The translations under genes and the position numbers were made by a program. A model generated the notes under the pieces. It was not told the DNA's origin, made no database searches, and worked only from the letters and a program-made list of their open reading frames with translations. A stretch of DNA of 64,000 bases, taken from Desulfovibrionaceae bacterium (GTDB taxonomy: Bacteria > Desulfobacterota > Desulfovibrionia > Desulfovibrionales > Desulfovibrionaceae). The DNA is taken from the NCBI GenBank assembly GCA_015709205.1, contig JACCQO010000007.1:92492-156491 (forward strand), read 5' to 3'. How positions within the stretch are numbered: position 1 is the first letter of the stretch; each line of letters starts with the position of its first letter. Below are positions 1-64,000 of this stretch, in pieces.

Positions 1-10
1 CGGTCCAGCA

Positions 11-748
11 TTACGCTGCCTCCCGGTGCTGCAAGACCATACCGAAGGGACCAGCGATAGCTTTTACAGCCTGTGCCAGTTCCTTGCGGTCAACGTAGCC
101 TTCTGCTGCGAGACGATCTTTGAGCAGAGCTTCACACGCATCGACCACACGCAGCTCGGTCTCGGTCATACCGTCCCTGGCGATCTTCACGCCACGCTCC
201 TTACTGAGTTGCTTGGCATCCTTACCAAACAGAAGCGAGTACATCTGGTTGGTGAAGCGGGAGTAGTCGCGCTGACCAGGGTCATCGAGTACACGCGCCA
301 CAGTTGTGGTGAGACCGTTGCGGGTCACAGTCCCTTTGAGTCGTGCCTCGATCTGAGCCTCGGTCATACCCATACGGCGATACCGATTCACAGCACGATC
401 AATCGCTTTGGACGGGTCGATCTCTTCCTCAATGTATCGCTTGATGATCTTGTTGGCAGCGATGTGGAACTCAGGAGAGAGATACTTGGCGTAGGCCAAG
501 GCGATCTGCCAGTGACCGAAGGTGCCGCCGTAGCGACCCTTGGTGATTTTCAAAAGGTCAGATTCCTGACTTTTAAACTCCTTCGCCAGGGAAGATATGA
601 AGTCCTTGGCTCCTTCGTTAGTAAGCCACTTAACAGGCTTGTTACGTTCGACACCACCAGCGGCTTTCCACAGCGAGGTCAGGTTCACCAGTTCTCCGTC
701 GAAACAAATCTCGACGCCGTTGATGGTAGCGGGGACGGGTGTGTTCAT
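11..748 (-). CDS. KilA-N domain protein (phage/plasmid type)
   Basis: This 245-residue protein contains a KilA-N DNA-binding domain, recognised by the conserved core GRYGGTFGHWQIALAYAKYL followed by SPEFH, which sits in the middle of the domain as in phage antirepressor-like proteins. The C-terminal part is helical, charged and without a known motif. I chose the ATG at 748 because an AGGAAG ribosome site lies 11 bases before it. The frame stays open upstream to 907 and that extension looks protein-like (residues such as STVREIAKKSGMEHLLPD), so the gene could be longer or fused to a remnant. Role in transcription control of the element is inferred from the family; no partner is seen. Confidence 0.75.
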   Translation of the reverse strand: MNTPVPATINGVEICFDGELVNLTSLWKAAGGVERNKPVKWLTNEGAKDFISSLAKEFKSQESDLLKITKGRYGGTFGHWQIALAYAKYLSPEFHIAANKIIKRYIEEEIDPSKAIDRAVNRYRRMGMTEAQIEARLKGTVTRNGLTTTVARVLDDPGQRDYSRFTNQMYSLLFGKDAKQLSKERGVKIARDGMTETELRVVDACEALLKDRLAAEGYVDRKELAQAVKAIAGPFGMVLQHREAA

Positions 749-872
749 AGTCAGAACTTCTTCCTCAAGTCCCAGGTCAGGCAGGAGGTGTTCCATGCCA
801 GACTTCTTGGCGATCTCACGAACGGTGGATTCGTCATAGAAGTAGAGAAGCTGGCTAGATTCCCGTCGTTTC

Positions 873-889
873 CTACAGAAAATCTGTAG
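873..889. promoter_or_regulatory. Palindrome CTACAG-N5-CTGTAG, possible operator
   Basis: A perfect 6-bp inverted repeat with a 5-base spacer lies about 125 bases upstream of the chosen KilA-N start. It resembles a dimeric repressor site of a mobile element. No matching second copy was noticed, and it falls inside the open upstream extension of the KilA-N frame. Confidence 0.25.
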
Positions 890-1118
890 TAAAAATAACC
901 AAAGCACAAAATGAAGCCTGTCTATGCCGAGGGCAGTCTAAAAATAATATGCCACAGATTTTATGGAGAATTTGCATAGAGGAATCTAGTCCTCCTTATT
1001 CTCAACTCTTCACTCTAGCTATGCTTGGTTGTCTCATTTGAGTGTACCCTACTGAAACACTCGACACGCTCCAGGATTCAACGGTTTTCGTGTCACAATA
1101 GACTTGCTTTATTTTTTA

Positions 1119-1147
1119 TTGACACGATTCTCATTTAGGTCTAGGCT
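1119..1147 (+). promoter_or_regulatory. Putative sigma-70 promoter of the serine recombinase
   Basis: A consensus TTGACA at 1119-1124 is followed after 17 bases by TAGGCT, a weak -10 (3 of 6 matches). It lies 36 bases before the recombinase ATG and in the right direction. Confidence 0.4.
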
Positions 1148-1182
1148 CAATCGCAACACGACATTGAACCACTGGAGGGACC

Positions 1183-1734
1183 ATGAGCAAGAACATTGGA
1201 TACATCCGAGTCAGCACGGTAGATCAGAACACCGACCGCCAGCTTGACGGGGTAGAACTCGACAAGCGGTATGAGGACAAGATCAGCGGAGCCAGCACCA
1301 AGAGGCCGCAACTCCAAGCATGTCTCGACTACCTCCGTGACGGTGACACGCTCCACGTTCACAGTATGGACCGCCTCGCCAGGAGCATGAGGGACATTGA
1401 AGACCTCGTGAAGGAACTCACCGGGAGAGGCGTTACCGTCCGTTTCCACAAGGAAGGCTGGACGTTCTCCGGGAAGATGGATGCTACCCAAACGCTCCTT
1501 TTCCAGATGCTTGGGGCTGTCGCGCAGTTTGAGCGGTCGATCATCAGGGAGCGTCAGGCCGAGGGAATAGCAAAGGCCAAGGCCGCAGGGAAGTACAAGG
1601 GCAGGAAGCCCACGCTGTCACCTGAACAGGTCCAGGAGATCAAGGAAAAGGTGGCGGCAGGAGCGGAGAAGAAGGCCCTGGCGCAGGAGTACGGGGTTAG
1701 CCGTCAGACGCTCTACCGTGCTATTGCCAACTGA
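1183..1734 (+). CDS. Serine recombinase, resolvase/invertase family
   Basis: The 183-residue protein is a small serine site-specific recombinase. The N-terminal catalytic domain starts with IGYIRVSTVDQNTDRQ, where Ser11 is the expected nucleophile, and continues with the conserved stretches MDRLARSMRD and GAVAQFERSIIRERQAEGIA. The last 25 residues form the helix-turn-helix (ALAQEYGVSRQTLYRAIAN) that binds the crossover site. Length fits Tn3-type resolvases and DNA invertases. The ATG follows GGAGGG with five bases of spacing. No res or inverted crossover site was recognised beside it, so whether it resolves, inverts or integrates cannot be decided here. It lies on the lower-GC foreign segment. 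Confidence 0.92.
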   Translation: MSKNIGYIRVSTVDQNTDRQLDGVELDKRYEDKISGASTKRPQLQACLDYLRDGDTLHVHSMDRLARSMRDIEDLVKELTGRGVTVRFHKEGWTFSGKMDATQTLLFQMLGAVAQFERSIIRERQAEGIAKAKAAGKYKGRKPTLSPEQVQEIKEKVAAGAEKKALAQEYGVSRQTLYRAIAN

Positions 1735-1845
1735 GAACTATTTTCATTTATCTGTGTCATTCATCCAGTGACCGGGAAGAACAAAATGAAAGGCGGCAGG
1801 GAGAACCCATACCGCCAGTCATAAGGTTAATAAGGGGGAAGGAGC

Positions 1846-2337
1846 TTATTGTTTTTTAGACTCTTTGGCCTCGATTGCCGGAGTCGTTTGGATTTCGATT
1901 TTCCGAGCCTTGTATTTTTCCGGCTTGGGCAGTGAGATCGTCAGTACGCCCTTGTCGTATGAAGCGGATACGTCTCCATCAGCCACGCTCGGAGGCAGTC
2001 GGAATGCTCGGGTAAACGAACCGTAGCTTCGTTCGGAACGGTGATACCTGTTTTCTTTCGCGTCACCTTCGAATTTCTTCTCGCCCTTGATGGTCAACAG
2101 GCCGTTTTCCAGGGTGATCTCAACATCGGAAGGATCAACGCCAGGAAGCTCGGCAGTCAACATCACGTGGTCATCGTTTTCCGAGATTTCCACTGCGGGA
2201 AAGAGGCCTTCATGACGACGGGTGTTTATTCCGTCAAGAGAGTCACGCCAGAACTCCTCAAAGAAGCTGGCGATATCAAAAGGCCCATGATTAACAAATC
2301 CGGTCAGATTTTTAGCAGGTGAATACTTGCTAAGCAT
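1846..2337 (-). CDS. Small heat shock protein, Hsp20/alpha-crystallin family
   Basis: The 163-residue protein is an ATP-independent holdase chaperone that would bind unfolding proteins in the cytoplasm. The alpha-crystallin domain spans about residues 47-140 and shows LTAELPGVDPSDVEITLENG and the typical GVLTISLPKPE near its end. The N-terminus contains the phenylalanine-rich segment (FFEEFWRD) common in bacterial Hsp20. A strong AGGAGGT site precedes the ATG. The gene is monocistronic, converges on the recombinase gene, and has its own sigma-70-like promoter at 2393-2421. Its position on the foreign segment suggests it travels with the element. Confidence 0.93.
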   Translation of the reverse strand: MLSKYSPAKNLTGFVNHGPFDIASFFEEFWRDSLDGINTRRHEGLFPAVEISENDDHVMLTAELPGVDPSDVEITLENGLLTIKGEKKFEGDAKENRYHRSERSYGSFTRAFRLPPSVADGDVSASYDKGVLTISLPKPEKYKARKIEIQTTPAIEAKESKKQ

Positions 2338-2392
2338 GACAATACCTCCTGATATATTGTTTGGTTAAAGGGTTAAAGAGGCTTATGCGACT

Positions 2393-2421
2393 ATTAATAA
2401 ATCAGCCGAAAAAGTTGTCAA
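2393..2421 (-). promoter_or_regulatory. Putative sigma-70 promoter of hsp20
   Basis: On the minus strand a perfect TTGACA (2416-2421) is separated by 17 bases from ATTAAT (2393-2398). The distance to the hsp20 ATG is about 55 bases. No CIRCE-type inverted repeat or sigma-32 motif was recognised. Confidence 0.5.
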
Positions 2422-2577
2422 CATCTCCATGTGAATTTTTTTGTGAAAAAGTAACGTGGGCTTTGTGCTGAGAAAGGAGCCATCATCCTCTTGTCAACTG
2501 CTCCCCAAACTGCTACACCAAGACATCGGAAGCAGATATAAAAAGTCAATAATTCCGAGGGTTGCATAGCGAAAAGC

Positions 2578-2599
2578 GGGAATCCCACCCTCTCCGCCA
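2578..2599 (+). other. tRNA-Ser 3'-end fragment, probable attachment site
   Basis: The 22 bases GGGAATCCCACCCTCTCCGC plus CA look like the T-arm half, acceptor stem and CCA of a tRNA-Ser. The upstream part of a tRNA (acceptor 5' strand, D-arm and anticodon arm) is absent. A terminator of the kind that follows tRNA genes comes 10 bases later. This fits the att scar left by integration at a tRNA 3' end. Confidence 0.5.
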
Positions 2600-2609
2600 G
2601 AAAACAATG

Positions 2610-2646
2610 AAGGGCTTCAGTCTGTCGGCTGACGCCCTTATTTTTC
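2610..2646 (+). terminator. Rho-independent terminator, tRNA type
   Basis: AAGGGCTTCAG (2610-2620) pairs with CTGACGCCCTT (2629-2639) with one mismatch, around an 8-base loop, and is followed by ATTTTTCT. It presumably served the tRNA whose 3' end remains just upstream. Confidence 0.7.
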
Positions 2647-2811
2647 TACCTATTCCCGGACCAGTCGAGCATCAAGCTAACTCCCAAAGCCGATTGGCTC
2701 AAGTGGCAGGAGGAGAGACGGCGAGCCACTCAAATTCCTGCCCCCTACATCATCTTTTGCCCTCTTCTGGAAAAGGAGCCTGTGCCCCCGCGAGACCATT
2801 GGAAACATCTA

Positions 2812-3156
2812 TCAGCGACCAGCTATTCCAAGGTCACGCTTCATTACCCTTTTGAGATTTTCATGGGCCACGCATCTAGCCTTATGATTTTCATTGGAAT
2901 CAATAATAGATTGAATCGCTGTTACGACGGAAGAACTGCCAACGAGCTCACATCGTATTTGCCAGTAGGCAAAATTTTTAGATGCGACAACAGATGGATT
3001 CACTGCAGCTTGATGATAAGCCTCTAACAGTCCGACAAAGGCCTCTTTTTTTTCGTTGAATGCCAGTAGTCGCTTTTCACGGTGGACTGTCAACCAGAAT
3101 TGGACGATTGTCGCGACTAGCGCCCCAACTCCAAAAATAGACAGGTATTGCAGCAT
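2812..3156 (-). CDS. Small membrane-anchored protein, unknown
   Basis: I do not recognise this 114-residue protein. Residues 4-23 (YLSIFGVGALVATIVQFWLT) form one membrane segment, followed by a basic HREKR stretch, so the rest is probably cytoplasmic. The remainder is helical (KKEAFVGLLEAYHQAAVN and later SIIDSNENHKARC). The start at 3156 is supported by AGGAG eight bases upstream; an in-frame start 30 bases earlier lacks such a site. GC content is lower than in the neighbouring genes, and the gene lies just outside the tRNA scar, so it may be an older insertion. No operon partner. Confidence 0.6.
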   Translation of the reverse strand: MLQYLSIFGVGALVATIVQFWLTVHREKRLLAFNEKKEAFVGLLEAYHQAAVNPSVVASKNFAYWQIRCELVGSSSVVTAIQSIIDSNENHKARCVAHENLKRVMKRDLGIAGR

Positions 3157-3372
3157 ATTGACTTCTCCTGCGGTTTGAAATAGCAATCTGCATACAGAAG
3201 GTGCAATCAGTTTGAGCTATAGACGGCGGACGCTGGGGTTAACGGTACGGGCGTTACGGCAGATCACTGAGGAGAAGGCGGTGGCAAGGAAAGCACTGCT
3301 AGGCCTGCGGAGCACCTTGGCTCCCCTCGTGCAACGACGTGCAAACATATCTCCCCGCCAACCGGCCCGCCT

Positions 3373-4530
3373 TCAGCGGATCAATTCCAGATAGGCCTCG
3401 ATGCGGGTACGCAGTTGTTCCGCGTCCGCGTCGGAATAGTCGGTCTCCAGGTGCAGCAGGGGCAGCCCGAGGTCCTCTTCGACCCAGCGCTGCACCTGGC
3501 GCGACTCCGCGTTGTAGGTGTGGCAGCCGAGCCAGGTCAGGTCCACCACGCCATCCACCCGGAACGCGCGGCCCAGCTCGGCGAGGCTCTTTCGACGCCC
3601 GGGGTTCGGCGACATGCACGAGCAGGGAATGGCCAGGTAGCGCGCGGCCAGGGCCTCGTAAGGCGACATGGCCTCGTCCACCGGGATGTCCAGCGCCTTG
3701 ACCCCGGAACAGTTCTCCATGAAGACCACGCGCGCGCCCAATTCCTCGGCGATGCGCACCGCCTTTTCCGAGCCCTTGCCCACGGGCACGCCCGTGAGCA
3801 GCAGCCGGGGGCCGGGATGCGGCGCACCGTCCGGACCGGCGAGCCAGGACTCCAGGGCGGCCTCCAGGCGGGCCAACAACTCCACGTACCCTTCGATATC
3901 GACCAGAAACCCCTTGCTCTCCTGCACGGCCAGAAGGTCCAGCCCGCCGAGCGGCGAGCGGGGATCCGCGCCCAGGCGCAGGACCGCGGCCAGCTTGGCC
4001 CGCATGCGGTTGTGCAGCGCAATCTCCCGGGCCAGCGATTCCTCGTCGGCCGGGTAGGCGCCGTTGGCCACCAGAAACTCCTCCAGGGCGTGCAGCGACG
4101 CCTCCCAATAGCGCCGGGGCTCCTCGCCGCCCTGCGTGTGCGGCAACTGCATGACGTGCAGGGGCTTGAGCCTGGCCATCAGCTCGTACATTTTCTTCTT
4201 GCCGTCGCAGGTGGTCTCGGCGACCAGCACGTCGGAAAGGCCGAAAAACGGGCAGGTGTCCGTGACCGCATAGCCGTAGCTCGACTTGACGAGCGGGCAG
4301 AAGGCGGCGGGCAGCTCGCGCTCCGCCGCTTCTATGGGGGCCTGCTTCTTGCCGCACAGGCCCACGGGCACCGCGCCCGTGGCGCGAATGAGCTCCGACG
4401 GCGCATAGATGCAATACACGCCGGCCACGATGCCGCCGTTGCCGCGCACGGCGTCGAGCGCGGCGATACTCTGTTCCGGTATGGACTTGAACGCCTCGAC
4501 ACACTGCAGAACTGAAGAATCGTGACGCAT
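3373..4530 (-). CDS. Double-cubane cluster reductase-like protein (2-hydroxyacyl-CoA dehydratase family) A
   Basis: The 385-residue protein belongs to the HgdB/FldC-like 2-hydroxyacyl-CoA dehydratase family and resembles the double-cubane reductases (YjiM type), which receive low-potential electrons from an ATP-driven activase. Cysteines at 40, 59, 78, 93 and 108 match position for position the cysteines of the divergent paralogue at 4856-6133. AETTCDGKKKMYELMA is the clearest shared motif, and IPCSCMSPNPG lies in the second half. AAGGAACGAA precedes the ATG. No acyl-CoA ligase or fermentation gene is adjacent, so the substrate is unknown. It shares the intergenic region with the paralogue and probably uses the activase encoded with that gene. 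Confidence 0.8.
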   Translation of the reverse strand: MRHDSSVLQCVEAFKSIPEQSIAALDAVRGNGGIVAGVYCIYAPSELIRATGAVPVGLCGKKQAPIEAAERELPAAFCPLVKSSYGYAVTDTCPFFGLSDVLVAETTCDGKKKMYELMARLKPLHVMQLPHTQGGEEPRRYWEASLHALEEFLVANGAYPADEESLAREIALHNRMRAKLAAVLRLGADPRSPLGGLDLLAVQESKGFLVDIEGYVELLARLEAALESWLAGPDGAPHPGPRLLLTGVPVGKGSEKAVRIAEELGARVVFMENCSGVKALDIPVDEAMSPYEALAARYLAIPCSCMSPNPGRRKSLAELGRAFRVDGVVDLTWLGCHTYNAESRQVQRWVEEDLGLPLLHLETDYSDADAEQLRTRIEAYLELIR

Positions 4531-4596
4531 TTCGTTCCTTGGCCCCGCTTTCTATTATGCTTTGCCGAACACATAGCCGTAAACAACCGACTTCCA

Positions 4597-4624
4597 TTTT
4601 TATCTATCTGAACAGTTTTGTCAA
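4597..4624 (-). promoter_or_regulatory. Putative sigma-70 promoter of reductase A
   Basis: Minus-strand TTGACA (4619-4624) is spaced 16 bases from TAAAAA (4597-4602), about 67 bases before the reductase A start. A second minus-strand TTGACA lies roughly 20 bases further upstream. The 325-base divergent region is AT-rich compared with the flanking genes and contains nothing else I can name. Confidence 0.4.
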
Positions 4625-4855
4625 TCAAATTGGGATATTGAACCTGTCAACGAAACAGACGCCCCTTTGCCCCGTGAGCCGAAGAGCGACATATTCGTTC
4701 TGCAATCTCCCTTCTGAAGAACAGGTTTACGCACAATATAGACATGCTCTATTTGTAACTTCCCGAATCATCGGCCTTCCCAGTTTGACTTTGCGTGAGA
4801 ATTGGTTCCTAGTTCGCGCAATTGTAGAAAACCGCGACCCCTCCTGGAGGTAAAG

Positions 4856-6133
4856 ATGAGTGAAGCGTCGTATCACGAGATGTGGGAGAGGCTGAATCTG
4901 GACCTGTCGGCGCACGATGCCCTGCTCGAGGTGCTGGGCAAGTTCTACGGCGACATCTTCATGTCCCAGCAGGGTCGGCTGCAGGGCATGGAGTACCTGG
5001 ATTTCGTGCTCTCCGAGGTGCACGGCCTGCGCATCAAGGAACTGCGGGACGCCCAGGCCGAGGGGCGCAAGGTCGTGGGCACCTTCTGCGTGTTCGTGCC
5101 CGAGGAACTGACCCTGGCGGCGGACGCGGTGCACGTGGGATTGTGTTCGGGCGCGGACGCGGGCACCGAACTGGCCGAGAAGATGGTGCCGCGCAACACC
5201 TGCGCGCTGATCAAGTCGTTCATCGGCTTCAAGATGGCCAAGCTGTGTCCCTACACCGAATCCTGCGACCTGATCGTGGGCGAGACCACCTGCGACGGCA
5301 AGAAAAAGGCCTACGAGGCCTTTGCCGAGGTGGCGCCCATGTACGTGATGGAGGTGCCGCAGCAGAAGCGCGCTGCGGACCGGGCGCTCTTCAAGGCCGA
5401 GGTGCTGCGCTACAAGGACGAGATGGAACGGCTCACCGGCAGGACCATCACGGCGGAATCGCTGGCCAGAAGCATCAGGATCGTCAACGACAGGCGGCGC
5501 GTGCTGCAGCGCCTGAACGCCCTGCGCGCGGCCGACCCCGCGCCCATCTCGGGCCGCGACGCCCTGCTGGTCAACCAGGTCGCCTTCTACGACGACCCGG
5601 TGCGCTTCACCCAGTCCATCAACGCCCTGTGCGACCAGATGGAGCAGCGCATCGCGGCCGGAGAGGGCGTGGCCCCGGCGCACGCCCCGCGCCTGCTGCT
5701 CGCGGGCTGTCCCATGGCCGTGCCCAACTGGAAGCTGCCCTACGTGGTCGAAAGCTCGGGCGCGGTCATCGTGGGCGAGGAGTCGTGCATCGGCACGCGC
5801 AACACCCGCGACCTGGTGGACGAGTCGGGCCAGAGCCTCGACGAGATGATCGAGGCCATCGTGGACCGTTACATGCGCATCGACTGCGCCTGCTTCACGC
5901 CCAACGCCGAGCGCATGGACAACGTGGCCGCCCTGGCCAAGGCCCAGAACGCCGACGGCGTGATCCAGTATTCGCTGCTCTTCTGCCAGCCCTACGAGCA
6001 CGAGGCGATCAAGGTGGGCAAGCGGCTCGACGCCGAACAGATCCCTTCGCTGGCCATTGCCACGGACTATTCCATGGAGGACGTGGAGCAGCTCAAGACG
6101 CGCGTCGAGGCCTTCGTGGAAATGCTGAAATAG
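4856..6133 (+). CDS. Double-cubane cluster reductase-like protein (2-hydroxyacyl-CoA dehydratase family) B
   Basis: The 425-residue protein is a paralogue of the divergent gene at 3373-4530. Cysteines 78, 97, 116, 131 and 146 correspond to 40, 59, 78, 93 and 108 of that protein. GETTCDGKKKAYEAFAEVAP and IDCACFTPNAERMD mark the family. The start was chosen at 4856 because a GGAGG lies five bases before it. The ATPase activator gene follows after 54 bases, so the two form an operon in the arrangement known for HgdC/HgdAB and double-cubane systems: the activator hydrolyses ATP and passes an electron to the reductase. The physiological substrate cannot be read from the sequence. Confidence 0.82.
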   Translation: MSEASYHEMWERLNLDLSAHDALLEVLGKFYGDIFMSQQGRLQGMEYLDFVLSEVHGLRIKELRDAQAEGRKVVGTFCVFVPEELTLAADAVHVGLCSGADAGTELAEKMVPRNTCALIKSFIGFKMAKLCPYTESCDLIVGETTCDGKKKAYEAFAEVAPMYVMEVPQQKRAADRALFKAEVLRYKDEMERLTGRTITAESLARSIRIVNDRRRVLQRLNALRAADPAPISGRDALLVNQVAFYDDPVRFTQSINALCDQMEQRIAAGEGVAPAHAPRLLLAGCPMAVPNWKLPYVVESSGAVIVGEESCIGTRNTRDLVDESGQSLDEMIEAIVDRYMRIDCACFTPNAERMDNVAALAKAQNADGVIQYSLLFCQPYEHEAIKVGKRLDAEQIPSLAIATDYSMEDVEQLKTRVEAFVEMLK

Positions 6134-6140
6134 GAGACGT

Positions 6141-6173
6141 CCGTGCGGCGGGGTGCGACGCCCCGCCGCACGG
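6141..6173 (+). promoter_or_regulatory. Perfect 13-bp intercistronic hairpin between reductase and activase
   Basis: CCGTGCGGCGGGG (6141-6153) pairs perfectly with CCCCGCCGCACGG (6161-6173) around a 7-base loop. No T-run follows, so it is not a standard terminator. The activase ribosome site starts four bases later. It may limit read-through or protect the upstream mRNA so that reductase is made in excess over activase. Confidence 0.55.
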
Positions 6174-6187
6174 TGTGGAGAAAACGC

Positions 6188-6961
6188 ATGATAGCCGGAA
6201 TCGACATCGGTTCGCGCTCCATCGAGCTGGTCTGCCTTGAGGACGGGCGGAGGGTGCTCTCGCGCCGCCTGCCCACGACCTTCGACCCCCATGCCCAGCT
6301 CGCCGCGATCATGGAGGGGGTCGCGCCCCGCCGCATGGCGGCCACGGGCTACGGCCGCGAACTGGCGGCCCAGGCCCTGTCCGGCAACGGCGGCGGCGAG
6401 GTGCGCACCATCACCGAGATCAAGGCCTACGGCCTGGGCGCGGCGGCCCTGGTGCCCGAGGCGCGGACCGTGCTGGACATCGGCGGCCAGGACACCAAGG
6501 CCATCCGCCTGGGCGAGAACGGGCGCGTGCTCAAGTTCGAGATGAACGACCGTTGCGCGGCCGGAACCGGCAAGTTCCTGGAGCACGTGGCCAACGTGTT
6601 CCAGATCGCCATCGAGGAATTCGGCGCCTACGCCCTGCAGGGCGACGAGGCCCTGGCCATCAACTCCATGTGCACGGTCTTCGCCGAAACCGAGGCGACC
6701 TCGCTCATGGCCCGGGGGCACCGGCCCCAGAACATCGCGCTCGGCCTGCACGGCAGCATCGTCAAGCGCACGCTGAACATGCTCGGCCGCGTGGGGCTGG
6801 AACAGCCGCTCGTATTCGCGGGAGGCGTGGCCAACAACCCCTGCATCGTGGCGCTGCTCACCGAGGCGCTGGGCGCGGCCCCCGTCATCCCCGCCGAGCC
6901 GGACATGCTCGGGGCGCACGGCGCGGCCCTGCACGCCGCCGCCTTCGAGGCGGACGCCTAG
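6188..6961 (+). CDS. CoA-enzyme activase, ASKHA-fold ATPase with Fe-S cluster
   Basis: The 257-residue protein matches the HgdC/BadF-type activators that form a homodimer holding one [4Fe-4S] cluster. AGIDIGSRSIEL is the first phosphate-binding loop, LDIGGQDTKAIRL the second, and FAGGVANNPCIV the adenosine region. The two cluster cysteines expected per monomer are in NDRCAAGTGKFLE and NSMCTVFAETEA. The ATG at 6188 has GGAG seven bases upstream. It is cotranscribed with reductase B and is the only activase in the window, so it may also serve reductase A. Confidence 0.88.
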   Translation: MIAGIDIGSRSIELVCLEDGRRVLSRRLPTTFDPHAQLAAIMEGVAPRRMAATGYGRELAAQALSGNGGGEVRTITEIKAYGLGAAALVPEARTVLDIGGQDTKAIRLGENGRVLKFEMNDRCAAGTGKFLEHVANVFQIAIEEFGAYALQGDEALAINSMCTVFAETEATSLMARGHRPQNIALGLHGSIVKRTLNMLGRVGLEQPLVFAGGVANNPCIVALLTEALGAAPVIPAEPDMLGAHGAALHAAAFEADA

Positions 6962-7185
6962 GCGCGGTTCCCCCCAGCTTCCCCAAAAACGTCCGCCCCG
7001 GCGAGCGGGACGGCCCTGTCCCGGGCTGAAACCATGCCCCCTGCCTGCTGCATCGCCGGGGCCCGGCGCGCTCCGCAACCGCCCCCATCCCATCCGCCCA
7101 CAGGGTTGGCGATGAAGCCACGGAAGTTGCCACCCGGACGGGCCGCCCCCGGCCAATCCGTTGCCGGCAGGCGCTCCGTAACGTC

Positions 7186-7201
7186 TGGCACATGCCTTGC
7201 A
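7186..7201 (+). promoter_or_regulatory. Sigma-54 promoter (-24/-12)
   Basis: TGGCACATGCCTTGCA matches the RpoN consensus TGGCAC-N5-TTGC(A/T) in every fixed position. Transcription would start near 7212, giving a leader of about 140 bases before the first secreted-protein gene. The leader contains a short CTGCA-CCGT-TGCAG hairpin. An activator protein would be required; none is encoded next to it. The rest of the 390-base gap (6962-7351) shows nothing else recognisable. Confidence 0.72.
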
Positions 7202-7351
7202 ATTTTACAATTCAAGGTGCACACCGCTTGACCGGCAACAACCAGGAACAACTGGACTTGCCCAGGAAAACGCTGCACCGTTGCAGTGGTCGGACGAACA
7301 GGAAATACGCGGGACACAACCGTGCGCCTTCATCCAACAAGGAGACGAACA

Positions 7352-7759
7352 ATGTTGCAGAGAACACTGAAGACGTGCGCCGCCATGGCCGTGCTGTGCG
7401 CGCTCGTCTTCGCGACGTCCAACGCCTTTGCCGAGCAATACCAATGGCAGGTCCATTTCCCGAAGGGATTGGCGGGGGCGAAATGCCATATCTTCGCCAG
7501 AACCGCCAGCGGCGACCGCGGCGAGACCGTCATGAACGAAGGCGACACCTGGAAATGGCAATCCACCGTGCCGCTCACGTTTATCGACGGCTGGTGCGAA
7601 GACTACCCCGGCGGCATGATCTCCGCGAGTCGCCTGCTCAGCCGCACCTGCGACGGAACGGATTTCTCCACCAGCGCCCGTGCCGTCAAATGCACCAACG
7701 ACGTGAGCCTGCAGATCTGCATGAAGGGAAACGGCAAGGCCGGATTCTGTCCGAGATAG
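7352..7759 (+). CDS. Secreted cysteine-containing protein, paralogue 1, unknown family
   Basis: The 135-residue protein has a clear signal peptide ending near NAFA, so the mature product of about 107 residues starts EQYQWQVHFPKGLAGAKCHI. Six mature cysteines probably form disulfides in the periplasm or outside. It shares with its downstream neighbour EQYQW, HFPKGL, NEGDT, RLL, CDGTDF, CMKGNGKAGFCP and similar spacing, so the two are tandem duplicates. The shape (a Cys, then NEGDTWKW, then a second Cys) recalls beta-sandwich plant S1-type proteins, but that is only a weak resemblance. An AAGGAG ribosome site precedes the start. A sigma-54 promoter at 7186-7201 drives it. Confidence 0.75.
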   Translation: MLQRTLKTCAAMAVLCALVFATSNAFAEQYQWQVHFPKGLAGAKCHIFARTASGDRGETVMNEGDTWKWQSTVPLTFIDGWCEDYPGGMISASRLLSRTCDGTDFSTSARAVKCTNDVSLQICMKGNGKAGFCPR

Positions 7760-7839
7760 CGAGTGGCCAAGGAAGGCTTGTGCCGACCATATCGACGCCT
7801 CTCCACCCCATACTCCCGTGATGCCCAAGGAGAAAAAAC

Positions 7840-8262
7840 ATGTTGAAATCGATTCACGGCTTGAAGATCCCCCTGATGGCAACCTTGTGCCTGGCCTTCG
7901 TCCTGGTGGCTTCCAGCGCGTTCGCGGAGCAATACCAATGGACCATCCATTTCCCAAAGGGCCTTTCGGGAGCCCAGTGCCATATCCATGTCCAAGACGC
8001 CAGGTTTAATGTCAAGACTGCCGTCCTCAACGAAGGCGATACACTCACCTGGAGCACCGACTCTCGGTTGCGCCTCGTTTACGGCTCGTGCGACAATTAT
8101 CCCGGCCCGAAGACCGGCAGCGACCGCCTGCTGACCCGCGCTTGCGACGGGACGGACTTCGACCGCACCTTCATGGTGGCCACCAACATCAGTTGCGCGT
8201 ACGACGCCAGCTTCAACATCTGCCTGAAGGGAAACGGGGACGCGGGCTTCTGTCCGCAATGA
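7840..8262 (+). CDS. Secreted cysteine-containing protein, paralogue 2, unknown family
   Basis: The 140-residue protein has a signal peptide ending at SSAFA and a mature part starting EQYQWTIHFPKGLSGAQCHI. It is a diverged copy of the preceding gene, with the same cysteine layout and the same C-terminal pattern CLKGNGDAGFCPQ. The pair is separated by 80 bases and a terminator follows the second copy, so they form one transcription unit. Its start follows AAGGAG. Divergence is spread over the whole protein while cysteines and aromatic residues stay, which indicates selection on the fold. Function unknown; export through Sec is the only firm statement. Confidence 0.75.
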   Translation: MLKSIHGLKIPLMATLCLAFVLVASSAFAEQYQWTIHFPKGLSGAQCHIHVQDARFNVKTAVLNEGDTLTWSTDSRLRLVYGSCDNYPGPKTGSDRLLTRACDGTDFDRTFMVATNISCAYDASFNICLKGNGDAGFCPQ

Positions 8263-8285
8263 CGCGGCGCCGAGACTGACGCAAC

Positions 8286-8323
8286 AGCCCCCGGGATCGA
8301 CGAGCGACCGGGGGCTTTTCTTT
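8286..8323 (+). terminator. Rho-independent terminator after the secreted-protein pair
   Basis: AGCCCCCGG (8286-8294) pairs with CCGGGGGCT (8308-8316) and is followed by TTTTCTTTT. Confidence 0.85.
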
Positions 8324-8389
8324 TCGCGCGGGAGCCTGGGCCGCCGAACCACTCCTCTGCGGAGCATTTCCCGGCTCCCCCGGTGTCGA

Positions 8390-9484
8390 TCACAGGGGCC
8401 CGGGGGGAATCGCCCCGGGCCTGCCGATTCGGCAGATCAGCCGGGCGAGGACCGGACCGACGAAGATGACGGAGAAGAGCCGCAGGGTCTGCAGGGCGAG
8501 GATGAAGGCCACGTCGCAGTTGGTGCTGAGCGCGATGGCCGCCACCGTGTCCAGGCCGCCCGGGCTGGTGGAAAGATAGGCGCTCAGCACGTCCAGGCCG
8601 AGCTGTTGCATGAGCACCCACGCCGCGCCGCAGCACAGCACGATGAGCACCGTGGTGGACAGCAGGAGCTGCGGGATGGCCCGGAAGGCGTAGCGCACCA
8701 TGGACAGCGTGAAGCGCAGCCCCACGTACCAGCCGATGCAGGCGTAGGCCAGCCACAGGGTCCACTTGGGCACGGTGATCTCCAGCACACCCGTGGAGCC
8801 GAGCACGGCCCCCACGATCATGGGCAGGAGCATGTCCGACGCCGGGATGCGCACGAAGCGCGAAAAGAACGCCCCGCCGGCGATGAGGGCCAGCGTCGCC
8901 ACCGTGGGCCCGAACGGGGTGTGCAGCCCCAGGGACCACGTCTGCGCCACGTCCCCCATCCCGTGCCCGATGAGCAGCCGCGACACCACGGAGGCCGAGA
9001 GAATGACCAGGGACATGCGCAGGTACTGCATGAACGCGACCATGCGCATGTCCGCGCCGTAGGCCTGCGCCAGGGCCGTCATGGCCGCCGCGCCGCCCGG
9101 GATGGTGCCCCAGGCCGCCGTGCTGCCCGGCAGAGAGCCGAACCGCGCCAGCACCGCGCCCGTGAGCGCGCCGGAAAGGACGATGATGCCCACCGTGAGC
9201 AGCATGACGGGCCAGTCCTGGAGCATGGTCGCCAGGGTGGCGGGGGTGATGGCCCGCGCCACCATGGCCCCGATGACCGCCTTGGACAAGGTGAAGCCCC
9301 ACTCGGGCACATGCAGTTCCGCGCCGCGCAGGGCGAACGCGGCCCCGCCGAGCATGGGGCCCAGCAGCATGGCTGCCGGGAAGGAGGCGAGTTCGAGGGC
9401 GATGCAAAGCAGGATCGAAAGCCCGATGACGAGCAACCATTGCAGGGGACGGGTCGGTTGTGAACGGGACGACGATTGGGGCAT
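8390..9484 (-). CDS. AbrB-family membrane protein
   Basis: The 364-residue protein is a polytopic inner-membrane protein of the AbrB family (PF05145), often misnamed ammonia monooxygenase. About ten hydrophobic segments are visible. The family shows two related halves, here with the glycine/proline motifs GTIPGGAAAMTALAQAYGAD in the first and STSPGGLDTVAAIALSTNCD in the second. These paired PGG motifs indicate internal duplication. No transport substrate is established for the family. The ATG at 9484 has GGAG five bases upstream. It is divergent from the ArsR-family regulator at 9671, which may control it. Confidence 0.8.
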   Translation of the reverse strand: MPQSSSRSQPTRPLQWLLVIGLSILLCIALELASFPAAMLLGPMLGGAAFALRGAELHVPEWGFTLSKAVIGAMVARAITPATLATMLQDWPVMLLTVGIIVLSGALTGAVLARFGSLPGSTAAWGTIPGGAAAMTALAQAYGADMRMVAFMQYLRMSLVILSASVVSRLLIGHGMGDVAQTWSLGLHTPFGPTVATLALIAGGAFFSRFVRIPASDMLLPMIVGAVLGSTGVLEITVPKWTLWLAYACIGWYVGLRFTLSMVRYAFRAIPQLLLSTTVLIVLCCGAAWVLMQQLGLDVLSAYLSTSPGGLDTVAAIALSTNCDVAFILALQTLRLFSVIFVGPVLARLICRIGRPGAIPPGPL

Positions 9485-9670
9485 GAATACTCCGGTGAAG
9501 TGCGACGGCCGGAAGACGGCTCCGACGCAAACGGCCGCATGCGCGTGCGGCAAGCCTTACGCGCATGAGGCGGGGTTGTACAGCGCGGAGGTCCCGCCCG
9601 GGCGCGGCTCGGGGCTGGCCGGCCCCCTTGGGCGTTGACAGGCCGCCCGGTCGGGGCGTAGCTTCGAAAC

Positions 9671-10018
9671 ATGTCGAATTCCGAAAAACCGCCCTTCCCC
9701 GAACCAGTCCGCGAGTTGGAGCGGATGGCGCGGATGTTCAAGGCGCTCTCCAACCCCCACCGGCTGCGCATCTATCGCGAGCTGGCCGCCTGCGCGGACC
9801 GGCACGAAGCGCACCGCTCGTCCGAGGAGTTCCAGAACTGCCAATGCGATTTTGCCCAGCGCCTCGACCTGGCCCCCTCCACGGTCTGCCACCACTTCAA
9901 GGAACTGCGGGAGGCCGGGCTGGTGCACATGCAGCGCGAGGGCAAGGACGTGCTCTTTTGGGTGGACCGCGCGGCGGCCCGGCAACTCCGCGACCTGCTG
10001 GCCCGGAACGGAGACTGA
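9671..10018 (+). CDS. ArsR-family winged-helix transcription regulator
   Basis: The 115-residue protein has the ArsR fold: FKALSNPHRLRIYREL at the start and the recognition region LDLAPSTVCHHFKELREAGL, then the wing QREGKDVLFWV. An unusual insertion at residues 41-59 carries cysteines 41, 57 and 59 (NCQC), with Cys73 in the recognition helix, so metal or redox sensing is possible but not shown. It stands 75 bases before the iron-sulfur flavoprotein gene and is divergent from the AbrB-family gene, so either could be its target. Confidence 0.85.
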   Translation: MSNSEKPPFPEPVRELERMARMFKALSNPHRLRIYRELAACADRHEAHRSSEEFQNCQCDFAQRLDLAPSTVCHHFKELREAGLVHMQREGKDVLFWVDRAAARQLRDLLARNGD

Positions 10019-10092
10019 TTTTTTTGACCTTATCCTTCGATAGTTCTCGAAACTTCAAACAACACGCGCCCTACAGGCGCCAAGGAGCGATC

Positions 10093-10749
10093 ATGAAGGT
10101 AATGGCTTTCAACGGAAGCCCGAGAAAGACCAAATGGAACACCGCGACCATGCTGCAAACCGCCTTGGAGGGCGCGGCGGCGGCCGGGGCCGAAACCGAA
10201 CTGGTCAACCTGTATTCCCTGAATTTCAAGGGCTGCGCGAGCTGTTTTTCGTGCAAGCGGCTGGACAGGAAGGCCGTGGGCGTCTGCGCGCTCAAGGACG
10301 ATCTGCGGCCCATCCTGGAACGGGTGCGCGAGGCCGACGCCCTGCTCCTCGGCACGCCGGTGTACTACGGCGCGGAAACCGCCTGTACGCGCGCGTTCCT
10401 GGAGCGGCTGCAGTTCCCCTATCTCAACTACACGGACTACTCGAATTCGCACTTCCCGCGGCGCATCCCGACCGGGCTCATCTACACCATGAACGTCCCG
10501 GCCGAGATGATCCCGACCCTGGGCTACGAGACCGGCTTCGAGCGCACGCGCGCCAACCTGGCGCGGCACTTCGGCTCCTGCGAGCTGCTTACCGCCAACT
10601 TCACCACCCAGTACGACGACTATTCCAAGTACGAGGCCAACGCCAAGGCCGAGGACAAGGCGGCCTACCGCGAGGCGCACTTCGCCGACGACTGTCGCAA
10701 GGCCCGCGAGTTGGGCGCGCGCCTGGCCACGGGCAAGGTCGCGGCCTGA
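10093..10749 (+). CDS. Iron-sulfur flavoprotein, NADPH-dependent FMN reductase-like
   Basis: The 218-residue protein starts with a flavodoxin-like fold: MKVMAFNGSPRKTKWNTATM contains the FMN phosphate loop. The compact cysteine motif C48-x2-C51-x2-C54, then C65, matches the [4Fe-4S] site of archaeal and sulfate-reducer iron-sulfur flavoproteins. GTPVYYGAETACTRAFLERL is the second FMN contact region. Such proteins reduce O2, peroxide or quinone-like acceptors; the substrate here is unknown. CAAGGAG precedes the ATG. It follows the ArsR-family gene in the same direction and is likely under its control. Confidence 0.82.
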   Translation: MKVMAFNGSPRKTKWNTATMLQTALEGAAAAGAETELVNLYSLNFKGCASCFSCKRLDRKAVGVCALKDDLRPILERVREADALLLGTPVYYGAETACTRAFLERLQFPYLNYTDYSNSHFPRRIPTGLIYTMNVPAEMIPTLGYETGFERTRANLARHFGSCELLTANFTTQYDDYSKYEANAKAEDKAAYREAHFADDCRKARELGARLATGKVAA

Positions 10750-10774
10750 TCCGCCTGGCGGGCCGCGCAATCGC

Positions 10775-10809
10775 GCCGGGCCTCGACGGTTTCGCCGTCG
10801 AGGCCCGGC
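10775..10809 (+). terminator. Strong hairpin after the flavoprotein gene
   Basis: GCCGGGCCTCGACGG (10775-10789) pairs perfectly with CCGTCGAGGCCCGGC (10795-10809) around TTTCG. There is no T-run, so termination would be incomplete or of a U-tract-less type. Confidence 0.5.
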
Positions 10810-10873
10810 GGCCGTTGTGGGACGCGTTTACAGGCCCGTCGCGGTGGGATACTTGGGTGAATGGAGGTGCACC

Positions 10874-11983
10874 ATGCATTCCGCGATCCCCCGCGTCGTC
10901 CTGATCGTTCTCGCGTGCGCGTTGTCCCTGGCCGCCCCCGCGCGGGCCGATGAGCCCGTCCGGCCCCTGCTGACGCGGGAGGCGACCGAAACGTTGTGGC
11001 GCGCGCGCATCCAATCCTTTCTGGACCGCGGCGTCATTCCGCTCATCGACATGGAATCGAGCCTGCCCAACGAGGTCGCGGACGGCGACCTGGGCCCGGC
11101 CCTGCGGGCCATGGACAAGGAGGGCGTGGCGCTGATGGTCTGCGACGGCTACCAGGCGGAAAAGGACGGCGCGAGCAAGGGCTACCGCTGGGGCTACGCC
11201 GTGAGCCGTGCGGCCAACCGCCATCCGGACCGCCTGGTCCAGGCCACCAACGGCGGCACCAACCCCAACTGGACCTCCGGCAAGGGCGGCAGGCCCAACG
11301 ATTTCATCGACCAGACCGAGGTCCAGGCCCGCAGCGGCGACTACCCCATCCTGGCCGAGTTCGAATTCCGGCACTACCAGTCCAGCCAGCAGTGCAAGAA
11401 AGGGCGCACGGACCGGGACGTGAACCAGCCCCTGGACGGGGCCAACGGGCAACGGCTCTTTGCGCTGAGCCAGGAGACCGGGCTGGCGGTCCTTATCCAC
11501 CTGGAGCCGGAAGACGCCTGCATAGACGCCCTGGAACGGACCCTGGCCGCCTACCCCGGCGCCCGGATCATCGCCTGCCACTTCGGGCAGATCCGCCATC
11601 CCGGGCGGCAGACGCGCTTTGGCCCGGAGCTGGTGCGGCGGCTGCTCTCCACCTATCCCAACCTCTACTACGACCTGTCCGTGGGCGAGCCGGGGCGGCG
11701 CTATGCGTGCACGGATCGGCTGGACACCGTGCTCTGGGCCGACGCCGGGGCGTTCGGCGAACAGAGCGACCGTCTCAAGCCCGACTACGCCAAGGTGCTC
11801 ACGGACTTCAGCGACCGTTTCGTGGCGGGCTTCGACTACGGCGGGGGACGCGCCCCCCTGCCCGGCTTCATCGCCGCCCGCGCCGCCAATATCCGCCTGA
11901 TCCTGGCCGGGCTGCCCGCGCCGGTGCGGCACGCCATCTCCTACGGCAACGCCTGGCGTCTGCTCACCGGCAAGGCCTGGTAG
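10874..11983 (+). CDS. Exported amidohydrolase-like TIM-barrel protein
   Basis: The 369-residue protein has a signal peptide cleaved after APARA (residue about 26). The rest shows the strand-end pattern of amidohydrolase_2 barrels: FLDRGVIPLIDMESSLPNE, LAVLIHLEPEDACIDALE, GARIIACHFGQIRHP, LYYDLSVGEPG and FVAGFDYGGG. The HxH motif normally found at the first strand is replaced by DMES, so the metal site is atypical and activity cannot be assumed. A GGAGGT site lies before the start. It is a single gene between hairpins at 10775-10809 and 12040-12072. Confidence 0.65.
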   Translation: MHSAIPRVVLIVLACALSLAAPARADEPVRPLLTREATETLWRARIQSFLDRGVIPLIDMESSLPNEVADGDLGPALRAMDKEGVALMVCDGYQAEKDGASKGYRWGYAVSRAANRHPDRLVQATNGGTNPNWTSGKGGRPNDFIDQTEVQARSGDYPILAEFEFRHYQSSQQCKKGRTDRDVNQPLDGANGQRLFALSQETGLAVLIHLEPEDACIDALERTLAAYPGARIIACHFGQIRHPGRQTRFGPELVRRLLSTYPNLYYDLSVGEPGRRYACTDRLDTVLWADAGAFGEQSDRLKPDYAKVLTDFSDRFVAGFDYGGGRAPLPGFIAARAANIRLILAGLPAPVRHAISYGNAWRLLTGKAW

Positions 11984-12039
11984 CCCGACCGCGCGCCGTC
12001 AGCCGTTCCGCCACGGCTCACCGCCTCCCCCGCACACAG

Positions 12040-12072
12040 GAAGCGCCCGGAACACGGTTCCGGGCGCTTCTT
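12040..12072. terminator. Bidirectional hairpin between convergent genes
   Basis: GAAGCGCCCGGAAC (12040-12053) pairs perfectly with GTTCCGGGCGCTTC (12057-12070). It lies between the ends of convergent genes at 11983 and 12103. Confidence 0.65.
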
Positions 12073-12102
12073 GCGTGGAGGTTACTCATGCCGATAAACC
12101 GA

Positions 12103-13053
12103 TCATATGGAGCAGCGCATCGCGCCGAGGGGCGCGGCGAAGCCGGGGATGTAGGAGGTGGTGGTCACGTGGGCCGGGCCGAGCGGTACGTACAGGCCGG
12201 GATCGTCCGGAGACCGGCGGATGCGCAGCGAATCCGCGTCGAACTCCAGCCGCATGGGCACCAGCTCCAGGTCGCCCTCCCCGCACAGGCTCTCGCGCGT
12301 CTGCGGGGAATGGGTCTCGGGCAGGCGGCCCGGCCAGGCCACGGCCACGGCCGTGTGCACCGTGCTCACCGTGCGCAGCGCCCCGCCCGGGGCAAAGGAA
12401 AGACTGCCGACGTCGCCGTTCACGCCCACGGCGTCCGGATCAAAGGCGCGCACCGACCCCACGGGCGTCCGCACGGCCACGGGCTCGGCGGGCTCCAGCG
12501 AACGCACCTGCCCGTCCTCGAAAAAGCTCACGCCCATGCGTGCCGACACCCGGCCCGCCGGGGTCTCGACCTCCAGCCGCTCGTCGGGCCACAGGGTCAG
12601 GGAACGCAACCAGCCGCCGGGACCGAAGGAAACGCCGATCACCCGCAGGGCCTTGACGCCCAGCGGGGTCGCCAGGACCACGGGTTCGGCCAGCGCGGCC
12701 TCGTCCTCCTGGCTCCAGTAGCCGGAGAGCCGCCCGTTGAGCGGGAAGACGCGGCTCACGGCCCCGCCGGGATGGAAGGTGACCATCTCGGCGCGCATGG
12801 GCCCGGCCGGGGTCTGGACCACCGTGGGCCGTTCCAGGGGCAGGGACTTGAGCATGCCGTTGTCGTGAAATTCCAGGGACTGCACCGTGCGCCGCCGCAG
12901 GTCGTCGGTGGTGTGCTGGGGCGTGAGATCCCCAAGCCCGGTATGGAGCACGGACTCCCCGCAGGGCTGGCAGGAGCGCACGCGGCCGTCCGGGGTCCAT
13001 TCCACGGGTCCGCTCACGTGGACCGCACCGTGCGGGGTGCTCAGGGTCTGCAT
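12103..13053 (-). CDS. Beta-repeat protein of unknown function
   Basis: The 316-residue protein is built from about five degenerate repeats of 40-55 residues, each with a pattern like F-x3-G-x-(V/L)-RSL followed by V-x-TP-x-G. Examples are FHDNGMLKSLPLERPTVVQT, FGPGGWLRSLTLWPDERLEV and FFEDGQVRSLEPAEPVAVRT. This resembles MORN/YwqK-like beta-hairpin repeats; no enzyme motif is present. No signal peptide is visible. The start at 13053 follows AAGGAG; codons further upstream look non-coding. A sigma-54-like promoter lies 26-41 bases before the start. It is monocistronic. Confidence 0.7.
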   Translation of the reverse strand: MQTLSTPHGAVHVSGPVEWTPDGRVRSCQPCGESVLHTGLGDLTPQHTTDDLRRRTVQSLEFHDNGMLKSLPLERPTVVQTPAGPMRAEMVTFHPGGAVSRVFPLNGRLSGYWSQEDEAALAEPVVLATPLGVKALRVIGVSFGPGGWLRSLTLWPDERLEVETPAGRVSARMGVSFFEDGQVRSLEPAEPVAVRTPVGSVRAFDPDAVGVNGDVGSLSFAPGGALRTVSTVHTAVAVAWPGRLPETHSPQTRESLCGEGDLELVPMRLEFDADSLRIRRSPDDPGLYVPLGPAHVTTTSYIPGFAAPLGAMRCSI

Positions 13054-13078
13054 GGTCGCTCCTTGTTTGCAGAATAAA

Positions 13079-13094
13079 AGCAAGGAGGATGCCA
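13079..13094 (-). promoter_or_regulatory. Sigma-54-like promoter of the repeat protein
   Basis: Minus strand TGGCATCCTCCTTGCT differs from the consensus TGGCAC-N5-TTGC(A/T) only at the sixth base. The predicted start near 13068 leaves a 15-base leader that still includes the AAGGAG ribosome site. The remaining 300 bases to the next gene (13095-13392) hold no gene or motif I can name. Confidence 0.6.
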
Positions 13095-13392
13095 GAAATT
13101 TTATGATGTGATTTCGAATTGATACGAATGAAGCCTGTGGGGCTTGCCGTATCCTGAGACAAAAACGTCGCGGGAAACGACAAAGATGTCGTCGCACCAG
13201 TTGCCCTGTCGAAGAGGAAAGAAGCTGTCGGCGGTGCGCCGGAACCCCGCGTCGCACGATGCGTCGTTTTCCCGAAATCAAAACCGGACCGGGAGGCCGT
13301 CCGCGCCCTGCCCGTCCACGGCGTGCTCATCTTGCCGCGCGCCGCCTCCAGGCCGCGAGGCGGCGATGGCGTGCGGAAGGATGGATGCGGAG

Positions 13393-14640
13393 CTAGGCGG
13401 AGCGCCTTGCGGCGCGGGCTTGGTTCCCGGCCGTGCCGCCATCATGGCCGCCCTTGTCCCCGTCGGCGTCCCCGTCATCGCCCCCGACATCGCCGCTCAG
13501 GAGCACGCCGAGCCAGCGCGTGGCGTCGTTGGCGTCCAGGGCCACCTTGATGACCATGGTCAGGGGCACGGACAGGAGCATGCCCACGGTGCCCAACACC
13601 CAGCCCCAGAAGACCATGGAGACGAAGACCACCAGAGGCGAGAGGTTCATGCCCCGGCCCATGAGCCGGGGCTCGATGACGTTGCCCACGACCACGTTGA
13701 CCGCGACGTAGCCGCCGGCCGCGAGCAGCGCCGTGCCGCCGCCGAGCTGCACCAGGGCCAGGAGCACGGCGGGCACGGCCGCGGCCACCGAGCCGATGGT
13801 CGGCACGTAGTTGAGCAGAAAGGCGAGCAGCCCCCAGAGCACGGCGTAGTCCACGCCGAGCACGGCCAGCCAGAGCCCCAGCGCAAGGCCGGTGCCCAGG
13901 CTGACCAGGGTCTTCAGGGCCATATATTCCTTGATCTTGGCGATGGCCAGGGTGAAGCGCGGCAGGTGCGAATCCGGGTCGCCGAAGGCCGCGCGCAGCT
14001 TGGCCGGGAACCCGGCGGCCTCCAGGAGGATGAAGACCACGGTGAGCAGGATCAGGAAGGCGTCGCCGAGCACGCCGCCCAGGCCGCGGAGCATGGACGA
14101 GGCCACGCGCAGGGCCACGCCGGGGTCGAAGAGCCCGCGCAGCGCGGCGTCCGGCACGGGCAGCCCGTGCGCCGCGAGCCAGGCGTAGAGCCCGGCGGTC
14201 TGTTCCGAAAGGCGCGCCTGGTAGGCGGGCAGGGAGTTGCTGAAGCCCGTGACCGAGGTGCCGATGACCGCGAGCACCAGGGCCCCGGCGAGCACGATGG
14301 TCCCGAGCACCACGAGCAGTGCCGCGGCCTTGGGCACGCCCCTGCCCTGCAGCCAGAACAGCGGCGGCGCGGCGGCCACGGCCACGAAGGCCGCGAGCAG
14401 GAACGGCGCCATCAACGGCTCGGCCGCGCGCATGCCCGCGACCACGATGACGAAGGCCGCCAGCCCAAGGAGCACGCGCAGCCCCAGGGAGCGCTGCGCG
14501 CGGCCCGCTCCGGGCGGGGGGCCGGAGCGCGCCGAGGACGCCCCGGAGACCGGCGCGGCGGCGGGCGGCGCGCCGGAAACGGATCTGGAGTCGGATCTCG
14601 GCGCGGCCTGCGACTCGGGCTGGGGACCGGAGGGGGCCAT
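13393..14640 (-). CDS. AI-2E family transporter (PerM/TqsA-like)
   Basis: The 415-residue protein belongs to the AI-2E exporter-like family (PF01594). After a disordered Pro/Ser/Ala N-terminus (about 45 residues) there are around eight membrane segments. The family signature region NYVPTIGSVAAAVPAVLLAL and VVVGNVIEPRLMGRGMNLSP is intact. The tail after residue 385 is Asp/Gly-rich and soluble. Members export quorum signals, Na+ or other small molecules; substrate unknown here. The ATG starts two bases after the stop of the upstream gene and has no ribosome site of its own, so translation is probably coupled. Confidence 0.85.
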   Translation of the reverse strand: MAPSGPQPESQAAPRSDSRSVSGAPPAAAPVSGASSARSGPPPGAGRAQRSLGLRVLLGLAAFVIVVAGMRAAEPLMAPFLLAAFVAVAAAPPLFWLQGRGVPKAAALLVVLGTIVLAGALVLAVIGTSVTGFSNSLPAYQARLSEQTAGLYAWLAAHGLPVPDAALRGLFDPGVALRVASSMLRGLGGVLGDAFLILLTVVFILLEAAGFPAKLRAAFGDPDSHLPRFTLAIAKIKEYMALKTLVSLGTGLALGLWLAVLGVDYAVLWGLLAFLLNYVPTIGSVAAAVPAVLLALVQLGGGTALLAAGGYVAVNVVVGNVIEPRLMGRGMNLSPLVVFVSMVFWGWVLGTVGMLLSVPLTMVIKVALDANDATRWLGVLLSGDVGGDDGDADGDKGGHDGGTAGNQARAARRSA

Positions 14641-14642
14641 GG

Positions 14643-14954
14643 TCAGGAGAGCAGAAGGATGAAGGTGATCAGGGTCATGATCCAGCACATGAAGAAGAGC
14701 GTGTCGTGCTTGATGGCCTGGTCCTCGAGCCTGCGCCGATGCTGCTCCATCATCATCATCTCCTGCTCCACCCAGAAGTCGATGGCCTTGGTGTCGTAGC
14801 CCTTCTCCTCCATCTCGCGCTTCATGAACTGCAGGGAATCGCTCTGCGACAACCCGTACCAGCGCCCGGCGCGCTGGAACTTCATGACCACGTAGTAGGC
14901 GGCGAGCAACAGGGCATAGACGGCGACGAGAATGATGACGGTCGATGTGCTCAT
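14643..14954 (-). CDS. Small two-segment membrane protein, unknown
   Basis: The 103-residue protein has an N-terminal membrane segment (STVIILVAVYALLLAAYYVV) and a C-terminal one (FFMCWIMTLITFILLLS). Between them is a soluble, methionine-rich helical loop (WVEQEMMMMEQHRRRLED). No family was recognised. It ends two bases before the AI-2E transporter start, so the two are cotranscribed and probably translationally coupled, which suggests an accessory role. No good ribosome site is seen at 14954. Confidence 0.65.
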   Translation of the reverse strand: MSTSTVIILVAVYALLLAAYYVVMKFQRAGRWYGLSQSDSLQFMKREMEEKGYDTKAIDFWVEQEMMMMEQHRRRLEDQAIKHDTLFFMCWIMTLITFILLLS

Positions 14955-15172
14955 GGCGCTGTAATCGGGGGGTGCGGGGACATCGTGCGGGAGTGCCGTC
15001 CATCCGCTAGCCACCCCGTCCCCACTCGCACTATGCCAGCTGTGCGCAACCAAGGCAACTCATTCCGGATGTTGCGTATCGTCTGGACGATCCCGCCGCC
15101 CCCGATTCCCGGAACGGCGCGGCCGCCCGGGCCGCGGGCCCGGCCCCGCCCTTTCGGCCCGCGCGGCGCACG

Positions 15173-15204
15173 AAAAAAACGGCCGCGCCCGGGGGCGCGG
15201 CCGT
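15173..15204 (-). terminator. Rho-independent terminator of the TRAP operon
   Basis: On the minus strand ACGGCCGCGCC pairs with GGCGCGGCCGT (stem 15179-15189 / 15194-15204), followed by a run of seven T (15173-15179). It sits 33 bases after the permease stop. Confidence 0.88.
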
Positions 15205-15236
15205 GGGGCGGGCGTTGCCGTGCGGCTCTCGGACGA

Positions 15237-17333
15237 CTACCAGGCAGCCACGCGCTTGGGGTTGTTGGCCCTGGCCCGGGGGCCCTGGGCCAGATAGAGC
15301 AGCCCGAAGAGCGCGATGCCGATGAGACAGCACCAGTAGCGCTGCTCGTGGGGCACGCCGAGCAGGTCCGCCGTGGCGTCGGGCCGGAGCATGACCAGGG
15401 TGATACAAAGCATGAAGGGGATCTCGTACCAGCGGTTGTTGGTCCGCAGCCAGCCCTGCGTGGCCGAGGCAAAGGCGAAGTTGCCGATGCAGGCCGTGAC
15501 GAAGATCATGATCGCCATCGGGAAGCTGTCGATGTCGTGCAGGATCAGGTCGTGGTTGAAGATGAACATGAACGGCAGGATGGCCGTGCGGATGTCGTAG
15601 AGGAATCCCTGGATTCCCGTGGGAATGGGCGGGGACTCCGCAATGGCCGCCGCGGCGTAGGCCGCCAGGCCCACGGGCGGGGTGTCGTCGGCCAGGATGC
15701 CGAAGAAGAAGCAGAACAGGTGCGCGGCCATGAGCGGCACGATGAACCCGTAGTCGCCGCCGATGTGCACGATGGCCGGGGCCGTGAGCGAGGCCATGAC
15801 GATGTAGGTGGCCGTGGTCGGCAGCCCCATGCCGATGATCAGGCTGGCCACGGCCGTGATGACGAGCATCAGGTAGATGTTCCCTGCCGAGAGCACGTCG
15901 ATGATCTGGGTGATGAGCCCGCCCAGGCCCAGGGCGACCACGCCCACGATGATGCCCGCCGCGGCCGTGGCCATGGCCACGCCCGCCATGTTGCGCGCGC
16001 CGTCGGCCAGGGAGATGAACACGTCGCCGAGCGCTTCCAGGATGGCCGGGCCCACGGGACGATTGGCGCGCATGGCCATCACGGGCTTCTGCACGAGCAT
16101 GACCGCCGCGAGGACCACGATGGCGTTGAAGGCCGCCAGCTCGGGCGAGTGGCGCAGGACCACCAGTTCGTAGAGCAGCATGCACAGGGGAATGAGGTAG
16201 TGCACGCCGGAGAACAGGGTCTTGAACAGCGGCGGCAGTTCGGAGCGCCGCATGCCCCGCAGGCCCAGCTTGGAGGCCTCCACGTGCGAGATGTACAGAA
16301 GCGAGGCGTAGGACACGAAGGCCGGAACGGCCGCGGCCTTGATCACGTCCACGTAGGGCACGTTGACGTATTCGGCGATGATGAAGGCGGCCGCGCCCAT
16401 GATCGGCGGGGCGAGCTGGCCGTCGGTGGAGGCGGCGACCTCGATGGCCGCGGCCTTGGTGGCCGGATAGCCGACCTTCTTCATCAGCGGGATGGTGAAG
16501 GTGCCGGTGGTCACGATGTTGGCGATGGACGAGCCCGAGACCATGCCCGTGAGGCCGGAACCCAGGATGGCGGCCTTGGCCGGGCCCCCCTTGAAGCCGC
16601 CGAGCAGGGACAGGGCCAGCTTGATGAAGTAATTCCCCGCTCCGGCCTTCTCCAGCATGGTGCCGAAGAGCACGAAGAGAAAGACGATGGTCGCGGACAC
16701 GTCCAGGGGGATGCCGTAGATGCCCTCGGAACTCATGGACATCTGGCCCACGAAGCGGTCCAGGGACACGCCCTTGAAGGCGATGACGTCGGGCATGTAG
16801 GGCCCGGCGAAGGCGTAGGCGATGAAACCCAGGGCGATGACCGGCAGGGCCGGGCCGATGATGCGCCGGGTGGCCTCCAGCAGCGTGACCACCAGGACCA
16901 CGCCGAGGATGATGTCGCGCTCGATGGGCATGCCGTAACGCATGGCGATGCCGTCGTAGTCGAGCACGATGTAGAGGGCCGCGCCCACCGAGGCCACGCC
17001 GAGCAGGATGTCCAGAAAGGTGATGCGTCCGAAAAGCAGCAAGTATTTGAGGTCGGGCCTGCGTTTGGGATGATATTTGATGAAGGGGATGTTGAGATAG
17101 ATGAGGATCAGGCCGAAGGCCAGGTGGATGGCGCGGATGTAGATGGAGTCCAGCAGCAGCCAACTGGCGATGCAGAGCTGGAAGATGGACCACGTCACGG
17201 CGATGACGATGGTCAGATTCCTGCGGAACCCCTTTCCGGCCCAGCCCAGGCCGGATTCGGTCTCGGCCAGCTGCTGCGCGTATTCCACTCCCGTGAGGTT
17301 TTGTTCATCGACATTCGGCGGCATACTCGGCAT
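15237..17333 (-). CDS. TAXI-type TRAP transporter, fused DctQM permease
   Basis: The protein of up to 698 residues is the membrane component of a tripartite ATP-independent periplasmic transporter with small and large subunits fused. The large-subunit half shows GFKGGPAKAAILGSGLTGMV, SIANIVTTGTFTIPLMKK, VAASTDGQLAPPIMGAAAFI and IIGMGLPTTATYIV. About 18 membrane segments are predicted. Import is driven by an ion gradient and needs the TAXI binding protein encoded just upstream. Start is either 17333 or the in-frame ATG at 17324, which has AGGG nine bases before it. The substrate is unknown; many TAXI systems carry dicarboxylates or glutamate. Confidence 0.93.
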   Translation of the reverse strand: MPSMPPNVDEQNLTGVEYAQQLAETESGLGWAGKGFRRNLTIVIAVTWSIFQLCIASWLLLDSIYIRAIHLAFGLILIYLNIPFIKYHPKRRPDLKYLLLFGRITFLDILLGVASVGAALYIVLDYDGIAMRYGMPIERDIILGVVLVVTLLEATRRIIGPALPVIALGFIAYAFAGPYMPDVIAFKGVSLDRFVGQMSMSSEGIYGIPLDVSATIVFLFVLFGTMLEKAGAGNYFIKLALSLLGGFKGGPAKAAILGSGLTGMVSGSSIANIVTTGTFTIPLMKKVGYPATKAAAIEVAASTDGQLAPPIMGAAAFIIAEYVNVPYVDVIKAAAVPAFVSYASLLYISHVEASKLGLRGMRRSELPPLFKTLFSGVHYLIPLCMLLYELVVLRHSPELAAFNAIVVLAAVMLVQKPVMAMRANRPVGPAILEALGDVFISLADGARNMAGVAMATAAAGIIVGVVALGLGGLITQIIDVLSAGNIYLMLVITAVASLIIGMGLPTTATYIVMASLTAPAIVHIGGDYGFIVPLMAAHLFCFFFGILADDTPPVGLAAYAAAAIAESPPIPTGIQGFLYDIRTAILPFMFIFNHDLILHDIDSFPMAIMIFVTACIGNFAFASATQGWLRTNNRWYEIPFMLCITLVMLRPDATADLLGVPHEQRYWCCLIGIALFGLLYLAQGPRARANNPKRVAAW

Positions 17334-17452
17334 CCCTATTCGTTTGTTTTCGCGGGCCGCACCCGCCGGCGCGACGGGCCGGGCCCGCCCACCGCACGCC
17401 GAACGCCGAGCCCGAAAAACGGGCGCGGCGCCGGACGGAGAAATGTGGAACG

Positions 17453-17487
17453 GCGGACCGGACGGGCGCGGGGCCCGTCCGGTCCGC
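17453..17487 (-). promoter_or_regulatory. Perfect 15-bp intercistronic hairpin in the TRAP operon
   Basis: GCGGACCGGACGGGC (17453-17467) pairs perfectly with GCCCGTCCGGTCCGC (17473-17487). It lies between the binding-protein stop and the permease start and has no T-run. Such elements commonly protect the upstream mRNA and give more binding protein than permease. Confidence 0.6.
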
Positions 17488-17501
17488 GGAACGGAAACGA
17501 C

Positions 17502-18482
17502 TTACTTGAGGAGGCCGGCTTCCTTGTAATAGCGCATGGCGCCCTCGTGAATGGGGGCGGACAGGCCTTCCAGCATGCTCTCCTTGGTCAGGTGGGCATA
17601 GGCCGGGTGCAGGCTCTTGAACTGGTCGAAGTTCTCGAAGACTTCCTTGGTGATCGCGTAGACGACGTCGGCGGGCACCTTGGCCGAGGTGACCAGGGTG
17701 GCCTTCACGCCGAAGGTCTTGACGTCCTTGTCGTTGGCCGCGCCGGGGTAGTCGCTGATGGCGATGGTGGCTTCGGCATAGTAGGGCTTCTCCTTGACGA
17801 CCTTGGCCACGCCGGGACCGGTCACGTCGAGGATGCGTACCTTGCGCTTGCCCGCGGTGGCTTCCTTGATGGCGCCGGAGGGGTTGCCCACGGTGTAGAA
17901 GAAGGCGTCCAGACGGCCGTCCTGGAGCAGGCCCGGGGCCTCGGCGGCCTTGATGTACTCGGCCTTGATGTCCTTTTCGGGATCGATGCCCACGGCGACC
18001 AGGGCGTCGATGGAGTTCTGCAGGGTGCCGGAGCCGTGGTTGCCCAGGTTCACGACCTTGTCCTTGAGGTCGGCGACGGTCTTGATGCCCGCGTCTTCGG
18101 CGGCGCAGAGCACGATGGTCTCGGGATGGATGGAGAACACGGCGCGCAGGTCCTTCTGGGGGCCACGGTCCTTCCACTCTTCGAGGCCCTTGACGGCCTG
18201 GTACTGGCGGTCGGACTGGGTCACGCCGAAGTCCAGGTCGCCGGAAAGCACGGCGTTGATGTTGAACACGGAGCCGCCGGTGGACTCGACCGTGGCGCGG
18301 ATGCCGTAGACGTCGCGCTTCTGGTTCACGATCTTGGCAATGGCGCCGCCGGTGGGATAGTACACGCCGGTGATGCCGCCGGTGCCGATGGTCACGAAGG
18401 TCGTCTTGGCGGACGCCAGCGAGGCCATGGCCAAAAGCAGCGTCAGGCTCGCAACGGCGCATAGGGTGACAAGTTTCTTCAT
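17502..18482 (-). CDS. TAXI family TRAP transporter solute-binding protein
   Basis: The 326-residue periplasmic protein has a signal peptide ending at ASLASA and then TFVTIGTGGITGVYYPTGGA, the hallmark start of TAXI binding proteins. LDFGVTQSDRQYQAVKG and LGNHGSGTLQN are typical ligand-contact regions. It delivers substrate to the permease encoded downstream. GAGGAGG lies seven bases before the ATG. The 327-base region between it and the divergent ATP-grasp gene contains the plus-strand promoter at 18745-18773 and a minus-strand TTGACA at 18666-18671 without a convincing -10. Confidence 0.94.
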   Translation of the reverse strand: MKKLVTLCAVASLTLLLAMASLASAKTTFVTIGTGGITGVYYPTGGAIAKIVNQKRDVYGIRATVESTGGSVFNINAVLSGDLDFGVTQSDRQYQAVKGLEEWKDRGPQKDLRAVFSIHPETIVLCAAEDAGIKTVADLKDKVVNLGNHGSGTLQNSIDALVAVGIDPEKDIKAEYIKAAEAPGLLQDGRLDAFFYTVGNPSGAIKEATAGKRKVRILDVTGPGVAKVVKEKPYYAEATIAISDYPGAANDKDVKTFGVKATLVTSAKVPADVVYAITKEVFENFDQFKSLHPAYAHLTKESMLEGLSAPIHEGAMRYYKEAGLLK

Positions 18483-18744
18483 CGGAAAGCCTCCTCGATG
18501 GTTAGTGAGTTGCCGTCATCGCGTACGCCCGGGCGCAACGCGCCCGGGGCCTCCCCAACGGTAGGACAAAAAGAAAAAGCGGACCTGACGGCCCTGGCCG
18601 CCCCGTCGGCAACACCGCGGGGTTTCGGCATTCTGTCGAATGAAGTAGCAGAAGAAACCTGAAATTGTCAATGTGGACGCAGAATTTCCAAAATGTAGAC
18701 TCTTGCGGTGAAATGCTATAAATGTAAAAATATCCATCTTCCGG

Positions 18745-18773
18745 TTGCATGCTCCGGGTCGAAGGACTATACT
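18745..18773 (+). promoter_or_regulatory. Putative promoter of the ATP-grasp operon
   Basis: TTGCAT (18745-18750) is separated by 17 bases from TATACT (18768-18773, five of six matches). The transcript would start near 18780, about 30 bases before the ATP-grasp ATG. Confidence 0.5.
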
Positions 18774-18809
18774 GCCGCCCCATTGCGCCTGCTGTGCCGG
18801 ACCGCCCCA

Positions 18810-20204
18810 ATGAACGACATCATCTTCACCAATGTCCGCCTCGATCCGGACACCTACTACGTCTTCTATGTGGGCGAAATGAAGGCCTACGGACTCAACG
18901 AGTTCGTGCACCAGGCCATCGGTCGGCACACCGAGCGCAAGACCAGGATCATCTCCATCGTCTCCGACGTCCTGGAAGACTACCCCCACGACAACATCAT
19001 CGTCATCAACCCCGAGGCCTTCGCCCAGGGCATCACGGCCCGCTCGCGCGTGTCCATGCGCATCCCCATCACCCGCTTCGCGCGCCACGTCTCGGCCAAC
19101 GCCTTCGTGCGCGAGACCGCCAGTTCCATCCTGCAGAGCCAGGACGAGCTCTACGTCTGGATGTTCGAGTCCAAGCCGGAATTCACGCTCACGCGCATTC
19201 CCGGGGTCAGGCTCCTGGGGCCCGACCCGCTCTTGGCCGCCAAGTTCAACAACAAGATCTGGCAGTACAACACCTTTCGCGGACACATTCCCATTCCGGA
19301 CTACCAGATCTGCCACGGGGCGACGCAGCTCGCCGAGCTCACCGCGCGCCTCAGGCCCGAGTGGGCCGACGGCATCTTCGTCTCCCTGGAATACAGCGCC
19401 GCGGGCATGGGCTCCATGGTCACGCGCACCCAGGAGGACGTCACCGGTCGCTTCACCGACGAGGAGGCCTACTGCTTCGTCAGCCGCTACATGATCCACG
19501 ACTACGACCCCACGGTGCTCGCCGTGGTGGCCAACGAGGACGACGTGTTCGTGGCCGGGGTGGCGGACCAGCGCATCGAGAACGGCAACGCCTTCCGCGG
19601 CTCCACCTTTCCCTCGGTGCTCGACGTGCGCGTGCAGGAGGAACTCTGCGAGCACACCCGCACCGTGGGCCGGCTGCTCGGCAAGCGCGGCTACCGGGGC
19701 ATCTTCGGCTGCGACTTCATCGTCACCCCGGACGGGCGGCCCTTCTTCATCGAGGCCAACACGCGCAAGCAGGGCACGACCATGGAATTCTGCTGCGCCA
19801 TGGAGAACCTCCTGCCCGAGGGTTCGCCCAACCTCCTGGAGCTGGAATACTTCGCCGTGACCCGGAACCGTTTTCCGGAGAACACGCCCGCCTCGCCCGA
19901 GTGTCTGGACGCCTCGTGCGGCTGCAAGCTGCACTGGGGCACCTACAACAACAAGGTGGACCACTCCATCCGCACGGCGCACAACATCTACCAGACCATG
20001 GGCGAGCGCGACCTCTTCCGGCGCGCTGCCTCGGGCGGCTCGGGCGGGCACCTGATCCTGGAACACGTGGGCACGGACATGATCGTCAAACCCGGCACCT
20101 TCCTGGGCCGCGTGGTCGCCGTGGACTCCTCGCGCCGGCGCATGCTCGAACGGCTGCGACAGGGCGAGGAACAGCTCATGCGCTCGGTGCGCGCCGAGGC
20201 CTGA
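18810..20204 (+). CDS. ATP-grasp ligase, novel operon gene 1
   Basis: The 464-residue protein has the ATP-grasp C-terminal signature: GYRGIFGCDFIV (about 294-305), then DGRPFFIEANTR (308-319), giving Asp302, Glu315, Asn317 and Arg319 as metal/ATP contacts. LLAAKFNNKIWQY near 141 resembles the start of the central domain. ATP-grasp enzymes join a carboxylate to an amine or thiol through an acyl-phosphate. The approximately 140-residue N-terminus and the cysteine-containing segment CLDASCGCKLHWGTYNN are not recognised. No ribosome site is seen, and the leader is short. It heads a tight operon with a methyltransferase, an aminomutase and an M20 peptidase, so it probably activates or conjugates an amino acid. 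Confidence 0.85.
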   Translation: MNDIIFTNVRLDPDTYYVFYVGEMKAYGLNEFVHQAIGRHTERKTRIISIVSDVLEDYPHDNIIVINPEAFAQGITARSRVSMRIPITRFARHVSANAFVRETASSILQSQDELYVWMFESKPEFTLTRIPGVRLLGPDPLLAAKFNNKIWQYNTFRGHIPIPDYQICHGATQLAELTARLRPEWADGIFVSLEYSAAGMGSMVTRTQEDVTGRFTDEEAYCFVSRYMIHDYDPTVLAVVANEDDVFVAGVADQRIENGNAFRGSTFPSVLDVRVQEELCEHTRTVGRLLGKRGYRGIFGCDFIVTPDGRPFFIEANTRKQGTTMEFCCAMENLLPEGSPNLLELEYFAVTRNRFPENTPASPECLDASCGCKLHWGTYNNKVDHSIRTAHNIYQTMGERDLFRRAASGGSGGHLILEHVGTDMIVKPGTFLGRVVAVDSSRRRMLERLRQGEEQLMRSVRAEA

Positions 20205-20227
20205 CCCCCGGCCCGCAGGAAACGGAC

Positions 20228-21058
20228 ATGGCCCCCAACCCAGAAAAACGCCCCCAAGCCCCCTCCCCTGCTCCTGCCTCACCCTCCACGGCGGCCCGGC
20301 TTCCGCCCAGCGGGCCGTTCGCCGGGCTCCGCGAAGGGCCCGTGGACCAACGCGCCTACTGGGAACGCGTCTCGTCCGTCAAAACCTACACCACGCCCCT
20401 GGCCGTCGAACCCTTCACCCGCCTGGTGCCGCGCGGCGCGCGCGTGCTGGACGCGGGCTGCGGCTACGGCCGCACCCTGGCCGAGCTCGCGGACCTGGGC
20501 TACCGCCCCGTGGGCGCGGACTTCGCCCACGCGGCGCTCGCGCGCGGCCGCGCCATGGGGCTGGCCGCGCCCCTAGCCGTCGGTTCGGCCCTGGCCCTGC
20601 CCTTCGCCGCCGCCTCCTTCGACGCCGTGGTCCTGCTGGCCGTGCTCACCTGCGTGGTGCGCGACGCGGACCAGCGCGCCGTGGTGGCCGAGGCGCGCCG
20701 CGTGCTCAGGCCCGGCGGAGCCCTGCTGGTCAACGACTTTCTCCTGGGCGACGACGCGCGCAACCGCGAGCGCTACGCGCGCTTCGCCCCGGTGCACGGC
20801 ACCTACGGCGTGTTCGAGGTGGACGGCAACGCCCTGGTGCGGCACCATGATCCGGCTTGGATCGACGAACTGCTCGCACCCTTCGCCGTCGCGCACCGGG
20901 AGGAGCACCTTTTCACGACCATGAACGGCAACACGGCCCGGGGGTTCACCTATCTGGGCCTGGCCCCGAACCCCTGCCCCCCCCAACCCTCCGACCCGCA
21001 ACCCCAAAAAGGAGAGCGGACATGCAACAGGACAACGCCCCGGAACTCGACGCCCTGA
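20228..21058 (+). CDS. SAM-dependent methyltransferase, novel operon gene 2
   Basis: The 276-residue protein is a class I methyltransferase: VLDAGCGYGRTLAELADLGY is motif I, FAAASFDAVVLLAVLTCV covers motifs II-III, and EARRVLRPGGALLVNDFLLG is the region after motif III. It would methylate a small molecule using SAM. AGGAAACGGAC precedes the ATG, 23 bases after the ligase stop. Its 3' end overlaps the next gene by 37 bases, so translation is coupled. The C-terminal Pro/Gln-rich tail (about 20 residues) lies in this overlap and is probably not functional. Confidence 0.85.
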   Translation: MAPNPEKRPQAPSPAPASPSTAARLPPSGPFAGLREGPVDQRAYWERVSSVKTYTTPLAVEPFTRLVPRGARVLDAGCGYGRTLAELADLGYRPVGADFAHAALARGRAMGLAAPLAVGSALALPFAAASFDAVVLLAVLTCVVRDADQRAVVAEARRVLRPGGALLVNDFLLGDDARNRERYARFAPVHGTYGVFEVDGNALVRHHDPAWIDELLAPFAVAHREEHLFTTMNGNTARGFTYLGLAPNPCPPQPSDPQPQKGERTCNRTTPRNSTP

Positions 21059-22596
21059 CCAGGACCCTGTTCGAACGGCTGGACTCGGGCTCCGGCGAGG
21101 CCTCGGCGCAGACCAAAAACACCCTGCGCGCCCTGTACGACGCGGCGGCCGCCGCGGACCTCACCCAGCCCATCGTGGACTTTTTCTCGGCCCTCAAGGC
21201 CGCGCGCGAACAGGAGAACGCGTCCCCGGCCTCGGCGGGCTTCGGCCGCGAGGATCTGGCCGCCCTGGCCGCGCGCCACGCGGCCATCGACGAGCACCGC
21301 GTCACCGTGGGCGGCCGCGTTGGCCGCGCCCTGGAGATCCGCGACGCGGCCAACGCGCGCGTGGACGCCTACCTGGCGGCCAAGGACGTGGAGGCCCCCA
21401 GCGGCATCGAGCTCTGGGACCGCATCCTGGAGAACCAGGCGCGCATCAAGAAGGCCCTCGGCATGGATGAGGCGGCCTGGAACTCCTTCAACGGCCAGTT
21501 GCAGTACGCCATCAACGACGTGGAGACCCTGGCCCGGTGCATCGACCTGCCCGCCGACGCCATCCGCGACGTCACCCGCGTGACCAAGAGCTACCGCATG
21601 CGCGCCACGCCCTACTACGCCTCGCTGATCATGCCCGGCGCGGCCAACGACCCGGTGCTGCTGCAGGCCGTACCCACGGCCGAAATGGTCGATACCGTGG
21701 GCGAGGAGATCCCGCCCGTGGCCTCGGACCACTCCCCCGCGCGGTTGGTGGACCAGTTCTACCCGCGCGTGGTGGCCGTGAAGGTCACCAACATCTGCGC
21801 CATGTACTGCACGCACTGCCTGCGCATCGCGCACATCGGCTCCGAGGACCGCACTTTTCCGCGCGCGGCCTACCAGGAAGCCCTGGACTACATCGCGAAA
21901 AACGAACGCATCCGCGACGTGCTCATCACCGGCGGCGACGCCTTCATGCTCTCCAACACCAACCTGCGCTGGTTCCTGGAAAAGCTCGACGCCATCGAGC
22001 ACGTGCGCCTGAAGCGCTTGGGCACCCGCGTGCCCGTGACCACGCCCCAGCGCGTGGACGCCGAGCTCCTGGACATCCTCGAGGGGTCCAACGACCGCAA
22101 GCCCCTGCGCGTGGTCACCCAGATCAACACGGCCCAGGAGATCACCCCGGTCTCGCGCGAGGCCTTCAAGCGCATCTCGGGGCGCGTCTTCGCCGTGCTC
22201 AACCAGGCCGTGCTGCTGCGGGGCATCAACGACTCCAAGGCCAAGATGTGGAAGCTCTGCGAGACCATCCAGGAATCCTACGTGCGGCCCTACTACATCT
22301 TCAACTGTTCCTACCGGAACCCCCAGTACTTCCACATGCGCGTGCCCGTGGAACAGGGCCGCGACATCGTCGAGGGCATGTACGGCAACATCTCCGGCGA
22401 CGCGGTGCCGCGCTACATCGCCGCGGCCGGGGGCAAGATTCCCCTGCACCGCGACAACCTCGTGGAGCGCGGCGACGGCGTGGTCGTGCTGCGCAAGCCC
22501 TGGTCCGGCGAGACCACGCGCTATCCGGACGCGGACCCGGCGGCCTACGCCGACGACACGGACTTCGCCTTCAACAAGTACGGGGACGGCAAGTGA
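21022..22596 (+). CDS. KamA-family radical SAM aminomutase of unknown substrate, novel operon gene 3
   Basis: The 524-residue protein belongs to the lysine 2,3-aminomutase family, which moves an amino group from C2 to C3 using SAM, a [4Fe-4S] cluster and PLP. The cluster motif is Cys259-x3-Cys263-x2-Cys266 (CAMYCTHC), LITGGDAFML is the GGD motif, and Lys472 in AAGGKIPL is the PLP lysine. The two aspartates that hold the lysine side chain in authentic lysine 2,3-aminomutase (Asp293 and Asp330 there) are Ser430 and an alanine here; the Lys/Asn pair of glutamate 2,3-aminomutase is absent too. An extra helical N-terminus of about 190 residues is present. AAGGAG precedes the start, inside the methyltransferase gene. 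Confidence 0.9.
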   Translation: MQQDNAPELDALTRTLFERLDSGSGEASAQTKNTLRALYDAAAAADLTQPIVDFFSALKAAREQENASPASAGFGREDLAALAARHAAIDEHRVTVGGRVGRALEIRDAANARVDAYLAAKDVEAPSGIELWDRILENQARIKKALGMDEAAWNSFNGQLQYAINDVETLARCIDLPADAIRDVTRVTKSYRMRATPYYASLIMPGAANDPVLLQAVPTAEMVDTVGEEIPPVASDHSPARLVDQFYPRVVAVKVTNICAMYCTHCLRIAHIGSEDRTFPRAAYQEALDYIAKNERIRDVLITGGDAFMLSNTNLRWFLEKLDAIEHVRLKRLGTRVPVTTPQRVDAELLDILEGSNDRKPLRVVTQINTAQEITPVSREAFKRISGRVFAVLNQAVLLRGINDSKAKMWKLCETIQESYVRPYYIFNCSYRNPQYFHMRVPVEQGRDIVEGMYGNISGDAVPRYIAAAGGKIPLHRDNLVERGDGVVVLRKPWSGETTRYPDADPAAYADDTDFAFNKYGDGK

Positions 22597-23786
22597 TCGA
22601 ACAGGCCCGCGCCTTTGTGGCGCAGAAGGAATGGGAGCTCTTTTCGCTCCTGGGGCAGCTCTGCGGCATCAACAGCCACACGCCCAACCGCGACGGGACC
22701 AACGAAGTGGGCCGGGCCATCCGCCAGGCCTTCCTGGACATCGACCTGCCCGGCGGCGTGACCGTGGAGGTCGAGGAACGCGCCGAGGTCGGCGACATCC
22801 TCCTGGTGCGCACCGAGGCCTGCCAGCGGCACGAGAAGCAGATCCTCTTCTGCGGGCACATGGACACCGTGTTCCCGGAGACCTGCGGCTTCGACTGCGT
22901 GCGCCCGGCCGGGCCCAAGGTCGTGGGCCCGGGCGTCATCGACATGAAGGGCGGGCTGGTGGTCGCCATGTACGCCGCCGCGACCCTGGGGCATCTGGGG
23001 CTGCTTGCGGACATGCCCGTGGCCTTTCTCTTCAACTCCGACGAGGAGACCGGTTCCCTGCACTCTCGCGACGCGATCCTGCGCGAAGCCGCGCGTTCGG
23101 CCTTCGCCTTCGTTTTCGAGTGCGGCGGCCTGGGCGGCGAGGTGGTCACGGGCCGCAAGGGCAAGGTCACCTACCGCGTGGACGTGGAGGGCAAGGCCGC
23201 GCATCCTGGCGTGATCGGCGGGCGCGGCCAGGGCAAGAGCTCGGCGATCCTGGCCATGGCCCACAAGATCGTGGGGCTGGAGGCGCTCAACGAGCCGGAA
23301 AAAGGGCTTTCGGTCAACGTGGGCGCGGTGCGTGGCGGCACGGCCGCGAACATCGTGCCCGACCGCGCCGAGGCCCTGGTGGACACGCGCCACGTGTACC
23401 GCGCCGACGGCCGCCACCTGGACCAGGCCGTGCGCCACGTGGTCGAGGCGGCCCACGCCCCGGGCACGCACGGCAGCTACGCCGTGGTCTCCGAGCGCCC
23501 GGCCATGGAGCAGAACCGCGCCAACCGCACGCTCTTCGCCGTGGTGCGCGAGACGGGCGCGGCCCTGGGCCAAGAGATCGAGGAGGAATTCCGGGGCGGT
23601 GTGTCCGACGCCAACTTCATCGCCGAGGCGCGCTGTCCGGTCATCGACGGCATGGGCCCTTGCGGGGACAAGGACCATTCCCACGAGGAGTACATGGTCC
23701 GCGCCAGCCTCATGGAGCGCACCGTGCTCACGGCCCTGAGCGCGGCCGAATGCTGGAAGCGCCATACGGACGGCACCCTGTTCTAG
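22593..23786 (+). CDS. M20 family metallopeptidase (carboxypeptidase G2-like), novel operon gene 4
   Basis: The 397-residue protein is a di-zinc amidase/peptidase of the M20 family. Expected ligands and catalytic residues are present: His89 and Asp91 in FCGHMDTVFPE, Asp117 in GVIDMKGG, Glu151/Glu152 in NSDEETGS, Glu176 in FECGG, and the C-terminal histidine in GDKDHSHEEYM. The closest known architecture is carboxypeptidase G2, which removes C-terminal glutamate. The GTG start overlaps the aminomutase stop (GTGA), which indicates translational coupling. No signal peptide, so the enzyme acts in the cytoplasm. It may hydrolyse or mature the product made by the ligase of the same operon. Confidence 0.88.
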   Translation: MIEQARAFVAQKEWELFSLLGQLCGINSHTPNRDGTNEVGRAIRQAFLDIDLPGGVTVEVEERAEVGDILLVRTEACQRHEKQILFCGHMDTVFPETCGFDCVRPAGPKVVGPGVIDMKGGLVVAMYAAATLGHLGLLADMPVAFLFNSDEETGSLHSRDAILREAARSAFAFVFECGGLGGEVVTGRKGKVTYRVDVEGKAAHPGVIGGRGQGKSSAILAMAHKIVGLEALNEPEKGLSVNVGAVRGGTAANIVPDRAEALVDTRHVYRADGRHLDQAVRHVVEAAHAPGTHGSYAVVSERPAMEQNRANRTLFAVVRETGAALGQEIEEEFRGGVSDANFIAEARCPVIDGMGPCGDKDHSHEEYMVRASLMERTVLTALSAAECWKRHTDGTLF

Positions 23787-23811
23787 GCGCAGCGAGCGCA
23801 TATGAAACGCG

Positions 23812-23850
23812 AACGGCCCGATCCCCCTGCGGGGACCGGGCCGTTTTTTT
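23812..23850 (+). terminator. Rho-independent terminator of the four-gene operon
   Basis: AACGGCCCG...CCCC pairs with GGGG...CCGGGCCGTT and runs into seven T, starting 25 bases after the M20 stop. Confidence 0.92.
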
Positions 23851-23866
23851 GCGGTTGCGCCGCGCG

Positions 23867-24370
23867 TCAGGTCGAACGCGCCGTTTGGCGCTCGGCGTAG
23901 TCCGAAGCGCGCAGGATGAGGTCGAGCAGAAGCAGGGCGTTGGAAAGGTCCTTGCGGTTGGCCGGGGTCATGGCCAGGGTGACGGTGCGCTTGAGCTCGC
24001 CCACGAGCATGGCCCGCCGGATGCGCGCGTCCGGCCCCTGGTTCTGGCAGGAATCCAGCAGGAGCAGGAGCATGCGTTGCCAGTCCACGGAGCCTCCGTG
24101 TCCCGAGTCCGGGCCCGCCTCCGATCCCGAGTCCGGGTTGACGTCCCAGGTCCCGTCCACTTCCGTCGGGCCGTCGTCCGTGCCCAGGTGCCAGTCCAGG
24201 ATTTCGCGGACCTTGAGCACGCCGAAGACCATGCCTTCCAGGGTGGCGTAGTTGCGGCCCAGGAGCGCGCCGTCGTTGATGCGCGGCGGTGCGGGCGCGA
24301 GCAGCGCGCCGATGCCGCGCCGGGCGTACTTGCGTCGCCGGTAGATATCCAGGGCGATGACGCCGGTCAT
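23867..24370 (-). CDS. Hypothetical protein
   Basis: I do not recognise this 167-residue soluble protein. It starts MTGVIALDIYRRRKYARRGI, has a Gly/Asp/Ser-rich low-complexity stretch in the middle (NPDSGSEAGPDSGHGGSVD), and ends in helices (DLSNALLLLDLILRASDYAE). GGAGG lies upstream of the ATG at 24370. It converges on the four-gene operon and shares no transcript with it. It is a single gene with an AT-rich island (24511-24540) in its upstream region. Confidence 0.65.
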   Translation of the reverse strand: MTGVIALDIYRRRKYARRGIGALLAPAPPRINDGALLGRNYATLEGMVFGVLKVREILDWHLGTDDGPTEVDGTWDVNPDSGSEAGPDSGHGGSVDWQRMLLLLLDSCQNQGPDARIRRAMLVGELKRTVTLAMTPANRKDLSNALLLLDLILRASDYAERQTARST

Positions 24371-24754
24371 GTCCCCCCCTCCTTCGAGGCCGGGCGCCGG
24401 GCAAACCGCGCGCGCAGCCGATGCTGAGATGCTGACGTCCACGGCGTCGGGTCCCCCGGGCACGTCGCCCCCGGACCGGTCCGCCTACCCTCTCTTCGGC
24501 GCGCGCGGTGATTCCTTTAGACATTTAGAAAAAGTCTAGACCGCATAACCGTAACCCGGGCGACACGCGCCGGTGACACGGCGCGGCTAGGAAGACGAAA
24601 CCGTGACCGATCGACCCGGCCCAGGCCGCCGGACCGCCCGTTCCCGGCCGCCCGCGAGGCGGCCCGGCCAGGAGCGGCTCCCGGCGGCACTCCCCGAGGC
24701 CTCCCGGCGGACCACTCCGGTCCGTCGGCGGCGCGCCAGACCAAAGGAGACGCC
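24371..24754. other. Gene-free region between divergent genes
   Basis: The 384 bases separate a minus-strand hypothetical gene and a plus-strand GNAT gene. The only distinct feature is an AT-rich island at 24511-24540 with the near-palindrome TTAGAC...GTCTAG, which may be the hypothetical gene's promoter. The rest is GC-rich with no motif I can name. Confidence 0.4.
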
Positions 24755-25300
24755 ATGTACGCCCTTCGTTACGCCGGTTCCGAGGATGCTCCCCTGCTCG
24801 CGGCCCTGCGCGCCGAACTCATTGACGAACTCACGGGCGGCGGCACGGAGGAACACCGGCTCCAACTGGACGCCCGCGCCCTGGCCCACGAGATGGACGC
24901 GGGGCGGCTGGCGGCCTGGGTGGCCGTGGACGGCCGCGGCAACGCCGCCGCCTGCCTGCTGATGGCCTTTGCCGTGCGCCCGCCGCGACTGTGGGATTCC
25001 GGCGGCCTGCACGCCTACGTGGCCGGGGTGTACACCCGGCCTGGGCACCGCCGCCTGGGGCTGGCTGCGCGGCTGGTGAACTCGGCCGTGGACCACTGTC
25101 GCCTGGCCGGGGTGCAGGACATCTCCCTGCACGCCACGGACAAGGGCCGCGAACTCTTCGCCGGGCTCGGCTTTTCCGGCTTCGAACCGGACGCCGCCTG
25201 GACCCCGGGCAAGGCCCCGGGCAGAGCGGCCGACGACTCCCGCGACGAGGACGAACTGCCCTGGCTCGGGGCCGACGCGGGCATGGCCCTGCCCGCCTAG
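24755..25300 (+). CDS. GNAT family N-acetyltransferase 1
   Basis: The 181-residue protein has the GNAT fold with the acetyl-CoA pyrophosphate loop in YTRPGHRRLGLAARLVNSAV and the C-terminal motif GRELFAGLGFSGFE. It would move an acetyl group from acetyl-CoA to an amine; the substrate is unknown. AAAGGAG precedes the ATG. It resembles the next gene over the whole fold (both start with an RYA/RYVLRRA-type strand and share the TRP-x-HRR-x-GLA loop), so the two may be an old duplication. Known beta-lysine pathways pair an aminomutase with a GNAT, which makes its proximity to the KamA-like gene suggestive. Confidence 0.85.
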   Translation: MYALRYAGSEDAPLLAALRAELIDELTGGGTEEHRLQLDARALAHEMDAGRLAAWVAVDGRGNAAACLLMAFAVRPPRLWDSGGLHAYVAGVYTRPGHRRLGLAARLVNSAVDHCRLAGVQDISLHATDKGRELFAGLGFSGFEPDAAWTPGKAPGRAADDSRDEDELPWLGADAGMALPA

Positions 25301-25381
25301 CCCGTTTCCGACGGCCCTGCCGCCCTCTTACCGGGCCGGTTCGCCACCACGTTTTTTCCGGGCTCTCCTCGCCGGTTCCCG

Positions 25382-25427
25382 CCAGCCCGGTGCGCCCTCT
25401 CCCGTCTTGCGGGGCGCACCGGGCTGG
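25382..25427. promoter_or_regulatory. Perfect 16-bp inverted repeat upstream of GNAT 2
   Basis: CCAGCCCGGTGCGCCC (25382-25397) pairs perfectly with GGGCGCACCGGGCTGG (25412-25427), loop 14 bases. The right arm fills the spacer of a possible promoter (TTGCGG 25407-25412, TATTCT 25430-25435). It could be a terminator for GNAT 1 or an operator for GNAT 2; no T-run follows. Confidence 0.5.
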
Positions 25428-25442
25428 GATATTCTCCGCGCC

Positions 25443-26042
25443 ATGTGCGCCGCAGCAGCCCCCGGGCCCACGCCCGCCCCTTCCGAACATCCCGCGCCCC
25501 GCGCCCGGCGCTACGTCCTGCGCCGCGCCGACCCGACGGACGTGGCCACGCTCGGCGCCTTCCGGCTGGCCATGTTCCGGGCTCTCGGGCTCGTGCCCCC
25601 TGGCCCCGCGGAGCGTGCCGAAACCTTTGCCGAAGCCGACAGGCGCGTGCTGGCCGAGGACCTGCGCACCGGGCGCATGGTCGCCTGGCTGGCCATCGCG
25701 CCCGAGGGCGGGCCCGACGAGGGCGAGCCCGTGGCCTGCGTGGCCCTGAGCTTCTACCACCTGCCGGCCAAGCCCTGGAACCTCGAGGGCGGCTACGCCT
25801 TTCTCTCCAGCCTTTTCACCCGCCCCGAACACCGGCGCAGAGGCCTGGCCCGCCGCCTGGCGGCCGAGGCCCTGGACCTGGCCCGCGCCTCGGGCGTGGC
25901 CGCCGTGACCCTGCACGCCGCCCCGGCGGCCCGTGAACTCTACGTCGCCCTGGGCTTTGTTCCGACCAACGAGATGCGCCTTGTCCTGCACCCCGCACCC
26001 GACACCCCGCTCCCCCCACCTCAACCGGGAAGTGAATCATGA
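25443..26042 (+). CDS. GNAT family N-acetyltransferase 2
   Basis: The 199-residue protein has the acetyl-CoA loop FTRPEHRRRGLARRLAAEAL and the closing ARELYVALGFVPTNEMRLVL, after a Pro/Ala-rich N-terminus of about 20 residues. It would acetylate an amine of unknown identity. The ATG at 25443 lies only about eight bases from a possible -10, so the message may be leaderless or nearly so. Its stop overlaps the start of the D-glutamate cyclase-like gene (ATGA), which ties the two in one coupled unit. Confidence 0.82.
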   Translation: MCAAAAPGPTPAPSEHPAPRARRYVLRRADPTDVATLGAFRLAMFRALGLVPPGPAERAETFAEADRRVLAEDLRTGRMVAWLAIAPEGGPDEGEPVACVALSFYHLPAKPWNLEGGYAFLSSLFTRPEHRRRGLARRLAAEALDLARASGVAAVTLHAAPAARELYVALGFVPTNEMRLVLHPAPDTPLPPPQPGSES

Positions 26043-26824
26043 GCACCACCTTCGCCTCTCCCCGCGAACTTCGCATGGCCGCTCGCGAAGGCCGCTTCGA
26101 CCGGCCCACGCCGGGCCTGTGCCCCGGCCATGTCCAGGCCAACATGGCCATCCTGCCGCGCGACCTGGCCGTCGATTTCCGCACCTTCTGCGAAAAGAAC
26201 CCCAAGCCCTGCCCCCTGCTGGAGGTCATCGAGCACGGGGCCGAGCCCGTGCACCTGGCCCCGGGCGCGGACGTGCGCACGGACCTGCCGCGCTACCGCG
26301 TCTGGCGCAGGGGCGAGTTCGAGGAGGCCACGGACGTGCGCGACGTGTGGCGAGACGACCTCGTGACCTTTCTGATCGGCTGCAGCTTCACCTTCGAGGG
26401 CGGGCTCATGGACGCGGGCATCCGGCTGCGCCACGTGGAACTGGGCACCAACTGCACCATGTTCGTGACCAACATCGCCTGCGCAAGCGCCGGGCCCTTC
26501 CGGGGCAACATGGTCGTGTCCATGCGCCCGATCCCGGACGCGCTGGTGGAGACGGCCTACTCGATCACGGGCCGCTATCCGGCGGTGCACGGCGCGCCCA
26601 TCCACGCGGGCGATCCGGCGGCCATAGGCGTGGCGGACATCATGCGCCCGGACTTCGGCGACGCCGTGGAGGTCAAGGCCGGAGAAACCCCGGTCTTCTG
26701 GGCCTGCGGCGTGACCCCGCAGGTGGCGTTGATGAACGCCAAGCCGGACCTGGCCATCACCCACGCCCCCGGGCACATGTTCGTCTCCGACCGGTTGGAC
26801 GCCGAATACGAGGTCGCGGGCTAG
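26039..26824 (+). CDS. DUF1445 / D-glutamate cyclase-like hydro-lyase
   Basis: The 261-residue protein belongs to the YcsI/DUF1445 family (PF07286), annotated as putative hydro-lyase and forming the N-terminal half of mitochondrial D-glutamate cyclase, which converts D-glutamate to 5-oxo-D-proline. Family features are RPTPGLCPGHVQANMAILP near the start, FLIGCSFTFEGGLMDAGI in the middle and FWACGVTPQ with HAPGHMFVSD at the end. It overlaps GNAT 2 by four bases. The convergent gene at 26924-27985 encodes the DUF4392 half of the same vertebrate enzyme, so the two probably act on the same metabolite. Confidence 0.85.
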   Translation: MSTTFASPRELRMAAREGRFDRPTPGLCPGHVQANMAILPRDLAVDFRTFCEKNPKPCPLLEVIEHGAEPVHLAPGADVRTDLPRYRVWRRGEFEEATDVRDVWRDDLVTFLIGCSFTFEGGLMDAGIRLRHVELGTNCTMFVTNIACASAGPFRGNMVVSMRPIPDALVETAYSITGRYPAVHGAPIHAGDPAAIGVADIMRPDFGDAVEVKAGETPVFWACGVTPQVALMNAKPDLAITHAPGHMFVSDRLDAEYEVAG

Positions 26825-26852
26825 CGTCCCGCCCGCCCGGCCGCGCAAACGC

Positions 26853-26890
26853 CGAAGGGCCCGGCTCCCCCTGGAGAGCCGGGCCCTTCG
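26853..26890. terminator. Bidirectional terminator
   Basis: CGAAGGGCCCGGCTC (26853-26867) pairs perfectly with GAGCCGGGCCCTTCG (26876-26890), between the convergent DUF1445 and DUF4392 genes. Confidence 0.7.
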
Positions 26891-26923
26891 CGTTGCGGTC
26901 CGTGGAACGGCGCGCCGGGCGCG

Positions 26924-27985
26924 CTAGGCCTTCATTTCGCTCTGCAGGATGGTGCGCCAGTCCGCGCCGATGTCCATGCCGCGCCGGACCATGCCGCGCA
27001 TGGCGCGCACCAGCCCGGCCCACTCCAGGGCCGGAATGCCGTCCACCGCGGGCACGGGCGACAGGCTCCCGCCGTCCACGCCGCCCGCATTGGCCGTGAG
27101 CTCGATGGCGCGCTGCTCCCACTCGGGCTCGTGCATGATGTCCATGCGCCCCAGGGTCAGGGCCAGGGCCGCGATGATGCCCGTGCAGCCCCAGTTGGAC
27201 ACGCAGGAGACCACCAGGAAGTCGGCCGGGGTCACGGCCGCCGTGCCGCCGCCGCAGCCGCAGCCGCAGCTGCGGGCCTGGGGCAGCACGCGCAGCACCG
27301 CGTCCTGGATCAGCCCCATGCCCAGCTCGTTGCCGCCGTCGCCCACGCCGAGGATGGTGATGCCGCGCTCGCGCGCCTTCTCGAACATGTGGTCCAGGTC
27401 CGCGACCCAACCTTCCAGAGTGCGGCCGTTCATGCCGTGGTAGCGGCCCATCTCGTTCTTGCCCGGCCGCTCCACCGCGATCATCAGGTGCGGGTCGATG
27501 TCGTCGAGGATGCGTTCGCCCACTGCATGGCTCTCGGCGCGATCGCGCGGCACGGTGCGGATGAAGACCTGGCGCAGGTAGTGCTCCTCGCGCACGCCGC
27601 CGGAACGCAGGGGCTGGGGCGAGATGCCCGCGCCGATGCAGGCCGCGCCGACCACGTTCTCCCAGCCCTCGTCCGTGACGATGACCGTCTGCGCGCCCAC
27701 GGCGCGGTACAGGGCGCGCGCCAGAAACGCCGCGCCCACGGGACCGTCGGTCTCGGGCACGCCCGCGCCCATGGGAAAGCCCGTGGCGATGATCACCCGT
27801 CCGCCCTTGGGCGGCAGGGCCGACAGGATGCGGTCCGCCGCGCCCAGGCACATGGGCCCGGGCAGCACCTTCTGCTGGGCCGCGAAAAATTGTGGACTCA
27901 CGCCCAGGGCCGTGAGGTCCTGGGTGGTGAAGGTGTCGATGGCCCGGGCCAGGTCGAGCATGGTCTTCTGGTCGCGTGTGGTCAT
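26924..27985 (-). CDS. DUF4392 protein (D-glutamate cyclase C-terminal-like)
   Basis: The 353-residue protein matches the DUF4392 family (PF14336). Recognisable blocks are IIATGFPMGAGVPETDGPVG, RAESHAVGERILDDIDP, GVGDGGNELGMG and NWGCTGIIAAL. A cluster of cysteines (RSCGCGCGGG, then VVSCVSNWGC) might bind a metal. In vertebrates this domain is fused to DUF1445 in D-glutamate cyclase; here the two are separate convergent genes. The start at 27985 follows GGGGAAC. Enzymatic role is by family analogy only. Confidence 0.82.
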   Translation of the reverse strand: MTTRDQKTMLDLARAIDTFTTQDLTALGVSPQFFAAQQKVLPGPMCLGAADRILSALPPKGGRVIIATGFPMGAGVPETDGPVGAAFLARALYRAVGAQTVIVTDEGWENVVGAACIGAGISPQPLRSGGVREEHYLRQVFIRTVPRDRAESHAVGERILDDIDPHLMIAVERPGKNEMGRYHGMNGRTLEGWVADLDHMFEKARERGITILGVGDGGNELGMGLIQDAVLRVLPQARSCGCGCGGGTAAVTPADFLVVSCVSNWGCTGIIAALALTLGRMDIMHEPEWEQRAIELTANAGGVDGGSLSPVPAVDGIPALEWAGLVRAMRGMVRRGMDIGADWRTILQSEMKA

Positions 27986-28042
27986 GGTTCCCCATTGACG
28001 CCCGCGCAAGGCGCGGACGGTGGTTGAAATTGGCAGGAAGCA

Positions 28043-28076
28043 AGAAAAGGGCCGCGCACCTCTCGTGCACGGCCCC
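28043..28076 (-). terminator. Terminator of the ilv operon
   Basis: On the minus strand GGGCCGTGCAC pairs with GTGCGCGGCCC (one G-U pair) and is followed by TTTTCTT. It lies about 80 bases after the ilvC stop. Confidence 0.8.
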
Positions 28077-28155
28077 AGGATACATTCGGAGCACGGAGCG
28101 GATCAAGCCCGCAGGAGGGCTCTTGCCGCCGCGTTCCGCCATTCGCAGCCGTTCG

Positions 28156-31450
<3,295 letters not shown>

Positions 31451-31451
31451 G

Positions 31452-31682
31452 CTATTCCTCCATCTGGCGACTCCTGTCGAGTATCGCCTGTATTTTCGTC
31501 TTTCCGCCGAGTTTCTTCTTTTTTATTTCCTTGACCACGCGTTCTTCGGCGGGGGTTAGGAACGGCTTGCTCTCCAGCTTTTCCAACTGCGTCTCATAAA
31601 GTAGGTGCTCTTCCCACAGAGCCTTCAATTCGCTGTCCTGGGAAGCCATCTTCTCAATCAACACCAGGTCGCGCTGTTCCAT
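31452..31682 (-). CDS. DUF465 (YdcH-like) small coiled-coil protein
   Basis: The 76-residue protein is a short charged helical hairpin of the DUF465 type, with [20 protein letters not shown] and [20 protein letters not shown]. No biochemical role is established for the family. It follows the DUF167 gene and ends one base before ilvB, so it is part of the same operon. AAGGAG precedes the ATG. Confidence 0.85.
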
Positions 31683-31720
31683 GGAGGACTCTCCTTGTTG
31701 GGTTGGCTATGGTGCAACGC

Positions 31721-32032
31721 CTAGCCGGCGCCGTGCGTCACGGCGTCGAAATCCGGCTCGGCATCCGATTCGATGCAAAGGGTCTTTTTCCGACTCGCCC
31801 TGCCCTGCTCCAGGCGCACCGCCGAGGCGCGCACCCCCACCAGGGAGGCGACGAAGCGCACCAACTCGCGGTTGGCCTTGTCGTCCACCGCCGGGGCGGC
31901 GAGCTTGAGCTTGAGCCGGTCCTGGTACAGCCCGGCCACCTCGCTGCGCCGCGCGCCGGGCTGGACCCAGACGCACAGACGCCACGACCCCTGTGGTGTC
32001 CGGGCGAGATATGCGGGAGTTTCTTTTGGCAA
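31721..32032 (-). CDS. DUF167 (YggU-like) protein
   Basis: The 103-residue protein shows the DUF167 core: WVQPGARRSEVAGLYQDRLK, then LAAPAVDDKANRELVRFVAS with the conserved Lys-Ala-Asn. The family has a small alpha/beta fold and no proven activity, and frequently neighbours yggT and divIVA-like genes, as here. It lies between divIVA and the DUF465 gene in one direction. Confidence 0.9.
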   Translation of the reverse strand: MPKETPAYLARTPQGSWRLCVWVQPGARRSEVAGLYQDRLKLKLAAPAVDDKANRELVRFVASLVGVRASAVRLEQGRASRKKTLCIESDAEPDFDAVTHGAG

Positions 32033-32077
32033 TGCCCGTTTCTTCCCGTCCTTGCCAGCTGACGCCTCCGCAGGCCG

Positions 32078-32587
32078 CTAGATGCCCTCGGCCTTGCGGA
32101 TGAACGTTATCTTCGATTCCACGGCGTCGAGCTCCTCCTCTTCCTTCTGGTTCATGTCCAGAAGCTTCAGGTAGGTATCGATGATGCCGCGGAGCTGCAT
32201 GTCGAACTGCGCCCTGAGTTTCTTCATGGACTGGATGTCCTCGTGGATCTGGGCCAGGCGCATGTGCCCCTGGTTGACCATGTGCTCGGACTTGGCGTGC
32301 GCCGCGTCGATGATCAGCTGGGCCTCCTTCTGCGCCGTGGCCTTCATCTCCTCGGTCATCTTCTGGGTCGTGAGCAGGGTGTCGCGCAGGGTCTTCTCCC
32401 GGCCGCGGTGCTCGCCCAGGGCGGCCTCCAGCTCGGCCAGGCGCATCTTCACGGCCTTGTTCTCCTCGGCCAGCGCGCCCAGGGCATCGGCCGCCTCCTG
32501 CATGAAGACATCGACCTCGGCGCGGTCGTAGCCACGAAACGACCGGGAAAACGTCTTGTTCAGCACGTCGATGCGGGTGACGCTCAC
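32078..32587 (-). CDS. DivIVA-domain coiled-coil protein
   Basis: The 169-residue protein begins with the DivIVA lipid-binding segment VSVTRIDVLNKTFSRSFRGY DRAEVDVF in the typical arrangement and continues as a long coiled coil to about residue 155. It probably marks membrane curvature or the division site. I chose the GTG at 32587 because AGGAGGT lies five bases before it and the protein then starts like other DivIVA proteins; an in-frame ATG eight codons upstream lacks a site. It follows yggT after 30 bases. Confidence 0.88.
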   Translation of the reverse strand: MSVTRIDVLNKTFSRSFRGYDRAEVDVFMQEAADALGALAEENKAVKMRLAELEAALGEHRGREKTLRDTLLTTQKMTEEMKATAQKEAQLIIDAAHAKSEHMVNQGHMRLAQIHEDIQSMKKLRAQFDMQLRGIIDTYLKLLDMNQKEEEELDAVESKITFIRKAEGI

Positions 32588-32617
32588 GGCTACCTCCTCG
32601 GCTTGCGGCACGCCCGG

Positions 32618-32920
32618 CTACTGCATGCCCATGGACAACTGGTACAGGGACCTGACCAGGAAGATCTTGGCGAACTGGATCACCAGGATGAGCACCACGG
32701 GCGACAGGTCGATGCCGCCGATCATGACGAAGGGCATCCAGCGCCTGATCCTGTAGAAAACGGGCTCCGTCAGATTGCGCAAAATCCGCACGATGGGATT
32801 GTAGGGATCCGGGTTGACCCAGGAAAGCAGCGCGGAAATGATGACGATCCAGAAATACAGGTCGAGCACCGTGCCCAGGATGCTGGCTACGGCCTGCAAA
32901 AAGTTCTCGAAGACGAACAT
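32618..32920 (-). CDS. yggT: YggT-family membrane protein
   Basis: The 100-residue protein has two membrane segments (ILGTVLDLYFWIVIISALLS and a second after GGIDLSPVVLILVIQFAK) around the loop SWVNPDPYNPIVRILRNLTE, which is the YggT signature. The family is linked with cell division or osmotic tolerance. GGAGGT lies before the ATG. It is the first gene of the yggT-divIVA-DUF167-DUF465-ilvBNC string. Confidence 0.92.
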   Translation of the reverse strand: MFVFENFLQAVASILGTVLDLYFWIVIISALLSWVNPDPYNPIVRILRNLTEPVFYRIRRWMPFVMIGGIDLSPVVLILVIQFAKIFLVRSLYQLSMGMQ

Positions 32921-33094
32921 CGTACCTCCGTTCGGGTGCGGCCTGAAGTCGCCTTCCGCACGCCCGGGCCCGGCGCAGGACACGCCGGGGATGGGCCAAA
33001 AGGATGGGAAGGCGCGGCGCGCCGGGGCGCAGCCGATCTTGGCGTCATATTCTGGGGTTGAGCCGCCAAAGAATCAAGGAAAAAATGTCGCGGC

Positions 33095-33763
33095 TCACGA
33101 CGCGGCATAACATTTTTGCAGGGCCGCGCGCAGGGTCGGGAAATCGGGCACATAGAGTTCCGCATCCAGGTTTCCGTTTTTGTAGGCCCAAAAGCGCACC
33201 CCAGCGGCCTTGGCCGTGGCCTCGTCCACCGAGGAATCGCCCACGAAGGCCACCTGGGACGCCGCGATGCCCCACTCGCGCAGGATCAGGGCCACACTGG
33301 CCGGATCGGGCTTGGGCCCGGCCATGTGCGCGCCCACGATGGGCGAGAAATAGCGCTCGAACCCGAAGCGCTCCACGACCATGTCCAGGGTGGTGGTGCG
33401 GTTGGTGTCGATGCCCAACCGCACCGAGGCGGCCATGAGGTCCTCGAGCAGGTCCACGAGCCCGGGCTCCAGCTCCAAGGAGGGCAGCACATTGGCCGCG
33501 TAGTCCACGCGCCGCGCGGCCTCGCCCACTTCGTGCAGCCGCTCGGCGGGCACGATGCGCGCGTAGGACTCGTGCACCGCGTGGGCATGCACGTAGGCCT
33601 CGTCCTCGGGGGCCATGGGCGGCAATCCGAGCTCGGCCAGCACGGCGTTGTAGAAGGTCTTGTTGGCGTTCCAGGAGTCGAAGAGCACGCCGTCGCAATC
33701 GAAGATCACGCCCGCCACGTCCCGAAAAAAGGACGGCGCGAGCTGCGCGGAACAGATGAGCAT
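33095..33763 (-). CDS. HAD-superfamily phosphatase (phosphoglycolate phosphatase-like)
   Basis: The 222-residue protein is a HAD hydrolase: VIFDCDGVLFDSWNANK holds the nucleophile and acid/base aspartates, LGIDTNRTTTLD is motif II, Lys in MAGPKPDPASVALIL is motif III and VAFVGDSSVDEATAKAAGVR is motif IV. An alpha-helical cap follows motif I, as in the PGP subgroup. The phosphorylated substrate is not identifiable. It lies 25 bases after a Desulfovibrio-type hypothetical gene in the same direction. Confidence 0.9.
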   Translation of the reverse strand: MLICSAQLAPSFFRDVAGVIFDCDGVLFDSWNANKTFYNAVLAELGLPPMAPEDEAYVHAHAVHESYARIVPAERLHEVGEAARRVDYAANVLPSLELEPGLVDLLEDLMAASVRLGIDTNRTTTLDMVVERFGFERYFSPIVGAHMAGPKPDPASVALILREWGIAASQVAFVGDSSVDEATAKAAGVRFWAYKNGNLDAELYVPDFPTLRAALQKCYAAS

Positions 33764-33787
33764 GAGAGAAAACCTCGTCCCGCGCGG

Positions 33788-34696
33788 CTAGGCCGGGCGC
33801 AGGCAGATGACGTCCATGTCGCGCTCCAGCCAGGGAGCGTTCTCCGGGGGGCGGCGGCGCCCCGCCAGCCGCCACAGGGGCGCGCGGCCCGCGAGCACCG
33901 GGCCCGGCCAGTCGGCCAACGCTGCGGCCAGGGCTCCGGCAGTCCCGTCCGCCGGGGGGGCCAGCGCCACCCCGGCCTCGGCCCAGTCGGCCTCGACCTC
34001 GGGATCCGCAGTCACCAGCGCCGCGCTCTCGGGCAGCAGCGCGGCCATGGCCTCCAGAATCACCCGGCGGCTTGCGGCCGGACCGGACCCGGCCAGGTCG
34101 CGCAGTCCGGTGCCGCGCTGCAGGACCGCGCGATCCTCGTCCTCCTCGCCCTCCTGGTCGAATCCCAGGGAGGCGTCGAAACGCTCCAGGGACGCGTCGA
34201 AATCATGGCCCAGAGTCCGGGCTTCCCACTCCTCGCGCTCCGTGGCGGCGGCCAGGATCAGGGTGCGCTGGGCCGTGAGTCGCGCCACGGCCAGGGTTCC
34301 CGCCAGGGCCGCGGCGTCGAGGGCCGACGCTCCCGCCGCTTTCGGCCCGGACCCGGCCGTGAAGCGGTCCAGATCCGCGAATTCCGCGCGCAGATCCGGC
34401 CCCAGGGCCAGGGATTCGTCCTGGGCCAGGAGCTGGGCGATATCGCCGGGCCGCTTGAACCCCTGGCCCAGGGCGAGCATGTCGCGCAGGTAGCGCGCGG
34501 CCTGACGCCGGTCCATGGGCAGGTCCGGCGGCAGAAAGGCGCGCGCGGGCACGGCCGCAGTTTCAGGACGGGGACTGGCCGCAGTCGCACCCAGGCCGGG
34601 ATCCAGAAAGCGCACCGCCGCGGGCAGCCCCTGCGGCGCGGCCTCGGGCAACAAGCCGGGGAAATGGATGTAGAGAAGGTCGGAAGCCGTGTTCAT
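33788..34696 (-). CDS. Hypothetical soluble protein
   Basis: I do not recognise this 302-residue protein. It is alanine- and leucine-rich and mostly helical, with PPDLPMDRRQAARYLRDMLA and an acidic stretch GFDQEGEEDEDRAV. It has no signal peptide. It starts four bases after the cysteine-rich gene upstream, so the two are translationally linked and probably act together. Confidence 0.75.
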   Translation of the reverse strand: MNTASDLLYIHFPGLLPEAAPQGLPAAVRFLDPGLGATAASPRPETAAVPARAFLPPDLPMDRRQAARYLRDMLALGQGFKRPGDIAQLLAQDESLALGPDLRAEFADLDRFTAGSGPKAAGASALDAAALAGTLAVARLTAQRTLILAAATEREEWEARTLGHDFDASLERFDASLGFDQEGEEDEDRAVLQRGTGLRDLAGSGPAASRRVILEAMAALLPESAALVTADPEVEADWAEAGVALAPPADGTAGALAAALADWPGPVLAGRAPLWRLAGRRRPPENAPWLERDMDVICLRPA

Positions 34697-34700
34697 GGTC

Positions 34701-35183
34701 TCACCGTTGGCCCGAGCAGTCCCGGCGGCCCGTGGCGTCGGCCGGAGGCGCGGGGCGAAAATGCGCGCACACGCCCGCGCACCGGGGCAGGGACAGCAGG
34801 CAGAGTTCGTTCAGGGAATGGGCGCAGGCAAAGGCCACCTGGGTCTGGTCGTCAGCCCCCGCGGCGTCGGCGTCCTCGTCGCCGGGGGCGCAGGGGGCGC
34901 CGGGCCAGTCGCAGTAGGGCCCGCACACGAAGTTCGGGCACTGCGGCCCCCGGCGCAGCAGGTCCTCCAGACGGCGCTGCCAGATGGCCACGGCCGTGTC
35001 TTCGTCCAGGCCGAAGCGATCGGCCTGGTTGACGAAGGAATCCAGGGCCTCGACCCACCCCGCGAGCACGGTGCAGCGCAGCGACTCGTCCAGGCCGGGG
35101 TTGCTGCGCTCCTCGCGCAGGCAACGCCCGCGCGCATAGTGCGCGCAATGAACGCCGGGCATGGATATAACCGTGGCCGCCAT
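34701..35183 (-). CDS. Cysteine-rich protein, possible metal or Fe-S binding
   Basis: The 160-residue protein holds about a dozen cysteines spread over its length, in segments such as [34 protein letters not shown] and [12 protein letters not shown]. The pattern suggests an Fe-S cluster or zinc. No known family was recognised. It is the first of a two-gene unit with the helical protein at 33788-34696, and the HAD gene follows closely. The ATG at 35183 follows AAGGAAAAGG. Confidence 0.75.
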
Positions 35184-35419
35184 GGTTCGCCTTTTCCTTG
35201 GTGGTGCGGGCCGCGCGGGCGCGGGCCGGGCATGCGCACCGGTGCGCCGCGAACGTCGCGACGGCCCGGGTGCGCGCGGGCAAGACGGTGATACGTACAA
35301 GGCCAACATTATGCAAGGCGGGTATTTTTTTCGATGCGAATAAGCCTCGATGGGCGCGCTCCTTGACCTGGACCAGGGGCCGAGTGTATAGCGCTCATGA
35401 ACACAACAGGAGGCGCCCA

Positions 35420-35614
35420 ATGATCGGTCCCATAGGCACTACGGAACTCCTCGTCATCCTGGTCATCGTCCTGGTGATCTTCGGCGCGGGGAAGCTTCCG
35501 GAAATCGGCGGCGGCATCGGCAAGGCCATCAGGAATTTCAAGAAGGCCAGCAACGAGCCGGACGAAATCGACGTCACCCCCAAAAAGGAAAAGGATTCCG
35601 ACAAGGAAGCCTAG
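35420..35614 (+). CDS. tatA: Twin-arginine translocase TatA/TatE
   Basis: The 64-residue protein has one N-terminal membrane helix ([20 protein letters not shown]), the [17 protein letters not shown] hinge and amphipathic helix, then a charged tail ending in acidic and lysine residues. It oligomerises to form the Tat conduit for folded redox proteins. AGGAGG lies seven bases before the ATG. It is monocistronic: a terminator follows, and tatB/tatC are not adjacent. Confidence 0.95.
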
Positions 35615-35644
35615 TCCTTTTATTCCTCTTCGCAAGAAAGTACG

Positions 35645-35677
35645 AACCCCGGAACGACCAGCGTTCCGGGGTTTTTC
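35645..35677 (+). terminator. Rho-independent terminator of tatA
   Basis: AACCCCGGAACG (35645-35656) pairs with CGTTCCGGGGTT (35662-35673) and is followed by TTTTT. Confidence 0.88.
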
Positions 35678-35716
35678 GTTCCAACCGGTGCGGGACCGCC
35701 CGGAAACGGGCAGGCC

Positions 35717-36439
35717 CTACCCCTCGACCCGTTTGCCCACGTACGCGCCGCCGCGCACGTCGGTTCCGGCGTATTCCTCCACGACCTCGATCCCGGCGTG
35801 GTCCATGGCGGACACGTATTCCTCGCGCGAGAACAGGCCGATTTCCATAGCCTGCCTGTGGTAGGCCACGTCGGTCCCCTCCCCGAGCAGGTGATGGAAG
35901 GTCACTTCCACGACCTTCGGCTCCTTGAGGCGGACCTGTTCCATGCGCGCGATCTTCAGTTCCGGCCGGTCCACGGCATCGACCACCAGCATCTCCCGGA
36001 ACTCCTCCACGGTGCTCCAGGGCGTGACCAGGGCCACGCCGCCGGGCCGCAGGTGGGCGGCGATGCGCCGCATGGCGGCGCGCAGCCTGTCCACGGTCCT
36101 GACGAATCCGATGGACCCGTAGAGGCAGACGATGGCGTCGAACTCCGCGTCCAGGGCGAAATCGACCAGATTCCCGAGGTGAAACGCGACGTCGGGGAAC
36201 TTCCTGCGGGCCAGGGCCAGCATGTCCTCGCTGAGGTCCAGCCCGGAAACCTTGAAGTCGTCCTTGAAGTAGGGAACGTGGCCGCCCGTGCCGCAGGCCA
36301 GGACGAGCAGGTCGCCCCGGGCCGGAACGCCGTGCGCGGCGAGCAGTTCCTTCACCCGGGACGCTTCCGGCGCGTATTCCTCGTCCTTGACGTACAGGGC
36401 GTCGTAATAGGCGGAAATATCCTTGAAATCAGAATACAT
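35717..36439 (-). CDS. SAM-dependent methyltransferase, TylM1/DesVI-like
   Basis: The 240-residue class I methyltransferase has the start MYSDFKDISAYYDALYVKD, motif I LVLACGTGGHVPYFKDDFKV, GLDLSEDMLALARRKFPDVA and the motif FDAIVCLYGSIGFVRTVD. This subgroup includes the N,N-dimethyltransferases of amino sugars, but sugar genes are not nearby. GGAGG precedes the ATG. It is a single gene with a gap of 120 bases upstream to the next minus-strand gene. Confidence 0.85.
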   Translation of the reverse strand: MYSDFKDISAYYDALYVKDEEYAPEASRVKELLAAHGVPARGDLLVLACGTGGHVPYFKDDFKVSGLDLSEDMLALARRKFPDVAFHLGNLVDFALDAEFDAIVCLYGSIGFVRTVDRLRAAMRRIAAHLRPGGVALVTPWSTVEEFREMLVVDAVDRPELKIARMEQVRLKEPKVVEVTFHHLLGEGTDVAYHRQAMEIGLFSREEYVSAMDHAGIEVVEEYAGTDVRGGAYVGKRVEG

Positions 36440-36561
36440 GAAATATTCCTCCACGCGTCCGGGGCGGTTCGCGCCATCCGGCTGCATTGTCATGACCGCC
36501 TCTCGAGAGCACGCCCTCGCGGGTTCGGGGCCGCCCATCGGCTGGCGTCCCCCGACGTGGT

Positions 36562-37572
36562 TCAGGAATAGGCGTCGCGGAATCCGTAGCTCAGGTTGCG
36601 CCGGGGCATGTAGTCGCCCAGGCGGTTCTCCAACCCGGCGCGGTCCAGCACCTTGAGCCGCCAGCGCGCGGTGATGCCCGTGGGCCGCATGACCATGTCC
36701 AGGAGCACTGCCGATTCCACCTCGGAGCGCCAGCCCGTCAGCAGCCGGTCGAAGGCCTCCACGCCGTCGGGCGTGTACCAGCCCTCCACCTCCAGGACCA
36801 CCTCGCCCGCCGTGTCCACGCCCATGTCGATGCGCGTGAACCAGCGCCCCCAGATCTCCCCCCACAGGGTGTCCAGGTCCGCGTTGACGGCGGCGTACAC
36901 GTCGTCGGCCGTGGTCAGGCGCGCGGTCCACATCCTGCCCTGCGGCTCCCAGGCCAGCTCCAGGGAGGGCACCGCGCCCTGCGCCGGATTCAGGCCCGAA
37001 AGCACCTGCAACCGGCCGATCTCCTCCCACGCGCCCTCGGGCGCCTCGCCCAGGGTCAGGGAATAGTCCAGGGGCGCGGTCCCGGCGTGCAGCAGCCCCA
37101 GGCGGCGCAGCCGGTCCTTGAGGGCCTGGGTGTCCAGGGTCACGTCCAGGAGCATGGTGCCGCCCGCGGGCGTGCGCTGCAGGCTGACCTCGGAATAGCT
37201 GCGCACGAACCCGGCGGCCATGGGCCGCAGGTAGCCGTCGAGCACGTCCAGGCGCGGGCCCGTGATCTCGGCCGGGAGCATGGCCCGGGCCTCCTGGCGC
37301 ACGGCCATGACGAAGCCGCGCTGGCGCGCGGCCTGGCGCTCCTCGGCCGGGGACAGGGGCTTGGGCGCGGGCGCGGCCTGGCCGTCGATCTGCGTTCCGG
37401 GGGCCGGAAGACCCGCGGCCTCGGCCGCCAGTTCGTTCTTTTCCCAGGCCACCTGCACCAGCCGGGCCTGGGCCGGGATGGCGGCCAGCAGCAGACAGCA
37501 GCACAGCACCGGAAGCAGGACCGCCGCGCGCAGCGGCGATCGGCCGGAAGTATGGATAGGCGCGTATGTCAT
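36562..37572 (-). CDS. Exported protein, unknown
   Basis: The 336-residue protein has a signal peptide rich in Leu and Cys ending near AIPAQA, residue about 37. The mature part is mixed alpha/beta and has no recognised domain; GRWFTRIDMGVDTAGEVVLE and EGWYTPDGVEAFDRLLTG are its clearest blocks. It probably functions in the periplasm. The start at 37572 follows GGAGAG. It stands next to two other exported Desulfovibrio envelope genes on the same strand. Confidence 0.75.
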   Translation of the reverse strand: MTYAPIHTSGRSPLRAAVLLPVLCCCLLLAAIPAQARLVQVAWEKNELAAEAAGLPAPGTQIDGQAAPAPKPLSPAEERQAARQRGFVMAVRQEARAMLPAEITGPRLDVLDGYLRPMAAGFVRSYSEVSLQRTPAGGTMLLDVTLDTQALKDRLRRLGLLHAGTAPLDYSLTLGEAPEGAWEEIGRLQVLSGLNPAQGAVPSLELAWEPQGRMWTARLTTADDVYAAVNADLDTLWGEIWGRWFTRIDMGVDTAGEVVLEVEGWYTPDGVEAFDRLLTGWRSEVESAVLLDMVMRPTGITARWRLKVLDRAGLENRLGDYMPRRNLSYGFRDAYS

Positions 37573-37775
37573 TGCTCTCTCCACGCCCATGGGGCGCGCG
37601 TTTGCCGTGTTGATAATGGAGAACGGCGAAAAACGCCAGCCCGGCGGGCACGCGGCCACATCCGGGCCAAGGAAGACGGCAGGGAAGGAATCGGGGAAAA
37701 CGGAATCGGGATGCAGCGGAATCCCGTGGCGCCGGGCGCGCCCCAGGCGGGCCCGGCGCGGCGGGAAAAACAGCG

Positions 37776-39047
37776 TCAGAAGATGCCCAGGTCCTGGCGC
37801 AGCTGCGCCAGGGCCAGCACCGCATCCACGCCCGGAACCGGCCCCAGCGGCTCGAACCGGCCGGTGCGCCCGTCGGCCTGGAGCAGGGAGCGGCTCACCG
37901 CGAGCACGGCGGCGTTGAAGAAGGGCTGGTCGGGCCGCACGTCCGGAAACGGGCTCGGCGCACCCAGGTTGCGCGTGGCCAGGGAGGCGTCGCGCGTGGC
38001 GCGCACGATCACGTCCTCCAGGACCAGGACGAACTCGGCGCGGGAAAGCGGCTCGGCGGGCCGGAAGCGGCCGTCCGGGAAGGTCTCCAGTCCGCGCACC
38101 CCGTAGTCCAGAACCACGGCCACGTCCTCGCGCATGGGATTTTCGCGCACGTCGTCCGGCAGGCTGTCCACGGGCGCAGTGTCCGGGGCCGCCGCACGGG
38201 CGGTCGCGTTGCCCGCGACCGGTTCGCCTCCGGCTGCGGCGGACGGTTCGTGGAAGGCGCTCTCCGCCGCCAAGGTCGTGCCCTCGAAGAAACGCTCCAC
38301 GCCCAGTTCCTCCACCAGCAGCGCGGCCATGTCCGCGCGCGTCAGGGAATCGGCCAGGGCGATGCGCAGGCCGAGCTCGGTGCGCGGCGCGGCGCGACGC
38401 ACCTTTTGGATCAGGGACCAGCGCGCCTCGGCGCGCCGCTCCAGGCCCCGGTTCAGCGCGATGACGCGCTCGAAGGCGGCCTCGGCCGCGTCCAGGTCCA
38501 GGGCCTGCAGGTAGGCCTGACCGGCGTAGAAATGCAGCCCGGGCACCTCCTTGTCCAGGGCATGGGCCTCGGCGTCGTCCTCCACCAGGTCCAGGCCGTC
38601 CTCCAGCAGGTCGGCCACGCGCTCGTCCAGCTCGCCGGGCTCCACGAGCCCGGCGCGGCCCATGGCCGCGTACACGCGCATGAGCCCGGTCAGGGCCCAG
38701 AGCTCCTGGCGCGGGGTTCTGGCGCGGTCGCGGCCCTCGTCGGCCAGATCCTCGGCCTCCTCGAAACGGCCCTGCTCGGCCGCGGCCACGCCGCGTCCGA
38801 CAAAGGCCGGACCGTAGTCCTTCTGCAACTCCAGGGCGTGGCCAAAGGCCGCCTCCGCCTCCGCGGGCCTGCCCTCGTCCAGCAGGCGCATGCCCGTGCG
38901 GTAGTGGTGCAGGGGCGTGTCCATCATGCCCTGGGACGGGCGCGGGGCCTTGGCCGCGCAGCCGCCGACCAGCGCGAGCGCGGCCAGCAGGAGCACGAGC
39001 ACGGGAAGCGACGACGAACCAAAGGGCCTTCTGCGGTCAAAATTCAT
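37776..39047 (-). CDS. TPR lipoprotein with SLH-like domain
   Basis: The 423-residue protein has a lipobox ALVGGC around residue 29, so it is lipid-anchored. Helical TPR-like repeats follow (YGPAFVGRGVAAAEQGRFEE and AYLQALDLDAAEAAFERVIA). Near residues 270-400 lie S-layer homology-like segments: REDVAVVLDYGVRGLETFPD followed by GRFRPAEPLSRAEF. SLH domains bind peptidoglycan-linked polymers or the outer layer. The start at 39047 has AGGTG before it. It precedes no gene closer than 100 bases downstream. Confidence 0.82.
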   Translation of the reverse strand: MNFDRRRPFGSSSLPVLVLLLAALALVGGCAAKAPRPSQGMMDTPLHHYRTGMRLLDEGRPAEAEAAFGHALELQKDYGPAFVGRGVAAAEQGRFEEAEDLADEGRDRARTPRQELWALTGLMRVYAAMGRAGLVEPGELDERVADLLEDGLDLVEDDAEAHALDKEVPGLHFYAGQAYLQALDLDAAEAAFERVIALNRGLERRAEARWSLIQKVRRAAPRTELGLRIALADSLTRADMAALLVEELGVERFFEGTTLAAESAFHEPSAAAGGEPVAGNATARAAAPDTAPVDSLPDDVRENPMREDVAVVLDYGVRGLETFPDGRFRPAEPLSRAEFVLVLEDVIVRATRDASLATRNLGAPSPFPDVRPDQPFFNAAVLAVSRSLLQADGRTGRFEPLGPVPGVDAVLALAQLRQDLGIF

Positions 39048-39093
39048 GGCGATCACCTCGCGGCGGGCCCGAGCCCGCCAGGGTCGTTCACGG

Positions 39094-40260
39094 CTAGTCG
39101 AGCACGATCATCACGCGGCACTTCTCCAGCACGCCCGCTCCGGCCATGGCCTTGAGCAGTTCGGCCTGCGGGCCGGGAATCACGAGGTCCGCACCAGCGG
39201 GCCCGGCCGCGGACACGGCCTTGAGCACCAGCGGATTGCCCGCCACGCGCGGGTTCTGCAGGGCGGCGTCCAGGCCGCGCGCATAGCCCGCGATGCCCTG
39301 CTCGATGGCGTACTGGCGGCTAACCGAGGCCGAGCCGTAGACCTGCTCGCCGGACTCGGCCAGGATCTTGGGACTCATGGCCGGGCGGACCTTCAGCCCG
39401 CGCGCGTCGATGACCACGCCGCTGTAGTCGGCCATGGACACGGCCGGAGCCGGGACCGGAGCGTCCGGGACCTGCGGCGCGCCGAGGTCCGCGCCCTCGC
39501 CCGGGGTGGGGCCTTCCAGGGGATTGCGGACCGGCGGGGGGACCTGCGCCGGGGCCTGCAACGCTGGAGCCGGAGCGGGCGCGGCCTGCGGCAGGGTGCC
39601 CGGCGCGCGAAAGGGCATGGTCTTGGGCAGCAGCGCGTCGGCGAACGCGCCGCGCAGGTTGATGCCCACGGTGACCTCGATGGACCCGTCGGACATGTAG
39701 GCCGTATCCAGGATGCTGGAATTCTGCAGGTAGCCGCGCACCTCGCTGACCACGGTCTCGTCCGAGACCATGTAGTTGCGCACCGTGGTGCGCGAATCGA
39801 GGGCCACGCCCTGGATGATCTCCAGGAGGTTGCGCCGGGCGATGACCGTGGCCGCGCGGATGGCCATGGCCCGCGCCTGGGCCGGATTCAGGGCGTTGGC
39901 GGGCGGCGCGCCGATGCCCACGGCCGTGACGCGGCCCGTGGTCCAGTCGATGGTCCCGGCGTCAAAATTCTGGACATAGGGCCCGGCCGCGAAGTCCTGC
40001 ATGGCCGGGGCGTAGGCCTGGCCCGGCAGCCCCTGGCCCGCGTAGCCCTGGCCGGTGGCCGCCTGCATGCCGTAGGGCGCGGCAGGCGCGGCCTGTGCGG
40101 CAGGCGCGGCCTGTGCGGCAGGCGCGGCCTGTGCGGCAGGCGCGGCTTGTATGGGGGTATAGACGTTTCGGGCCGGGTACTCCTGGGCCGCGGCGGCACC
40201 CGGAGCGGCCAGCAGGCACAAGGCAAGAACGATGAAGACGTACGGTGCGACGTGGCGCAT
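39094..40260 (-). CDS. LPP20-like exported protein with Ala-rich repeats
   Basis: The 388-residue protein has a signal peptide ending at PGAAAA. Residues about 36-58 are a low-complexity Gln-Ala-Ala-Pro-Ala-Ala tandem encoded by an 18-bp DNA repeat. The folded middle (ARAMAIRAATVIARRNLLEI and the strand SIEVTVGINLRGAF) resembles the LPP20/FlgT-like fold found in envelope lipoproteins, and the C-terminus is another unknown globular unit. AGGAGGG precedes the ATG. The SLH/TPR lipoprotein follows in the same direction after 46 bases, so both are probably cotranscribed. Confidence 0.8.
   Translation of the reverse strand: MRHVAPYVFIVLALCLLAAPGAAAAQEYPARNVYTPIQAAPAAQAAPAAQAAPAAQAAPAAPYGMQAATGQGYAGQGLPGQAYAPAMQDFAAGPYVQNFDAGTIDWTTGRVTAVGIGAPPANALNPAQARAMAIRAATVIARRNLLEIIQGVALDSRTTVRNYMVSDETVVSEVRGYLQNSSILDTAYMSDGSIEVTVGINLRGAFADALLPKTMPFRAPGTLPQAAPAPAPALQAPAQVPPPVRNPLEGPTPGEGADLGAPQVPDAPVPAPAVSMADYSGVVIDARGLKVRPAMSPKILAESGEQVYGSASVSRQYAIEQGIAGYARGLDAALQNPRVAGNPLVLKAVSAAGPAGADLVIPGPQAELLKAMAGAGVLEKCRVMIVLD
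40081..40150 (+). repeat. 18-bp tandem repeat, about 3.9 copies, inside the LPP20-like gene
   Basis: The unit GGCAGGCGCGGCCTGTGC is repeated perfectly three times, with a fourth copy changed by one base. It encodes a six-residue Ala/Pro/Gln unit in frame, so copy number could vary without breaking the gene. Confidence 0.9.
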
Positions 40261-40300
40261 GGGGTCCCTCCTGAAGCGCGCGGTGCGGCGCGCATGACGG

Positions 40301-40329
40301 TGTATCCTCTCCGGGCTGGTAAAATGCAA
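40301..40329 (-). promoter_or_regulatory. Possible promoter of the LPP20-like gene
   Basis: Minus-strand TTGCAT (40324-40329), 17 bases, then GATACA (40301-40306). The match is weak; it is placed about 40 bases before the start. Confidence 0.3.
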
Positions 40330-40517
40330 GATCGGTTCCATCCTCTCCCTTCTCCCGCGTTCCCGCAAGGACCGAACGATCCCGGCACGCAAACGGCACA
40401 TGGGGAGGACAAAAACGCGGCATCGAAATCCGCGACGGGGGCTGCGGCGCAGGTCTGCGCCCCCTGCCCGGGCCCTTCCGGCGCGGAATCTGTCACGCGG
40501 GATATGCCCGGCGCGGG

Positions 40518-41579
40518 CTACGGGCCGGGCCGCTCCGGGATACCCCGGCCCCCTGCCGAGCGCAAGGCCCGCGCGGCCTCGCGGTCCCGCGGGTCGTTCT
40601 CCAGGGCGCAGCGCCACAGCCGCGCGGCCTCGTCGGTCGCGCCGCGCGCCTCGGCGCGGCGCGCCAGCACGGAACAGGCCGCGCCCAGATCCGCGCGGAA
40701 CCGCGCGCGCGCCACGGCCGCGCCCGGTCCGGCGGGCAATCTGCCAGGCGCTTTCTGCCCGCCCGGCGCAACGGAACGCATCCCGCCCCGGAAAACCTCC
40801 AGGGCCGCGTCGGTGCTGCCGTCGTTGAACAGCCGCCAGCCCAGCCCTTCGCGCGCCGCGTGGTGGTCGGGTTCCAGCTCCAGGGCGCGGCGGTATTCGA
40901 TCTGCGCGTTGGCGGCCATGTCCAGCCCGTCGTAGGCGCGCGCCAGGCGGTAGTGCACCTGCGGGTCGTCGGAATCCGCCGCCGAGGCGCGGCGGAAGGA
41001 CCGCACGGCCCCGGCCAGATCGCGCTCCACCAGCCGGATCACGCCCAAAAAATAGTGTGCCGCCGCATTGGCCGGGTCCAGGGTCAGCACTTCGTTGAAA
41101 TGCGCCTCTGCTTCGGCCGCGTTGCCCGGGACGTCGCCTTCCGCAACCGCCTCCGGGACCTGCGCGATTTCTCCGCCCTCCTCCGCCGTCTCCACGTCGA
41201 GGGCCAAGGCCGGGTCCAGGGCCAGAATGCCCAGCCAGAGCCGGGAAAAGGCGTTGCGCGGATCCAGGGCGGCTGCGCGGGCGAAGAGGGACCGTGCGCG
41301 CACCGCGTCGCCCTGGCGCAGCACGGCCAAAGCCAGCTGGTTCAGGGCGAAGACGTTGTCCGGCTCCAGGTCCAGGGCCTGGGCAAAGGCCGTCCGCGCG
41401 CCCGCCGCGTCGCCGCGCCAGGCCAGGTCCGTGCCGCGCACGAGCAGGTCCGTGACCCGCGCGTCGCGCGCCTGGGCATGAGCAAACGACGGCAGCGCCA
41501 GGGCCAGCGCGAGCGCGACTGCGGCGCAGGCCAGCAGGACGCGCGCCCCGCTCCTCCGTCCGGCGCGCGCCGCGCTCAC
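40518..41579 (-). CDS. Exported TPR protein
   Basis: The 353-residue protein has a basic N-terminus, a hydrophobic segment (VLLACAAVALALALALP) and an exported TPR array: GARTAFAQALDLEPDNVFAL, ARSLFARAAALDPRNAFSRL, AEAHFNEVLTLDPANAAAHY and ANAQIEYRRALELEPDHHAA. Such proteins serve as periplasmic scaffolds. The GTG start lies within the amidase stop (overlap GTGA) with GGGAGG upstream, so translation is coupled to the amidase. The joint expression suggests the TPR protein recruits or controls the amidase. Confidence 0.82.
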   Translation of the reverse strand: MSAARAGRRSGARVLLACAAVALALALALPSFAHAQARDARVTDLLVRGTDLAWRGDAAGARTAFAQALDLEPDNVFALNQLALAVLRQGDAVRARSLFARAAALDPRNAFSRLWLGILALDPALALDVETAEEGGEIAQVPEAVAEGDVPGNAAEAEAHFNEVLTLDPANAAAHYFLGVIRLVERDLAGAVRSFRRASAADSDDPQVHYRLARAYDGLDMAANAQIEYRRALELEPDHHAAREGLGWRLFNDGSTDAALEVFRGGMRSVAPGGQKAPGRLPAGPGAAVARARFRADLGAACSVLARRAEARGATDEAARLWRCALENDPRDREAARALRSAGGRGIPERPGP

Positions 41580-43018
41580 ACGCCCTCCCGGGCCAGCCCG
41601 GCCACCGAGGCGGCCAGCCCGGCGGCCACGCGGGCCCGGCCCGCGTCCGAGGCCAGCATGCGCTCCTCGGCCGGGTTGCTGATGAATCCGGCCTCCACGA
41701 GCACGGCGGGCATGCGCGCGGCGCGCAGCACGTAGAAATCCGCCGCGTGCGCGCCGCGATCCTCCAGGCCCAGCGCGCGCACCAGCCCGGCGCGCATGGC
41801 CCGGGCCGCGGCCCCGCCCGCGCGCCAGTAGCGCTCGCGCTCGAAACGGAAAAGGATGCCTTCCACGTCCAGGGAAAGGGAACCGGATGCGCCCGCCGCC
41901 GTCTCGCCCCCTCCTGTCTTGCCCCCTCCCGTCTTGCCGGACGCCTGGGCGTCGTAGCGGCGCACGGCGTTCTCGAAGGCGGCCACGCGCGCGGCGGCCT
42001 TGCTGGAGGCGGTCTCCGAGCACCAATATGTTTCCAGCCCGGCCGCGCCGGCCCGCTCCGCCGCGTTGGCGTGCAGGGAGACGAAGAGGTCCGCGCCGAA
42101 GCGATTGGCCAGGGCCGTGCGCGCGGCCAGAGACACGTAACGGTCGTCCGTGCGCGTGAGGAACACCTTGAGCTCGGGCGCGATGGCGGCCAGGACCCGC
42201 GCGGCGCGCAGGGCCGTGTCCAGGACCACGTCCTTTTCCCGCAGCCCGGACGGGCCCACGGCCCCGGGGTCCACCCCGCCGTGGCCCGGATCCAGGACCA
42301 CGCGGCGCAGGCGAAAGCCGTGCGCCCCGCCGCGCGCGGCTTCCGCCAGCTCGGCGGCGCGGCGGCGCTCCTCCTCCTGCGCCGTGCGCTCCAGGTCGTC
42401 CGGCAGAGCCGACGGACTCGGCCGGGCCGCTCCGGCGGCCCCCGGAACCGGGGGCAACTGGCGCGCGTACTCCAGAAGCATGCGCGCGTAAGCGTCGTCG
42501 GGATTCAGGTTCAGGGCGACGCGCAGGGCGGCCACGGCGCGCGTGCGATCCCCGGTGGCCAGGGCCGCGCGACCCAGCAGCCCCCAGGCGAAATCCGAAC
42601 GCGCGTCCAGGGCCACGGCGCGCTCCAGCGCGGCAACGGCCCCGGCCGCATCGCCCGCGGCGAGCAGGTCCTGGCCGCGCAGGGCCAGGTCCAGAGGATC
42701 GGCCGCTTCGCCCGATGTACCTGAAACCGGAGAGACCGGCAGGACCATGGCGGCGGTGCCGTTTCCGGCGAGGGGCACGCCCAGGACGTCGGGGCCGCCC
42801 GCCACGAGCCGGGCCGCCCGCGCCGCGCCGGGCCACGCCAGGGCGCACGCCCCGGCTCCGCACATGCCCAACACCCCGAACAGCCCGACGAGCACCCGCC
42901 GACGTGCGGCGCAAAAGCCCGTCACGGAACCGTCGGCCCCTTGCCCGGGGTCTATCCCTCTGGTATGCCGAAGTATCCGGAGCGCCTGCCGCCTGCGTCC
43001 GACGGACGAATCTGCCAT
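41576..43018 (-). CDS. N-acetylmuramoyl-L-alanine amidase with N-terminal TPR
   Basis: The 480-residue protein has a Tat- or Sec-like hydrophobic segment near residues 40-70, a short TPR region (LDLALRGQDLLAAGDAAGAV and the following ERAVALD), then the Amidase_3 domain. RRVVLDPGHGGVDPGAVG carries the zinc histidine, EKDVVLDTAL the glutamate, DLFVSLHANAAERAG the second histidine and MPAVLVEAGFISNPAEER the catalytic end. It cleaves septal peptidoglycan in the periplasm, as AmiC does. A Gly-rich loop with a duplicated KTGGG element interrupts the domain. It is divergent from the SixA-like gene by 96 bases. Confidence 0.9.
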   Translation of the reverse strand: MADSSVGRRRQALRILRHTRGIDPGQGADGSVTGFCAARRRVLVGLFGVLGMCGAGACALAWPGAARAARLVAGGPDVLGVPLAGNGTAAMVLPVSPVSGTSGEAADPLDLALRGQDLLAAGDAAGAVAALERAVALDARSDFAWGLLGRAALATGDRTRAVAALRVALNLNPDDAYARMLLEYARQLPPVPGAAGAARPSPSALPDDLERTAQEEERRRAAELAEAARGGAHGFRLRRVVLDPGHGGVDPGAVGPSGLREKDVVLDTALRAARVLAAIAPELKVFLTRTDDRYVSLAARTALANRFGADLFVSLHANAAERAGAAGLETYWCSETASSKAAARVAAFENAVRRYDAQASGKTGGGKTGGGETAAGASGSLSLDVEGILFRFERERYWRAGGAAARAMRAGLVRALGLEDRGAHAADFYVLRAARMPAVLVEAGFISNPAEERMLASDAGRARVAAGLAASVAGLAREGV

Positions 43019-43114
43019 GCGTCCACCGTAGCAAAACCCGGACCGCGCAGGAAGGCGTTCACCCTTCTTAACACCCGGCCGCAGCCGCGCGACCGGCCAG
43101 CCTCCGGAGGCGCC

Positions 43115-43603
43115 ATGGACCTTTTCCTGATGCAGCACGGCACGGCCCTTTCCAAGGAGATGGACCCCGACCAGCCGCTCAGCCCCGTGGGCCGCGAGAC
43201 CGTGCAGCGCAGCGCGCGGGCCATGGCGCGCCTGGGCATCCGCCCGGACGTGCTCATCGCCAGCGAAAAGACGCGCTCGCAGCAGACAGCGGAAATCCTG
43301 GCCACGGCCCTGTCCTTTCCCAAGCGCCACATCCGCACCGAGGCCGCGGTCAAGGCCACGGTGCCGCCCACCCAGACCCTGGAGCTGCTGGCCGCCTTCG
43401 CCCAGGCGCGTTCCATCCTGGTGGCCGGGCACCTGCCCAACCTGGCCGAGGTCGCGGCCCTGCTCACGGGCGGGGTGCGCGGCGGCCTGGCCTTCGTCAA
43501 CGCCGGGCTCACGCGGCTGGAGGTGGAGACGTTTTTGCCGCCCAAGGCCGTCCTGCTCTGGCACCTGCCCCCGCAACTGCTCAAGCAGGTCGGCGGTGAA
43601 TAG
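43115..43603 (+). CDS. SixA-like histidine phosphatase
   Basis: The 162-residue protein belongs to the histidine phosphatase superfamily in the short SixA form. The first motif reads LMQHGTALSKEMDPDQPLSP: the catalytic histidine is kept, while the usual arginine of RHG is glutamine, a variant common in this subgroup as far as I know. ASEKTRSQQTAE and VAGHLPNLAEVAALL supply the second arginine and second histidine. It may remove phosphate from a phosphohistidine of a phosphorelay or PTS protein. CGGAGG precedes the ATG. Confidence 0.88.
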   Translation: MDLFLMQHGTALSKEMDPDQPLSPVGRETVQRSARAMARLGIRPDVLIASEKTRSQQTAEILATALSFPKRHIRTEAAVKATVPPTQTLELLAAFAQARSILVAGHLPNLAEVAALLTGGVRGGLAFVNAGLTRLEVETFLPPKAVLLWHLPPQLLKQVGGE

Positions 43604-43672
43604 CGCACGCCCGCGCCGTACCCGTTCGCCACCTGCCCTCTTCCCGCGACCGCACGCCCTCGCCGCAGGCGC

Positions 43673-43722
43673 AAAAAAAAGTTTAGGAGCGTCCAGAGAA
43701 CCCTTTTCAAAGGGTTCTCTGG
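43673..43722 (-). terminator. Hairpin with distant T-run, repeat-like
   Basis: CCAGAGAACCCTT (43693-43705) pairs perfectly with AAGGGTTCTCTGG (43710-43722). On the minus strand it is followed 12 bases later by eight T (43673-43680). A related hairpin core occurs at 63978-63995, so it may be a dispersed element that also terminates transcription between two convergent genes. Confidence 0.55.
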
Positions 43723-43769
43723 CCGCCGGAGGCGCCGCCCCGCAGGGGCCTCATGCAGGCGACAATGCT

Positions 43770-45551
43770 CTAGTAGTATTTTTCCAGGCCCGCGCCCGGA
43801 TAGTAGAAGGCCAGGATGCGCCGGAAGGTGCGGCCGTGGGCGGCCATGGCCTGCGCGCCCCACTGGCTCATGCCCACGCCGTGGCCGAAGCCCTGGCCGG
43901 TGATGCGGAACCCCTTGCCGGTCTTGGAAAAACGGCACAGGGTGCTCTTCATGGAATGCCCGCCGACGATCAGGCGCAGCGTTGAGGCGCGCAGGGCCAG
44001 GTCCCCGGCGTCCGTGGACAGGGACACGGTGAGCAGCCGCCCCGAGGGCGACGTGGCCCCCGAGGACACGTCGTCCACGCGGCGCACGCCGAATCCCTTG
44101 GCGCGCAGCCGCCGGGCCAGCTCCGGCCCGGAAATCTCGTACTCCCAGCGCATGGGCTTGGCCACCAGCGAAGGCTTGTCCTCGCGCACGCGGTACACGG
44201 GCAGGTCCGAGGACCAGACCTGGGCGTCGTCCTCCAGCCGCCCGCCGCTGTGCGAGTGGTAGAACGCGGGCAGCGGGCGGCGGTCGAGCATCAGGACCAC
44301 GCCGCGCGTGGAGCGCACGGCCATGCGCGTGAGCACGTTGCCCACCCCGCTGCCGCCGTAGACCTGCGACCCCTCGCCGTCGGTCACGTCCCAGGCGCGG
44401 CGGCCCGCCGAGGCGAGCATGGCCAGGGCGTAGGAGCGCGCGGCCACGGCCTGGGCCTGCAGGGCCTGAGGCGCGAAGTCCGGCTCCATCTCCAGGGGCA
44501 CCACGCCCTGGAGATACGTCTCCAGGCCCACGCGGTTGATGGCGAGCACGTCGCCGCCGTCCGCGTTCAGGGCCAGTTCGCCCGCATAGGTCCGCCCTTC
44601 CAGGACAAAGGAACCGTGGCTCTGCGGTTCGAGCACGGCGGACGCGCCGCAGGCCACGCCGTTGACCGCCAGCCCGGCCCGCGTGCGGCGCACGCGCACC
44701 GCGCCCGGGCCCAGCGCGCGGCGCGCGCCGTCGGCCGGAAGCAGCGTGCAGCCCGTGGCGAAGGTCGCGGAAAGCTCCCGGGAACGCGTGAGCAGCACGC
44801 GCACCACGGGCTCGCTGTGCGGCAGGGCGAAGGCTTGCGGACCGGATGCGGAGAGCGCGCCGGGTTCGCCGGTGCGGCTCGCGGTCTCGCGCGCGGCGCG
44901 GGCCGCAGCGGCGCGCTCGGCGCGGGCTTTTTCCACCTGGCGCAGCAGCACGCGCGCCGTGCCCGCGCGGCCCGAGCCCGGATATTTCCGGCGGAATTCG
45001 GTGAAGAGCTCCTCGGCGCGGTCCAGGTCGCCGAGCTCGAAACGGAGCATGGCCCCGTTGAAATAGGCGTTGGCCAGATAGGCGCAGTCCGGGAAATCGC
45101 GCAGGGCCTGGTCGTAGAGTCCGGCGGCCTGGGGTTTCTGGTCCAGGTACAGGGCCATGACGTCGGCCAGGCGCACCAGGGCGAAGGCGCGGGTGGCCGC
45201 GTCCGGCGCGGCCAGATACACGGACTGGTAGAGGTCCACGGCCTCCAGGGCGCGGCGAGCGTCGAGCAGGGTCTGGGCCTGGTCCAGCAGGGGATGGGCG
45301 TCGAAGGCGGCCGGGGGCGCGGGAGCGGCCTGGGCGGCGGACTGCACGGCCGCGCCCGGCGCAAGCGGCGCGGCGGACACGGGCGACCCGGCCAGGACGG
45401 ACGGAATGCGCACCCACAAAAGCGCCACAACGAGCGGCAAAAAGAGCGACAGAACGGGCACCGCGCGCAAAAACGCGGCGCGCGGCCGGACGGCGCGCAG
45501 GCGGGATGAGGTCGAAGGCGGGCGGCGCATACCCATTGCTTCGGCGCGCAT
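43770..45551 (-). CDS. SpoIID/LytB-domain protein with TPR region
   Basis: The 593-residue protein is anchored by one membrane segment (residues about 26-52), followed by a TPR-like region (AVDLYQSVYLAAPDAATRAF, AEELFTEFRRKYPGSGRAGT). The C-terminal SpoIID domain shows YLQGVVPLEMEPDFAPQALQ, AQAVAARSYALAMLA, DVTDGEGSQVYGGSG, PAFYHSHSGG and the closing GQGFGHGVGMSQWGAQAMA. SpoIID-type enzymes are lytic transglycosylases acting on peptide-free glycan strands. AAGGAA precedes the ATG at 45551. The organism is not expected to sporulate; this is the Gram-negative TPR-fused form. Confidence 0.9.
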   Translation of the reverse strand: MRAEAMGMRRPPSTSSRLRAVRPRAAFLRAVPVLSLFLPLVVALLWVRIPSVLAGSPVSAAPLAPGAAVQSAAQAAPAPPAAFDAHPLLDQAQTLLDARRALEAVDLYQSVYLAAPDAATRAFALVRLADVMALYLDQKPQAAGLYDQALRDFPDCAYLANAYFNGAMLRFELGDLDRAEELFTEFRRKYPGSGRAGTARVLLRQVEKARAERAAAARAARETASRTGEPGALSASGPQAFALPHSEPVVRVLLTRSRELSATFATGCTLLPADGARRALGPGAVRVRRTRAGLAVNGVACGASAVLEPQSHGSFVLEGRTYAGELALNADGGDVLAINRVGLETYLQGVVPLEMEPDFAPQALQAQAVAARSYALAMLASAGRRAWDVTDGEGSQVYGGSGVGNVLTRMAVRSTRGVVLMLDRRPLPAFYHSHSGGRLEDDAQVWSSDLPVYRVREDKPSLVAKPMRWEYEISGPELARRLRAKGFGVRRVDDVSSGATSPSGRLLTVSLSTDAGDLALRASTLRLIVGGHSMKSTLCRFSKTGKGFRITGQGFGHGVGMSQWGAQAMAAHGRTFRRILAFYYPGAGLEKYY

Positions 45552-45723
45552 GGCATTTTCCTTAGCCGTGGGGTTTGTCCAGACGCCGGAAAAAATCCGG
45601 CCCGCAATGCCGGACGGCGCGCCGCTCGGGCGCGGCCGTCATCGAAAAATCTTCTTCCGCCCGTCCGTTCCCGGGCCGCCCGTCCACCCCGCTGCCCGGC
45701 TGCCCTACCCGGCTCCCAAGGCC

Positions 45724-46644
45724 TCAGGCCTCGGCCAGAAACCGTTCGGCCAGCTCGGCCACGGCCTCGACCTCGCGCGGGCCGCGCCAGTGGATGTCCG
45801 GCTCCTTGCGGAACCAGGTGAACTGGCGGCGGGCGTAGGCGCGCGTGTTCGCGAACCAGCGCGCGCGCGTCTCCTCCAGGGTCCATTCACCCGCCAGGTG
45901 GCGGTACAGCTCGGCGCAGCCGATGCCGGACCAGCCCGGTGCGTCGCGGTCCGGACAGCGGGCCAGGGCCGCCCGGGCCTCGTCCAGGGCCCCGGCCTCG
46001 AGCATGCGCTCGATGCGCGTGGCGAGCACGGGCTCCAGCTCGGCCATGGACACGCGCACGCCGATCTTCAGGGCGCGGTAGCGCGGCTCGGGCAGCGGGC
46101 GCGCGTGCCACCACGTCAGCGTCCGCCCCGTGGCCTCGAAGACCTCCAGGGCGCGCGTGATGCGCTGGCGGTCGTTGGGATGCAGCCGCGCCGCGCTCCC
46201 GGGATCGACCTCGGCCAGGCGGCGGTGCAGCGCTTCGGGCCCCTGGGCCGCGCAGGCCGCGATCCACCTCTCGTGCACCTCGGCCGGAACCGGCGGGATG
46301 GGCGCGATGCCCTCCAGGAGCGTGCGCAGGTAGAGCCCGGTGCCGCCCACGAGCACGGGAACGAGCCCCTCGTCCACGGTCTCGTCGATGGCCCGGGCCG
46401 CCAGGTCGGTGAACGCGCCCGCGCTCATGGGCTCGGCCGTGTCCAGGAAGCCGTAGAGCCGGTGCGGGCACACGGCGCGTTCCTCGGCCGTGGGCTGGGC
46501 CGTGACGATCGGGAAGTCGCGGTAGATCTGGCGCGAGTCGAAGTTGACCACGCCGCAGCCCAGGCGGCGCGCCATGTGCAGCGCGGCGGCGGTCTTGCCG
46601 GCCCCGGTGGGACCGAGGAGGATGCACACCGGCATGGGCCGCAC
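45724..46644 (-). CDS. miaA: tRNA dimethylallyltransferase
   Basis: The 306-residue enzyme adds a dimethylallyl group to A37 of tRNAs reading UNN codons. VCILLGPTGAGKTAAALHMA is the P-loop, FDSRQIYRDFPIVTAQPT carries the general base region, VGGTGLYLRTLLEG and NDRQRITRALEVFEATG are further MiaA signatures. The start could be GTG at 46644 or ATG at 46635; the first has GGGGGC just before it. It follows coaD after eight bases in a tRNA/coenzyme housekeeping cluster. Confidence 0.96.
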   Translation of the reverse strand: MRPMPVCILLGPTGAGKTAAALHMARRLGCGVVNFDSRQIYRDFPIVTAQPTAEERAVCPHRLYGFLDTAEPMSAGAFTDLAARAIDETVDEGLVPVLVGGTGLYLRTLLEGIAPIPPVPAEVHERWIAACAAQGPEALHRRLAEVDPGSAARLHPNDRQRITRALEVFEATGRTLTWWHARPLPEPRYRALKIGVRVSMAELEPVLATRIERMLEAGALDEARAALARCPDRDAPGWSGIGCAELYRHLAGEWTLEETRARWFANTRAYARRQFTWFRKEPDIHWRGPREVEAVAELAERFLAEA

Positions 46645-46652
46645 GCCGCCCC

Positions 46653-47147
46653 CTAGTCGCCGACCCCGAGGTCCATCATGCAGCGGTACACCGGGTCGGG
46701 CACCAGCCAGCGCACGTCGCCGCCCGCGCGCCAGGCCTCCTTGATGATCGAGGAGCTGATGTACATCCAGCGGTAGTCGGTCATCAGGAACATGGTCTGG
46801 ATGGAGCGCTCCAGGTGGCGGTTCATGAGCGCCATCTGGAATTCGTACTCGAAGTCGGACACCGCGCGCAGACCGCGCAGGATGACCGCCGCCTCCTTGC
46901 GCCGGGCATATTCCACCAACAGGCCGGAAAAGGGCTCAACTTCCACGGAGGGATTGTCGGCAAAGACCTTCCGGGCCATGGCCACGCGTTCGCTGAGCTT
47001 GAACATGGGGGCTTTGGGCGTGGAGGCGGCCACGGCCACCACCACGCGGTCGAAGACCTGGCAGCCGCGCTTGACCAGGCTCACGTGGCCGTTGGTCAGG
47101 GGGTCGAAGGTGCCCGGATAGACCGCTAACGTTCCCGTGCCTTCCAT
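46653..47147 (-). CDS. coaD: Phosphopantetheine adenylyltransferase
   Basis: The 164-residue enzyme makes dephospho-CoA from pantetheine phosphate and ATP. AVYPGTFDPLTNGHVSLVKR carries the HxGH-type motif in its T/NGH form, AVILRGLRAVSDFEYEFQMA is the substrate region, and YISSSIIKEAWRAGGDV the second ATP motif. The start lies inside the end of rsmD (22-base overlap), so the two are translationally coupled. Confidence 0.97.
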   Translation of the reverse strand: MEGTGTLAVYPGTFDPLTNGHVSLVKRGCQVFDRVVVAVAASTPKAPMFKLSERVAMARKVFADNPSVEVEPFSGLLVEYARRKEAAVILRGLRAVSDFEYEFQMALMNRHLERSIQTMFLMTDYRWMYISSSIIKEAWRAGGDVRWLVPDPVYRCMMDLGVGD

Positions 47148-47698
47148 AACACTATCCTCGTCTGACCGTAGCTGCGGTCGGTGATCGGTTCCAGGTCCTC
47201 ATGCAGGGAGGCGGGGTCGAGGTCGAGCCCGGCCTCCACTTCGGCGTTGACCACGCCGCCCGGTGCGACCCAGCCCCCTTCCAGGGCCGCGCGCACCGCG
47301 CGGGCGAACAGGTTCTTGCCGTACGGGGGGTCGATGAACACGACCTCGAAGCCCGCCCCGTCGCGCGGCGGACGCGCCAGGAGCCGGAAAAGGTCCTGCT
47401 CCAGCACGCGGCAGCGGTCCTCCACGCCCAGGGCGCGGGCGTTGGTGCGGATCATCTGGGCCGCGGCGCGGTAGTTGTCCACGAACCAGGCCTCGGCCGC
47501 GCCGCGCGACAGGGCCTCGAAGCCCAGGCTGCCGGAGCCCGCGAAGAGGTCCAGCACGCGCACGGCGGGCCAGGACACGCCGCGCGCGCCGAGCATGGAG
47601 AAGAGCGCCTCGCGCACCTTGCCCGTGGCCGGGCGGTAGCCCGGGCCTTCCACGGTGCGCAGCGTGCGGCCGCGAAGCGTTCCGGCGGTTATGCGCAT
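47126..47698 (-). CDS. rsmD: 16S rRNA (guanine(966)-N2)-methyltransferase
   Basis: The 190-residue methyltransferase modifies G966 of 16S rRNA during 30S assembly. RITAGTLRGRTLRT is the family start, RPATGKVREALFSML follows, VLDLFAGSGSLGFEALSRGA is the SAM motif and VVFIDPPYGKNLF the catalytic DPPY. Its stop lies 22 bases inside coaD, a common gene pair. Confidence 0.97.
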   Translation of the reverse strand: MRITAGTLRGRTLRTVEGPGYRPATGKVREALFSMLGARGVSWPAVRVLDLFAGSGSLGFEALSRGAAEAWFVDNYRAAAQMIRTNARALGVEDRCRVLEQDLFRLLARPPRDGAGFEVVFIDPPYGKNLFARAVRAALEGGWVAPGGVVNAEVEAGLDLDPASLHEDLEPITDRSYGQTRIVLWKARER

Positions 47699-47726
47699 GG
47701 TTGCCTTCCGAGGTTTGGGATCAATC

Positions 47727-49334
47727 CTACAACTCGGAGATCAATCCCGCCAGATCCGAGTGGATCTCCAGGAGCCGGTCGCGCACGTCGCTCTGGTCCA
47801 CCCAGGAGCGCTCGTCCATGTGCGCCAGCCGTTTGTTCAGCTCGGCGATCTTGGCCTCGGTCTCGGCCGCCAGGTAGGTCCAGTCGATCTCCGGGCGCGC
47901 CTTGGCGGGCGGGGCCACGGCGGCCGGTTCGGTTCCGGCCTTGAGCGTGACCTCCTCCAGGTAGGCGGGGATGCGCACCTTCAGGCCGCATTTCTCGCGG
48001 ATGAGCGCGGCCAGGGTCTTCTGGGCGCGTTCTTCGCCGTGCACCAGAAAGACCTCCACGCCCGTGCCGCACTGGGACTCGAGCCAGGCCATGATCTGGC
48101 TCTGCCCGGCGTGGGCCGAGAACCCGCCGATGGTGAAGATGCGCGCGTTGACGGCCACCTCCTCGTTGAGGATGCGGATGCTCTTGACCCCGTCCACGAT
48201 GCGCCGGCCGGGCGTGCCCTGGCCCTGGTAGCCCACGAAGACGATGGACGCGCCCTCGCGCCAGAGGTTGTGGCGCAGGTGGTGCTTGATGCGCCCGGCG
48301 TTGCACATGCCGCTGGCTGAGATGACCACGGCCGGGCCCGGCGTGGTGTTGATGGCCTGGGACTCGCGCGTCTCCTGGGTGTAGCGCAGGTTGGGCAGGC
48401 GCAGCGGGTCCTCGCCCGCAGCGTACAGGGCCTGGGTTTGCTCGTCGAAGTATTTGGAGTTCTTGCGGAAGACCTCGGTGGCCTTGATGGCCAAAGGGCT
48501 GTCCACGTACACGGGCATGTCCGCCGGGAGACGTCCGTCCTTGGCGAGCAGGTGCAGGGAATAGAGCACCTCCTGGGTGCGCTCCACGGCAAAGGCCGGA
48601 ATGATGACCTTTTCCCCGCGCCCGTAGCTGTAGGCGATGGCCTCGGCCAGTTCGTCGCGGCTCTTCCGCTCGTCCTTGTGCTCGCGGTCGCCGTAGGTGG
48701 ATTCCATGAACAGGTAGTGCGCGCTGACCAGTTCGCTGGGGTCGCGGATGAGCAACTGGTCGGGCCGCCCCAGGTCGCCGGAAAAGACCAGCCGGGTGGT
48801 GTCGCCGTTCTCCGTGATCTCCACGAGCAGGAAGGCCGAGCCCAGGATGTGCCCGGCGTCCCGATAGGTCACGCGCACGTTGCCGGCGGGCTCGAAGGGC
48901 TCCCGGTAGTCCACGGGCCGGATCAGCCGGGTCACGGCCTCGGCGTCGGCGGAGGTGTAGAGCGGCTCCACGGGGCGAGCGTCGCCGTGGCGAGTGCGCT
49001 TCTTGTTCTGCCACTCGGCCTCCATCTCCTGGATGTGGGCGCTGTCCAAGAGCATGATCTCCAGCAGGTCGCGCGTGGGCGGGGTGCAGTAGACCGGGCC
49101 GCGAAAGCCGTCGGCGTGCACGCGCGGCAGCAGGCCGGAATGGTCGATGTGCGCGTGGGTGACGAGGATGAAATCCAACCTTGAGGGATCGTATTCATTG
49201 GAATAGTTGCGTTTTTCGATCTCGGCGTTGCCCTGGTGCATGCCGCAGTCCACCGCGAAGCGGGTCCCGCCGGTCTCGATGACGTAGCAGGAGCCCGTCA
49301 CGGTCTGAGCCGCGCCCATGAAACGGATTTTCAT
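47727..49334 (-). CDS. Beta-CASP metallo-beta-lactamase RNase-like protein
   Basis: The 535-residue protein has the metallo-beta-lactamase motif LVTHAHIDHSGLLPRV, the later DAGHILGSAFLLVEI and FSGDLGRPDQLLI, and the beta-CASP region YGDREHKDERKSRDELAEAI. VVISASGMCNAGRIKHHLRH and GGFSAHAGQSQIMAWL complete the zinc site. This group (YSH1/CPSF-like bacterial forms) is thought to be an RNA exo/endonuclease. AAGGAACGAGCA precedes the ATG. A Pro/Ala-rich linker and short helical C-terminus are extra. Confidence 0.92.
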   Translation of the reverse strand: MKIRFMGAAQTVTGSCYVIETGGTRFAVDCGMHQGNAEIEKRNYSNEYDPSRLDFILVTHAHIDHSGLLPRVHADGFRGPVYCTPPTRDLLEIMLLDSAHIQEMEAEWQNKKRTRHGDARPVEPLYTSADAEAVTRLIRPVDYREPFEPAGNVRVTYRDAGHILGSAFLLVEITENGDTTRLVFSGDLGRPDQLLIRDPSELVSAHYLFMESTYGDREHKDERKSRDELAEAIAYSYGRGEKVIIPAFAVERTQEVLYSLHLLAKDGRLPADMPVYVDSPLAIKATEVFRKNSKYFDEQTQALYAAGEDPLRLPNLRYTQETRESQAINTTPGPAVVISASGMCNAGRIKHHLRHNLWREGASIVFVGYQGQGTPGRRIVDGVKSIRILNEEVAVNARIFTIGGFSAHAGQSQIMAWLESQCGTGVEVFLVHGEERAQKTLAALIREKCGLKVRIPAYLEEVTLKAGTEPAAVAPPAKARPEIDWTYLAAETEAKIAELNKRLAHMDERSWVDQSDVRDRLLEIHSDLAGLISEL

Positions 49335-49499
49335 TGCTCGTTCCTTCGTAAGAGGTTGCTGCGCATGATCACCAGCCGCCCGCCCGCTCCTGATACCCGA
49401 TGCCGGTCCGCTTTCCAAGCGTTGCGCGGTCCACGGAATCCGGTATATCCTTCTCCAGCGCGATCGAAAGCGTTCAAGAAGCATTCAAGGAGCATGTTA

Positions 49500-50156
49500 A
49501 TGAACATCAGCAAGCAGTACCTGATCGACTCCCTGTCCATGCAGGAGTCTTGGCGTCTCTTCAAGATCATGGCCGAATTCGTGGACGGTTTCGACACCCT
49601 CTCGGAGATCGAACCCGCGGTCTCCATCTTCGGTTCGGCGCGCGTCCCGCGCGAGGACCCGCTCTACGCCGAGACCGAAGCGCTGGCCGCCGAGCTGGCC
49701 CGGGCGGGCTACGCCGTGATCTCCGGCGGCGGCCCGGGCATCATGGAGGCGGCCAACAAGGGGGCGCTGGAGGCCGGGGGCACCTCGGTGGGGCTGCACA
49801 TCCACCTGCCGCTCGAGCAGGAGGCGAACGAGTACCAGAACGTGCACTGCGCCTTCAAGTACTTCTTCGTGCGCAAGGTGATGTTCGTGAAGTACGCCAT
49901 GGCCTACGTGGTCATGCCCGGCGGCGCGGGCACCCTGGACGAACTCTTCGAGGCCTTTGTCCTGACCCAGACCAAGCGCATCAAGCCCTTTCCGATCATC
50001 CTCTACAAGTCCGAGTTCTGGTCCGGCCTCAAAGAATGGATGGCCAAGAGCATGGTGGCGCGCGGCTTCATCCGCGAGGAGGAACTGGACCTGGCCGTGA
50101 TCCTGGACACGCCCGAGGAGGTCGTGGCCTACATCAAGAAGCACGTCATTCTCTGA
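49500..50156 (+). CDS. LOG family (lysine decarboxylase-like) protein
   Basis: The 218-residue protein shows the LOG motif PGGAGTLDELFEAFVLTQTK and the earlier GGGPGIMEAANKGALEAGG. Members cleave nucleoside 5'-monophosphates at the N-glycosidic bond; in plants this makes active cytokinin. An N-terminal helical extension before VSIFGSARVPRED is typical of this longer bacterial type. ATG at 49500 is seven bases after AAGGAGC; another in-frame ATG lies at 49494. Confidence 0.92.
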   Translation: MNISKQYLIDSLSMQESWRLFKIMAEFVDGFDTLSEIEPAVSIFGSARVPREDPLYAETEALAAELARAGYAVISGGGPGIMEAANKGALEAGGTSVGLHIHLPLEQEANEYQNVHCAFKYFFVRKVMFVKYAMAYVVMPGGAGTLDELFEAFVLTQTKRIKPFPIILYKSEFWSGLKEWMAKSMVARGFIREEELDLAVILDTPEEVVAYIKKHVIL

Positions 50157-50380
50157 CCCGCCGCCGGGCCCGGCCGTCACCCGCTGCTGATCAAACCATG
50201 AATCATCAGCAATGCAAATAATATATATCACATAAAACGATTGCCGACCACTCCGGACGATGGATGCATTGCCATCTTCTTGATGAAGAATTGACACAAA
50301 TCAATATGTTGCAAAATTGAAAAGTTCCTGTTGACAGACGCGCGGCGTTTTACAAGATTACCCGTAAATCCCGCACGCTC

Positions 50381-51121
50381 ATGACCCAAATGCAGACCGT
50401 CCTGATCATCGAACCCGATCCGTCCATCCGCGGCGCAATGGCCGACGTGGCCCACGAGGCGGGCTACCGCTGCCTGGAGGCGGGCGACGGGGACGAGGGA
50501 CTCAGGCTCTTCGGCCACGCGCGCATGGCGCACGTGTTCGTGGATGTGCTCGCGCCGGGCACGGACGGGCTGGAGGTCATCCGCAGCCTGCGCGCCCTGG
50601 CCAACGGCGGCGGGGAAGCCGGGCGCGTGACCGTCACCGCGCTCATGGGCGAGAGTTCCTTCGGCGACCTGGGACTGTTGCGTGTGGCCCGGCTCATGGG
50701 CGCGGACCACACGGTGACCAAGTTTCCGCCCCTGGGGCACACCCTCGTCACCCTCGGCCGCATCCTCGCAGGCGAGGGGACCCGCTTGGTGGAAAAGCGA
50801 ATGCACCGCCGCTACGCCCGCAGCCTGACCGGCATGGTGCACTGGTACCATGAGGCCGTTTCCTCCACGGTGGAGTGCACGGTGCTGAACCTCTCGCTGG
50901 GCGGTGCGCTGCTGCGGACCCGGTGCGACGGCCGCGCGGTCCCGCAGCCCGGCGCGGACCGGTTCGAATTGGTGCTGCGCGATGAGGACGGCTACGACGA
51001 GGTCTTCCCCTGCGAGCCACGCCGCCTGGAGCACGACGGCGAGCACGTCTTCATCGGCACGGCCTTTTCCACGCTGCACGCGCGCCAGAAAAAGACCCTG
51101 CGCACCTGCCTGGCGGCCTGA
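50381..51121 (+). CDS. Receiver-PilZ fusion, c-di-GMP response protein
   Basis: The 246-residue protein joins a receiver domain to a PilZ domain. In the receiver part, Glu11 and Asp13 form the acidic pocket (VLIIEPDPSI) and Asp55 (HVFVDVLAPGTDG) is the likely phosphorylation site. The PilZ part shows the RxxxR-like KRMHRRYARS near 139 and NLSLGGALLRT, which bind c-di-GMP. It may thus read both a histidine kinase signal and c-di-GMP. Two TTGACA hexamers lie upstream, the nearer one (50331) with a poor -10. No ribosome site is evident. Confidence 0.82.
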   Translation: MTQMQTVLIIEPDPSIRGAMADVAHEAGYRCLEAGDGDEGLRLFGHARMAHVFVDVLAPGTDGLEVIRSLRALANGGGEAGRVTVTALMGESSFGDLGLLRVARLMGADHTVTKFPPLGHTLVTLGRILAGEGTRLVEKRMHRRYARSLTGMVHWYHEAVSSTVECTVLNLSLGGALLRTRCDGRAVPQPGADRFELVLRDEDGYDEVFPCEPRRLEHDGEHVFIGTAFSTLHARQKKTLRTCLAA

Positions 51122-52015
51122 CCCGGTCCGCGACCGGACGGCGCGCCCCTTTTTTGTCCGAGCTGCCTTTTCGTTCCCCGGTTCCACAGCTGTCCGCTTC
51201 CGCTGCCGAACGGTTATCCGGTTCAGCGGCTGTCAGGTTTCTGCAACGGTCCGGCTGTTCGGTTCTGTTGCTGTAACACCCTTCGTTTCTCCCGAGTTTC
51301 CTTTTTTCGTTCTTTCCCTTTTTCGGATTTTCGGAAAAATGGCCTTTCCGGAATTTGGCCAAACGGCACTCCGACCGTCCGCGCTACGGCCCGGGAGCCC
51401 CCCCCGCGGCGACGACCGAGGGGCCGCCCGCCGCCGTCCGCCTCCACGGGCCACGCAAGGCGCAGGCGGTCCATCTCGGCCGAGGCGTTCCGGGCCTTCC
51501 CGATTCCGACCGTGCGCGCCCGAGGGCCATCGTACGGCGCAACGTCGGACAGGCCCCGGCACTGCATACCGACAAAGCAGCCGACCGACTTCAGGACGAC
51601 CGATCTCCGACCAACCGTCTTTCCGAAAAATCGTTCTTTCCGAGAAATTCTTGTTCAACGAATCGGCGGAACAGGAGATCGGCAGAGAGGAAGACACCCG
51701 CGCGGGAAAAGGATCGGCCATGCACTCCGCATCTTCCGGAAAACCATTCTTCAGGAGAATGGTTGTTCGGGAAGATGGTTCCCGGAACGGTACATTCGGA
51801 ACGTTTATTGCCCTGAAAGCGTTTCGTCAGAATCGGTCAGGCGAATCGCCATGATGACGTGCGAACCGACGGCCCTCGTCCACTGCCCGCCAAGCCGCCC
51901 GGCATGCGTGCAGGAACACTCCGACGCCGCGGGGGATGCCGCATGCGTGCTGCGGCCGCGCCCACCCGGAGTCTCCGGCCCGAAGCCGGCCGGCCCCTGC
52001 GCGCCGTCGCGCGCC
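51122..52015. other. Gene-free 0.9 kb region of unusual composition
   Basis: No frame here looks like a protein on either strand: codon use is random and no family was recognised. The stretch is rich in TTCCG/CGGAA words and pyrimidine runs (51290-51330), with degenerate repeats of roughly 30 bases around 51180-51270. A perfect hairpin AACCATTCT-TCAGG-AGAATGGTT lies at 51742-51764. It could be decayed sequence or house an unknown RNA. It separates two convergent genes. Confidence 0.6.
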
Positions 52016-52216
52016 CTACTCCGCCGTCGCGTTCCACGCGCCGCAGTGTTCGCACACGAACCCCGAGGCCACCCAGGCGTCGCCCTCGCGGAACACGGGA
52101 ACCTCGTTGGGCTGGCCGCAGCTCGAACAATAGAGAATGGCCATCTCGGCCACGGGATCGTACCGGTATTCCTCGCCCGCGATCTCGATGGTCCGCGTGT
52201 AGCCGTCCATGTCCAT
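52016..52216 (-). CDS. Small zinc-ribbon protein
   Basis: The 66-residue protein has two CxxC pairs, YCSSCGQPNE and FVCEHCGAWN, typical of a small zinc ribbon. The N-terminal part is acidic (MDMDGYTRTIEIAGEEYRYD). No known family is recognised. AGGTG precedes the ATG at 52216. It follows the aminotransferase terminator and stands alone. Confidence 0.75.
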   Translation of the reverse strand: MDMDGYTRTIEIAGEEYRYDPVAEMAILYCSSCGQPNEVPVFREGDAWVASGFVCEHCGAWNATAE

Positions 52217-52557
52217 GGTCCGCACCTCCCCGGGTCGGCGTCGCGCCGCCCGCGTTCGGGTTGCGGCGCGCCGGGCGGCGCGCCCTGTCCTGGACGATAA
52301 CCACGCCAGGGCCCCGGGGGAAGGGGGGCGCGGGATGCCCGCCGCGCACGCCGCCCGGTGCGACCGCCCGAGCCCGGCCGTGTCGGCCCGTGTCGGCCGC
52401 ACTGCGCTTCCGCCGCACTGTCGGCCGTCCGCGCGGCCTGGGCGCCTCCGCGCAGCAAAAAGGCCCGTCCCGGCGTCGTTCGCCGGGACGGGCCATAACG
52501 TTCCCGTTTCCCTTCGGGCCGCCTCCGCCCGGGGGCCGGGCGTGCGACGCGGCCGCG
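52217..52557. other. Gene-free region with terminator
   Basis: The 341 bases separate the zinc-ribbon gene from the upstream aminotransferase gene (both minus strand). It contains the terminator at 52456-52493 and presumably the zinc-ribbon promoter, which I could not identify. Confidence 0.5.
52456..52493 (-). terminator. Rho-independent terminator of the aminotransferase gene
   Basis: On the minus strand GGCCCGTCCCGGCG pairs perfectly with CGCCGGGACGGGCC (52461-52474 / 52480-52493), then five T (52456-52460). Confidence 0.9.
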
Positions 52558-53703
52558 TCAGGCCAGATCGTCCAGACGGCGGCCGAGCACCTCCAGGTAG
52601 CGCTCCAGAGTATCCAGGCCCATGTCGCCCATGTGCCCGATGCGGAAGATGGGCCGCGCGCCCTGGGCCACCAGGTCGTCGTTGACCTTGCCGTAGCCGG
52701 GGTCGAACAGGTAGCCCTCGGTCCGCATGGCCTCCTTGAAGGTGCGCAGCTTCTCGGGCGTGCTCCCCTGCGGGGCCGTCACCGCGGTCATTGTCGGCGA
52801 GCGGAACCCTTCGGGCGCGAAAAGCTCCAGGTCCGGACGGCTTTCCACCCAGGCGTGGGCCATGTCGCGCAGGGCCACGTGCCGGGCGAAGCGCGCGGCC
52901 ACGCCCTCCTCCTCCACGATGTAGGAAAGCTGCACGAACATCTGGTTGGCCAGCGCGCCGTTGGGCGTGGTCAGGGTCTGGTGCTTGCGCGAGCGGCCGA
53001 GCTGGGCCAGCAGGTCCGAGGCGTAGCCCTTGTTGGTCACCGCGGCGGCCTTTTCCTCGGCCTCGCGGGCGACGAAGGCGATGCCGAACCCGGCGGGCAG
53101 CCCCAGAGCCTTCTGGGTCGAGGTGCAGTACATGGCCGGGCGCGCCTCGGCGATGCGCACGTCCGTGGCGCCGAAGATGGACACGCCGTCCACCAGGGGC
53201 AGGGCCCCATGCTTGCGTACCAAGGCGCACGCGCCCTCGATGTCGCTCATCACGCCGGTGGAGGTCTCGTTGTGCGTGATCGTGACCACGGCGGGAGCAT
53301 GGGCCTCCAGGAGCCCGTCCAGCTCGGCCAGGTCGATGGTCCGGCCCGCGGGAATGCGGTGCTGCACGGCCAGCTTGCCGTTGGCCACGGCCAGCTTGTG
53401 GTACAGGTCGCCGAACGCGCCCATGGAGACGTTGAGCACGGTCTCGCCGTCGGCCACCAACGAGCGGATCGAGGCCTCCATGACCGTGGTGCCCGAGCCG
53501 TTGAAGACGATCACCTCATAGCCGCCGTCCCCGTCCAGCCCGGCGATGGTCCTGAGGTGGCGGAAGATGGGCACGAAGCGCTTGAGGTTCTCGCTGTCGC
53601 GGTGCCCGAACTCGGGCAGCAGCGCGGCCTGGCGCACTTCGGGCCGCAGGGAGATGGGGCCGGTGATGAACAGGGTCAGTTCGGCAAAGTCGTATGCGTT
53701 CAT
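52558..53703 (-). CDS. Class V aminotransferase (alanine-glyoxylate/serine-pyruvate type)
   Basis: The 381-residue PLP enzyme begins LFITGPISLRPEVRQAAL as in the alanine-glyoxylate and 2-aminoethylphosphonate transaminase group. Blocks are FNGSGTTVMEASIRSLV, VTITHNETSTGVMSDIEGA, PLVDGVSIFGATDVRIAE and the PLP lysine in STQKALGLPAG. GHMGDMG near the end is the usual closing motif. Possible roles are serine-glyoxylate, alanine-glyoxylate or phosphonate transamination; no phosphonate genes are nearby. No ribosome site is seen at the start. Confidence 0.9.
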   Translation of the reverse strand: MNAYDFAELTLFITGPISLRPEVRQAALLPEFGHRDSENLKRFVPIFRHLRTIAGLDGDGGYEVIVFNGSGTTVMEASIRSLVADGETVLNVSMGAFGDLYHKLAVANGKLAVQHRIPAGRTIDLAELDGLLEAHAPAVVTITHNETSTGVMSDIEGACALVRKHGALPLVDGVSIFGATDVRIAEARPAMYCTSTQKALGLPAGFGIAFVAREAEEKAAAVTNKGYASDLLAQLGRSRKHQTLTTPNGALANQMFVQLSYIVEEEGVAARFARHVALRDMAHAWVESRPDLELFAPEGFRSPTMTAVTAPQGSTPEKLRTFKEAMRTEGYLFDPGYGKVNDDLVAQGARPIFRIGHMGDMGLDTLERYLEVLGRRLDDLA

Positions 53704-53868
53704 GGCGGAATGGGCGGGCGGCGCGCCCGAGAGGCGGCGGCCCAGGTTGTCGTGTCGGGGAAGCGCCGCACGCGGGCTGCGGCGCGTCATCGGCTCAGGA
53801 AAAATCCGACGCAAAGCGGTCGGAGCAGTGGCCCGGCGGCCACTCGGTTCAGGGTCTGGTGGCGAGGT

Positions 53869-54111
53869 TCAAATGAAATCCGGATCCACGCCCGCCTTGC
53901 CCCCGGCGAGCATGATCTTCACGAAACGCAAGGTCTTGGCGTCGACGGGCACCACCGGGAAGCGCTTGCCGCAGGCGTCGCACTGGGCCATGTCCGGCTG
54001 GGTGGGCCCCAGCAGGGGCACCTGCCGCGCGCAGTAGGGGCAGGGATAGAGGAAGACCATCTCCATGCCCGTGGGCTTGACCGGGGTCACCGGCTTGTTT
54101 CCGGCACTCAT
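53869..54111 (-). CDS. Small zinc-ribbon protein
   Basis: The 80-residue protein has the two pairs YPCPYCARQVPL and QCDACGKRFPVVP, a classic zinc ribbon. The C-terminus is helical (LRFVKIMLAGGKAG). AAGGAG precedes the ATG. It follows gpmI after 69 bases on the same strand. Confidence 0.8.
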   Translation of the reverse strand: MSAGNKPVTPVKPTGMEMVFLYPCPYCARQVPLLGPTQPDMAQCDACGKRFPVVPVDAKTLRFVKIMLAGGKAGVDPDFI

Positions 54112-54180
54112 GTACTTCTCCTTGTCTGTCGGCCGCCGTGGCGTTCCGTGTCGCCCGGGCGGTGTTGCCCGACGGGCCGC

Positions 54181-55749
54181 CTAATCTTCCAGCAGGCTGC
54201 GGCCGGTCATGGCCTCGGGCTTGGCCGGTTTCCCCGTATCCCGGCCCCAGAGGTCCAGGATGGTCGGCCCGATGTCGCCCAACCGGCCTTTGGCCAGCCG
54301 CACGTCCGGGCGCGCCGGGTCCAGGAGCACCAGGGGCACGGGGTTGCGGCTGTGCGAGGTCTGCGGCGCGCCGTGCGCGTCGAGCATTTCCTCGGCGTTG
54401 CCGTGGTCCGCGGTGAGCAGGATGCGCCCGCCCGCGCCGAGCACGGCCTCGGCCACGCGGCCCACGCAGGCGTCCACGGCCTGCACGGCCTTGACCGTGG
54501 CCTCGATCACGCCCGTGTGCCCGACCATGTCCGGGTTGGCGAAATTGCACACGCCCAGGGCGAACCGCCCGGTCTTCCACTGCTCCAGGAGCCGCGCGCA
54601 GACCTCGTCCGCGCTCATCTCCGGCTTGAGGTCGTAGGTGGCCACCTCGCGCGGCGAGGGCACGAGCACGCGCTCCTCGCCCGCAAAGGGCTCCTCGCGG
54701 CCGCAGTTGAAGAAATAGGTCACGTGCGCGTACTTTTCGGTCTCGGCGATGCGCAGCTGGGCCAGCCCGGCCTCGGAGACCACCTGCCCCAGAGTCTGGT
54801 CCAGGGACTGGCGGGCAAAGGCCACGTCCATGGGAAAGGTGGACTCGTATTCGGTCATGGTCGCGAAGCCGGAAAGCTGCGGTACGATCTTGCGTTCGAA
54901 CTTGTCGAAATCCTCTTCAAAAAACGGACGGCAAATCTGCCGCGCCCGGTCCGCGCGAAAGTTGAAGAAGAAGATGCCGTCCCCGTCGCGCACCAGCCCC
55001 ACAGGCGCGCCGTGCTCCACGACCACGCGCGGCTTGACGAACTCGTCGTTCTCCCCGGCGTCGTAGGACGCCTGCACGGCGGCCACGGGATCCAGGCACG
55101 TCGCGCCCTCGCCCGAGGTCAACAACGCGTAGGCCAGGGCGTTGCGCTCCCAGCGCTTGTCGCGGTCCATGGCGTAGTAGCGGCCGCAGAGCGTGGCGAT
55201 GCGCCCCCAGCCGATGCGGCCCATGGCCGCGACCAGGCCGGCCACGTAGGCCTTGCCGCCGGTGGGCGCGGTGTCGCGGCCGTCCAGGAAGGCATGCACG
55301 AAACACTCCACCCCCGCGTCGCGCGCGGCCTCGATGAGCGCGTGGAGATGGCGCACGTGGCTGTGCACCCCGCCATCCGAGAGCAGCCCCATGAGGTGCA
55401 GGCGGCCGCCCGCCGCGCGCACGCGGTCGAAAAGCCGCGTCAGCGCGGGATTCCGGGCCAGGGACCCGTCCTCCACGGCCATGTCGATGCGCGTCATGTC
55501 CTGGTAGACCGTGCGGCCCGCGCCGATGTTCATGTGCCCGACCTCGGAATTGCCCATGAACCCGTCGGGCAGCCCCACGGCCCGGCCCGAGCAGGCCAGG
55601 GACGTGCGCGGCCAGGTGGCCAGGATGCGGTCCAGGTTCGGCGTGGCGGCCAGGGACACGGCGTTCCCCGGCCCGGCCGGGGCCAGCCCCCAGCCGTCCA
55701 GGATCAGGAGCAGGGTCGGCGTGGGGGCGAACTTCCCTCCGTCAGGCAT
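54181..55749 (-). CDS. gpmI: 2,3-bisphosphoglycerate-independent phosphoglycerate mutase
   Basis: The 522-residue enzyme interconverts 2- and 3-phosphoglycerate with Mn2+. LLLILDGWGLAPAGPGNAVS and GFMGNSEVGHMNIGAGRTVY (catalytic serine) lie in the phosphatase half; HAFLDGRDTAPTGGKAY belongs to the transferase half; RILLTADHGNAEEM and QTSHSRNPVPLVLL supply the final metal ligands. GGACGAG lies before the ATG. The start overlaps the rsfS stop by eight bases. Confidence 0.97.
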   Translation of the reverse strand: MPDGGKFAPTPTLLLILDGWGLAPAGPGNAVSLAATPNLDRILATWPRTSLACSGRAVGLPDGFMGNSEVGHMNIGAGRTVYQDMTRIDMAVEDGSLARNPALTRLFDRVRAAGGRLHLMGLLSDGGVHSHVRHLHALIEAARDAGVECFVHAFLDGRDTAPTGGKAYVAGLVAAMGRIGWGRIATLCGRYYAMDRDKRWERNALAYALLTSGEGATCLDPVAAVQASYDAGENDEFVKPRVVVEHGAPVGLVRDGDGIFFFNFRADRARQICRPFFEEDFDKFERKIVPQLSGFATMTEYESTFPMDVAFARQSLDQTLGQVVSEAGLAQLRIAETEKYAHVTYFFNCGREEPFAGEERVLVPSPREVATYDLKPEMSADEVCARLLEQWKTGRFALGVCNFANPDMVGHTGVIEATVKAVQAVDACVGRVAEAVLGAGGRILLTADHGNAEEMLDAHGAPQTSHSRNPVPLVLLDPARPDVRLAKGRLGDIGPTILDLWGRDTGKPAKPEAMTGRSLLED

Positions 55750-56290
55750 CGCGCTCGTCCTCTCCGTCCTCTCCGACCGGAGCGCCCGCGGCGTAGACGT
55801 CGTCGTCATCGTAGGCCGCGTCGTCCTCTCCGGCGTCGTAGAGTTCGTCGTCGTCGAAGACGTCGGCGTCGTCATCGTCGGCGTCGTTGCCGCCGGCGTC
55901 GCCGTCGTCGTCCGCCTCCTGGGGCGGCCGGACCGGCATCTCGCCCCGGGCCCACAGCCCTTCCAGGTTGTAGCGCGTCCGCGCGGCCTCGTGGAACAGG
56001 TGCACGATCACGTCGTTGCAGTCCACGAGCACCCAGTCGCTGCCCTTGTAGCCTTCCATGCCGAAGTACTCGATGTTCAGCTCGCGGCACTTTTCCAGCA
56101 GGTGGTCGGCCACGCCCTGGGCGTGCCGGACCCCCCTGGTCGTGGCCACGATCATGGCCTCGGCCAGGGGGGATATCCCGGAAAGACGCAAGGCCACGAT
56201 CTCCGTGGCCTGCTTCTCCTCCAGCCATTCGATGAACTGCGTCACCTTCTGGCCGGAGGGCATGTCATTATATTTTTTCGTTTCGGTCAT
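55742..56290 (-). CDS. rsfS: Ribosome silencing factor RsfS with long acidic tail
   Basis: The 182-residue protein has the RsfS/Iojap domain over the first 115 residues: LEEKQATEIVALRLSGISPL, MIVATTRGVRHAQGVADHLL and WVLVDCNDVIVHLFHEAART. It binds L14 on the large subunit and blocks subunit joining in nutrient limitation. Residues after about 120 are an unusually long Asp/Glu-rich tail (e.g. ADDDDADVFDDDELYDAGED) absent from most homologues. gpmI follows with an eight-base overlap. Confidence 0.95.
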   Translation of the reverse strand: MTETKKYNDMPSGQKVTQFIEWLEEKQATEIVALRLSGISPLAEAMIVATTRGVRHAQGVADHLLEKCRELNIEYFGMEGYKGSDWVLVDCNDVIVHLFHEAARTRYNLEGLWARGEMPVRPPQEADDDGDAGGNDADDDDADVFDDDELYDAGEDDAAYDDDDVYAAGAPVGEDGEDERDA

Positions 56291-56340
56291 TTCCCGTCCA
56301 ATCGGTCGTTTCCCAATCCGGCCGCGCGCGAAAGGCGCGA

Positions 56341-56931
56341 TCAGCCGCGTTTGAGCGCGATCAGTTCGGCCACCGTGCGCTTGGGCACATGGTGCACGTC
56401 CTTGTCATCGCGCCAGTATTTGTGGTTCTGCAGGAGGCCGCCGTCCTCGGGTTCGTCGATGACCACGGTCTCCGCGGGCACGCCCAGGGCGAGCACCAGA
56501 AGGATCTCCATGCCCTCGGGAAGCTGCAGGACCTCGGCCAGGCGCTTGCGGTTGACCGAGGCCAGGATGCAGCCGCCCAACCCCTTTTCCACCGCGCCCA
56601 GGAGCATGGTCTGGGCCACGATGCCGTGGTCGCAGTGCGCCGAGGCGGCCACGGAGGTGTCGTGCAGGATGACCACGTAGGCCGTCGGACGCTCGCCCTC
56701 GGCCGGGCCGGGCCAGTCCTTGAGGTAGGCGGCCCAGGCCAGGCAGCCGAAGACCTCGGCGTTGGCCGCGGACTCGGCCACCAGGGCGTACTTCAAGGGC
56801 TGCAGGTTGCCCGCCGAGCCCGTGAGCCGGGCGAGGCCGACGAGTTCCTCCAGCGTGGCCATGGACACGGCCTCGCTTTCCTTGAACCGCCGGTAACTCC
56901 GGTTGCGCGCCACAAGTTCCTTGAATTCCAT
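56341..56931 (-). CDS. Nitroreductase family protein
   Basis: The 196-residue protein starts MEFKELVARNRSYRRFKESE, the FMN-binding start of nitroreductases; GSAGNLQPLKYALVAES and EKGLGGCILASVNRKRLA are further FMN contact blocks. The function could be reduction of quinones, nitro compounds or others. AAGGAG lies nine bases before the ATG at 56931. Confidence 0.9.
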   Translation of the reverse strand: MEFKELVARNRSYRRFKESEAVSMATLEELVGLARLTGSAGNLQPLKYALVAESAANAEVFGCLAWAAYLKDWPGPAEGERPTAYVVILHDTSVAASAHCDHGIVAQTMLLGAVEKGLGGCILASVNRKRLAEVLQLPEGMEILLVLALGVPAETVVIDEPEDGGLLQNHKYWRDDKDVHHVPKRTVAELIALKRG

Positions 56932-57169
56932 GAATCGAACTCCTTGGTTGGACATTGCCTCCCCACAGGGTTTCTACAGGATTCGCCGCGCCCGCGCAAT
57001 GCGCCGCGTTCCCGGTTTGCGCCCTTGCCCAATGGCCCCGAAACCCCTTGACCCCTCCTGACGTTTGGGGCACTCAACCCCCTAGGCCCATGTTCCGGGC
57101 CGTCTTCACACGCACCATTCCGCACCGGACCGGGTTCCGGACACCGGCAAGCCTTGGAGGAGCGAGCGC

Positions 57170-58471
57170 ATGATCTACGACGTCGACCTGGAAACCCTGC
57201 CGCGCGAGGAATTGGAGGCCCTGCAGCTCAAGCGCCTGAAATCCGTGTGCGAGCGCGTCTACGCCAACGTGCCCTTCTACCGCCGCTCGTTCGACGAACT
57301 GGGCGTGTCCCCCGCGGACATCCGTTCCCTCAAGGACGTCTCCAAGCTGCCCTTCACCAAAAAGCAGGACCTGCGCGACAACTACCCCTACGGCATGTTC
57401 GCGGTCCCGGCGGAAAACGTGGTCCGCATCCACGCCTCCTCCGGCACCACGGGCAAGGCCACGGTGGTGGGCTACACCCAGCGCGACGTGGACAACTGGG
57501 CCACGCTCATGGCCCGCTGCTTCATGTGCGCGGGCGCCACGCGCAAGGACCTCGTGCACAACGCCTACGGCTACGGCCTGTTCACCGGCGGCCTGGGCGC
57601 GCACTACGGGGCCGAGAGGCTCGGTGCCACCACCATCCCTGTTTCCGGCGGGGCCACCAAGCGCCAGGTGCAGCTCCTGCGCGACTTCGGGGCCACGGTG
57701 ATCTGCTCCACCCCCTCCTATTTCCTCTTTCTGCTGGAAACCGCGGAACAGGAAGGCATCGACTTCAAGTCCCTGCCCCTGCGCGTGGGCATCTTCGGCG
57801 CGGAACCCTGGAGCGACGAGATGCGCCGGGAAATCGAAGAGCGCGCCAACATCAAGGCCACGAACGTCTACGGCCTGTCCGAAGTCATGGGCCCGGGCGT
57901 GTCCATGGAGTGTCTGGAGGCCCAGAAGGGCATGCACATCTTCGAGGACCACTTCCTGCCCGAGATCATCGACCCCGAGACCGGCGAGACCCTGCCCCCG
58001 GGCGAGACCGGCGAACTGGTGCTGACCACCCTGACCAAGGAGGCCATCCCGCTGATCCGCTACCGCACGCGGGACATCACCAGCCTGGACTACACGCCCT
58101 GCCGCTGCGGCCGCACGCACGTGCGCATGAGCCGCATCAAGGGCCGCTCCGACGACATGCTCATCATCCGCGGGGTCAACGTCTTCCCCTCGCAGATCGA
58201 GTCCATCCTTCTGGAGACCCCGGGGTTGAGCCCGCACTACCAGATCATCGTCAACCGCGAGGGCAACCTGGACGTGCTCGAGGTCCAGGTGGAGGTGCAG
58301 GAGGAAATGCACCTGGACGAGATCAAGCGCCTCCAGAGCCTGGAGCGCAACCTCCAGAAGACCATCAAGGAATTCCTCGGCGTCACGGCCAAGATCAAGC
58401 TCGTGGAGCACCAGACCATCGAGCGCTCCCAGGGCAAGGCCAAGCGCGTCGTGGACCTGCGCGGCAAGTAG
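57170..58471 (+). CDS. paaK: Phenylacetate-CoA ligase
   Basis: The 433-residue AMP-forming ligase activates phenylacetate or related aryl acids as CoA thioesters. [18 protein letters not shown] is the phosphate loop, [16 protein letters not shown] the A5 motif, [11 protein letters not shown] the A8 region and [12 protein letters not shown] the C-terminal lysine motif. GGAGG lies nine bases upstream. In anaerobes PaaK pairs often with an indolepyruvate oxidoreductase and an ACT protein; only the ACT gene (59045-59476) is present here. Confidence 0.95.
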
Positions 58472-58528
58472 CCCCCCGAAACGCCAACCCGCACCGGGCG
58501 CCCAGCGCCCGGCGCAGCACCAAGGACC

Positions 58529-58912
58529 ATGCGCACCACGCCCTTCTCCGCCCCCGCCCCGTCCGCCGTCCGGCTCCCGGCCCTTCGCTTGGCCGCGCTC
58601 TGCCTCGCCGCCCTGCTGCTCGCCGCCTGCGCCCATTCCAGCGCCTACGTGGAACGCCGCAACCGGGAGCACCGCCTGGAGATCGACGAATACAACTGCC
58701 GTTGGGAAAAAACCCACGTCCAGGACGCAAAGGGCGAACTCAAGGAGGTCGAGATCGGCGAGGAGGAACTGGAGCGCGCGGTGCACGAATGCCTCAAGGC
58801 CAAGGGCTACTTCGCCGAGCAGCCCGCCGAGGGCGACGCGACCGGCGAGGGGACGGACGGCGCGGCCGACGGCAAGAAGAAGGACTCCGGAAGCTGGTGG
58901 TGGCCGTTCTGA
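58529..58912 (+). CDS. Small lipoprotein, unknown
   Basis: The 127-residue protein has a hydrophobic leader with the lipobox ALLLAAC and a mature part rich in Glu/Lys (KELKEVEIGEEELERAVHEC) ending GSWWWPF. Function unknown. It lies between paaK and the ACT gene on the same strand, so it may be cotranscribed with them. Confidence 0.75.
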   Translation: MRTTPFSAPAPSAVRLPALRLAALCLAALLLAACAHSSAYVERRNREHRLEIDEYNCRWEKTHVQDAKGELKEVEIGEEELERAVHECLKAKGYFAEQPAEGDATGEGTDGAADGKKKDSGSWWWPF

Positions 58913-59044
58913 CGCGCCCCGCACTGCCGCGCGCGCCGCGACGGCGCGGCTTGTCACGGCTTCCGGCGGGTGCTACCTAGAAATCACGGTCAACGGTCCA
59001 ATCCATACCCAACGGCGACCCCGCAACGCAGGAGAAAACGCACC

Positions 59045-59476
59045 ATGAAAGTCGAACAGATATCCATCTTCCTGGAGAACAAGGCCGGACGCCTGGCCGA
59101 CGTCACCCGCGTCATCGCCGAGGCGGGCATCAACATCCGCGCCCTGTCCCTGGCCGACACCTCCGATTTCGGCATTCTGCGCCTGATCGTCACGGACATC
59201 GAAAAGGCCAAGGCCGCGCTCAAGGAGAACGGCTTCACCGTGGGCCGCACCACCGTGGTCGCCGCCGAGGTGCCGGACCAGCCCGGCGGGCTGCACTCCA
59301 TCCTCGACCTGCTCTCCTCCAACGGCATCAACGTGGAGTACATGTACGCCTTCGTGCAGCAGTCGGCCAAGGAGGCCATCCTCATCTTCCGCTTCGACCG
59401 CACGGACCAGGCCATCGAAGTGCTGCTGAAAAACGGCATCAAGATCATTCCCGGCGAAAAGATCTACAACATCTAG
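59045..59476 (+). CDS. Tandem ACT-domain protein
   Basis: The 143-residue protein has two ACT domains: [20 protein letters not shown] with [13 protein letters not shown], then [20 protein letters not shown]. Such proteins bind amino acids and are often located beside paaK-type genes in archaea and sulfate reducers. AGGAG precedes the ATG. A terminator follows the gene. Confidence 0.9.
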
Positions 59477-59498
59477 GGGCGCGCCCCGCGAGACGACG

Positions 59499-59527
59499 AA
59501 GGGCCGGGGTTTCCCGGCCCTTTTTTT
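59499..59527 (+). terminator. Rho-independent terminator after the ACT gene
   Basis: AAGGGCCGGG (59499-59508) pairs with CCCGGCCCTT (59513-59522), loop GTTT, then seven T. Confidence 0.9.
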
Positions 59528-59574
59528 GACCGCGCCGCGCCCGCCCGCAGCCACCGCAACCCAACGGAGCGCCC

Positions 59575-60090
59575 ATGACCAAACCGGCCGACACCCAGGC
59601 GGGCAAGCCCGTCTCCGCGAGCGAAACCATCATGGCCCACCGCATGATGCCCCAGGACGCCAACCCCGCGGGCACCATCCACGGCGGCGTGATCCTGCGC
59701 TACATCGACCAGTCCGCGGCCACGGCCGCCCTGCGCCACGCCCGCGGCAACACCGTGGTCACCGCCTCCATCGACCGCATGGACTTCCTCATGCCCGTCT
59801 ACGTCGGCGAGCTGCTCACGCTCAAATCCGCCGTGAACCTGGTGGGCAGCACGTCCATGGAGATCGGCGTGCGCGCCGAGGCCGAAAACCTGTTCACCGG
59901 CGAGGTGCGCCACGTGGCCTCGGCCTACCTGACCTTCGTGGCCATCGCCAAGGACCGCAAGCCCACGCGCGTGCCGCCCCTGCTTCTGGAAACCGACGAG
60001 CAGCGCCGCCGCAGCCGCGAGGCCGCCGACCGCAAGGAACGCCGCCGCGAGGAACGCACCAGCGAGCGCCGCTCCGCCGCCGAGGGCTAG
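59575..60090 (+). CDS. Acyl-CoA thioesterase (hotdog fold, YciA-like)
   Basis: The 171-residue protein has the hotdog thioesterase core: MMPQDANPAGTIHGGVILRY with the catalytic Asp/Asn region, VVTASIDRMDFLMPVYVGEL and the later TGEVRHVASAYLTFVAI. The C-terminal 30 residues are Arg/Glu-rich and disordered. It hydrolyses acyl-CoA in the cytoplasm. The neighbourhood with paaK may be only coincidence. Confidence 0.9.
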   Translation: MTKPADTQAGKPVSASETIMAHRMMPQDANPAGTIHGGVILRYIDQSAATAALRHARGNTVVTASIDRMDFLMPVYVGELLTLKSAVNLVGSTSMEIGVRAEAENLFTGEVRHVASAYLTFVAIAKDRKPTRVPPLLLETDEQRRRSREAADRKERRREERTSERRSAAEG

Positions 60091-60118
60091 GCGCGCAGGC
60101 CCGCGCGGGCCGCGCGAT

Positions 60119-60166
60119 CTTGTGACTGCGCGATATTGCGACTGCCCAATGGTGTAACTGCGCGAT
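60119..60166 (+). repeat. Three imperfect 16-bp tandem repeats upstream of rtcB
   Basis: CTTGTGACTGCGCGAT, ATTGCGACTGCCCAAT and GGTGTAACTGCGCGAT follow each other exactly. The third unit ends at the first possible rtcB start codon. Confidence 0.7.
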
Positions 60167-60179
60167 GCTGGAAACGACC

Positions 60180-61604
60180 ATGCTCCGACCGCAACGCGAA
60201 ACCGACCACGTCTGGCGCATCCCGCGCAACGGGGAGATGCGCGTGGACGGCGTGATCTACGCCGACCGCGCGCTCGTCGAGGCCATGGACGCGCGCGTCT
60301 TCGAACAGGTCGCGAACGTGGCCTGCCTGCCCGGCATCGTGGGCGCATCCTACGCCATGCCCGACGCGCACTCGGGCTACGGCTTCCCCATCGGCGGCGT
60401 GGCCGCCTTCGACCCGCGCGAGGGCGGCGTGGTCAGCGCGGGCGGCGTGGGCTTCGACATCGCCTGCGGCGTGCGCACCCTGACCACGGGTGTCGCGGCC
60501 GACGACGTGCGCGCCGTGGCCAAGGAACTCGCCGACGAACTCTTCCGCAACGTGCCCTCTGGCCTGGGCTCCACCGGCCCGCTGCACCTCGGCCCGCGCG
60601 ACATGGACCGCATGCTCGAAGGCGGCGCGGCCTGGGCCGTCAAGGCGGGCTGGGGCCACCCCGAGGACCTGGAGCGCATCGAGGACAACGGCCGCATGGA
60701 CGGCGCGCGGCCGGACCTGGTGCCCGACTCGGCCAAGAAGCGCCAGGAACGCGAGACCGGCACCCTGGGCTCCGGCAACCACTACCTGGAGGTCCAGGAG
60801 ATCGCGCGCATCCACGACCCGGCGGCGGCCCGCGCCCTGGGCCTCAGGCCCGGCGAGGCCGTGGTCTCCATCCACTGCGGCTCGCGCGGCCTGGGCCACG
60901 AAATCGGCAAGGTCTTCCTCGGCCTCATGGCCCGCGAGGCCCCGCGCCACGGACTGCGCCCGCCGGACCGCGAACTGGCCTGCGCGCCCGCGCTCTCCGA
61001 GCTCGGCCGCCGCTACCTCGGGGCCATGCGCGCGGGCATCAACTGCGCCCTGGCCAACCGCCAGGTCATCACCCACCTCGCGCGCCTCGCCTTCGACGCC
61101 GTGCTCCCCGGATCGCTCCTGCGCCTGGTCTACGACGTCTCCCACAACACCTGCAAAGAGGAGCGCCACGTGGTGGACGGGCAAGAGCGCACCCTGCTCG
61201 TGCACCGCAAGGGCGCGACCCGCGCCCTGCCGCCCGGCCATCCGCTCCTGCCGCCGGACCTGCGCGCCCTGGGCCAGCCCGTGCTCGTGGGCGGCTCCAT
61301 GGGCACGCCGTCCCACATCCTCGCCGCCACGCCGGACGCCACGACCCGCGCCTTCGGCTCCGCCAACCACGGCGCGGGCCGCGCCCTCAGCCGGACCGCC
61401 GCCAAAAAGCGCTTCGCCGGGCCCGACGTCCTCCGCGCCCTGGCCGCCCAGGGCGTCACCGTGCGCACCGGCTCCTACGCCGCCGCCGCCGAAGAGGCCC
61501 CCGGGGCCTACAAGGATCCCGACGCCGTGGTCGACGTGGTCGAACGCCTCGGCCTGGCCCGCCGCGTGGCCGAACTGCGGCCCATGGTGTGCGTGAAGGG
61601 ATAG
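60180..61604 (+). CDS. rtcB: RNA-splicing ligase RtcB
   Basis: The roughly 474-residue enzyme joins RNA 2',3'-cyclic phosphate or 3'-phosphate ends to 5'-OH using GTP and Mn2+. GGVGFDIACGVR carries the metal cysteine, GTLGSGNHYLEVQ and SIHCGSRGLGHEIG more metal ligands, and the histidine that takes GMP is in FGSANHGAGRALSR. The ATG at 60180 has GGAAA five bases upstream; another ATG at 60165 has no site. The ADP-ribosylglycohydrolase-like gene is 240 bases downstream. Confidence 0.95.
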   Translation: MLRPQRETDHVWRIPRNGEMRVDGVIYADRALVEAMDARVFEQVANVACLPGIVGASYAMPDAHSGYGFPIGGVAAFDPREGGVVSAGGVGFDIACGVRTLTTGVAADDVRAVAKELADELFRNVPSGLGSTGPLHLGPRDMDRMLEGGAAWAVKAGWGHPEDLERIEDNGRMDGARPDLVPDSAKKRQERETGTLGSGNHYLEVQEIARIHDPAAARALGLRPGEAVVSIHCGSRGLGHEIGKVFLGLMAREAPRHGLRPPDRELACAPALSELGRRYLGAMRAGINCALANRQVITHLARLAFDAVLPGSLLRLVYDVSHNTCKEERHVVDGQERTLLVHRKGATRALPPGHPLLPPDLRALGQPVLVGGSMGTPSHILAATPDATTRAFGSANHGAGRALSRTAAKKRFAGPDVLRALAAQGVTVRTGSYAAAAEEAPGAYKDPDAVVDVVERLGLARRVAELRPMVCVKG

Positions 61605-61844
61605 GCGAAGCCGACGGTCCAGAGCCGTTCGATTTCCGATGGGCGTTTTTCCGTTTCTTCGCTAGCCTGAAACCGGGAGGCCACAGTCGCGCACGACATC
61701 GACAGGGCCACACCCGCCCGCCGAGGCAGGTGCCGCCCGGATTCGGCAAGAGGCGCTTACCGCAGGGTCGCGGAATTTCTTCAGCGCTCGTTCGCGAGCC
61801 CAGCCCCCCGCAGCCCGCTTCGGGTGGGGGAAAGGAGCAAGCCG

Positions 61845-62954
61845 GTGCCACACAATGACACGGCCGACCGCGCCGTCGGAGCGCTCATGGGCGCGTGGAT
61901 CGGCGACGCGCTGGGGCTGGGGCCGCACTGGTACTACGATCTGGACGAACTGCGCCGGGACTACGGCCCATGGATCGACGGGTACACGGACCCGAAGCCG
62001 GGCCGCTACCACGAGGGCATGAAGGCCGGACAATCGTCGCAGGCCGGATTCATCCTCGAACTCACGGCGCGCTCGCTGGTGGCGCGCGGGCAGTACGACC
62101 GCGAGGATTTCTGCCGCCGCATGGACGAGGACCTCTTCCCCCTGCTCAACGGCGAACCCGCCGCCGGTCCCGGCGGCTACACCAGCCAGTCCATCCGCGA
62201 AACCTGGCGGCGACGCGTGCAGGGGCTGTCCTGGGACGAAACCGGCGGCAACGCGGACACCACCGAGGCCATCGAGCGCGCCCTGGCCATCGCGGTGCGC
62301 TATGCCCACGATCCCGGGGCCCTGGCCCGCAACGTGAGCGCGAACAGCGCCCTGACCCAGGCCGACGACGTGGTGCTCTCCCTGACCGTGGCCTTCTGCG
62401 CGGTGCTGGGGCTGCTCGTGCAGGGCCACGCGCTGGCCCCGGGCCTGTCCACGAAGCTGATGGCCCTGGTCAAAAGCGGCGCGCTGCCGTTCCACGCCGT
62501 GACCCGCGAAGGATTGCGGGCCCCGCGCCCCGGCGATCCCGACCCGCCGCGGGCCGGGCGGTTCGCCTCGCCGGACGCGCTGCTGTCGCCGGGCTACATG
62601 GCCCGCGCCGCGCTCGATCCGGACATCCGCATCGAGCCTGCCTGGAAAGTCTCGCTGGTCTACGGCATGCCCTGCGCCATCTACCACATGCTCCCGGCCG
62701 CCTACTACCTGGCCGCGCGCTTCCGCGACGACTTCGAGGCCGCCGTGCTGCACTCCGTGAACGGCGGCGGCCAGAACCAGGCCCGCACCATCCTGACCGG
62801 CGCGCTCGTGGGCGCGCAGGTGGGGCTTACGGGCATACCGGCCCGGTTCATCGACGGGCTGGAGCGCGGCGGGGAACTGCTGGAACTGGCGCGCGCGCTG
62901 GCAGTCCAGTCGGCGCAGGCGGCGGAGGCGGCGGGCAGCACGGATGACGAATAG
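61845..62954 (+). CDS. ADP-ribosylglycohydrolase-like protein with replaced metal motifs
   Basis: The 369-residue protein has the fold signature of DraG-type ADP-ribosylglycohydrolases: VGALMGAWIGDALGLGPHW at the start and GALVGAQVGLTGIPARF at the end. Both usual magnesium motifs are altered: where TDDT is expected the protein has GMKAGQSSQAG, and where GGDTDT is expected it has NGGGQNQART. The aspartates are thus replaced, mostly by Gln/Ser. It may bind without hydrolysis or act by another mechanism. GTG start at 61845 follows AAGGAGC; another GTG lies at 61824. Confidence 0.8.
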   Translation: MPHNDTADRAVGALMGAWIGDALGLGPHWYYDLDELRRDYGPWIDGYTDPKPGRYHEGMKAGQSSQAGFILELTARSLVARGQYDREDFCRRMDEDLFPLLNGEPAAGPGGYTSQSIRETWRRRVQGLSWDETGGNADTTEAIERALAIAVRYAHDPGALARNVSANSALTQADDVVLSLTVAFCAVLGLLVQGHALAPGLSTKLMALVKSGALPFHAVTREGLRAPRPGDPDPPRAGRFASPDALLSPGYMARAALDPDIRIEPAWKVSLVYGMPCAIYHMLPAAYYLAARFRDDFEAAVLHSVNGGGQNQARTILTGALVGAQVGLTGIPARFIDGLERGGELLELARALAVQSAQAAEAAGSTDDE

Positions 62955-63287
62955 CGGAACCGCAACGGTGCCTCGTTGTTTTCCAGCACCGTCTCGCGCC
63001 TCCCGGTCTGCGGAACTCGTTGGCCCAACGAGCGGGACAAGGCGCATGGGCCATAAAAAATCATAAACCATATATGGATAGCCACCAACGACCGGAATGG
63101 AGGGCTACGGCTTCTAATCCATACCGAGACGTGATACATTGGACGGCAGGAAGGATAGGCCGCCCGGGCGGCCACACCTTCTGTCGGACACGAACTTCCC
63201 ACTCACCGGCGTTTCGCGGCGATACGGCCACGGGACAGGCGACCACCGCCTTCCGCCGTATGCCACGGCCAACAGCCCCCCCACGCC
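62955..63287. other. Gene-free region upstream of carbonic anhydrase
   Basis: The 333 bases include an AT-rich island with the palindrome CCATATATGG near 63068-63077 and a short hairpin CTCGTTG-GCC-CAACGAG near 63011-63027. No clear promoter or gene is seen. Confidence 0.4.
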
Positions 63288-63935
63288 ATGCACGACATCG
63301 CACGCTTCATCACCGGCTTCAAAAAATTCCAGCAGCGATACTTCTGCGACGACTCCAGCCTGTTCGACGAGCTCAAGGACGGCCAGCACCCAAAGACCCT
63401 GGTCGTCGCCTGCATCGACTCGCGCGTGGACCCCGCCATCCTCACCGGCAGCTCGCCCGGCGACCTGCTCGTGGTGCGCAACGTCGCCAACCTCGTGCCG
63501 CCCTACGAGCCCGAAGGCGGCCACCACGGCGTCAGCGCCGCCCTGGAGCATGGCGTCACCAAGCTGGAGGTCGAACACGTCATCGTCCTCGGGCACAGCT
63601 GCTGCGGCGGCATCCAGGCCCTGCTCGCCCCGCGCGACGAACACGGCGACCACACCGAATTCCTCGGCAAATGGGTCGGCATCGCCGAACACGCGCGCAC
63701 CCAGACCCTCCGGGAACTCACCCACAAGACGCCCGAACAGCAACACCGCGCCTGCGAACAGGCCGCCATCCTCATCTCCCTCGAAAACCTGCTCACCTTC
63801 CCCTGGATCAAGGAACGCGTCGAAACGGGCCGCCTCTTCCTGCACGGCTGGTACTTCGACATGCAACGCGGCGAACTCTCCAGCTACCTCCCCGAATCCG
63901 CCTCCTTCGAACCCTTGGCGCCGCGCTGCCGGTAG
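63288..63935 (+). CDS. Beta-carbonic anhydrase
   Basis: The 215-residue zinc enzyme interconverts CO2 and bicarbonate. Zinc ligands are Cys42 and the Asp44/Arg46 dyad in VACIDSRVDP, His103 and Cys106 in LGHSCCGGIQ. VVRNVANLVPPYEPEGGHHG and SAALEHGVTKLEVEHVIV are family blocks. No ribosome site is evident before the ATG. It is the last gene in the window. Confidence 0.95.
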   Translation: MHDIARFITGFKKFQQRYFCDDSSLFDELKDGQHPKTLVVACIDSRVDPAILTGSSPGDLLVVRNVANLVPPYEPEGGHHGVSAALEHGVTKLEVEHVIVLGHSCCGGIQALLAPRDEHGDHTEFLGKWVGIAEHARTQTLRELTHKTPEQQHRACEQAAILISLENLLTFPWIKERVETGRLFLHGWYFDMQRGELSSYLPESASFEPLAPRCR

Positions 63936-63977
63936 CGCGGGGGAAGAGCCGGGGAAGGGGGGCGGGGCGGGGGAGGG

Positions 63978-63995
63978 AACCCTTTGGAAAGGGTT
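63978..63995. repeat. Short hairpin repeat related to 43693-43722
   Basis: AACCCTTT-GG-AAAGGGTT shares the AACCCTT...AAGGGTT core with the hairpin at 43693-43722. It lies at the window edge, so its context is cut off. Confidence 0.5.
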
Positions 63996-64000
63996 GCCCT

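Follow-up and report, generated by a model that had tools for sequence, protein, structure and literature searches.

A conserved ATP-grasp, KamA-family aminomutase and M20 hydrolase operon of sulfate-reducing and other bacteria, with a putative role in beta-glutamate conjugate metabolism

Four co-directional open reading frames on the forward strand of a Desulfovibrionaceae contig, encoding an ATP-grasp ligase, a methyltransferase, a KamA-family aminomutase and an M20 hydrolase (Table 1; start codons inferred), raise the question of which of these genes belong together and what they might make. The window analysed is the whole stretch of 64,000 nucleotides around them. A first-pass annotation had read the four genes as one set that makes and trims a methylated, beta-amino-acid-containing conjugate. 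Literature searches for an ATP-grasp/KamA/M20 locus found no description of one.

Layout of the locus and its signals

The spacing reported earlier is exact, with 23 bases between the ATP-grasp and methyltransferase genes followed by overlaps of 37 and 4 bases. Purine-rich, ribosome-binding-like stretches lie just upstream of the methyltransferase and KamA ATGs, and third-codon-position GC is high in all four genes (0.88-0.95). The strong terminator proposed after the operon was recovered as a hairpin with a T-run at about 23811-23850; over 57 bases the fold has an energy of -32.4 kcal/mol (z -4.2), a value equalled by none of 200 shuffles. A simple motif scan did not list this hairpin. Two Pxr matches below threshold, at 23757-23903, overlap it and were taken as chance. 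As for the proposed promoter, one sigma-70-like site is present before the operon (TTGTCA-18-CAAAAT, 18665-18694) and is the sole one in 18400-24000, but with 9/12 matches and 0.2 such sites expected by chance it is a weak candidate.

Table 1. Features of the locus, in window coordinates
Feature	Coordinates	Strand	Remark
Fused TRAP permease subunit	15237..17333	-	TIGR02123, 626.6 bits
TAXI-family TRAP substrate-binding protein, glutamate type	17502..18482	-	divergent from operon
ATP-grasp ligase, 464 aa	18810..20204	+	Pfam match; family without a name
Class I SAM methyltransferase, 276 aa	20228..21058	+	
KamA-family radical SAM aminomutase, 524 aa, long form	21022..22596	+	
M20 metallohydrolase, carboxypeptidase G2-like, 397 aa, GTG start	22593..23786	+	
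Rho-independent-type terminator hairpin	23811..23850	+	follows M20 gene
GNAT acetyltransferase, operon membership uncertain	24755..25300	+	Pfam match
Second GNAT acetyltransferase, operon membership uncertain	25407..26042	+	Pfam match

The divergent TAXI-TRAP transporter (15237-18482), overlooked by the first-pass annotation, is part of the same conserved neighbourhood. No k-mer that might mark a shared operator was common to the divergent promoter regions of the window and six relatives beyond what shuffles gave. Downstream, a minus-strand gene and the terminator separate GNAT from the operon. GNAT matches also follow M20 in L139, in L141 (contig shared with L054) and in L138, there inside a 377-aa NYN+GNAT reading frame, and the second window GNAT is the closer match to these three.

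Conservation of the gene set

Related loci were picked by ATP-grasp sequence alone, and the best 80 of 99 were compared. KamA adjoins ATP-grasp in 77 of these 80, the contigs of the other three stopping within 180 bases; the gap between the two genes has a median of 4 bases and is at most 100 in 66/76 (starts set by a simple rule), and in two genomes they are fused into a single open reading frame (L046, on a contig shared with L123, and L126). M20 is found in 52 of the best 80 of 99 loci and is absent from 14 in which the sequence continues for at least 2.2 kb past KamA. TAXI or TRAP genes accompany 22 of the 29 fully flanked loci among the best 80 of 99, being missing from seven, and all five fetched family operons (L138-L142). 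The conserved unit is thus ATP-grasp, KamA and M20, often with a TAXI-TRAP transporter, and not the original four-gene set. Numerous sulfate reducers and other bacteria, anaerobes for the most part, carry the three-gene operon; isolates with the locus include Desulfofustis glycolicus (L097) and Desulfopila aestuarii (L104). The first-pass annotation had named rare co-occurrence in other species as the outcome that would speak against a common pathway; ATP-grasp, KamA and M20 proved to be conserved together.

Among 297 genomes of the phylum, ATP-grasp is present in six, operon-type KamA (>250 bits) in six and both in four (Fisher p 7e-7; 2.3e-5 excluding the window's genome). The ATP-grasp and KamA distance matrices correlate with r 0.68 (n 68; 0/1000 permutations as high), a correlation of a kind that shared species history alone also yields. 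One genome, G275 (L050), has an operon-type KamA and no ATP-grasp match, and in three family genomes a distant ATP-grasp relative stands beside a different neighbour. Three pairs of loci are confirmed duplicates (L045 and L065, L046 and L123, L054 and L141). Of 83 usable ATP-grasp rows, 76 were aligned with the window protein; the omitted ones are the fused L046, L123 and L126, L065 as the L045 copy, the partial L112, and L102 and L105 with no reason given. For KamA, 73 of 79 usable rows joined the window protein in the alignment, which omits L063, L065, L075, L076, L102 and L103 and keeps both L046 and L123 from their common contig.

The methyltransferase behaves differently. It is absent from all 80 loci (best 80 of 99) and from the five family operons L138-L142, and among the loci examined it lies within the operon only in the window genome. 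Relatives occur in 21 of 120 family genomes besides the window's; of these 21, G393 alone carries the operon as well, at a distance of 1.58 Mb. In each of the three family genomes inspected, a gene for an M48 (htpX-type) protease lies upstream of the relative, and in two of the three a gene for a DegP-type protease immediately precedes the relative. The methyltransferase is a local newcomer to the operon. Its absence from the related loci, together with relatives placed elsewhere, leaves the word "methylated" unsupported, and methylation of the product was dismissed as a general feature of the operon. It is accordingly very unlikely that the methyltransferase acts as a fourth enzyme and that the operon makes a methylated beta-amino-acid conjugate to serve as a signal or specialised metabolite, even if the 23-base gap and 37-base overlap embed that gene translationally in the window. 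What stands of the earlier reading is the co-conserved ligase, aminomutase and hydrolase, with which a beta-amino-acid conjugate is plausible.

Predicted substrates of the enzymes and the transporter

The window KamA belongs to its family by TIGR00238 (228.6 bits, cut-off 199.2), keeps CxxxCxxC and the equivalents of R134 and the PLP-lysine, and is a long form, extended at its N-terminus by about 100 residues. It is without D293 and D330, which we take to be the lysine-binding aspartates of LAM, and has Ser and Ala instead. A tree of 44 KamA sequences has a branch (100/100, and 99% of 200 bootstrap trees) that sets 19 operon or EAM rows apart from the rest; L050 and L051 are the two among the 19 that do not adjoin an ATP-grasp gene. 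Both aspartates are absent and R134 is kept in 19/19 of these rows, and both are kept in 25/25 of the remaining ones (24 other KamA and LAM). With TIGR03820 (lysine 2,3-aminomutase) the window protein reaches 281.6 against 525.4, and profile scores and pocket residues together disfavour lysine or arginine as the substrate.

Scores with TIGR04368 (glutamate 2,3-aminomutase, EAM; cut-off 650) differ among the proteins tested: L051, an EAM outside the operon, lies above the cut-off at 716.6, the two short-form operon proteins tested lie just under it (L047 632.7, L118 578.1 bits), and the window protein and L060 remain at 333.3 and 321.9. EAM presumably carries Lys and Asn at the positions of D293 and D330, a pair found in L051 and not in the window protein; the six short forms examined have Lys and Thr, and across 83 KamA rows, 68 have Ser, 11 have Lys and four have a gap at position 293, and 72 have Thr at position 330. 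Long forms have a remodelled side-chain pocket, with an NCS[YF]RNP motif and a three-residue loop deletion. Glutamate or a close analogue is probably the substrate of these enzymes; that of the window KamA may differ from EAM's, because it scores 333 bits against 650 and has Ser/Ala for Lys/Asn.

The remodelled pocket is one point in favour of a route in which ATP-grasp would mask the glutamate side-chain carboxylate as an amide, KamA would shift the amino group on the conjugate and M20 would free the product, much as LysX and LysK act around LysW in lysine synthesis. The pairing of ATP-grasp with M20 and the order ligase-mutase-hydrolase agree with such a route. However, short forms with the EAM-position Lys, which suggests free glutamate as substrate, sit in the same operon, and neither a LysW-like nor another conserved small carrier gene was seen in the loci among reading frames of at least 90 aa; the median 4-base ATP-grasp-KamA gap also speaks against a small carrier gene there. 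We regard this route as improbable.

The ATP-grasp protein matches ATP-grasp_3 (PF02655, 31.4 bits, cut-off 23.2), and D302, E315, N317, R319 and K320 are invariant in 77/77 rows; E and N have a catalytic, metal-binding role in ATP-grasp enzymes. Its nearest solved relative is BesA, a glutamate ligase, by a match that is weak and local by sequence; BesA ranks first in a profile search, followed by biotin carboxylases, and the nearest named ligases are BesA and PGM1, both of which join amino acids or peptides. Formation of an amide by this enzyme is likely.

The M20 protein exceeds the cut-offs of PF01546 and PF07687. Its best PDB match is carboxypeptidase G2 (1cg2), to which GHMDT, IDMKGG, DEETGS, FECGG and the C-terminal His align, motifs that we take to hold the metal-ligand identities. 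Enzymes like carboxypeptidase G2 cut acyl-glutamate bonds, and on balance this one would cleave the amide of the conjugate.

If ATP-grasp used ammonia, the product would be beta-glutamine, with M20 as its amidase. Beta-glutamine appears as a known osmolyte in a passage of PMC1224877, and in L079 KamA has a glutamine synthetase gene as its neighbour, but the coupling of amino acids or peptides by BesA and PGM1 and the cutting of acyl-glutamate bonds by carboxypeptidase G2-like enzymes both make this reading very doubtful.

In four Campylobacterota loci a small-protein gene occupies the M20 position. Its YGSL and LDxRE motifs presumably point to gamma-glutamylcyclotransferase, an attractive replacement by motif that Pfam, PDB and hhalign do not support: Pfam AIG2_2 gives at best E 0.058 in 2/4 members, and hhalign against 11 GGACT proteins gives a probability of 1.7%, two of six column shuffles giving 1.7% and 6.5%.

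The nearest solved chain to the TAXI binding protein is 8s4j (VcGluP, glutamate-specific; 51% identity), in which the side chains of Y45, S75, Q93, E125 and Y200, along with D157 and M201, contact glutamate. The window protein keeps the equivalents of Y45, Y46, S75, Q93, H123, E125 and Y200, with Thr for both D157 and M201. Over 34 TAXI rows from related loci, window included, Y45, S75, Q93, H123 and E125 are kept in all and Y200 in 30, and at the positions of D157 and M201 none of the 34 matches VcGluP, the residues being mostly Q and mostly T, respectively. The conserved locus thus appears to include a glutamate-type TRAP transporter, probably a glutamate importer.

A transporter and a hydrolase in one gene set would also fit scavenging, in which TRAP would take up what neighbours produce (either beta-glutamate itself or a beta-glutamyl conjugate), M20 would free beta-glutamate and KamA, running in reverse, would return alpha-glutamate as a nutrient. 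Aminomutase reactions are reversible, and a GntR/FCD regulator, of a kind that often governs uptake and catabolism, lies directly before ATP-grasp in 21/87 loci (one member confirmed in Pfam). Against this, the steadiest partner of KamA is an ATP-consuming ligase (77/80 of the best 80 of 99 loci, fused in two genomes), which has no role in simple breakdown, and M20 is the component more often missing; we consider scavenging unlikely.

Possible pathway and comparison with known systems

Our preferred reading, held tentatively and somewhat more apt to be wrong than right in its entirety, is that the operon converts glutamate to beta-glutamate, joins it in an ATP-dependent amide and lets M20 cleave that amide, perhaps in the service of a compatible solute. 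Glutamate would be imported by TAXI-TRAP or drawn from the cell pool. KamA would move the alpha-amino group to C3 by means of PLP and a 5'-deoxyadenosyl radical, giving beta-glutamate, or make the same shift on a close analogue. ATP-grasp would activate a carboxylate as acyl phosphate and couple beta-glutamate with another amino acid or with an amine, and the resulting non-protein, dipeptide-like amide could be cut by the carboxypeptidase G2-like M20 for recycling. As its likeliest role, such a product may serve as a compatible solute open to both synthesis and breakdown, by a logic like that of carnosine. We infer reactions, partner, product and osmotic role alike from the gene set, its conservation, the residue loss, the relation to EAM and the glutamate-type binding protein.

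That the conjugate is an osmolyte is possible but doubtful. Hosts include Desulfoprunum and Desulfobulbus records, which to our knowledge are not known to be halophilic. A search for Na+ or c-di-AMP riboswitches found none in 14000-30000 of the window, where no other riboswitch match was convincing either (E 1), and seven of the 80 loci, searched at the gathering threshold, gave two tRNAs and no riboswitch. Passages in the literature describe beta-glutamate and beta-glutamine as known osmolytes (PMC1224877) and place eam genes under Na+ riboswitches in other bacteria (PMC9337991).

For many anaerobes of environmental importance the locus offers a testable route to a beta-amino-acid metabolite. 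A TAXI-TRAP subgroup and an ATP-grasp family without a name both gain a likely partner pathway from it. It also shows how, in nature, the pocket of an aminomutase has been remodelled within one operon, from a Lys form to a Ser-[Tyr/Phe]-Arg form. If the product is an osmolyte, it would be relevant to salt tolerance in sulfate reducers and other anaerobes; for two halophilic species a passage of a 2005 review names trehalose and inorganic salts (PMC1224877). A bolder and rather unlikely extension is a widespread, undescribed class of beta-glutamate dipeptides, a "bacterial carnosine", made by a divergent EAM and a new ATP-grasp as a recyclable compatible solute of Desulfobacterota, Campylobacterota and others, with its own glutamate-type TRAP transporter.

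Several known systems share parts of this logic. For incednine, IdnL4/IdnL3 include a radical SAM enzyme proposed to turn glutamate into beta-glutamate for a conjugate; there, however, the product is a polyketide starter, a decarboxylase takes part, the passages on it name no ATP-grasp or M20, and the expected activity of IdnL4 was not observed in vitro (PMC11284099). VcGluP resembles the locus as the nearest solved relative of the binding protein, in the glutamate-contacting side chains that are kept and in a UspA neighbour, and differs at the D157 and M201 positions and in a genome context for which the passage at hand names argR, mdh and uspA, not KamA (PMC11574862).

EAM (TIGR04368) shares the KamA fold family, the side of the tree and the loss of the aspartates, with two short forms at 578-633 bits; the window KamA departs from it with 333 bits, about 100 extra N-terminal residues, Ser/Ala and a shortened GGGGK loop, and nearly every operon KamA locus has an ATP-grasp neighbour. 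The ablA/ablB system for N-epsilon-acetyl-beta-lysine is similar in its KamA-family beta-amino-acid enzyme, a possible GNAT nearby and its osmolyte logic, but the window KamA is not AblA (281.6 of 525.4), the two GNATs have no AblB-type NCBIfam match at E 0.001, and ATP-grasp and M20 are found instead. The NAGGN cluster, with an asparagine-synthase-like gene, a GNAT/ATP-grasp fusion and an M42 peptidase, has a comparable ligase and peptidase logic for a dipeptide osmolyte; its families have no Pfam match among the operon's four genes, which have KamA and M20 instead. The carnosinase CN1 belongs to the M20 family. The carnosine system consists of animal enzymes for beta-alanine and histidine, with neither aminomutase nor operon, yet it shares with the locus a beta-amino acid, an ATP-grasp ligase and a dipeptidase, ATPGD1 and CN1 being given as carnosine ligase and carnosinase in a passage of PMC3407494.

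Genes and signals of the window operon

The first-pass annotation had described a four-gene layout with a gap of 23 bases followed by overlaps of 37 and 4 bases, and this is borne out by the window ORFs, with gene starts inferred and neighbouring genes chosen by simple ORF rules. The strong terminator proposed 3′ of the operon matches a hairpin present there, while the promoter proposed before it comes down to one candidate site, which is weak. The source genome spans 4.25 Mb in 120 contigs and is the sole representative of its genus among the genomes searched.

Two further groups of window genes were recorded. The tandem small proteins share the motif FAEQYQW..HFPK and resemble a recent duplication. 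The PF07286 and PF14336 genes adjoin on opposite strands; domains of these two types are fused in the mitochondrial D-glutamate-cyclase-type enzyme. The PF07286 gene had no match in loci L045-L131 or L138-L143.

Features in the window and in related loci (L numbers)
Locus	Coordinates	Strand	Feature
Window	7286-7759	 	Small secreted-looking protein
Window	7840-8262	 	Second of the pair, no Pfam match at E 0.001
Window	18810-20204	+	ATP-grasp_3
Window	20228-21058	+	Class I methyltransferase
Window	21022-22596	+	KamA-family radical SAM protein
Window	22593-23786	+	M20 with dimerisation domain
Window	26039-26824	+	PF07286, D-glutamate-cyclase-type
Window	26924-28009	-	PF14336 (GLUCM-like C), D-glutamate-cyclase-type
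L050	1859-3460	 	Divergent long-form KamA (48%), genome G275
L051	2121-2561	 	OsmC-family protein (PF02566), genome G227
L079	4176-6629	 	Glutamine synthetase and second KamA, after operon-type KamA
L138	13206-14339	 	377-residue ORF downstream of M20, NYN N-terminal, GNAT C-terminal
L139	7008-8611	-	KamA broken into two frames at about query residue 342, genuine or an assembly artefact

The ATP-grasp/KamA/M20 unit in related loci

The ATP-grasp protein gave 6 matches among 297 phylum genomes, in three of which, besides the window's, KamA adjoins it. A profile scan of species genomes gave 99 ATP-grasp relatives; around the best 80 of these, mostly from metagenome-assembled genomes as judged by record titles, the neighbouring genes were scored by tblastn (E 1e-8). 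KamA is adjacent in 77 of these 80 loci, one of which (L125) carries M20 and KamA on the opposite strand, and in the other three the contig ends less than 180 bases from the ATP-grasp match. M20 was matched in 52 of the 80; the 28 loci without it comprise 14 with less than 1.2 kb after KamA and 14 with at least 2.2 kb. The methyltransferase was found in none of the 80. The co-occurrence of four families, suggested earlier as a check, thus holds for ATP-grasp, KamA and M20 and not for the methyltransferase.

Where 9 kb or more precede ATP-grasp and 6 kb or more follow KamA (29 loci), TAXI/TRAP transporter genes are present in 22. ATP-grasp and KamA form a single ORF in L046/L123 and in L126. 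A GntR/FCD-type regulator lies directly 5′ of ATP-grasp in 21/87 loci, and universal-stress-protein-like genes lie near the operon in 22/87 (one member of each checked, the regulator in Pfam). In four Campylobacterota loci (L114, L115, L116, L130) a conserved protein of ~165 residues, with motifs YGSL/FGSL and LDxRE, stands behind KamA in M20's place.

Among 120 family genomes, nine matched ATP-grasp, the window's included. Five (L138-L142, L141 being the same contig as L054) keep the window order, with TRAP-TAXI divergent from ATP-grasp-KamA-M20, and lack the methyltransferase. Three further genomes carry a distant ATP-grasp (37-40%; L048 in G277, L049 in G213, L143 in G378), beside which KamA was not found in the fetched stretches; downstream of this ATP-grasp stands a radical SAM protein of the B12-binding type with DUF4070, identified by Pfam in L048 and L049 and by eye in L143. 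This is a second, different ATP-grasp pairing.

At E 1e-25, methyltransferase relatives occur in 22 of the 120 family genomes, counting the window's, with best identities of 51-53%. All three loci fetched have a gene for an M48 (htpX-type) protease upstream of the relative, and in L155 and L156 a trypsin/PDZ (DegP-type) gene directly precedes the relative. Only one other family genome (G393) has both the operon and a relative, 1.58 Mb apart. Most simply, the methyltransferase in the window operon is a local insertion.

The aminomutase

Compared with lysine 2,3-aminomutase (LAM, 2a5h), the window KamA retains CxxxCxxC, R134 and the PLP lysine, and carries Ser for D293 and Ala for D330, the two aspartates that bind lysine in LAM. 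Both aspartates are retained in LAM and in all 24 of the other phylum KamA proteins in the tree described below. Of 83 operon-type rows, L050 and L051 among them, 68 have Ser and 11 have Lys at position 293; this count takes two contigs twice, and four rows have a gap. Ruzicka and Frey in 2007 reportedly gave Lys and Asn as the residues of glutamate 2,3-aminomutase (EAM) in place of D293 and D330.

In a cleaned tree of 44 KamA proteins, a single branch (support 100/100; recovered in 99% of 200 bootstrap trees) sets the 19 operon/EAM rows apart from the others. Neither L050 nor L051, both counted in the 19, adjoins an ATP-grasp gene; L050 forms a long branch, and its genome gave no ATP-grasp match at E 1e-10. 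The window KamA groups with L060, from a record named Pseudodesulfovibrio (Desulfovibrionaceae), which points, short of proof, to that family for the window genome. The window KamA is of the long form, with ~100 more N-terminal residues and three loop residues lost before the lysine, and scores 333.3 against the EAM model (cut-off 650), yet this is its best match; the short-form operon proteins of L047 and L118 reach 632.7 and 578.1. The EAM of L051, 5′ of the OsmC-family gene, passes the cut-off. The second KamA of L079 has arginine/lysine-aminomutase-like scores.

Putative function and precedent

Literature pairing aminomutase with ATP-grasp, judged by title and start of abstract, held nothing on the operon, nor was it described among the matches listed for KamA, ATP-grasp, peptidase M20 and TRAP transporter. 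We therefore say only that no earlier description was found in the literature searched, which mostly excludes subscription papers.

The closest solved chain to the TAXI protein is VcGluP (8s4j; 303 bits, 51% identity), whose glutamate contacts are named in PMC11574862. Across 34 TAXI proteins (the window's, 29 from related loci and four family members), Y45, Y46, S75, Q93, H123, E125 and G156 are retained in all and Y200 in 30, and D157 and M201 are changed in all. Among solved proteins, the ATP-grasp protein is closest to BesA, then to carboxylases and PGM1, all matches being weak, and M20 to carboxypeptidase G2. A glutamate-type importer, an EAM-related mutase, a ligase nearest a glutamate ligase and a hydrolase nearest a glutamate carboxypeptidase agree on a glutamate theme. 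Since the ligase is nearly constant with the mutase and the hydrolase is usual but not constant, synthesis with optional recycling is suggested.

Several hosts belong to soda-lake or marine genera. No riboswitch was found in window 14000-30000 or in 7 loci, so that an osmolyte role of the operon product is put forward as a hypothesis, set beside beta-glutamate and beta-glutamine, which are established osmolytes (PMC1224877), and beside eam genes, which Na+ riboswitches can control (PMC9337991).
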